Assembly (NCBI GenBank): GCA_022925895.1
Contig: JAKSYS010000632.1
Span: 1-36,708 of the forward strand
Length of the DNA: 36,708 nucleotides
Direction: 5' to 3'
Origin: Fragilaria crotonensis
Taxonomy: Eukaryota > Bacillariophyta > Fragilariophyceae > Fragilariales > Fragilariaceae
Below, piece by piece: positions 1 to 36,708 of this stretch. The notes under the pieces were generated by a model that did no database searches, was not told the origin of the DNA, and saw only the letters and a program-made list of their open reading frames with translations. Each line of letters begins with the position of its first letter. Within the stretch, counting starts at the first letter, position 1. The position numbers and the translations under genes are program-made.

Positions 1-364
1 GTCCATTGCAAGCTACACAAGGTAGTATCATGTCAGTTGCGGATTCTTCACCAATTTCTTATAGGTTTCTCGATAACACCGACCACTGTTGATGTCACCA
101 ATTACTGATGTCCTCGCATCAGGCACAGCAAATGGATCCCTCTGCTCATGAAACGTAAAACGCTTGTCCTTATGGAGAACGGCATGACAGCATTGACTGT
201 TGTACTTGGCGTGCATCAAAATATACCATCGTAACAATATGCTTTGAATAGGACAGACTGTTCTTCTCAAGGAACAAACCATGCATGTTATAATGACAGA
301 ACAACATCATTGTAACTGTCTCAAGATGGCTGGCAACTGGTCTGAAAATGGTGGCCATTTTCAT
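1..364 (-). pseudogene. CACTA/Plavaka-like transposase relic (middle part)
   Basis: On the minus strand, overlapping frames encode a decayed segment of a DNA transposase. The piece reading DINSGRCYRETYKKL aligns by eye with EANSGSRYRELYQQL in the better preserved transposase at 24727-26343, and a shifted frame reaching the window edge gives DMILPCVACNG, where that protein has VPIIMYLDGT. At least two frameshifts separate the fragments (28-282 and 170-364), and the relic runs off the left edge. It differs enough from the 24.7 kb copy to be a paralogous element, not a recent duplicate. The superfamily call rests on the shared Asn-Ser-Gly-x-x-Tyr motif that precedes the first catalytic strand. 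Confidence 0.6.
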
Positions 365-1313
365 TTTGCTTTCTTGACCAGTTCAGTATGTACTTATGCG
401 CAGAAAGTGGAGCCTTCAAGTCTTTTAGAGTTGAAACAACTCAATATGACCTAATCTTCACAAGAGAATTTGGCCAGCAAGGATAATGGATTTTGACTGA
501 AGGCGGAGGTCCCTCATACAATTCAAGGACTCCTTCGTCAGAGTCTGTCGTTCAATGACTCTTCCTCACCAAAAGGATTGACGTCATTGCCGTCGTCCAA
601 TTCATGCTCATCGGGGTCATTGTCACCATCAGTGCTTCAACGAAGCAGCACCAGCATCTAGACAGAACTGAACCAAATGGTGCGAAAATTGTTGACGACT
701 GTGACCCTCCTGTTGTCAATGCTTACTTGTCCTGTGAGGATATGTAAGGACAACAGAAGCAATATTATTAACAGCCGGACTGTTAGTCAAAGTACCACCA
801 ATACCAGCATACAGATCAATTGTTGCTCTTCAGAAACATAAATCTTCCTTGCAAGCAAGATTGTGATTCAAGTCTTTCTGGATCTGGCAAATATGCCTCA
901 TATCAATGAATTTAGAACATCAGGGCCCAATCTACTGGTTTAATACTTCACCCAGTGGTTTAATCACATATTCCATCAAATTCTACTTATTTCTGAAATG
1001 TTTGCTTCATTGTAAATATATATGAACAACAAAACACATTTCTCTATTTATTGTAAATATATGATTTTCAGATATTTTTAGCTTTGTTGTAGATATTGTT
1101 TTACAATAATAACTCTTTGTGCATTATTCGATGGTATTTTATCTTGAATTCTCTGTAATGGGTCACCACCAGGCCAATGTTCACTCATGCACCAAGTTCA
1201 AGGATGCGCAATTTTCTTCACGCCAGACTCAGGATTATGTTGCCCACTATATCTCATAAAATTTGTTGCAGTATGCATCGTTATGTTGTGAATTCAGAAA
1301 ATAGACCTCAAAG
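365..1313. other. Intergenic, no gene seen
   Basis: AT-rich non-coding sequence between two oppositely oriented transposase relics. Runs of A/T near 1010-1140 contain imperfect TTGTAAATATAT repeats. No reading frame with recognisable protein content was found. Confidence 0.5.
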
Positions 1314-1895
1314 TTGCACCATCAGGCATTGTTGACAATTGTCATGTTTGATTGCTTTAACATCAATTGCTATGCTCGGTTTAAATCTGAACGCGACTGC
1401 GTATGCACCTTTGGCGGAGTTCATCCTGCAAGGATTACATGGAAGGCAGCAGTCAGGAACTCGGGCAAGCGTGGATGGTTGCCCCGAAATTGTTTCGACA
1501 GTGCGACGTCCCTGTTATGGTGTAGAATCAACCCGCCTGAATCCAGGAATGGACACAAATCCTCCACGCACATGCCATTCAAAGAATTTGACTATGGAAC
1601 AACTGGCTATGCGGCGGCAATGATTGATGACAATGAAAATGACAAGAATGAAATGTGTTTTAATGCCCAGCAGTTAGATCAACTTCCAATAACAACGACA
1701 CTCTTTCCTGGAATTGACAATACTGCATCTCCTGCAGTTGTCCATGCGTTGATGGAACGCATTCGTGCAAATGAGAGGCATGCAGTGATGGTTTTGCAAC
1801 ATGATGTTGAACATCGATGCATTGTTGAACTTTTGAAGATTCTGGAGGACGCCCAGTGTCCTGACTATATGCTGCACAAAGTTTTAATGTGGGCA
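1314..1895 (+). pseudogene. CACTA/Plavaka-like transposase relic (N-terminal part)
   Basis: This is a frameshifted copy of the N-terminus of the transposase at 24727. CFNINCYARFKSER matches CFNVNCYATFKTER, the start of its C2HC zinc finger. YGVESTRLNPGMDTNPP in a second frame matches YGVESSRLNPFMSADPP. In the first frame again, ALMERIRANERHAVMVLQHDVEHR and EDAQCPDYMLHKVLMWA match the same protein closely. Two frame changes are needed, so the gene is dead. Homology stops abruptly near 1893, exactly where a satellite array begins, which suggests that array expansion or a rearrangement cut the gene here. Confidence 0.75.
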
Positions 1896-2300
1896 GCTTC
1901 GGCGAAAGGACGCTCCAAGTCCTCCCAACAATGTCGATTGCGGCTCGCAAGATGACGTCAAGTCGCGTCGGCTGCTATATGGCAGTTTCGGCAACAAGAC
2001 GCAGCGATTGCAGGGCAGGAAAGATGACGTAAGCCGTGTCGGCTGCTATATGGCAGCTTCGGCGACAGGACGCTCCAAGTCCTCCCAACAATGTCGATTG
2101 CGGCTCGCAAGATGACGTCAAGTCGCGTCGGCTGCTATATGGCAGTTTCGGCAACAAGACGCAGCGATTGCAGGGCAGGCAAGGTGACGTCAAGCCGTGT
2201 CGGCTGCTATATGGCAGCGTCGGCGACAGGACGCTCCGAGTCCTCCCAACAACGTAGATAGCGCTCGCAAGATGACGTCATGTTGCGTTGTCTGCTATAT
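1893..2300. repeat. 160-161 bp tandem satellite with 72/88-bp sub-units
   Basis: The motif GCAGCTTCGGCG (GCAGCGTCGGCG in the last copy) recurs at 1893, 2053 and 2214, giving periods of 160 and 161 bp. Each unit contains two related halves. TGACGT(CA) recurs at 1953, 2025, 2113, 2185 and 2273, alternating 72 and 88 bp apart. Small open frames here are products of the repeat and are not genes. Confidence 0.9.
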
Positions 2301-2680
2301 GGCAGTTTCGGCAACAAGACTCCCAACAAGACGCTCGCAATCCAACGCTGTTGTCGCAGTTGTTGTGCCAGTCGTTCGTCGGAAGATATTCCGAACACGA
2401 CGCACTCAACGCCGTCGTCACAGTCGTTTGGCAGATATTCCGAACTCAAGCAATGCAGGCAGACGCCGACAGTGCGTTGTCTGTTTTACGACAGCTTCTG
2501 CAACACAAGAACGCTCGCAATCTGACGCTGTCGTCGCAGTTGGTCGTTGTCACTAACGCTCGCAATCTGATGCTGTCGTCGCACTTGTTGGTCGTTGTCA
2601 CTAACGCTCGCAATCTGACGCTGTCGTCGCAGTTGGTCGTTGTTCACCAACGATTGCAGACAATGAATAGACTTCCACAG
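2300..2680. repeat. 45-48 bp minisatellite and degenerate GTCGTCGCAGTTG repeats
   Basis: ACGCTCGCAATCTGA starts at 2511, 2556 and 2604, so the period is 45 then 48 bp, the difference being a TTG insertion. The preceding 200 bp is built from looser GTCGTCGCAGTTG-like pieces, so the array grades out of the 161-bp satellite beside it. Confidence 0.8.
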
Positions 2681-2699
2681 CAGTAATGTTGGTGTGAAC

Positions 2700-3738
2700 A
2701 ATGTTGGTGGTAACATGAACAAATTTGCTTACGAGTGGCGGGATACGTAGCAAATGTACTAGAAAAAAGATAGAGATTTCCAATTTAATGCGTAGGTAGA
2801 GTACTGGACCAAACGTAGAGACTCCAAAGGCATGAAGTGGGACTTCGAACACATTATACAAAAAATACTTGAAGCCTCCATAGGAATTGATAAGAAACTT
2901 TGGTAACAAGATCGATACATAGGATACATTAATCGCATAAGAGAATTTTTGATTGCAAACGCGGAGAGTTTAACTCCCCAGAAGACATGTGTCACACAAG
3001 TAAAGAAAATGCTACTTAGAAGAGACGATTTCTCTTTATTTTTTTAGTTTAGAAATGTGAGGACTTCAAGTCCCATTTCCGCGTAAACAAAACTATGGCT
3101 GGGATGCACATGTATGAATCTTGAATACACTTCGTAGTGTGGTGATTAAATACGTATATGTTATATACATATATAACGATCGGAAATAACATGTCCGAGA
3201 CAGTACCAGTAGCTTGTCATATAAACATGTGTGACCGTCAACAAACAATGTACAGATGTGCACAGTAGTACACAGTACCCCAACGACAGCATGCAGTATA
3301 AAGTATAACTATAGCTACCGCTACTTATTACAATAGAACAGTACGGTATTTCTACCACAGCATTGCAGTGTAGTTCTACCGTCATATGCACTTCATTACT
3401 TTGGTACGGTTATTACAGCGTCATTACATATGGATAAGTAGATATTTAAATGGATGTACTTATTGAGCAATGCATGTGCCCTTCGCTCGAAAGACTTGAA
3501 AATATTTCTTTTGAATAATTTAGTTCATAAAGAAATACATACATAAAACACAGATTTCGAGAGCGTTGATTTTTTACAAGACCAGCACACAAAGCACCAT
3601 CCCGCAAGATGCAGCACAATCATATTTGACAATAGTTGTCAACAACAAGAGATCTTGTTGATGACAGTTGACTACACCACACCTGACGAGCCTGCCATAT
3701 AGCTTGCTCTGATTGGTGTGTACCTGCAGTCAACCAAG
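2700..3738. other. Intergenic, no gene seen
   Basis: AT-rich sequence upstream of the gene at 3739. Short open frames on the minus strand show no protein-like composition. It presumably holds the promoter of the plus-strand gene, but I see no diagnostic element. Confidence 0.4.
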
Positions 3739-5031
3739 ATGTCGTCGAGCGCGGGAAAAAGAGGCTCCAGCAATCAAGGTGGTGGCAGTCGTGATCATGG
3801 ACATGGAAAAGGTGCTGGGCCTCCAAACGCAGCGCCAGTTACAGTTAGGGGGCAATCTTCAAACTGGCAAGGAAAAGGATCACCATCGCCTTCTGGCAAT
3901 TCGCAAATGATACGACGGAGTCAAGCTGCAACGTTGTCGCCCAGCAGAACCCGCAGTCAACAAGATGCAGCAACATTGTCACCCATGATCATGACCCGAA
4001 GCCAAACTGCAGCATTGTCACCCGTGATCATGACCCGCAGTCAAGCTGCAACAGCTGGTCGACATGCTGGTTTCACAAATCAAGGAAGTGGAGTTGGAGG
4101 AGGAATGTCTGGTAGATCACAACAGGAACGACAACAACTGCGACGACAACAAGAGCAACGATATCTACAACGACTTCAAGAACAATTTCAAGAACAACAA
4201 CGGCGACAGCAAGTTCAACAACAAACACCACAAGCAGCAACAACAATAGGAAGGCAAGACGATATTGCACACGATTTAGGAATTCACACATGCGAATTGG
4301 TGCAAGAAGCGTCACAACGGGAGGATAGCAGCCGCACTGCATTGACGAAAACAGTAAGGAGAAGATTGGAAATGGGTGATCATGATGGACTGACAAGAAC
4401 TAAGCTTAGAAAAGTAAGCCAAGAGTTCATGCACGACAAGGTGGTCAAAGAGCTCTTATTTCCGAAGCAAAAGTTTGCTACTCTGGCTGAACTTGACTTC
4501 AGCAACAGTCCACACTCAATTTGTAGGTTCATGGCGAGCAAGCTCCAGATAGAAGGCGAGGATGAAGTGAAGACTTGGTGGGATGGAGCCAAGAAACATG
4601 TTAATGATGCACTGAAAAGACATAGAAATAATGTCATCAAAACCATCAAACAACTTTTTAGAGGTGAGGAACGTGCATATTGCTCAGGATGGTGGTAACT
4701 GTGATTGACTTTCTGTACTGACAACTGCTATTTCACAGATAAAATACTGGGGCGAGATGGATATGCTGTCACGTTTGAACTTAATCAGATTGCTGGAATG
4801 AGGAGTCCAGCATCTAAAGAAAGATACATTGACTTCCTTGACTGCCTTGTCAAGGCTGTCGTCGGGTACAGCAAGTACATGGAGAATCGCACAAGGCAGC
4901 CTCTGAGTCAGTGGTTCACACTGACGGACGAGGCCTTCCTGATGGTGTGCATCGAATCGTACATGACAAAGTGGAGGCATGATTGGATGGTACAGAGAAT
5001 GGGACCTCCAGCCACAATGCCACCGCGATAG
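3739..5031 (+). CDS. Two-exon protein of unknown family, copy A
   Basis: I do not recognise a named family. Exon 1 is 3739-4663, a 75-nt intron (GTGAGG...TTTCACAG) spans 4664-4738, and exon 2 is 4739-5031, giving 405 aa. I start at MSSSAGKRG; an upstream Met adds seven residues. The N-terminal half is low complexity: SQAA.LSP repeats, then a Gln/Arg-rich tract. The conserved core begins at FPKQKF (about 241), includes ICRFM and a Trp pair (280-281), and ends in a basic helix RHRNNVIKTIK before the splice codon at 309. Exon 2 carries GMRSPAS, LDCLVKAVVG and LTDEAF (about 370). Copy B at 34816 shares all of these and the same phase-1 intron. The basic helices suggest nucleic-acid binding, which is inference. 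The family may be transposon-borne. Confidence 0.65.
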
Positions 5032-5038
5032 TTCTCCA

Positions 5039-5396
5039 CAATTATATGAGGCAAGATACACTGGAAAACTTACGGAACGAAAAGAAGTTGGTCGAAGGAA
5101 GGGTTAGAGCGTTTCAACGCATTAATGATTGACGTGTTTCGCAACCGTCAAGAACATGGAGCAGCATTTGACGCTGACTTGGAGAAATGAAGTCCAGGTA
5201 TGCTTCTGGAATTGACGCTGCAAGTGGACAATCTGGAGAAGAAGCTGAGGTAATTCCTGTGGCGACTGTTCAGCCAACAATTGTCTACAATGATTTCAAT
5301 ATGGAATTGTTATTAGCACACGCAAACATCACTGGAGGTGCAGGGATGAATGGAGAGCAGCAACCTGACGATGGAGTTCGAGGAGTATCAGTTTGA
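5039..5396 (+). pseudogene. Out-of-frame C-terminal segments of the copy A family protein
   Basis: Three short segments in different frames continue the similarity to copy B after the copy A stop. They are YEARYTGK (5045-5068), TKRSWSKEGLERFNALM and following (about 5077-5184), and an open frame at 5187-5396 containing IVYNDFNMELLLAHA. Copy B has YTGE, TKRSWSKDGLERFNGLM and VVYSDFNMEQLMAHA at the matching places. Differences between copies in the SWSK segment are largely synonymous, so this frame was once under selection. Either the gene has frameshifts, or undetected splicing joins the parts. Confidence 0.55.
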
Positions 5397-5464
5397 TAAC
5401 AATGGTGCTTGTTAGTGTGTGCTGGCAACAACACACAGTAGTAGTACAGTACTGTGCCAGCTTA

Positions 5465-5528
5465 ACACTAGAAATATTTGCGGGAAAGTTTGGAATGTCA
5501 CACTAGAAATATTTGCGGGAAAGTTTGG
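5465..5528. repeat. 29-bp tandem duplication
   Basis: A 29-nt unit beginning ACACTAGAAATATTTGCG occurs at 5465-5493 and again identically at 5500-5528, separated by six bases. It lies just downstream of the copy A gene. Confidence 0.9.
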
Positions 5529-5599
5529 CCAAATGGGAGAAAGCCTTTGTACAGAATTATGTATAAAACTTTAAAGATACTTCTGCAGTAATTTCACTT

Positions 5600-5730
5600 T
5601 TTGTACATAAATATCTAGAAATTTTTTAAGTAATAGCCAACGATTAAGGTGAAAGATATTCAAATATTTATTTATAAAATGTCAAAAATAATTATTCAGA
5701 CTCCAGAGATTTGGCCCCCCTGATGAAAAC
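5600..5730 (+). other. 3' flank shared by copies A and B
   Basis: TTTGTACATAAATATC at 5600-5615 is identical to 36537-36552 downstream of copy B. Further on, AGAGATTTGGCCCCCCTGATG near 5705 resembles AGAAATGGGCTTCCTGATG near 36685. The duplicated unit therefore extends beyond the coding region, as expected for a mobile element or a large segmental copy. Confidence 0.5.
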
Positions 5731-6005
5731 ACCAAGTCAAATTTTCGAAAAAATGGTTGCAACGGTGAAAATCAATTTGTTATAACCATCACTTTGTTGA
5801 TTCAGTCAGAAATAAAATTATTGATTCTATTATTTGTTGATATCAAAATATATAGACTGATAAATTTTGATAATGAAAATATTTTTGTATTATATCATTA
5901 TAACGTGTGCATTAAAACAATTATATGTAAAAATTAGCTATTCAATTCTAAAAGTAACCACTTAAGTAAACTTAAACCGTCATTAATGACTACAAGTATA
6001 TCAGC
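5731..6005. other. AT-rich spacer
   Basis: Very AT-rich sequence between copy A and the broken minus-strand transposase. No gene or clear repeat is seen. Confidence 0.4.
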
Positions 6006-6986
6006 TTACAAAGCCCACCTTGTGATGTACTCAATGAAAAGTGAGCCATCCATGGAACCTTGAGCTCTCACAGAATAGAAACTTGACTCCTCAATCAGCT
6101 CGGGGCATCCAAATCTTCCCCTGATTGCGGGAAGTCCCTTCAGCCACTTTGTCTTCACCCGGAAGTTCTGCTCCAGCTTTGCACCTGAATCAAAAATGTA
6201 CATCAGAGGCAATGCATCGCCACCAGCTGCGTTCGTTGCGTAGGCACCTGTGACGTGTCTACCTGCCTTAACACTTTGCTTGCAACCTCTCTGATAATCA
6301 GGATTATGATAAACAACCGACCAAGATCCACCCTTGTCACCAGTGATTGAGAGATTGTGGTGCTGTGTCTTTTCCATGTTTATGATTTGGTGGGTCACCT
6401 GATCAGAATGAAAATCTAACTCTGACAACAAATCACCGTTGCAATTCCTTATTTCTCTATCAATCACAAGTCCTTTAGAAATTAAGTCTTTCTTGGCATC
6501 ATCAAACCACTGTTGCAAGTTATCATGGGTTGACCACTTTGACCGAGCATCCTACACAGACATCTGGCCTCCTGCTGTGATTTGCTGTGGGTGCTTGGTG
6601 GATCAAAGCTTTCTCCACGCTGACTCAATTGTGAACTTGTTGTCATACTTAGTCCCTGAGACAGCAGCTCCAAGTACTCTCTTTATTTCCTGTCCTTGTA
6701 ATTCCCCATCAGTTCCCACTTGGCATACCTCAGTATGCTGAGTGGCCGTAATATCCAACAACAAATCGAGAATTTTGGTTTGGGGACCTTTCTTTGGAGG
6801 GCTCATCCCAATATTACCTTTGCTGATTTCTCTATAAACAGTGGTTTGACTAAGCTTCCTTTTCTGTTCAGATTGCATTCTGCATTGAGCCTGGTCACAA
6901 CTTGTACACCCATCTTTTGAAGGTCTTCCTACTTTAACTGAGGCATTGTCAATGGACGAAGGACATGCCTTCCTCTTCCTTGGCAT
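6006..6986 (-). pseudogene. Broken DDE-type transposase
   Basis: Three minus-strand frames make up one decayed transposase. The N-terminal part (6986-6603) starts MPRKRKACPSS and has a Cys-x-x-Cys and basic residues. The middle frame, reading DARSKWSTHDNLQQWFDDAKKDL, overlaps 6518. The C-terminal part includes ITGDKGGSWSVVYHNP, GRHVTGAYATNAAGG and LPLMYIFDSGAK. The GDKGG and IFDS motifs are typical of a DDE transposase family common in diatom and other algal genomes. The residues before them read NMEKTQ, where I would expect an acidic Asp-Glu-Thr, so the first catalytic Asp appears lost. A stop plus frame change separates N-terminal and middle parts; a short intron ending GTGTAG before GATGCTCGG is a weaker alternative. 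The protein ends early at YITRWAL. Confidence 0.75.
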
Positions 6987-7155
6987 GGTTAAAGTTCTCG
7001 TAATTGCTTGTTTTCAAAGAAGTGATGTTGTGCGCCAAAAATTTGTCTCGCTTCTAGAGAGACAGCATAACGTCGGCATTTTTCTACCATTGCAAAAACT
7101 AGCTACTGTAGTTTCGAGTTTCTCTTGCGGATAGAAAGACGATCATCGTGCATGA

Positions 7156-7205
7156 GGGCCTGTCCATTGGGTTTTTTGAAAATCGAAGAATCGAAGTTTC
7201 GAAGT
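7156..7205 (+). repeat. Left terminal inverted repeat of the Harbinger element
   Basis: Fifty bases that are exactly the reverse complement of 11661-11710. Weaker similarity between the two ends continues inward for about 60 bases. The TGA at 7153-7155 is the left target-site copy. Confidence 0.97.
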
Positions 7206-7483
7206 GCTCATTACCCATTCACTCGCGACTCAACTTCGATTTATGAGTTAGTAAGACTCGATTTTCGTTACCCTCGAGATCGAAGTTAACGAAGAAAAAA
7301 ATCCAAGTTTGCATCGAAGTTTCATAACCTGTTTATTCTTGACCGTAGGTTCAGAGCATACGCACCATCGCAGGTTAAAAAACATACGCACGTAAAGAAG
7401 CCATCGGTGTCGTGGTCTTCTGTTCTTGTTCGCGTCGTCACAAAGAAACAAGATCCCCACACATTTGAGATGCACACATCAAC

Positions 7484-9138
7484 ATGAATGTCGGAGGTGT
7501 TGCCCCATTACAACAGAGACAAGACACCGGTGGCACCTCCTCTGATGAAGAGTCAGTGACTGGTGGCGGAGATCAAGACAAGAACAGCACCGAAGACGAA
7601 GGTTTGTTGTTGAGAGCAGTCGAGTTTTGTCGATGTCAACAAATCTATGTGGAATCCGGAAATGATAAAAAAACATTGTTCCTCCTGTGTATTGGTTTGA
7701 ATGTCATCGATGGTGATACTCCTCTGCTTTCAGTTGAGAATGAGCCATGGTCACGGCTTCCGAAGAGTTCGTTTCGACCAAAGAACACTGATTTTGTTAA
7801 GGAAATTGCACGCCGTGCAAAACTATACAACGTGCTTCCAGTGCCGCGTCCCAGTAATTGGAAAAGGCCCCAGATTATTGAGTGGCTTGAACAAAATCCA
7901 ATTCGCGGGAACAATTGCATTGAATTCCTAGTAAGTGAAGTAGCGAAACTTAAGGACATTTTGGTAAGAATCCAACAACAACAGACAGATTTGTCCGCAG
8001 GGGCAGGAGGAGCAAAATGGCGAGGTACAGTTCCATATCTTCGTGTGATTATGTGCCTCACCGATGATCAAGTAAAGCGGCTCTTCTTGAATCGAGCCAA
8101 TGTGAGGACACGACATGAATTAGATGGACGCCATAGTGAAAATAGGTGCTGAGTGGTGTTGTTGGTTTGTGTCGGCACCTATTTCGCTCGTACTAACAAG
8201 AATCTTGTTTCCAATCATGACAACTTGCCAGACCTAAAACTGTATTTGAACTTATCTGCGACATGTGGAACAGTTCTGCCTTTAATCCAGTAGCACCACC
8301 GTCGGAATGTCATTTTGACTTTCAGACGGCTACTGACTGTTCGTACGAACTTGTGAAGTCACTCGCTCCAGCTACACCCGAGAAGATCGAGGATATTTTT
8401 GTGTCCATGCGATCTCACCTCCTTCGGATAATCACCAGGTGGGAGCAAAGTGGTCAAGGTGAGGGTGGAAGAGACAATGAATTTGATGCCGATGAGGATG
8501 CCGAAGAGGCATCCTCCGCCGTTGCTGCATCATCTACCATTACTGATAATGATTTTCACGACAAGACAATTGCGCTCCAAAGCAGAGCAGCATTCCTGAA
8601 TGGCCGACCCTCGTATCTCCTCTATTTTTGGGAGATAGCCGATAGCCATCAGCTCCTACAATCATCACTTCAAAGACTCAGCAACAGCACTGGTGCATCC
8701 GACGCATCCCTTGCTCCAAGTAGCAGCAGTCGCCCTCGGCGACGTCGCGAACGCGAGGAGGATCTAAATGATGAATCTCAGCACAACTATCGCGACGCGG
8801 AAGCAACTTTGTTGCATCCTCTTGTGGAATCTATCAAGGACTTTGTCGAGTGTCAGCGACAACAGCTTCAATTGAATAGTAGTGCAAGTGTCAATGAATC
8901 CTTGGAGCTAGAAGAGCGCCGTCGCGTCTTCGATATGAAGGCTCAAAGTGCAGACCGCTGTTTTCGAAGAAGAGCAGAGTTGTCAGATTTGGCTAGGAAG
9001 TACAGAAAGATGAATGCCGAGATCGATCCAAATGCTGATGAAAAAAGTAGAAGACTGTCAGATTTTTATGTGAGCGAAGTACTTGAAATTGAAAAGGAGA
9101 TATGGCTTTTGGACAGTAGTAACAATGAGCAGGATTAA
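7484..9138 (+). CDS. Harbinger accessory protein (second ORF), two exons
   Basis: Exon 1 is 7484-8145, an 86-nt intron (AG|GTGCTG...TTGCCAG|AC) is 8146-8231, and exon 2 is 8232-9138. The phase-2 junction gives SENR|PKTVFEL and a 522-aa protein. Harbinger elements normally encode a DNA-binding helper beside the transposase, and this gene sits where that helper belongs, convergent with it. No Myb/SANT tryptophan pattern is obvious. Visible features are an acidic N-terminus, a core with FVKEIARRAKLYNV, RPSNWKRPQIIEWLEQNPI and EFLVSEV (about 105-155), an acidic stretch after the junction, a basic cluster RPRRRRERE, and a C-terminal charged helix (ELEERRRVFDMK to EKEIWLL) likely to form a coiled coil. 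The role as DNA-binding or nuclear-import partner is inference. Confidence 0.8.
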
Positions 9139-9183
9139 TTAGTACTCGTCTTATCTTTACTTGTATGACTATTACTAGAACTA

Positions 9184-10545
9184 CTAATTCAAGCGACTGC
9201 TATTCGACCTACGCAAAAAATGTTGTTGTATAGTAGGTCTTGTGAGACCTGCATCGGCAACCAAAGAATGTAATCTGTCCCTCGGTAAAGCTCGACCCTC
9301 GCTCCGACTCACATAGTCGTATTGTCGCTGCCTGTTGTAGCGACCATTTTGGCCAACGTCATCAAAGTGATTCCCCCCATCCAGTAATTGTTGAGGAGCC
9401 ACGTCACGACCTGATTCCGAGTTCAGTGTTGGCACCAGTGGGACAGCCCCAGTCATCTCATTCCTCCATTCATCACTTGCGGTTGATGTAGGAACATCAC
9501 CGTCATCTGCATCTATACAGAAGTTGTGAAGTTTTGCAAGAGCACAAACAAGTGCAACAGTCTTCTTGAGTGACACTCGCATCGGAATTGCACTCCTTAG
9601 AATTGCCCATCGATGAGTCCAAATTCCAAACGTGCACTCAATTCGAATCCTCAACTGCGAGTGATAGAAATTGTAAGCACCTTTAGTACCGCCAGAGACC
9701 GCAGAATAGGGGGTTGCCATGTATGGTGTATCGAGATATGCGTTGTCGCCAAATAAACACAATCCTGGAGCAAGCAAACCGTTCTCTAACTTGTGGAATA
9801 GGGATGACCCCTCGAATGCAAGAATATCGGAGGTGGAACCGGGGTATAAAATTGACAGATCAAGAATCTTACCGCGAGCATCACCTACTGCTTGGCAGTT
9901 GAGACCAAATTTGTGCTTTCGCCCGCAAAAGAATTTCCCGGCATCGCAGCCAGCCTCAATGCAGTCCTTTAAGGATGGCTTGTGAATCCAAATGAGTATG
10001 CCATCAATGGCTCCAGCACAGCACCCAAAATTAGCAGCCGACACTTGGGAGAAGCCGTGAGCTATTGCATGTTGAACTTCGTGATCATCAGGGTAAACAA
10101 TCTTGAGGCTCGGGTGAGTATTGACCGCATCCACGACATACCAACAGCTGTCTATTGCATCAGTGAGAGAAACACCGAACGTTGTCATGATATCATAGAT
10201 TGACCCACCAGCGAACCAGCGTAAGGCACATGCCAGGCGGACTTCTGGCAGGATAGGTCCATTGTGCAAGTGATTCCTCGAACTTTCTTTCTTGCCAGAT
10301 GCTAAGACAATGCCAGGACGTAGTAAAGTGGCAAGCCTCTTAAAAGTGAAGTAGCTCATTCGGTATGCCCTCCGAAAGTATGCGTCACCGAGCTCTCTGT
10401 AGATTTCGAAAACTGACCTTCGTCGGCGCTTTCGAAATGTCCGTCTGGTGTGCATAGTAGAGAATCCTTGCGTTGATCTTGTCCGTCGTCGTTTTTGACG
10501 ATGGCGGAGTATTTGATGAACCACAACAGCAGAAGCATTTGCCAC
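9184..10545 (-). CDS. PIF/Harbinger (HARBI1-like) DDE transposase
   Basis: A 453-aa intact transposase of the DDE_Tnp_4 / HARBI1 type. It should cut and join the terminal repeats of its element in the nucleus. The catalytic residues are visible: Asp181 in GAIDG, Asp267 in FGDNAY and Glu303 in RIECTFG, a DD35E spacing. GRKHKFGLNCQAV and PGSTSDILAF between the Asp residues, and HNFC near the end of the domain, are family hallmarks. The N-terminal part has a basic run (RKRRRRSVFEIYREL) and FRRAYRMSYFTFKRL, the helical region before the catalytic core. The C-terminal 80 residues are variable. It is single exon, and I see no frameshift. The gene ends 45 bp from the end of the convergent accessory gene. 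Confidence 0.95.
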   Translation of the reverse strand: MANASAVVVHQILRHRQKRRRTRSTQGFSTMHTRRTFRKRRRRSVFEIYRELGDAYFRRAYRMSYFTFKRLATLLRPGIVLASGKKESSRNHLHNGPILPEVRLACALRWFAGGSIYDIMTTFGVSLTDAIDSCWYVVDAVNTHPSLKIVYPDDHEVQHAIAHGFSQVSAANFGCCAGAIDGILIWIHKPSLKDCIEAGCDAGKFFCGRKHKFGLNCQAVGDARGKILDLSILYPGSTSDILAFEGSSLFHKLENGLLAPGLCLFGDNAYLDTPYMATPYSAVSGGTKGAYNFYHSQLRIRIECTFGIWTHRWAILRSAIPMRVSLKKTVALVCALAKLHNFCIDADDGDVPTSTASDEWRNEMTGAVPLVPTLNSESGRDVAPQQLLDGGNHFDDVGQNGRYNRQRQYDYVSRSEGRALPRDRLHSLVADAGLTRPTIQQHFLRRSNSSRLN

Positions 10546-10679
10546 TATGTTCAGCAGGAGCGAAGACTGGTATCACATACTCTCTACTACTACTAGATGC
10601 CCACCAACTACCTTATCCGCAGTATACTCCTTAGGGTCCAATTGGCTGACAACTTGGGAGTTCGAAACTTCGATACTCA

Positions 10680-11584
10680 GGGCCTGTCCATGCAAATTTT
10701 TTTAAATCCAAGTTTCCAAGTTTGCAAGTGATCGAACTAATCGATTTCAACTTCGATTTTCGTAAAAATGAAGGTGTGTCCACGCGAAAATTTTTGTATC
10801 GATGTTTTGAACTCCCAAGTTTCCTTGAACTCCCAAGAAACCCTGTCGAAGATCATGACTACTCGAGTACTTGTACTGTACTGGCCTGAATTCCTTGTCA
10901 TGTGCTTGTAGTCTATTGTACGTATCATACGTCTATACATTCTACATGATCCAAGAAAGTATCATTTACCTTGCCCAACAGGAGCATTCATAAATGTGTT
11001 GCTGACCTTGTTGCAATGTCGCAGCTGTTGGTACTTGGTCCTGCATTGTGTGGACTCCTATTATGGCAAAAACGACGACGATATTGGACGAGTCCCGGGA
11101 CCCCTATCACTTAAACAAGTGTACAAGAAGGTCAGTTCGTGACGTCTAGAACGAACTCGGTAGACTGAACTTCCGGAGGGTGTATCGAATGACGTTTCAT
11201 ACCTCCAAACGTCAAATATATCCATTGTCCTTTCTGTCCTTTCATTGTTGCAGGAACAGAACTGTTGGAAGCAGAACAATTGTTGTCTTGTTCAAATTTA
11301 CACGTATGATTCATATGGAGAAAAAAATAAACTCTCTCGTAAAGAACAAAGAACATGGTTCCACAGTTTTCCCCCAATGTTTGTGGTCAAAACTGAACTG
11401 TTGGAACAGGTTATGAAACTTGGATTTCTGAACTTGGCTAAAAAAATCTCGTTAACTTCGATTTCGAAGTTAACGAAAGATGAGTCCCACTAAATCAAAA
11501 ATCCAAGTTGAATCACGAGTCGATTAGTTCGATCACTTGGAAACTTGGAAACTTCGATGTAAAAAACTTTGCATGGACAGGCCC
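10680..11584. mobile_element. Nested non-autonomous Harbinger-type element
   Basis: A 905-bp element inside the larger Harbinger. The ends 10680-10744 and 11520-11584 are inverted repeats of 65 bp with four mismatches by eye, starting GGGCCTGTCCATGCAAA. The flanks TCA (10677-10679) and TCA (11585-11587) are a 3-bp target duplication. The outer 12 bases match the host element's terminus, so the two belong to one family group. The interior keeps a transposase remnant: NFRRVYRMTFHTSKRQIY near 11170-11225 parallels YFRRAYRMSYFTFKRL of the intact enzyme. It is therefore an internal-deletion derivative that must rely on transposase from elsewhere. Confidence 0.92.
11450..11475. repeat. Perfect 12-bp-arm palindrome
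   Basis: CGTTAACTTCGA, two T bases, then its exact reverse complement. It lies just inside the right inverted repeat of the nested element. TCGAAGTTAACG also occurs near the left end of the outer element (about 7280), so this may be a doubled transposase-binding word. Confidence 0.85.
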
Positions 11585-11660
11585 TCACATTTTCTTTTTC
11601 GTCCAATGGACAACACTTCGAGGTAACAAAAATCGAACCTAAAAATAATTGGTTATGAGT

Positions 11661-11710
11661 ACTTCGAAACTTCGATTCTTCGATTTTCAAAAAACCCAAT
11701 GGACAGGCCC
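11661..11710 (-). repeat. Right terminal inverted repeat of the Harbinger element
   Basis: Exact reverse complement of 7156-7205. It is followed by TGA (11711-11713), the right target-site copy. Confidence 0.97.
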
Positions 11711-11713
11711 TGA

Positions 11714-12373
11714 GTATCTCAAAATCAGGCCAAGTACGATGCAGTCCCAGTACCAGTACTCTTTGAAAAAAGCCAGTCCCACTGTATGGTTTATGCTAGT
11801 AGTACTCTATGTTTAAAAAAATCGATGAAAAAAAAATTCGACTAATCGTAACTTAGAATCAATTCTATCTATCTATTGCAACATTGACATGTTTAAAAGA
11901 TTCGCCAACTTGCTATTCATGGTATCCAGCCTTAAGAATTGCTAAACGACAGCGCCAAAATTGCGAATGCTGTTTAGCGTCCTGGTACCTGGTACTGGGT
12001 TGAAACGTGTACCATACTCTGAAACATGATTCGGACGTCACAATTTTTCACTTATCAACTACCGGTAGACTAATCCATGAATAGTTTTGACATGCTTATT
12101 TAATCAATGATGGATTATGGTCATGGAATTTTATAATATGAATCTCTCGAAAGATATCGCATCATGTCAACAGCTGAACATCACCACATGTATCATAACT
12201 TCCCGTGGCTTTATGTACATCCATACACATGACTTCCGATGAATCTTCAAAAGTTATGAATCTTCATTAATTTGAATCTCGAAAGATATCGCATCATGTC
12301 AAAAGCTGAACCACAACACGCTTCTCATATCTTTTGCTGAGCCAGATCAGTTTTCAACGCATCCACTCCAATA
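11714..12373. promoter_or_regulatory. Upstream region of the phytase-like gene with a duplicated block
   Basis: There is no gene in this 660-bp spacer. A block reading TCGAAAGATATCGCATCATG and continuing GTCAA(C/A)AGCTGAAC occurs at 12148-12179 and again at 12279-12310, 131 bp apart, with one mismatch over 32 bases. The second copy ends about 60 bp before the start codon. The duplication includes the palindromic word GATATC. It may be a repeated regulatory site or a small segmental duplication. Confidence 0.55.
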
Positions 12374-14145
12374 ATGAGGCTCGCTCTTGCTACTTTCCTG
12401 CTTGCTACAGCTGCTGTCGTCGCCCAGAATACCAGGTACATGGATCACTACCTTGTCGGGTTGCTCAACTATCCCAATTCTGCCATCCCAGAGGCGCTAG
12501 ACGGAATCACCACTGGAACCTACACCAGTACGCCATACTCACATGTTCCTAGCGTCGGATTTTCCGACATTGAGTTTGTTTATGATGATACCGGCAAGGT
12601 GGTCTTGGGGGAGTATTGGTGCTTGGCCGACAATGGATTTGGATCTCCCACCAACTCGGCGGACTATCCACTGCACGTTGTCAAGATGAAGATTCAAAAA
12701 CCATTTACCTTCCGCCACGGAGAGTCGACGTTTGAGAAGTACACGGAGACCATCAACAAGCAGGTATCCTTCTTCACTGATCCTATGGGCCTCATCAAGT
12801 GGGAGAATGGTGCTGACATTGTTGTTACTTACAAGACACCGTGAGTTTGATTCAAAATGCTGTATGTTGGTGCTGAAGCATATCGTGCAACTCGAACCTC
12901 ACCTTCGCATGCCTCTTTGTGTTTATCTTTCCCACTTCTACCCCCTACTCTTTAAGTGATGTAAGTCCGGCATGTCATCGATCACTCTGTCACGCTCTAC
13001 CTTCACTTTTGATGCTCACCTTGATCTTTCGTCTGCTGTGTCGAACAGGCCACTTGGAACGACTTGAAGGCCAGACGCGTCCTTACTGGTCGTGACTTTG
13101 ACCCTGAAGGATTGGCGGTTATCAACAAGAATTGTGCCATCATGGGAGACGAACTCATGCCTGGTGTTGTTGCCTTTGATCCAGAAACTGGAATCATTAA
13201 GAGTAACTTCGTCCGTACCCCTGACCTTGTCAACAATAACAATGCCGGTAGGAAGGCCAAGCGTGTTAGATTGAGCACAACTCGATTCTTGTCGACCACC
13301 GGAGACAAGGTCCATTGCCCTAATCTCAACGACCTTGCAAACTGTCTTGCTGTTGACCGGGCGGTGGTGGAGGCAAACCCCAAATACCGTCTTGTGGACC
13401 GCTCTGGCGGTTACGAAGGTTTGTCTAAGATGCCAGATGGTTCCGTTATTGGCATGCTCGAAAAGAACAATGGAGTAACCACTCTGCAGGACGAACCAGG
13501 GTATCGCACATACCGAATTGACCCTGGTAATTGCGCTGACCAAAAGCCCAAGTTTACAGAGTTTTTGGGCTTTTACAAGCCTGAAATCAGTGGCAACAAA
13601 ATTTCGGAAATTTCTCCCGTCCCTGGTAGCAACAATCGCTTGGTGGTCATGGAACGCAATGACTTTCCTCCCTTTGGTCCGAGCATGCAGAATCACATGT
13701 GGCCGGCTCCTGCTCAACCTCATTTCAAGCTTTGCATCATTGACATCAACTCCAAGGATGACAACATGGTCTTTAACAAAAAGGTTTGTATGTTGAATTT
13801 CAACAAGATTAGTGATCCGTATGATGTTGACGGGAATGGAATCAACTACTATGCATTTATCCAGCTTGGACCAGAATCCTTGTTGGTCGTGGATGACTAT
13901 TGCTTCTTGGCCGGTCAAGATACCAGTAAGTGCCGAGTGACTTCTCCTTGCAAGATTTTGTGTCTCGGTTTCGTTCTGCCATTGTCGTGTCTAAAACCCT
14001 CTTTTGTTTTACAGACTTCCCTACTGTCAACAACTTTGGTTTGCAAGAAGCAGAAGTTCCAGATTGGGAGGAAGTGAACGATACTCGTTTCTTCGTTGCT
14101 TGCTTTGTTGAACCAGTCTTTAACAAGGACTACCCATTGTTCTAA
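12374..14145 (+). CDS. Secreted phytase-like (esterase-like) protein, four exons
   Basis: Predicted exons are 12374-12840, 12957-12960, 13049-13925 and 14015-14145, joined by introns of 116, 88 and 89 nt with GT-AG ends, giving 492 aa. A signal peptide is clear (MRLALATFLLATAAVVAQ). The fold signature is that of the 'esterase-like activity of phytase' family, a beta-propeller: LADNGFGSPTNSADYPL, LTGRDFDPEGLAV, GDELMPGVVAFDPETG, GGYEGLSKMPDGSVIGMLE, NRLVVMERNDFPPFG and LLVVDDYCF. Substrate is unproven; secretion suggests a role outside the cell or in the secretory path, perhaps phosphate scavenging (inference). The second exon is only TGAT; without it the frame does not join. With it the protein reads TP-D-ATWNDL. 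Confidence 0.85.
12957..12960 (+). other. Predicted 4-nt micro-exon (TGAT)
   Basis: Exon 1 ends in phase 2 before GTGAGT (12841). The downstream exon opens in phase 0 after GAACAG (13048). Between them a pyrimidine-rich tract ends in TTTAAG, then TGAT, then a consensus donor GTAAGT (12961). Including TGAT gives CC+T (Pro) and GAT (Asp), which restores the frame exactly. Confidence 0.75.
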
Positions 14146-14215
14146 AAGTGTTGATACACTTATTGTGATCTATATTTTATAATTTGTAGTAGGTGCCAAT
14201 ATGGTTTTGGAACGT

Positions 14216-14310
14216 CGTTTCATCAGAATCGCCATTATTTCTGTGCAGACTCCCGCTTTCGTCGTCGCATGCGTCCTCTTCCAACCAGTCTTTGCCAATG
14301 ACTATACCCA
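14216..14310 (+). pseudogene. Relic of a duplicated phytase-like last exon
   Basis: The frame here reads FVVACVLFQPVFANDYTHEI, against FFVACFVEPVFNKDYPLF at the end of the gene just upstream. The shared DNA core AACCAGTCTTT lies in the same context. It is preceded by TTTCTGTGCAG, which resembles a 3' splice site, but the rest of the paralogue is missing. It looks like a tandem duplicate reduced to its last exon. It is too short for firm proof. Confidence 0.45.
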
Positions 14311-14878
14311 TGAGATTTTAGATTACTGCACTTGGGATGTCGTGGGTGGAAGCCTAGATGCACGAGGACAACGTCAATGTGAACATATACCAAGGTGCGC
14401 ATGTGATGGGTACACTCCTGTTATGTTCTGGACAACCATCCGTGACCAACTGGATGCTGTATTCCATGTTGTTGTTTGAAGTGTTTTGGAGGACAACGCC
14501 AAGAAAAAAAGTCAGCCATGAGACGAGCATGCTGTCATGCTGCCCTTGAGTTTTTGACGAATAGGCGCACACGGCACACGCGTGAATCGCTAACTCATAA
14601 CCTATTATTTTTAGACCCTTCAATCTTCAATCCTTTGGACCAGTGTTTCATTCTTCATAACTGGTTTCATTTTTCGTTGCTCGTTGTATGCATCACTCAT
14701 ATCTCATTTTACAATCTGTGCTGCAGTATTGACTAGTAGGACTCCGACAGCTTCAGCTTCTCGTCCAACAAGCCAATAAACAATCTTCTCAGCGACCCAA
14801 AGATGGGAAAAGAAATCAACTTCTGTCACTTCAGGCAACAAGAAAGAGGCACACGTTGCCAAACGAGGAAGACCAGCC
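14311..14878. other. Intergenic, no gene seen
   Basis: Spacer between the phytase-like exon relic and the SRP40-like gene. Short open frames on both strands lack protein-like content. The SRP40-like promoter should lie here. Confidence 0.4.
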
Positions 14879-16307
14879 ATGACGAAACGGTCGGCGATTC
14901 GTGAAAAAAGTGCTGCCCCGGGCATTGATAAGCGCATGGCATTTGCCATTTTACATGAATTGCAAAAATACAAGGCATTGCGTCGGAGTGCCAGTTTCCT
15001 CCAAAAGGATTTGGAAGATTTGTACGGAAGTGCTGCTGGACAAGTTGTCATGGGAGAACTCACGCTTTTTTCAGCTACTGCTTCCGAGACAAATCCTGAT
15101 CAAGCGACTGATGCTGAAACCAACAATATCAAGACCAATGCTCATGCAGTGAATAGTGACGAAGTAGAAAGTGAATCGGAACATTCCAGCAGTGATGACG
15201 ATTCAGAAGAAGAGAGTTCCTCTTCGAGTTCGAGTGAAAGTGAGTCCGACGACAGCGACAACGATAAGGATGGTCCCGTCATAGAAACGCCTTCCACAAC
15301 AAAAGTCGAAACCAAAAGCGATTCAGACTCTGATAGTGATAGCAGCAGTAGCAGCGAATCCGACGATGAGGATTCTGATGTTGAAGAAGAGGCGACGGAC
15401 AAAACGTCAACGTCTACTGGAAAAAACGACGATGGAGCCGATTCCAATGACGAAAGCAGTGCCTCGAGCGATTCTGATGAAGAGGACGAGGATCAACCAA
15501 ATTTGGAAAAGGCGGATTTGGACGACGATTCTTCAAGCGACAGCAGTAATGACACAAGCAGCAGCGAATCCGACAGCGATTCTGGAAGTGAAGATTCTGA
15601 CAATGAAGTGGAGGCGACCGGGCAGACCTCAACGTCCTCGGGAAAGAAGGACAACGGAGGCGACACCGATGATGAAAGCGGAACATCAAGTGATTCTGAT
15701 GAGGACGATGACGAGCAACCTAAGGGGAAAGCCAATGTTGGCAACGCGGCAGTCATTTCACCAGAAGATAGCGACACTGATGTGAGCGATGTGGAGGTTT
15801 CAGACGTAAGTTCTGTGGAGGTTTCGAGCAGTGACGATGATGACACATCGTCAGACGACGATTCGTCCGAAGACGAGTCGGAGGACGAAGAAGATATAAA
15901 GCACGCCGCCAAAAAGCGTAAAATCGCTGCTGAGAAGGCCAAGGCAGCATCTGCTGCTGCTGCGTCGTGGACTCCAAAGACAACTGCTGAACTGAGGGAA
16001 ATCAGAACTACACCAGGAAGCGACGGAGCCCAAGCGTTGAACGCTGGCAAGCCATTCCAGAGAGTTGATGACCAGTTCTGGGGTGAAGTCGCGATGAAGG
16101 ATGGGGGTGCCATGGCTGACAATTCCTACGAACACGTCTTTGGAAACGATGGCTTTGGTGCAAAGGCCAGCGAGAAACTCTTGCAAACAAGAGGGGAAGC
16201 GATTTCAACATGAGAAGACGAAGCGAAAGCGATCCTTCAATGGCTTTTCTCGCGGTGGAGGGCAAATTACGATGGAATCAAACGCAACCAAGTTCAATTA
16301 CGATTGA
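14879..16307 (+). CDS. SRP40/Nopp140-like nucleolar phosphoprotein, with a 1-nt frameshift
   Basis: A long Ser/Asp/Glu-rich middle (about residues 90-345, many casein-kinase-2-like SDSDSE clusters) is followed by a basic stretch (AAKKRKIAAEKAKAA). The C-terminal domain is typical of SRP40 (Nopp140 C-terminus): PFQRVDDQFW, DNSYEHVFG, FGAKASEKLLQTRG. The N-terminus (KRMAFAILHELQKYKALRRSASFLQ) fits the LisH-like helical start of Nopp140. Proteins of this type chaperone snoRNPs in the nucleolus. The frame opened at 14879 stops at 16213, but the family's final block (FQHEKTKRKRSFNGF to KFNYD) continues in another frame to 16307. Removing one G from the run at 16193-16196 would join them. The intact downstream block points to a sequencing error or a very young mutation. 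Confidence 0.85.
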
Positions 16308-16422
16308 GATTGGCTCTATCGTTTCGATACCAGCAATACTCAGGTAGATTTTTAGAATCCTAGTAACGACGTATAAAAAAGAAAGATTTTAATAGACTAT
16401 TATACAGTAGGAAGGAGGTAAC

Positions 16423-19328
16423 TTAGTATGCATTTGTACCCTCATAGCCAAACAACATGATGGAAGAAGGAGAACGAGAAAGCTTCCCTTCGTTCTCTTC
16501 ATCAAAACTCTCGTTTTGATTTCCATCCTCGTGATGGAGAGGCATGAAATAGTCAGAGCCAGCCAAACGCTGGCTGATAACTTTGGTAAGAGAGGCACGA
16601 AAATCCTCGAAATCAGTTAATTCCTCATCGAAATGGAAGTCATCAGCGTAGGAACTCTCGTGCTCAGTACCACAGACCTCACGTCCTTCGGATGTAATAA
16701 GCGGATCGTGGAGAAGACCTGCAGGGCGAGTGAAATAGCAGCGCCCGAAAGCAAATCTGTCAGAAGTCTTAACAGGCAACTCCGGATGGAGATGAAAAGC
16801 GGCAAACTGCTTAAGCGCAACCACGTCAGCCATAACCTTCGCTCGCTCTTGTTCTTCTTCAGCATCAAGATACTCGGGTGCAGAAGCGCGGGTGAAATAG
16901 TTACGACCACGAGCCCTCGCATCTGTTGACTCAACAGGCTTCTCGGGGTGGAGGTGAAATTCAGCGTGCTTCTTCAAAAGCGCAATCTCCTCGAAGATAA
17001 GGGCGCGCTCTTCGGCATCCTCGCAACTGATCTGTTCGGGCGCAGAGTAACGAGAATAGTAGTTGCGCCCGAATGCAGTTGGGTCAACTTGCTGGCCAAC
17101 AGGCTTCTCGGGATGGAGATGGAATTCGGCGTGCTTCTTGAGCAACGCAACCTCTTCCAAGATCGCTGCGCGTTCCTCCGCATCCTCGTAGGATATTTGC
17201 TCTGGCGCAGAGGCACGAGTGAAGTAGTTGCGAGCGCAAGCCATGGAATCAGTAACCACGACAGGCATCTCTGGGTGAAGATGAAACGTAGCAAACTGCT
17301 TCATCATGGCGGTTTCAGCCAGAATCTTCTCGCGCACTTGCTCTTCTTCAGCGTCAAGGTACTCAGATGCAGACGCGCGCGTGAAATAGTTACGACCACA
17401 AGCCATTGCGTCCGTCGACTCAACAGGCTTCTCGGGGTGGAGGTGAAATTCAGCGTGCTTCTTCAAAAGCGCAATCTCCTCGAAGATAAGGGCGCGCTCT
17501 TCAGCATCAGCGAGACTGATCTGTTCCGGCGCAGAGTAACGAAAGAAGTAGTTGCGTCCAAATGTAGTCGCGTCAACTTGCTGTCCGACAGGCTTCTCGG
17601 GATGGAGATGGAATTCGGCGTGCTTCTTGAGCAACGCAACCTCTTCCAAGATCGCTGCGCGTTCCTCCGCATCCTCGTAGGACACTTGCTCTGGCGCAGA
17701 AGCACGAGTGAAGTAGTTGCGAGCACAAGCCATGAAATCAGTTACTGCGACAGGCATCTCGGGGTGAAGATGAAACGTAGCAAACTGCTTCATCATGGCG
17801 GTCTCAGCCAGAATCTTCTCGCGCTCTCGCTCTTCGTCAGCATCGAGATACTCGGGTGCAGAAGCGCGCGTGAAAAAGTTACGACCACAGGCCATCGCGT
17901 CTGTTGACTCAACAGGCTTCTCGGGGTGGAGGTGAAATTCAGCATGCTTCTTCAAAAGCGCAATCTCCTCGAAGATAAGGGCGCGCTCTTCAGCATCAGC
18001 GAGACTGATCTGTTCCGGCGCAGAGTAACGAGAATAGTAGTTGCGCCCGAATGCAGTTGGGTCAACTTGCTGGCCGACAGGTTTCTCTGGATGGAGATGG
18101 AATGCAGCGTGCTTCTTAAGCAACGCAGCCTCTTCCAAGATCGCTGCACGTTCCTCGGCATCCTCGTGGGACACTTGCTCTGGCGCAGAAGCACGGTAGA
18201 AGAAGTTGCGAGCACAAGCCATGGAATCAGTTACTGCGACAGGCATCTCGGGGTGAAGATGAAACGTAGCAAACTGCTTCATCATGGCGGTTTCAGCCAG
18301 AATCTTCTCGCGCTCTTGCTCTTCTTCAGCGTCAAGGTACTCGGGTGCAGAAGCGCGCGTGAAATAGTTGCGACCACAGGCCATCGCGTCTGCTGACACG
18401 ACAGGTTTCTCGGGGTGGAGATGAAATTCAGCATGCTTCTTCAAAAGCGCAATCTCCTCGAAGATAAGGGCGCGCTCTTCAGCATCTTCGCAACTGATCT
18501 GTTCGGGCGCAGAGTAACGAGAATAGTAGTTGCGTCCAAACGCAGTCGCGTCGACTTGCTGTCCGACAGGCTTCTCGGGATGGAGATGGAATTCGGCGTG
18601 CTTCTTGAGCAACGCAGCCTCTTCCAAGATCGCTGCACGGTCCTCGGCATCCTTGTAGGACACTTGCTCTGGCGCAGAGGCCCGTGTAAAGTAGTTGCGA
18701 GCACACGCCGTGGAATCAGTTGCAACAACAGGACATTCGGGATGTAAATAAAAGGAAGCAAAAGTTTTCAACTGCTTGGCTTCCTCGAGAATGCGAGCTT
18801 GTTCATCGCTTTCTTCAACGGATAGTTCCTCAGGTGCCGAAGCACGCGAAAAGTAGTTACGAGCTTTAGCATATGGATCACTAGTAATAACAGGATTCTC
18901 TGGATGGAGATGAAAGGAAGCATATTGCTTGAGCATCATAGCATCAGCTAAGATCTGATTGCGTTCATTCCATTCCTCGTCGAATTCTGAAGGTAGAGTG
19001 TTAGTTGATTTAGCGATACACGAAAGTGCATGCACAAATTCGCAGCATTTAAGAATGAAGCTCATAGACGCCATCAAGCGCAAACGACCAATCCAATAGC
19101 ATCAGACGTACCATCTTCGGTATCATCCTCAGAATCAAAAGAATCAGTATCAGAGTCATGATCGTTGGACTCTTCAAGGTGGACCTCGGCGGTGTTGAGG
19201 TCGTAGGTTGTGACGGTTTCGTCACTTTTGGTGGATTTACGTCCCCTCGCGATTTCACTCGACCAGTTAACCTCCTTGGAAGGAGCTTTGGTCTTGGTGC
19301 TAGCGCGAGAGGACTGAGAGTTTCCCAT
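16423..19328 (-). CDS. Predicted N-myristoylated tandem-repeat protein (HLHPE repeats), two exons
   Basis: Exon 1 is 19328-19112, a 125-nt intron (GTACGT...CCTTCAG) covers 19111-18987, and exon 2 is 18986-16423. The phase-1 junction gives TED|EFDEEW and a 926-aa protein. The N-terminus MGNSQSSR fits an N-myristoylation signal (Gly2, Ser6), so membrane attachment is plausible. An acidic DHDSDTDSFDSEDD stretch follows. Then come 14 repeats of about 54 residues, each roughly ILEEAALLKKHAEFHLHPE, KPV and RNYFTRASAPEQIS. Three repeat types alternate (PVGQQ, PVESTD, PVAVTD). The C-terminal tail is acidic and unique. I do not recognise the family and assign no function; a scaffold role is possible. 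It is convergent with the SRP40-like gene, 115 bp apart. Confidence 0.85.
16740..18970 (-). repeat. Coding higher-order repeat, 489-bp period
   Basis: On the plus strand CGCAGAGTAACG recurs at 17041, 17530, 18019 and 18508, exactly 489 bp (163 codons) apart each time. Each 489-bp unit holds three sub-repeats of about 54 codons. Units differ at few positions, so the array has been homogenised or expanded recently. Confidence 0.93.
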
Positions 19329-20328
19329 CTTAGGCGAATGTTATCGAAGCGGTTGGTTTACGATTGACTGGAGAGCATTTAACAAACAAAGTTGTGCGAG
19401 TTCGTCTTCGAGAGGCCTCCACGAGAAGGGCCGAAAATCTTGTTATGGTATACTTGCTACATCGGAATTAGTAGAAAGTATCTTGCAAAATGGATTTGTT
19501 CTTTCGATGGAAAACTACGTATACGGTGGCCGCCTCCGATTAATGTGTCATCTATTGATTTTGGGAATCTTAAATTGGTGTCAGCAGTTGAAGGTTCTGA
19601 AGTCCGTTGTCAGCTTGCAAGGGAATTCGCATTTTACACACTCAATTAAATATAGCTCGTATTACATTCCTAATAATGCTTCCACAGAATAATTCATCGA
19701 TACCATTTATTTCAGTCTTCAATAGTTCGCGATTACCGTAACGTCAGTGACGCCATGCAACTCGAATATGTAAACAACAGATGTGACAGATTCCTATCTT
19801 GCCTTCAAGCGTTGGCAGGATCAGATGCCATGAAAGTGTCAATTCGGCTTCGCCGTGGCCTCGCGTAGACAAATTACCAACTCCATGGTTGGAGTTCGGA
19901 TGCTGCATTTCAGAATACACTTTTGATTGGTTAATGAATGACGCAGAGTTCACAAAAACGACTTATTATATATACATCGCTTTATACGTATATATTCGTT
20001 GTCTATTAGACGGTGGTTCCGATAAGTTGTCACAAAAATCGTATCTTTTGTACACAGGTTCCCCTACAGAACGAAAGGCTCCCCGGGGGTTGTCGTTCTG
20101 GTTCCATCGATGAAACCTACAGCCTGATTATTTGTATGCTAACGATGGTCTTTAAGGAGTTTGGTGTGTGCAATCTGGATTTGGCTTTCTCCGTGACACG
20201 AAATTCGGATTCCATTGCACCTTTGACACCGCCGAACGTATTCGACCTTTACCTCACGTCTCACAAATTCTTACTCAGATCTGTGAAAAGTATCTTTTTA
20301 ATTTTTTACACGAAATCTTATTGCTATC
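19329..20328. promoter_or_regulatory. Divergent intergenic region
   Basis: About 1 kb between two divergently transcribed genes, presumably holding both promoters. An inverted repeat at 20067-20100 has 8-bp outer arms (CAGAACGA / TCGTTCTG) and an inner CCCC/GGGG pair. I found no convincing additional gene; open frames at 19392-19692 have no protein-like pattern. Confidence 0.45.
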
Positions 20329-20669
20329 ATGGCAGGACAACGCAAACGTGCCGGTGACAAAGAGGAGGTCGTTCTATGCATGTAAGTCAGTCTCGTGTCG
20401 TCAATGCATTTGCGGCATGGAGTTCGGGCGAAGGCCCCTCGCGGCGTTGGTGTTGCAGACCATGACTGCTTGATTTCCGTCTCGACCCTTTCCTAACCGA
20501 TCTCTCTTGTTTGTCTCACAGGAAGGATCAAAAGAAGGTGGCGAAGCTGAAATCCAAGATTCCTTATTTCGAAGCTCGCAAGCAGCAGGACGAAGTTGAT
20601 AAGCTGAACCAACAGATCGAGAATGTCTACAAGAAGGCCCAAGAAGCAATGAACATGGCTCTGGCCTAG
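20329..20669 (+). CDS. Small helical protein, two exons
   Basis: This gene is too short for simple ORF calling but is well supported by splicing. Exon 1 (20329-20381) encodes MAGQRKRAGDKEEVVLC, the 140-nt intron (GTAAGTCAG...TTTGTCTCACAG) is 20382-20521, and exon 2 (20522-20669) continues MKDQKKVAKLKSKIPYFEAR to a TAG. The product is 66 aa, highly charged, with an almost continuous amphipathic helix (DEVDKLNQQIENVYKKAQEA) that could pair as a coiled coil. Both splice sites match consensus and the phase-2 junction restores Met18. I do not recognise a family. Lack of transposon features and strong splice sites suggest a host gene. Confidence 0.7.
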
Positions 20670-21696
20670 GGATGATTCTATACGCGTCGCGATGGATCCA
20701 AGTAATGCCGCGGACCATGGATAGAGCTTAATTCTAGTCACATTTAGGATCTTGTTGCTACGCTTGATTGTTTTCGAGCATTCTGTATCTGTTCAATACA
20801 ATAAAGTGTGCATCCACGGTCGTGCGTGCATACGAGTGCTGAATTTAGACAATGCGAAGCCTCCGGAATATGGACCGATTCAAACGATTGGACCAACATT
20901 TGAGAATGTTCAGACCTGTTGAAGTTACAGTTTGCTTGCAACATAGGTCAGGTATGGCTGGCCGCATGTACATGACGCGCCGACGGCGCTGAGTGGAGTT
21001 ATTGGTTGAAATGTTCAGGCTCATGGTTACTCGCTACGACATCTTAGAATTTCTCTGTGTGGAGTTTATTCTTCAGACAAGCGAACTCTCATGGCTGTCT
21101 AAGGTCGCCATTCAGGCTTCGCGTGTTTCGTGTGTGCAAAACAGATGAGTTCTGCACCGGGTACCAGTACTGTGCTACTGTGCTAGCGGCGAGATATGTA
21201 GCTGTAGCACATATGATATACGCTCAGGTTGTACCAGGTTTGCTTACCAAGTACAAATATGACACCTGCGTCGTACAGACCATTCAGTCTCCGAACGAGT
21301 GGACCGATCCAGCCGACATGCCGTTAAAAGACAGTTTCTACTCTGGCTCTTTAAAACAATCTTTATTTCAGAGTGCAATAACTTAACCAATTCTCGAAAC
21401 GACGATAAATGCTAAAAGCGTGCACCATGGTGTTTGATGTCTATAGGTGTCACACATGGTGCAAGGTGTCATCGTCCTTTTGGTTTTTGGCAAAGTCAAT
21501 ACCGGGCTTGGAATTGGCCTTCCGCGGGGAAGAAGAATAGAAGTGTACTAGCTCCCACGTAGAATCTAATACTGAAGGTCCAAGTCGCCCTCTCATTGGC
21601 CCATTGCTCGTCAGATGTTCTGTTATCTGGTGTACTGTTGCCACCGTAGTTTTGCTGTAGAAAATTGAGGCGCCACATTGAACACCAACAAGATTC
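20670..21696. other. Intergenic, no supported gene
   Basis: No recognisable gene. A 109-aa open frame at 21057-21386 lacks any known motif and may be chance. A hairpin with 9-bp perfect arms, TGCACCATG (21421-21429) and CATGGTGCA (21455-21463), lies near the right end. Confidence 0.4.
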
Positions 21697-23390
21697 TTGC
21701 AAATTGCAGGAGAGCAATTTCTTGCGGAGACTGTTTTGATGACGATGACGATGACGAAGGGAACAAAGGTCGTCATGTGTCCAGAAGACCTCTATAAGTT
21801 TCCGCGAACAAGGAGTTCAGCTGTCACCTGTTTGGCATCTGGGAAAAACCAAAAGTTGACGTTTCCGGAATCTTTCTTTTGTCATGGATGCGACCTCTTC
21901 GAAGACGCCATTTTGAGCGGCAACAAAAGAGCTAATCGGAACCAGTCAAGGTACACCTGTACTGGTGGCCATGAATGTGACCGAATTTGTCCAACAACTC
22001 TGTGGCATAGATATCGACCAAACAACAACAAGGATCCCACACCAACGGTCGATGGGAACCGCAGCGGTGATGACAGCGATACAGCCAGAACACAAAAGCA
22101 TGCGTTGCCACACCAACAATAATGAAACGACACCATCAGCATATACAAAATCCTCGCCTACAAAAAAACCGCTAAAGAAGATGATTCGGCAATCACAACG
22201 ATTGTTGTAATCAACTGTCCGACCTTGTTATGCGGAACAAGGAAGTAGTGATGAAGATAGTGGTATGGAGGACAACGAAGATGGCTATACACCAGCGATT
22301 TGCGAGTGCCTTATCGTTTTCAGCGGATGGTGAGCCTTGTGGCAGCAATAGAGGAGAAACAAGTATTACTAGTACCCAGGTTTGTGGTGACAACCTGCGC
22401 CGATTCTACACTACTTGTGCTTGTCAGGAAGGAGAAGTTGATGAGGTGGGTCTTGTGGTCGATGATGTGATGGAATAAATCACCGATCTCAAAAGAAGAA
22501 ATTTCCTACTGGACGAGCACTTACACAAAGTCCAGCAGACTCTAAATTTGCAGATAGCGAGTCTCAACAAGGCAGAGATTGCTGAGCTTGGTGCCAAATT
22601 GTCAACAGGTGCTGTCCATGACATGAATACTCCCACCCCAGAGCTGGGGAAAACAGCCATTGAGAATTCAACAAAGCAAAAGAATCGTATTGACAGGGAG
22701 GATAAGGAGGTCTCGCAAGTGCTATCAGATATCATCTATAATTTCTTAATGAAATCTGAACTGCTCACTATCATCGACAAACGGAGGTTTCCAACCCCTC
22801 GGCTAGCAAGATTTGTTGTTGACAGTGTTCTGGCATTTGAATGGGTGCACTGTGAACTTGCTTATGCTGCGAGCAGTATAAGGGCGACCCTCAACCAAAC
22901 TACTAGGATGATGAATGACGACCCTGAGCACCAAGCATCATTTGGTTCATCATTGCTGGCACTCTTAAATGGAAAATACCCTCGTTGTACAGACAAGCGG
23001 AAGCTGCGGTAGTGGTTGATTGTCTATGGAATGAAGCATTTCTGGAAGGAGAAGCAAAATCGATTATGATTGATCGAGTTCGCAAGTATTTCAGAAACAA
23101 GGTCATTACTCCATGGAAGATTCTCAAGGCCATGGACCTTGTTGGCTTCAATCTTAGTCTGGCTGGGATTGAAGTATTGAGATGACAGTGCCGACAAGTA
23201 CAGCAGGGGCTTCCTTCCTAGTAAATCAAGCATTATGGAGCACAACTCCTCATGTATTTCAATCGTTCTGTTCATGTGGAGATCAATTGAAACATGGGGA
23301 GAACTGAGAATTGCTACCGCATTGCTCCGAGTGCATCTTAAAGGGGAATATGGTGATTGCGGGTAAGTGAACGTCCTGGGTACCGACAAA
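21697..23390 (+). pseudogene. Decayed coding region, probably transposon-derived, family unrecognised
   Basis: Successive protein-like segments in changing frames suggest one large broken gene. The segments are KFPRTRSSAVTCLASG, FFCHGCDLFED and YTCTGGHECDRIC (Cys/His-rich, 21697-22122), then 22230-23012 in one frame interrupted by a TAA at 22476-22478 and containing NLQIASLNKAEIAELGAKL and FPTPRLARFVVDSVLAF. The frame 22985-23185 has VDCLWNEAF, VRKYFRNKVITPWKILKAMD and FNLSLAGIEVLR, and a further frame after 23186 continues with DKYSRGFLPS. The order and composition look like a single protein with a zinc-binding part followed by helices. I cannot name the family. Location beside transposase remnants suggests a mobile origin. 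Confidence 0.5.
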
Positions 23391-24726
23391 GATGTACCTC
23401 ATTTGCTCTATATGCCTGTTGGTGTCAATATCTACCATCAAACTTGGCAGAGACATGTCAGCTACGCTCTATTGATCTGCATTTGTAAAAATCTTTTGGT
23501 TTTTTTCTGTATGTTATAACGTGGGTCCTCAATCCAAGTCACGATGGCATTCGTAGCGCCTTAAGTGCATTCATGGAGGGGTACATCCTTAAGTTCAGCA
23601 TTCGATTGCGTGCCGGTGGGCTTGGCAATGTGCCCCACAGGAGGTAGCTCCATCCTGAATTTGCAAATGAACATTGTTAATCATCACTGGATACCACTGA
23701 CATTGCACTACTGGACGCTACCTTACGGGAAAGAGTAGTATCTAGTCGTTTGGGTCGACCACCCCGGAGCGAGTGAAGTGGCAGCACGTTGCACCTTCAT
23801 GGCAATTTGAGTTCGTTGTTTGGCAGCTTGAATCAACACCAATGATGCAGGTCATTGAGTGCAAAGTGTAAGTGCGACCGAAAGCGACTCGTGTCGTGAA
23901 GAATGTGAAGCAATTAATGAAATTCAGGAAAACTCCATGTGATCTCCTTCCCAGTAGCAAGTGCTCACCCTCGGGATGTAGGCATGAGAACGGGAGGACC
24001 ACGTTTGTCCACGGGGAGGTATATGCACGAATACCGAAGAATGGTATGCAATTTCCTAGGCAATGGCATTCTGCGTTCGTAGTATGTGGGGCGTACTAGT
24101 TGGATGAGTTGGACAATGATGTGGAGATGCTTTTGGAAAGATAAACCTTGTACCTCTATACCCTCATGATGATTGATGACTGGCAAAAATGCAATTGCAG
24201 TAATGCATCAGGAAGCCCATATCTGTGGTTTGAACATAAATCTGTGGTCATGCACCAAGAAAATATGTATTGACCGCATATATCTAACAAAATTTATTCG
24301 ATTTGAAAATCACTTAGGTTTGTTTAGGTATGTTAACATGATATCTTTGTTTTGTACATGGTTATATTTACAAAGGTCTTTTTATACTTATTTGTATCTA
24401 TGATAGAAATATTTTTACAACAATATCCTATTACTGTATGATTCCTCGGAAAGTTTACATACTATCCACTCTTTTGGTCAGATGTTATGTATCTTCTACA
24501 TCCTTTCCGCACGTTCGTAAGCTTGACGGACGTGCTTCCCTTTTTTCATCGGTTGTTGTTCATGCTTTTTCGTGTATCTCCTACTAGTATGATACAATCT
24601 TCGCGCCATATTTTCCAACAGAAAACTTAACTTCATTTTTGGTGTAAACCATCTTACTGACTTGGCATCATCACCAGCCACCACTGCCATTAGTAAGCAA
24701 GACGTGGAAGTTGATCAGTTTTCATA
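23391..24726. other. Intergenic, AT-rich, no supported gene
   Basis: Non-coding spacer, with possible further scraps of the decayed region to about 24100. AT-rich from 24200 to 24480. The stretch just before 24727 should contain the transposase promoter and, if the element is complete here, its left end. I could not identify a terminal repeat. Confidence 0.4.
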
Positions 24727-26343
24727 ATGGCACCAAGCAGCACATCATCAGCATCTCAAAGTGGAGCCTTCACATGTTTCAATGTCAACTGCTATGCTAC
24801 GTTCAAAACCGAACGAGGTCTTCGTCAACATTTATGGCGAAGTGCTCCATGTCGCGATTATATGTCGGAACCAAGGCCTCTTGCCGCTAGCCTTGACGTA
24901 GTTCATGAGAGTACATGGTCCCGGCGCTTGGGATACGGCGTTGAATCTTCACGTCTAAATCCTTTTATGAGTGCAGATCCTCCATCGTATGAGCCTTACG
25001 AAGTTTTTGACTACTCGGCTACTACTTGTAATTTTGACGCAGATGATGGCATTCATGAACAGGAGGTTGAAATGAACCAGAACTTGTCTACAAGAACAGG
25101 CATCGGTGACATTGCTATATCTTGCCCAGTTTTTCATGCCATGATGGAACGCCTTCAAGCGGGTGATCGCCATGCAATCATGGTATTGCATCATGATATT
25201 GAACATCGAAATATTGTGAATCTCCTCAAGCTTTTGGAGGATGCCCAATGTCCTGACTACATGTTGCAGAAGGTACTGCAATGGGCATACAATGCTAAGT
25301 TAGAGGGCTTTGATTTCAACCCAAAAGCTACAACACGGAAAGCCAACATCCAGTGGATGTACAAAGCTTTGGAACACTCACACAGAGGACTTCCTAAGGT
25401 GCTGACAGCGAATCTTGAAGATCACGACAAGGCTCAAGATATTATTTGCTTTGACTTTGTACCTGCATTATTGTCAATGCTGCAAGACGAGTCATTGATG
25501 GTGATGGAAAATCTTGTCATCAATAAGGAGTATCCAATGTCAATGTACATACCAACTGACAGCAAAGTTGGCGAGGCAAACAGTGGTTCACGTTATCGAG
25601 AATTGTACCAACAACTTGCACAAGGGAAGGATCAGCTGCTTGTACCAATTATAATGTACCTTGATGGCACCGTCATTGACAGCAAGGGGCATATTGATAT
25701 CTGTCCTGTGTCATTCACAACATCTCTTTTCACTGAGAAAGTTCGTCGTGATGTAAAAGCATGGCGCCTGCTGGGCTATGTTCCAGACCTGAACTGTGGG
25801 CGCTCTGCAGCAATGAATAGCTTTGCAAATGCATGTGCTGAAGAGAAAGGTCGCACTACTCGTAATTTCCATAAGGTCATGGATGTGATGATGGCAGGTT
25901 GGGTGAAGTGTCAAGCTGGTTTAGATGATCGTTTAAAACACGTACCACTGAAACTTGGTGACAGGTGGTTTGTTGTCGAACTTGTTTGCCCCCTGTTATT
26001 TGTCATCAACGATGGCAAACAAGGTGACCAACTTTGTTGCCGAATCAATGGCCATCACAGCAGTACATTGCGTCACCATCGTTCATGTGATTGCTTGTAT
26101 GAAGATCTAGATAATCCTGATGTTGAGTGCACATTCCTATCGACTGAGACAATCAACTACGCATCTCAACATGGCTCACAAGAGGAGCTCCGCCAGCTTT
26201 CAATTTACAGATGTGACAATGCCTTCAATCCTCGGAACGTTGCGGGTTTTACACCCATGCATGGACAGTACACTTTGGTACAATATTGCAACATTTTGAT
26301 ACGCTGTTCTGTATCAATTTTTTCAATATATGGAAATGGTTGA
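24727..26343 (+). CDS. CACTA/Plavaka-like transposase, N-terminal half (truncated)
   Basis: An uninterrupted 538-aa frame. Residues 17-42 form a C2HC-type zinc finger (Cys17, Cys22, His35, Cys42), as in Plavaka-type transposases, which often start with such a finger. The first catalytic Asp is most likely Asp313 in VPIIMYLDGT, preceded by EANSGSRYREL and followed by VRRDVKAWRLLGYVPDL, all expected in the CMC (CACTA) transposase core. The frame ends soon after YRCDNAFNPRN. In the related copy at 28.4-30.5 kb this point continues into the second catalytic motif, so here the C-terminal half is missing, replaced by an unrelated tail. The superfamily is judged from motif order by eye; KDZ-like transposases are the main alternative. 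Confidence 0.75.
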   Translation: MAPSSTSSASQSGAFTCFNVNCYATFKTERGLRQHLWRSAPCRDYMSEPRPLAASLDVVHESTWSRRLGYGVESSRLNPFMSADPPSYEPYEVFDYSATTCNFDADDGIHEQEVEMNQNLSTRTGIGDIAISCPVFHAMMERLQAGDRHAIMVLHHDIEHRNIVNLLKLLEDAQCPDYMLQKVLQWAYNAKLEGFDFNPKATTRKANIQWMYKALEHSHRGLPKVLTANLEDHDKAQDIICFDFVPALLSMLQDESLMVMENLVINKEYPMSMYIPTDSKVGEANSGSRYRELYQQLAQGKDQLLVPIIMYLDGTVIDSKGHIDICPVSFTTSLFTEKVRRDVKAWRLLGYVPDLNCGRSAAMNSFANACAEEKGRTTRNFHKVMDVMMAGWVKCQAGLDDRLKHVPLKLGDRWFVVELVCPLLFVINDGKQGDQLCCRINGHHSSTLRHHRSCDCLYEDLDNPDVECTFLSTETINYASQHGSQEELRQLSIYRCDNAFNPRNVAGFTPMHGQYTLVQYCNILIRCSVSIFSIYGNG

Positions 26344-26429
26344 ACATTTCCATTTAACAATATGCTTTTGTTCCAAATTTTTGAAACGAGGCACATTTGC
26401 AGTCTGGTCAATGATACACTGTTCACATC

Positions 26430-26560
26430 AGTACCCTAAGAGGATGCTCCTGCCTGCACACATTTCACATCAGTACACAAAATGATGCTCCCGTCTGCTA
26501 ACATTTCATGATGTTACCCCAAGACGGTGCTCACACCTGCACATTTTGAAGATATTTGTA
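26430..26560. repeat. Degenerate short tandem repeats
   Basis: Three loose copies, about 40-50 bp each, share CATCAGTAC, GATGCTCC and CTGCACACATTT-like words. Confidence 0.5.
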
Positions 26561-26581
26561 ACCATTTGTTGACATGAATGT

Positions 26582-26597
26582 ACCATGGTACCATGGT
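26582..26597. repeat. 16-bp perfect palindrome
   Basis: ACCATGGTACCATGGT is its own reverse complement. It lies just downstream of the truncated transposase in non-coding DNA. Confidence 0.7.
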
Positions 26598-26739
26598 TAC
26601 AGTTGATCATTACGTTGCTCATTGTGTATTTCCATTTAGGTTTATTTAAGCAAAAGTGTTATGCATTCCACAATGAACGAGGACATTCAACACGAAGCTA
26701 CATTTCTTGTTCAAGCACATATCACTCGGTATGAACATG

Positions 26740-27120
26740 TCACCACCCGACCTCTAAACGGAGAGTGACTTCACATTCATCCAATCACCACCTCTGAATG
26801 GAGGGTGGCTTCATGATGTCAGAGCAGCGTCATGATAGCAGTCCGGACAGGACGGTGCACTCTGATGTCCACTCAACCACCAGCGGCGGCTTCACGACAT
26901 GCAATCATGACATGAAGAGCGTGTACACGCCAGTACAATCACCAGCACCTCTAATGGAGAGTGGCAATCATGACATGAAGGACGTGTACACGCCGGTACG
27001 ATCACCACCTCTAATGGAGAGTGGCTCACATCCGTTGGCTTCATATCGGTCCTCATTGAGGGATGGCTTCACGTCGGGCCGAGTACCACCTCTAAATGGA
27101 GAGCGGTTTCACGTCCGTCT
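26740..27120 (+). repeat. CACCACCTCTAATGGAGAGTGG interspersed repeat array
   Basis: The word ACC(T)CTAAATGGAGAGTGGCTT, with variants, recurs at about 26750, 26788, 26943, 27003 and 27085. Two neighbouring units, beginning AATCATGACATGAAG at 26903 and 26966, are 63 bp apart and nearly identical. A 136-aa frame (26798-27208) runs through the array, giving HDMKSVYTPVQSP / HDMKDVYTPVRSP. I regard it as repeat-derived, though a 63-bp period (21 codons) preserves frame. Confidence 0.65.
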
Positions 27121-27208
27121 GATCACCAATCCTTACGCGGAGGGTGCTACCGGTAGGATGTTTCATACCTTCTTGCCGGTTGATTGTCGATTTGGATTTG
27201 AACCCTGA

Positions 27209-28419
27209 GACTCGCTTTCCTGTACCATGCATAGCCACTCATCCTCTGCTTTTGTTGTGAAAACAGGTGTAAGTTAAGGTATGAAAACCCTTGAACTGCA
27301 CAACCGCGATGGCCAAGTGCTTCCAATGGAAGTTGAATGAAGAAATGCATCAGGAACAAGTCAATCCATCCGTATCACTGAGACTAGAATATGCTGCATA
27401 CAATTAGTAGTCAATATAAATCCAAATAAGATAAGGATTTGTTAAATGGTACGACAATTACGTACAAGTACATAAGAAGGAAGATAGTCAATATTGGATA
27501 TTGTTCCTGTGTATATCTCTTATAGTCGCTAGTACTATGGAATTTCAATTTTAAATCCAATTCAGTCTCCAGCGTATTAAGTTGTTTGCAGCTTGTCGCA
27601 TCATTTATGAAATTAGCTATGTTATAAATCTATGTACATGTACATGAAGGCAATAGCAAACTAAATGCATACTTGTATTGATGTGCAAATTGGAACTAGC
27701 TTTTCATTCATTATACAGATAGAGAAGAGCATACAGTGACTCTCAGTGTTTGCTGGAAGAATATTTGAAACGCAGACTGCGAGTCGTGTAAATTTTAAAT
27801 TATCAAAATGTACAAGTATGGACACACACTATGATCATCGTATCAAATTCCTGCTGAAACGTTGAGAGCCAATACAACCAGTACGCTTGTCACCAATGAG
27901 ATTTTGAATGCTTCAATCATCAGTCCGTAAAAATTGTAAAATCAATGGAAATCATCATCAACCAATAAAAAGATATTCAAACAACAACGTTGTCAGCATG
28001 TTCAAAATTATGGCGCAATTCCATTAGAAAAAACTTAGAAGAACCCACCACAAGGAGAACACAAAATGAGCGATGCTGGATTTCAAAACAAGATTAGCAT
28101 TCAAGAGACAGCAAATAAAGGCAAATGTAGAGCATGCATGTGAACGTTGTGGTGGCACCAAATGCGGTAAGCAGATGAACAGGACAACAAAAGGTAAACG
28201 ATATGGAACGCAGACAAACACAAGTGACTGGACAAAATGGATGTAAAGTGAATGTACTAATCGAAAGCTTCTTGTCACAGCGCAGGTAACCAAAATCCAG
28301 TTTTAGAGGTGGTCAAGGACGAAATTGAGCGCCACTGTTTGCAACCCAAAATTCACACATTGCCACTCTCCATTAGGGTGGGCAATCAGCAGGATCCATG
28401 ACTGCGCCAAGAAGACAAC
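27209..28419. other. Intergenic, AT-rich, no supported gene
   Basis: Long non-coding stretch between the two transposase halves. An 89-aa minus-strand frame (28024-28293) is hydrophobic but has no supporting feature. CCACTCTCCATTAGGGTGG near 28366 is an inverted copy of the repeat word found at 26.7-27.1 kb. Confidence 0.4.
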
Positions 28420-30534
28420 TCAAGATATTATTCCGCTTTGCCATGATCTGCATTGGAGGTGCAAGTGATTGATGGTGATGGAACTTGTCATCAATAGGAG
28501 TTGAACTGTCAGCGGATACAGTGCATCAATTTGCTTCCTTGCTAAGTAAACTGAAATCTTGTCGGTCATCATTCTTATCCTGTGCAAATGTCTCTCCAAT
28601 TACAGGTGGTGGGCAACAAGCTGGCCAAGGACAGAGCAGTCTGTTGCACTGCATTCTGTTGAAACAGACACGGTGCTGGTTGATCGTGACAACGCAAAGA
28701 TCAACAAGAAGAACTGCAAATGACAAACTGTAACATTTAGGTATGCTTCTAGAATGCATAGCACTTTTATAAGGAGGGTGATGATGGCAGGTTGGGTGAA
28801 GTGTCAACTGGTTTAGATGACCACTGAAACTATACAGGTGGTTTGTTGTTTTGTTGTGAACCTGTTATGTCATCAGCGTGGCATACATGAAACAGGAACA
28901 AAGATGACCTACATATGTGTTTGCGTTACATTGTGCACTTTGTATGCAAATATCTGCTTTGTCAAGATGTACCTGAAATTGGTACAGTGCTACGGACTGT
29001 ACAATCAACTACAAATCTCAACATGGCTCACAAGGCATCATCAAATTTCAATGTACAGATGTGACAATGCCTTCAATCGTGTTCAGATGGGGCAAAACCC
29101 CACGGCATCTTCATGTGTGCAGTTATTGATGTGATGCATACAATTCAACATGGCATCATCATGTATGTTCTCGATTGCTTCAAAAAAGCCTCAGTGTTCA
29201 GTCACTGGCGACGCTTGACAAAATGGCTTTTATATTTGACACAACGTGCTGTCAGAGTATTCGCACCTCTTTCCCCAGAACTGATTTTTCCAGAGGAATA
29301 ACAAACCTCACCATGGTGGAATGCTCTGAACAGTCGGGGCATTGTTCCTCATTTCTTTCTTCATTATGCAAGCGGAAGGTTGGGAAGTCTTCGATGAGCA
29401 TTTTCTTCAATTGGATGCCGTGTTGGGGACTATGGAAAGCCTTTTATGCTTTGAGGCCTGGCTTGATCAGTACACCTTTTGGGATATTGGAGATCCAGAC
29501 GGAGAGGCATCACAAGCTGAAGCAGCAATTGCTTCTCTGATGAATCTCATCACCACACATCTTCCGAGACACGCTGGCAATGGATGGAAACTGTCAAAAT
29601 TTCACGAGATCAAGCACATCGTACGATTTATTGCTGCGTTTGGAGCACCGCGTGGTTACAATGCCTCCGTCCTGAGGAACATCACAAGGCACACGCCAAA
29701 CGTCCTGGTAGACGTGCACAGAAGAATGTGGACACCATTGACCAGCAGTGTGGCCAAAATTGCGGACGCACTCGTGATTGATACTATGCACGCGATGTTC
29801 CAAGAACGACCTGTTTTGAAGACATCATCACAGCATACTAACCGTAGTCAATTACTGGCTGCTGACGATGTCAAGATCCTCTGACGAGTGAGTCAGGGTC
29901 TGGAACGTCATATTACGTAAGGTCATACATTGACCCTATGGATGATAATCGATTGTGTCGTGATGTAATCTTTGACACTCAGACCAGGGAGACATCGAAC
30001 TGGAAGATAATCTTGCACTGTTCATTTTGCAGACTTACAGTGACTCCGATCTCGACGACAATGGGGTGGGCGGTATCTGGTGCCGCACAGAGTACCATAA
30101 GTACAACATTGAAACAAAGGAGGAGATGGTTTCTGTTCGCTGTCATCCCAACTTCAGGGAAAGGGTATTCCTGGTATGATTGGGCTCTCATCCGCTATGA
30201 AGATGATGAGGGAAATGAGATGGAGTACCCATCTCGCATTGTGAGTTGCATACCACGCCACAGTTGCTTTGGTGGAATTGAAACCACCACGTTTGACCTC
30301 ATTATTCAATGTTGTGGCAAACCAACTGGGCGTGAGTCCTTCCTGTTCACTGAGTGGACATTCGAGAAGGAGTTTCATGTTGTCTCCTCAGAAGCCATTG
30401 TTGGCTTGTGTTTTGTCCCAAGCAACCCTGACCTCGCTGACTCTGATGTCCTTGTTGTAACAGATAGGGACAAATGGGCATCAATGTTCTACGATTCAGC
30501 AATGGTTGATTACACCATCAATGGTCAAAATTAA
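28420..30534 (+). pseudogene. CACTA/Plavaka-like transposase, middle remnants and C-terminal half (frameshifted)
   Basis: DNA from 28421 to 29080 is an eroded copy of 25434-26240, sharing TTGATGGTGATGGAA, ATGGCAGGTTGGGTGAAGTG and CAGATGTGACAATGCCTTCA in order. From 29105 the C-terminal half follows: GIFMCAVIDVMHTIQHG (second catalytic Asp in GAT at 29128-29130, followed by His), then TNLTMVE, EGWEVFDEHF and KLSKFHEIKHIV (probable catalytic Glu at 29606-29608). EEHHKAHAKRPGRRAQK (about 29675-29730) lies in a shifted frame. The last part, YSWYDWALIRYEDDEGNEMEYP (to 30534), ends the protein. At least four frame changes occur, so it is inactive. The stop lies 12 bp from the convergent dioxygenase-like gene. 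Confidence 0.7.
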
Positions 30535-30546
30535 GTAGAAACAATA

Positions 30547-32905
30547 TTAAACCATCGGTAACTGGGACATTCCATACATGATGATCCGTGTCTTTGGGGC
30601 AAAGAACGTACCATAGATATTTCCACTCCGCGAACCTGTCATGGATGTACCATGCCTGATCAGGCGGCCATCCCATCCAATCAGGACACCATCAGACAAT
30701 TTGATGGCAATTCCGTTGTAGTCCCGATCCGATCCTGGGAATTTCCCCTTCATGTTCGGAAGGACAAAGTACCAATCCTCAGTTGTCCCAGGGTGATCTT
30801 CAGTCCAGATCGTAAACCCCTGACTGGCATCGTTCACATCGTAATGTGTTGAATTTGCCAAATTAATTGACAAGTCCATGCTGTGCGTAACGCGGCACAT
30901 GCCTCCGTCCATGCCACCAACATGCTTCATTTCAGAATCATTTTCCAAGTCCTGCATCACTCTGAGGGCAGCCGGGATAGTCACTGATGCAAGCTTTGCC
31001 GCAGCTTGCACAGCCTTCAACAATACCGGGGCAGCATCCACAGTTGATGATGTCACATATGGCACCTTGTTCCAGCATTTTGTGATGCGGCTTCCAATTG
31101 GATGCATTGATCCGAGGTCTCCATTGCCAGCCCTTGCTCCCGTGCTGCTCTTCTGTTTTCTCACCAAGTTGCAATGCCTGTTGATGTCGGTCAGAAGGTC
31201 CTCACAACCTGATCCAACAACGTTTGGGAGGTACCGGATTTGAACCACAGAACACCGATGGAAAGCAACTTCGCCCGCATTTGCGGGTACAGTGACATCA
31301 ACGTGCAAGTCAAGCTCACCATATTTGATTGGATTGATAACAAATGTCGTTAACGGGTCAATGGTCTTGTGCAGAAATCCCGGTGCATAATGGCGACCTC
31401 CACGTTTGGCTGACCTTGATCGCGAGAACGCATCTTGGAATGTCTCAGCTCGAAACTTATGATCAGCACTCAACAACTCATCCTTCTCACCCACAACATA
31501 GTCAGGAGGAAGTCCAGGTCCTTCCTCATCCATCAGTTGCTTCGTGCAGTGAATAGATCTCACAAGTGATCTTGGCATCACCCCCATGATCGCATTGGGA
31601 ATTGGCAAGAGGTTTGTGGCGGAGCGCCGAATAGTCCACTTCCAAATGGAACACTTATCAGCATTCGCAAGGTGTGAAACATAAGATCCATCACCGAAGA
31701 AGTTACCATGAGAATCATGCTGAAGTCGTAACCAGTTTATGTCCATTGGGACATGCGAATTAAGGACCCCAGTCGATCGTGAGCGCCTCTCCCTGTGGCA
31801 ATAGAATATGCCAGCTTGGGGAAGGAGGACAATGCATGCACGGTAGAAGTTATCGCTGTTATTCTTCCTGAAGGGCGAGAAGAAAAGCATTTTCATCTCT
31901 AACAGCGATTGCCAAATTGACAGCATCAACATCATCAAATAGACAGACATGCACGGACTGTCACAGGCATGGGCGTCATCTTTCCTTTTCCTTTTCAAAT
32001 CCATAGGACCACTTCTCGAGAGAACACAATCCATGACGATCAGGTCGAGATCGGAATGACTTTCCCCATGACTATACATTTCATCAGGATGTTTGCAGCG
32101 CTTGAGCATGACATACTCAGTACCAAACACATGTTTCAGGGACGAGTCAACCCAATTGATGGGTCTTGCAAATCTTCTCGTCACAAAATGCCGATGGACC
32201 TAGAGCTGACGCCGCCGCCACAACTGCAGGTGGTATTGGAACAGACGCGGCGTTGCCCTTCTTCCGCTTTTGCTTCTTCCGTTTTCGGAGAGGAGGTGGT
32301 CGAAAATTGTTGAACATGACCATGAAAGGAGCAACAGACTGCAAAGGCAGACACTTGGCTATTACATTTGCAACTTGAGTGTGACTTGCCATAGAAAGTG
32401 ATGGATGCTCTCGAAGCAATCCAATCCCCAAACCTTTCGTTTCCTTGATTATCTTCCTCGCAGCCTTGACTTCTTTCCTCGTTCTCCCTGTCCCCTGATC
32501 AGGAAAATTGCTGCCGACAGCGGCATCAGCTTCCATGGTACCGCCAAGTGTGGTAATAGGCACAGACATGGTGTTTTCCGTCAACGGAATGGTCTGTCGA
32601 TTGTTCACTCTTGCCAAAATAATGGCACGGGAGAGCTCACCTGGCAGAGTGCGTTGAAATGGTCCATGAGGGCGAGCACGAATTGGGCGTTCACGCCAAT
32701 TGTTTTCCGCCTTCCCACTCTTTTTTTTCTTCTGCCGTGGTTTGGTGCTTTGGGATGAAGATGGCAACGTGGTCACAGCATCATCAACAGCACTAGTCGA
32801 TGAACCAGCGTTCTTCAATCCACCACTCACATTTGCCATCAAGACAGCCTTAGTAGACACAACCTTCAACTCAATCTTCACTTTAACTTTGAGCTCAACC
32901 ATCAT
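30547..32905 (-). CDS. Transposon companion gene with a dioxygenase-like C-terminal domain (one frameshift)
   Basis: Two overlapping minus-strand frames (32905-32147 and 32184-30547) form one protein of about 785 aa if one T is dropped from the TTTT at 32188-32185 (plus-strand AAAA). The join reads GPSAF|VTRRFARPINW. The N-terminal part is basic and low complexity (RQKKKKSGK, RPPPLRKRKKQKRKK). The C-terminal part looks like a double-stranded beta-helix: His and Asp of HYD (codons 30844-30846 and 30838-30840), WYFVLPNM, YNGIAIKLSDGVLIGWDGR, then a distal His in LIRHGTS (30652-30654), with basic residues following. That order (HxD...H) matches Fe(II)/2-oxoglutarate dioxygenases, including TET/JBP types found with some transposons. 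The call is by motif, so biochemical function is inference. It is convergent with the transposase C-terminus. Confidence 0.6.
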
Positions 32906-33163
32906 ACCTTGTCCTTCCTCAACGAATCAGACCTTCTTGCCAAAGTTGAGGTCTTTCCCTCTTGAATAGCCGAACATGGTAGCAGTTTTGAGAAAACTCC
33001 GCCTCGTCTTCCGACGATGAATCCTCAAACCATTCCTTTGTCAACGTCGAACATGAAGTCGTTGAGCACAAAGTCTCTGCCATCATAGACAACTGGAGCC
33101 AATCAAAGTGAATGGGCCTCACAAAATTTGTCGTCAACGGTGGAGCAAGGAAGCCAACAGCGA

Positions 33164-33770
33164 GCAACACGCGAACACGACCGGTCGTTGTCGTAACCAA
33201 CAGCCAGCCAGGAACAACCAAATCGACGTCAGCTGAGCTTTATAGATGTAAACGCAAAGCTGAACGCGAAATTGGAAGCCAGCAATTGGCGTGGATCCAG
33301 ACAATGACAGTCTCGCAATATCTGTTATCAGTGGCGGAGCGACGAGAATTCTGCAACGTGACAGCCAACGAAGAACAAATATGCAACGACCTGTCGTCGT
33401 CGTTGTCACCAACAGCCAGCCGTGAACAACCAAATTGACGTCAGCTGAGCTTTATAGATGTAAACGCAAAGCTGAACGCGAAATTGGAAGCCAGCAATCG
33501 GCGTGGATCAAGACAATGACAGTCTCGCAATATCTGTTATCAGTGGCGGAGCGATGAGAAACCTGCAACGTCGTGACAGCCAACAATGAACAAATATGCA
33601 ACGACCTGTCGTCGTCGTTGTCACCAACAGCCAGCCGTGAACAACCAAATCGACGTCAGCTGAGCTTTATAGATGTAAACGCAAAGCTGAACGCAAAATT
33701 GAAGCCAGTGACCGGTGTGGATCAAGACAACGACAGTGTTGCAAAATCTGTTGCTCGTTGATGGTGGAGC
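33164..33770. repeat. 212-215 bp tandem repeat, about 2.7 copies
   Basis: CAGCCAGCC begins at 33201, 33413 and 33628, so periods are 212 and 215 bp. Each unit holds GACGTCAGCTGAGCTTTATA, a Cys/Lys-free low-complexity stretch, CTCGCAATATCTGTTATC and GTCGTCGTCGTTGTCACC; the third copy is partial. Open frames on both strands here derive from the repeat. It lies upstream of the dioxygenase-like gene and could be sub-terminal DNA of its element. Confidence 0.85.
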
Positions 33771-34815
33771 TTCCAAAACATCAATGCGATACGAAGGCAA
33801 TGAGTGTGACAAGGTTGTCGGGGTCAGGAGTGCCTAACAGTGAGTGTGTTGTAGTTGAGAAAATTTGACAAAAGAGACAACCGAATCGCCCAATACATTC
33901 GTTGTAGAAAACATACCAAAACTTGTGCATCACGTTGCGAGCAGGAATGCATACAAAGCTTCACTATGCTAAGCATAATTGCAAATTGAACATATAAGTA
34001 CACTAATATTTACTGATATGATTCACATGTAGAATGTGACAGTACTTTTGGTGCTTGTTTTTTATTGAGAAAAATTTGTCCATCCTGCGAAGTATTCAGT
34101 ACTACTAGGATGTCGTCTTATACCATTGAATCGCCAGTATAGACACTATGAATGTTCATAGCGATACTGCGAGCGGTAAATTGACTCGCTACTTCGCGTA
34201 AACGGCTACTTTGTCTAAGAAAGTACATGTTGGTGAGTGTATGCTACATTAACACCTGTTTAATATACCAAGAATTACATACAATGTATGATGAACATTA
34301 TTAATTCCAAACAACCACATTTTTATTAAATGCATATGATTATATATGCGCATATCAATTCATTTAGCGAGAAATGTATGTTATATATATGAATATAAGC
34401 ATAACATGCAACCACATTTTAATTCAACGCATATGATTATGTATGCGCATATCGATTCATTTAGCGAGAAATGTATGTTATACATACGGATATATGTATA
34501 ATATGCATATTCAAATGACAAAAAAACGAAAATTCAAAACATCTACATATTCATGCATATTTAAACTGATCATTTGAAGAAGTATATTGAATGTGAATAC
34601 TTATGTGTAACGTTCAGTATAAATCATCTTCCCCTAAGGATATGCAGATTTTTGAAACGCATGTGAATAACTTTGTCAAGACTTCGAAATATTGAACAAG
34701 TCTTGTGCTCGCACGAAAACAAAACAGAACACATGTCAGCCGAGTGATCTTGCCATATGCTGGCTTTTTGTTCTCGCGTTTAAAGAACACACCCAAAGAT
34801 CAGGGGGTAGTCTCT
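33771..34815. other. AT-rich intergenic region
   Basis: No gene seen before copy B. It includes the 97-bp duplication listed separately and many ATATGCATAT-like words. Confidence 0.45.
34315..34505. repeat. 97-bp tandem duplication
   Basis: CCACATTTT(T)ATT... starts at 34315 and again at 34412. The shared core ATTCATTTAGCGAGAAATGT is present in both, along with GCATATGATTAT and TATGCGCATATC. Two copies, with small differences, are AT-rich and non-coding. Confidence 0.85.
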
Positions 34816-36107
34816 ATGGCAGGAGGTCGTGGTCGAGCAGGACGACGACAACGTGGTGGAGGTGCTGGGAGAAGTGGTCGAGGAGCTAGAGGTGGTCCTC
34901 CTCCTCGTCCTCCGCCTCCTCCTCCGCCTCCTCCACCTCCTCCACCTGCTCCACCGGATCATGCGGCTGCTGCGGGCAACAGTGTTGAAGATTCTCCAGC
35001 TACACGAACACGACGACAACTGATGCTTGCGCTTCAAGCAGGTTCTAATTCTGCTGATTGTCATGATGGTGGTCGTGAGGGTCGCGGTCGTGCTGCTGAT
35101 GTCACAGAAGATTCTTCAACTAGAAGAAGGACGCGTCAACGACTTGCTGCAGCTTCTCATGTAAGTGCTCCCACTAATGCTCATATGATGCGAAGATTGT
35201 TTGCCGACACAGACGGAAGTGAGGAGGAGGATGATGATGGAGAAGACGACCCTGCTTATGATGAACCTGCTGTTGCAGCTCCCATTCATGCTCCAGCAAC
35301 AGACGGGCGACAAGTTGGTCACGAAGGGGTCATGCAATATGGGAACAGACTGACAAACGTGGGAAAAGATTGGTTGCTTGAGAAGTGTGTGAAAGAGGAT
35401 GTGTTTCCCAAGCAGAAGTTTGCAAATTTGAATGGTGATCTTGACTTCAGCAACAACCGTAATTCCATCTGCAGATTCATGGCGGAAAAAATGAAAGTTC
35501 AGGAAGCGGATGTGGAAGGTTGGTGGGAGAGTTCTTCGAAGAAAGCTGTCCATAAGAAACTGAAAAACCATAGGAACAATGTGATCAAAACAATAAAAAC
35601 AAAATTCAACGGTGAGATGGTGGCGACTGATTTCTGTGACATCATGCTGGCAATGCACTATTTCTTCTAACACCCTACTCTTCTCTGGCTGATATTACCA
35701 CAGATAATATACTAGCTGTAACAAACCGGGAATTCCGCTTGCGGAGCATCATGGGAATGAGAAGTCTCCCATCAAGGCCAGCATATGTAGAGTTGTTGGA
35801 TTGTCTTGCGAGGGCAGTGGTTGGACGTAAAGTGTACGTTGATAACAGGATGACTAAACCATTGAGTGAATGGTTTACACTGACAGACGAGGCATTTCTA
35901 CTGTTGTGCCTAGAGTCGTATGTACCGAAGTGGAATCGGGAATGGGCTCAAAGTTCTCGTGCTCCGATAGCAGCAGCAGCAGCAGAACGGCAACAAGGAG
36001 AGCAAAAGAAGGCGACGGTGAAGACGCATTGTACACAGGAGAAGCCGAGGAACAAAGCGCAGCTGGTCAAAGGATGGATTAGAGCGATTCAATGGGCTTA
36101 TGGTTGA
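34816..36107 (+). CDS. Two-exon protein of unknown family, copy B
   Basis: Exon 1 is 34816-35611, a 92-nt intron (GTGAGATGG...TTACCACAG) is 35612-35703, and exon 2 is 35704-36107, giving 399 aa. I start at MAGGRGRAGRRQ; the frame is open further upstream, but those residues look untranslated. The N-terminus has Arg/Gly-rich (RGG-like) sequence, a tract of 13 prolines interrupted once by an Arg further upstream, and an acidic DGSEEEDDDGEDD patch. The core matches copy A: FPKQKF (about 197), ICRFM, a Trp pair (236-237), NHRNNVIKTIK, the same split Asp codon at the intron, GMRSLPS, LDCLARAVVG and LTDEAFLLLCLESY. N-termini of the two copies are unrelated in sequence, so only the core is constrained. 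Function unknown. Confidence 0.7.
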
Positions 36108-36418
36108 TGTTTATCGGGACCGACAGGCAAATGGGGCCAACTTTGACAACATTTTCAGAGAGGAGATGATCAAAAGGTATGGCAAACAAAATGACAGCGC
36201 AAATCCAGCACGAGGGAGAAGATGATCAAGCAAATCCTGAAAATCGTGTTGTTGTAGTGTACAGTGACTTCAACATGGAACAGCTTATGGCTCATGCCAC
36301 AGCTGCCAGTGCTGTTGGCGCCGGTAGAGAAGCAACAAGAGGAGGGCAGCAAGAACAAGGTAATGATGATGATGATGATGATAGTCATACAGAAGAAGTG
36401 AGCAGAGTAATGGTATGA
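36032..36418 (+). pseudogene. Out-of-frame C-terminal segments of the copy B family protein
   Basis: After the exon 2 frame, segments homologous to those below copy A appear in other frames: YTGE (36032), TKRSWSKDGLERFNGLMVDVY with following EEMIKRYGKQND (to about 36223), and the frame 36179-36418 with VVYSDFNMEQLMAHA ending in an acidic DDDDDD run. The step between the YTG and TKRSWSK segments has the same size and place as in copy A, while other frame breaks differ. Confidence 0.55.
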
Positions 36419-36708
36419 AAATCAACCGTACAATAAATATACCAAACCGTTTCTACACACCTCCCCTAAAAACTCGCGGAATAAATTTCATGGAATAAAT
36501 TGAAAATATTAGCTGCGACCAATTTGTCCAAAGTATTTGTACATAAATATCCACAACATTTCTATATAAAGATGTCAATTTTGTAAATTAATACTTATAA
36601 CTTTCTAAGTAAAGAGAACAGAATCTGTCTCAAAAAACCAAAGAAATAATTAGAATGAAATATAAATAAATATTTAGAAATCACAGAAATGGGCTTCCTG
36701 ATGTGCTG
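36419..36708. other. 3' flank of copy B, partly shared with copy A
   Basis: AT-rich. It contains TTTGTACATAAATATC (36537-36552), identical to 5600-5615, and ends in sequence resembling 5705-5730. The window stops here, so the end of the duplicated unit cannot be set. Confidence 0.5.

Follow-up and report, generated by a model that had tools for sequence, protein, structure and literature searches.

Transposon-borne TET genes in fungi and a TET-like gene in a diatom

TET-carrying DNA transposons of fungi were reportedly described by Iyer et al. in 2014. Eleven lineages of TET-bearing fungal transposons, Plavaka among them, are distinguished in passages of a recent paper (Kojima 2025, PMC12730594). 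The passages on PlavakaB define it by the termini 5'-CATCA..TGATG-3', by target duplications of 2 or 3 bp and by a DDE transposase in which C(2)C and H(3-4)H motifs stand ahead of the last E. The words MULE and Mutator are absent from the main text of that paper. Concerning algae, a green alga carries EnSpm-Plavaka transposons that have no TET gene in the relevant passages (PMC12633428), and green algae possess TET_JBP enzymes, none of which is placed in a transposon in the passages that treat them (PMC11065753). No transposon-borne TET-type gene of a diatom or other alga was found in the open-access papers searched.

We analyzed a stretch of 36,708 nucleotides from the diatom Fragilaria crotonensis, called here the window. 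It contains a transposon that resembles fungal PlavakaB in its CATCA..TGATG ends, its target duplications of 2-3 bp, its Plavaka-like transposase and the possession of a gene for a predicted TET/JBP-fold dioxygenase that is exchanged among transposon lineages. In spite of these similarities the two systems differ in several respects. The host is a diatom, the nearest transposase lies tail to tail with the dioxygenase gene in each linked case, the element has a third gene, and the transposase partners include a MULE/SWIM-like type. The diatom enzyme also carries additional long sequence at its N-terminus, and one lineage has a long extension at the C-terminus as well. Like the diatom family, the fungal PE-type group is weakly detectable by sequence, but it shows HxE where the diatom proteins show HxD. 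The strategy is thus known from fungi; what is new here is the host lineage, an enzyme family missed by sequence profiles, a partner superfamily that is probably new and the constant tail-to-tail layout.

Structure of the transposon copy

The whole copy extends from position 24206 to 36703. Its left end is shared to the base with copies on contigs C30, C659 and C487, and its right end is shared with C487 and C30. The left terminal inverted repeat, CATCAGGAAGCCCATATCTGTG (24206-24227, plus strand), was recognized by its inverted match to the right one, CATCAGGAAGCCCATTTCTGTG (36682-36703, minus strand), and the terminal motif CATCAGGAAGCCCAT(A/T)TCTGTG is inverted at both ends with 21 of 22 bases alike. 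The shared end pattern has 16 mismatch-free matches in the genome and its reversed control has none. Inward-facing pairs of ends are found on five contigs (C594, C30, C487, C26 and C117). They are 9.65-9.66 kb apart in C30 and C487, they bound a 6.7-kb element without a gene match in the family search in C26, and they lie 22 kb apart, presumably with insertions, in C117. Target duplications of 2-3 bp flank four of the five copies, namely TG in the window (24204-24205, with its partner at 36704-36705), AT in C487, CT in C117 and AAT in C26, a chance match of 2 or 3 bp being estimated at about 8% per copy. The C30 copy has no matching duplication, and the contig ends there. These ends and target duplications are the signature published for PlavakaB transposons, and in the window they enclose both the transposase and the dioxygenase gene, which the original prediction had assigned to one element.

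The window copy reaches 12.5 kb because it bears a 2.5-kb insert (26231-28777, approximate edges) that is absent from C30, C659 and C487 and that splits the transposase gene. The N-terminal part of the transposase is a 538-aa frame on the plus strand (24727-26343), whose similarity to the other copies stops at about 26230. The C-terminal part lies on the same strand at 28996-30534 in several frames (29342-29884 and 29938-30534). A 345-bp segment apparently duplicated around the insert was rejected as such, since its pieces are only 68% alike. The element has three genes, the transposase (plus), the TET-like gene (minus) and a third gene (plus, 34816-36418) without known domain. In the window the third gene is covered by frames 34705-35670 and 35739-36107, and its end was placed by the C487 frame. 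It also lies inside the element in C30, C487 and C659 and, as a 60% identical version, in that of C121; it gave no Pfam match near the cut-off. Three tandem subterminal repeats of about 210 bp (33177-33752) appear as off-diagonal matches. Relatives of the element without a dioxygenase gene were also observed, one at 1.3-5 kb of the window and the other being the C26 element.

The dioxygenase gene and its family

The TET/JBP-like gene occupies positions 30547-32905 of the minus strand and is broken by a frameshift. Its catalytic frame (30547-32184) reads 545 aa and overlaps an N-terminal frame of 252 aa (32147-32905), both on the minus strand. The two frames represent one broken gene, because in its near-identical counterpart on C659 one frame of 898 codons runs through both; compared with its relatives, the window copy is out of frame over approximately residues 80-110 (alignment A1). 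The C-terminus presents NSTHYDVNDASQGF, later DWYFVLPNMKG and later YNGIAIKLSDGVLIGWDGRLIRHGTSM. On rereading the window sequence all of the features first noticed there, the HYD, WYFVLPNM, DGR and RHGTS motifs, were present. The convergent transposase said to lie 12 bp away was likewise recovered, its plus-strand frame ending at 30534 and leaving 12 bases up to the catalytic frame.

The genome that holds the window measures 62.1 Mb in 881 contigs; the silicon transporter family has 19 matches in it, the best with E 4e-193, in support of a diatom host. A protein search of this genome gave at least 94 matches to the dioxygenase gene, a lower bound because scoring covered 80 of 415 candidates, and these merge to at least 72 places. 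Forty-two of the 94 match rows span 400 residues or more without a stop. A tree of 33 rows falls into two clades (13 and 20 rows), both with full support. These rows come from the 38 loci L001-L038, from which L007, L012 and L038 were left out as too short, and L009 and L037 as frameshifted and with the C-terminal part absent.

Twenty pairs of copies were used to compute dN/dS. In the 13 pairs with dS between 0.5 and 3.4 the ratio was 0.16-0.26 for the region as a whole. In the catalytic C-terminal part it was 0.06-0.17, below the whole-region value in 13 of 13; dS above about 1.5 is close to saturation, and the pairs share rows. The other seven pairs are near-identical or saturated. Among them, the broken window copy and C30 do not differ in the catalytic part and have a ratio of 0.72 as a whole, C594/C659 gave 0.52 and no amino-acid change in the catalytic part, C30/C659 gave 0.10, and C160/C134 gave 0.18 for the whole and 0.07 for the catalytic part. 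The pair C285/C609 showed 0.72 for the whole and 0.55 even in the catalytic part, C76/C137, which do not differ in the catalytic part, showed 1.1, and C526/C137 was saturated. The catalytic domain is under purifying selection, and the low ratios across old pairs mean that the enzyme kept working while the family diversified. The reading as a chance open frame was dropped in view of the 72 places and these ratios.

Active-site residues

The two predicted Fe(II) ligands of the HYD motif, H449 and D451, are encoded at 30838-30846 of the minus strand (H at 30844-30846, D at 30838-30840), and the predicted third ligand, the distal H513, at 30652-30654 of the same strand; residue numbers count along 30550-32190, minus strand. 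All three are invariant in the 25 rows of alignment A1. In a profile search across 67 loci of the gene, the triad was intact in 66 of the 66 loci that cover the three positions, some of which are decayed copies; C674 entered this count as two loci, and close copies are not independent. The conservation of the HxD and of the distal His, which the original prediction required, thus holds throughout the family as sampled. In TET enzymes an Arg after the distal His anchors 2-oxoglutarate (2OG). Our alignments show no evident counterpart of it in the diatom family, the conserved basic residues nearby being R512 and K533.

Predicted fold

No Pfam family scored above cut-off for the window gene or for 25 members of the family. 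Weak matches to five unrelated families, each in one or two of the 25 members, did not go beyond E 0.022, and the Tet_JBP profile PF12851 matched 0 of the 25. Searched against the genome, the same profile gave 0 matches, and likewise 0 in the control genomes. Two sequence searches of the PDB returned nothing useful (best E 0.13 and 0.51), and no sequence homologues were found among phages, IMG/VR contigs or GTDB contigs. As there is no Pfam match, the gene is TET/JBP-like by its predicted fold and not a sequence member of Tet_JBP. A virus-derived gene was considered and dropped, there being no viral sequence match.

We obtained AlphaFold2 models of two members from distant clades, the window protein, modelled with 25 family members (pLDDT 78, pTM 0.83), and a member of the other clade (pLDDT 80.5, pTM 0.87). 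In Foldseek comparisons against the PDB, CcTet, CMD1 and TET2 came first for the window model (best CcTet, E 9.4e-9), followed by FTO and then NgTET. For the other model TET2 (best, E 1.2e-8), CMD1 and CcTet came first, followed by ALKBH3, and NgTET was not among the best 50 matches listed. VIA-align placed TET2 at the top for both, with Z 17.0, rmsd 4.4 and 278 aligned residues for the window model and Z 17.3, rmsd 4.4 and 289 aligned residues for the other, and with CMD1, CcTet and NgTET below it at Z 12.5-15.1. In each VIA list TET2, CMD1, CcTet and NgTET fill the first 16 places; ALKBH3, FTO, AlkB or PHD2 come next, at Z up to 11.4 (window model) and up to 10.8 (other model). Query-normalised TM-scores for the TET/JBP rows listed are low (0.24-0.37) because the protein has much beyond the shared domain. 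Among matches to viral structures, two proteins annotated JBP1/TET were within the first eight.

The window model has strands at residues 437-445, before the HxD, and at 458-464, 473-477, 480-483, 494-497 and 502-506, with the distal His just before a further strand at 514-517. Such an order of strands, HxD and distal His is usual for double-stranded beta-helix dioxygenases. A placement of strands as in the beta-helix proposed from the C-terminal motifs reappears in both models, with TET/JBP structures as the best matches. On the modelling evidence TET2, CMD1, CcTet and NgTET come nearest to the predicted fold. The diatom family shares with TET2, NgTET1, CcTet and CMD1 this closest predicted fold and the HxD...H triad, but it differs from them in its low identity (6-14% to TET structures in the VIA lists of both models), in the absence of a Tet_JBP profile match, in having no evident 2OG-anchoring Arg and in being transposon-encoded and multicopy.

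Transposase partners

The transposase of C30 and the related L058 protein are 24% identical (E 1e-38). The Pfam Plavaka profile PF18759 matched the L058-type protein (of C829) with E 5.6e-4 and 19.7 bits, below the cut-off of 26.3, and gave no match to the window-type transposases. An alignment of four proteins (A3) shows as conserved D369, D499/D504, C524xC526, H769x3H773 and E793 (L058 numbering), and in it the window-type proteins are without the first Cys of the C(2)C motif. The transposase had originally been described as CACTA/Plavaka-like, and it appears Plavaka-like here, with the Pfam evidence remaining below cut-off.

A third partner lineage is likely MULE/SWIM-like, judging from sub-threshold profile matches in the right order and from a readable CxC...CxH motif. 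Four of five such partner proteins matched MULE with E 0.0005-0.007 and three of five matched SWIM with E 0.006-0.03, all below the Pfam cut-offs, and the fifth matched solely the ZSWIM RNase-H-like profile (E 5e-4), also below cut-off. The partner genes on C63, C776 and C873 have the MULE match ahead of the SWIM match, as in SWIM-finger MULE transposases, from which the C63-type partners differ in that all their profile matches fall below the Pfam cut-offs; the frame scanned in C108 held the MULE part only. MULE transposons have inverted ends and target duplications of 8-11 bp. With the MULE-like transposases the partnership probably extends to a superfamily that has not been reported from the fungal examples. 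The C63 partner replaced our reading that only Plavaka transposases are partners.

We searched for transposases with three queries: the window protein, the diverged Plavaka-like protein from C829 and the MULE/SWIM-like protein from C63. All 94 gene rows entered the linkage test, together with 80 of 86 and 60 of 107 window-type transposase rows, 41 of 60 C63 rows and 50 of 55 C829 rows. A transposase lies within 6 kb of the gene in 43 of the 72 places (16 window-type, 21 C829-type and 6 MULE-like). The nearest one is convergent, that is, tail to tail, in every one of these 43; 1.5% of the genome falls within this distance of a gene copy. When the 77 left-out transposase rows were tested later, 17 proved to be no more than 6 kb from the gene; of these, 16 are convergent and belong to places already counted. 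The exception, C518:33048-33251, is a weaker transposase remnant in another orientation. The gene copy lies 4.9 kb away from it, at a place where a convergent partner is closer. Flanks were read for six of the 29 other places, and four of them have a convergent transposase, Plavaka-like in C279, C341 and C160 and MULE-like in C183; the C160 flank also has transposase pieces in the other orientation. No transposase was present in the flanking stretch read for C22 and C131. In total, 47 of 72 places have a transposase close by, the nearest one always tail to tail, with 23 places covered by the searches alone. The pairing with transposases that the original prediction expected of homologues holds in these 47 places, and the idea of an ordinary host gene was dropped for this reason. 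Seen from the other side, the gene occurs within 6 kb of 17 of 79 window-type places (the split window copy counted twice), 21 of 37 C829-type places and 6 of 21 MULE-like places, so that many transposase relatives are without it.

Exchange between transposon lineages

Both dioxygenase clades contain all three partner types. The partner labels, which were taken from neighbour genes, require at least five changes on the tree where two would suffice. Trees that join all MULE-partnered rows or all window-type-partnered rows in one clade are rejected (p-AU 2e-5 and 9e-44, respectively), in tests chosen after the tree was seen; L035 and L029 have long branches in it. Gene exchange is also indicated by the comparison of C594 and C137, whose window-type transposases are 64% identical while their dioxygenases share 32% identity as a whole and 41% in the best part. 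The dioxygenase gene thus resembles a cassette passed from one transposon lineage to another, among them two diverged Plavaka-like lineages and a MULE/SWIM-like one.

Proposed function and alternatives

We consider it fairly probable that this is an accessory gene of diatom DNA transposons, encoding a diverged TET/JBP-like predicted dioxygenase that would oxidise a methylated base against silencing. A role in oxidising methylated bases to escape silencing is likely, and algal transposons may, like fungal ones, use a TET-like enzyme in this way. The enzyme would bind Fe(II) and a co-substrate and flip a methylated base, most likely 5-methylcytosine, out of the element's own DNA. Oxidation of the flipped base could then remove or mask the silencing mark, and with the mark against young transposons gone or masked the transposase would stay expressed. 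If this is confirmed, base oxidation of the TET type would be a recurrent weapon of transposons against silencing by DNA methylation.

The same fold might serve another chemistry or another target. A TET-fold modifier could mark the element, for instance by labelling its ends for the transposase, through JBP-type thymine hydroxylation, CcTet-type 6mA oxidation or a CMD1-like ascorbate-derived addition; taken jointly, we regard these options as unlikely. They gain from the fact that the structural matches do not split TET2, CMD1, CcTet and NgTET by function, and that the canonical 2OG-anchoring Arg is not evident in the family. CMD1, too, lacks canonical 2OG-binding sites and uses vitamin C, according to passages of PMC11065753, and other activities of CMD1 and CcTet are mentioned in passages of PMC12730594. 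However, nothing specific speaks against such marking except that TET2, CMD1, CcTet and NgTET all act on 5mC in the passages of PMC12730594 and that a diatom uses DNA methylation against young transposable elements, as passages of PMC9998398 indicate. An AlkB/FTO-type demethylase or repair dioxygenase that is no relative of TET appears highly improbable to us. Behind the TET/JBP enzymes the structural matches continue with ALKBH3 and FTO (best ALKBH3 at Z 11.4 and 10.8), and FTO stands above NgTET in plain Foldseek with the window model, but the 16 best VIA entries are TET/JBP in both lists, 1.7-6.5 Z units above the best ALKBH3, and the TET/JBP alignments cover 238-301 residues as opposed to 166-205.

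That the protein has kept the fold as a non-catalytic, DNA-binding accessory of transposition or anti-silencing factor would agree with the position of the gene inside an element and with the fact that some transposons carry their own silencing regulators, such as a plant Vandal protein (in passages of PMC12730594). Yet none of the 66 loci, decayed copies among them, departs from the metal triad, and the C-terminal dN/dS is below the whole-region value in all 13 pairs with dS of 0.5-3.4; we find this reading quite improbable. Scarcely credible to us is a passenger host gene spread by transposons with no benefit to them. Copies without a found partner (C22 and C131) and the element relatives without the gene (window 1.3-5 kb and the C26 element) could be cited for it, but 47 of 72 places are tail to tail with a transposase, old copies show purifying selection between them, and the gene sits beside unrelated transposases.

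For the accessory dioxygenase that we favour, a broader version may be entertained tentatively, and we would sooner doubt than assert it. Diatoms would have had their own radiation of putative base-oxidising TET-fold enzymes, serving as an anti-silencing cassette across Plavaka-like and MULE-like transposons, possibly with another co-substrate anchor and another product. In either form, the occurrence of TET-type enzymes on transposons reaches beyond fungi into a photosynthetic lineage far from them, and the family offers epigenomic chemistry a large, natural collection of varied TET-fold enzymes.

Methylation context

According to passages of PMC9998398, methylation is depleted in Phaeodactylum when DNMT5a is lost, and this loss is correlated with young transposable elements being overexpressed; this awakening would make diatoms tractable for testing the proposed oxidation. 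In the genome that holds the window, the C5-cytosine methyltransferase domain has 13 matches (best E 6e-67), some of which may be bacterial contamination. The CpG observed/expected ratio is 0.74 in the element, 0.91 in the window at 5.1-24.2 kb and above 1 in some divergent copies; we judged it too weak to rely on. The comparison of four near-identical copies gives a small signal, from which no more follows than a lability of CG/TG positions of the kind that methylation would bring about. In this comparison, mostly unpolarised (71 of the 93 singletons fall on C659), CG>TG changes number 12 at 590 CpG positions and other C>T changes 14 at 2714, and TG>CG is also raised, with 15 of 1220 against 15 of 2635 for other T>C.

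The transposases that accompany the dioxygenase gene on two other contigs of this genome have kept open frames: 1114 codons in the MULE/SWIM-like transposase of contig C63 (L053:2972-6313) and 1166 codons in the diverged Plavaka-like transposase of contig C829 (L058:376-3873). Because these frames remain open, some elements of these kinds may be young. On contig C518, a diverged Plavaka-like transposase remnant (locus L042, 33.5-34.6 kb) lies immediately outside the element, on the opposite strand.

In two Plavaka-like elements, L017 on C829 and L019 on contig C122, the frame of the dioxygenase runs on into a long C-terminal extension, and the whole extended frames gave no Pfam family match at E values up to 1. 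On contig C22, a second dioxygenase copy (L092, C22:17382-19148) is found near the first and on the identical strand; the 5.5 kb read there showed no transposase.

At the left of the window, positions 1314-5031 hold a decayed relative of the 24206-36703 element. It comprises a transposase remnant (1314-1955; DNA match at 1735-1882) together with a third-gene homologue (3718-5031, matched at the DNA level over 4459-4650), both on the plus strand, with no dioxygenase between them among the genome matches listed. Two other frames of the window lie on the minus strand: a DDE_Tnp_4 transposase of 453 aa (9184-10545; Pfam, E 1.2e-22) and an open frame of 886 aa (16423-19083) built from repeats of about 40 residues (HAEFHLHPEKPV...ARNYFTRASAPE).
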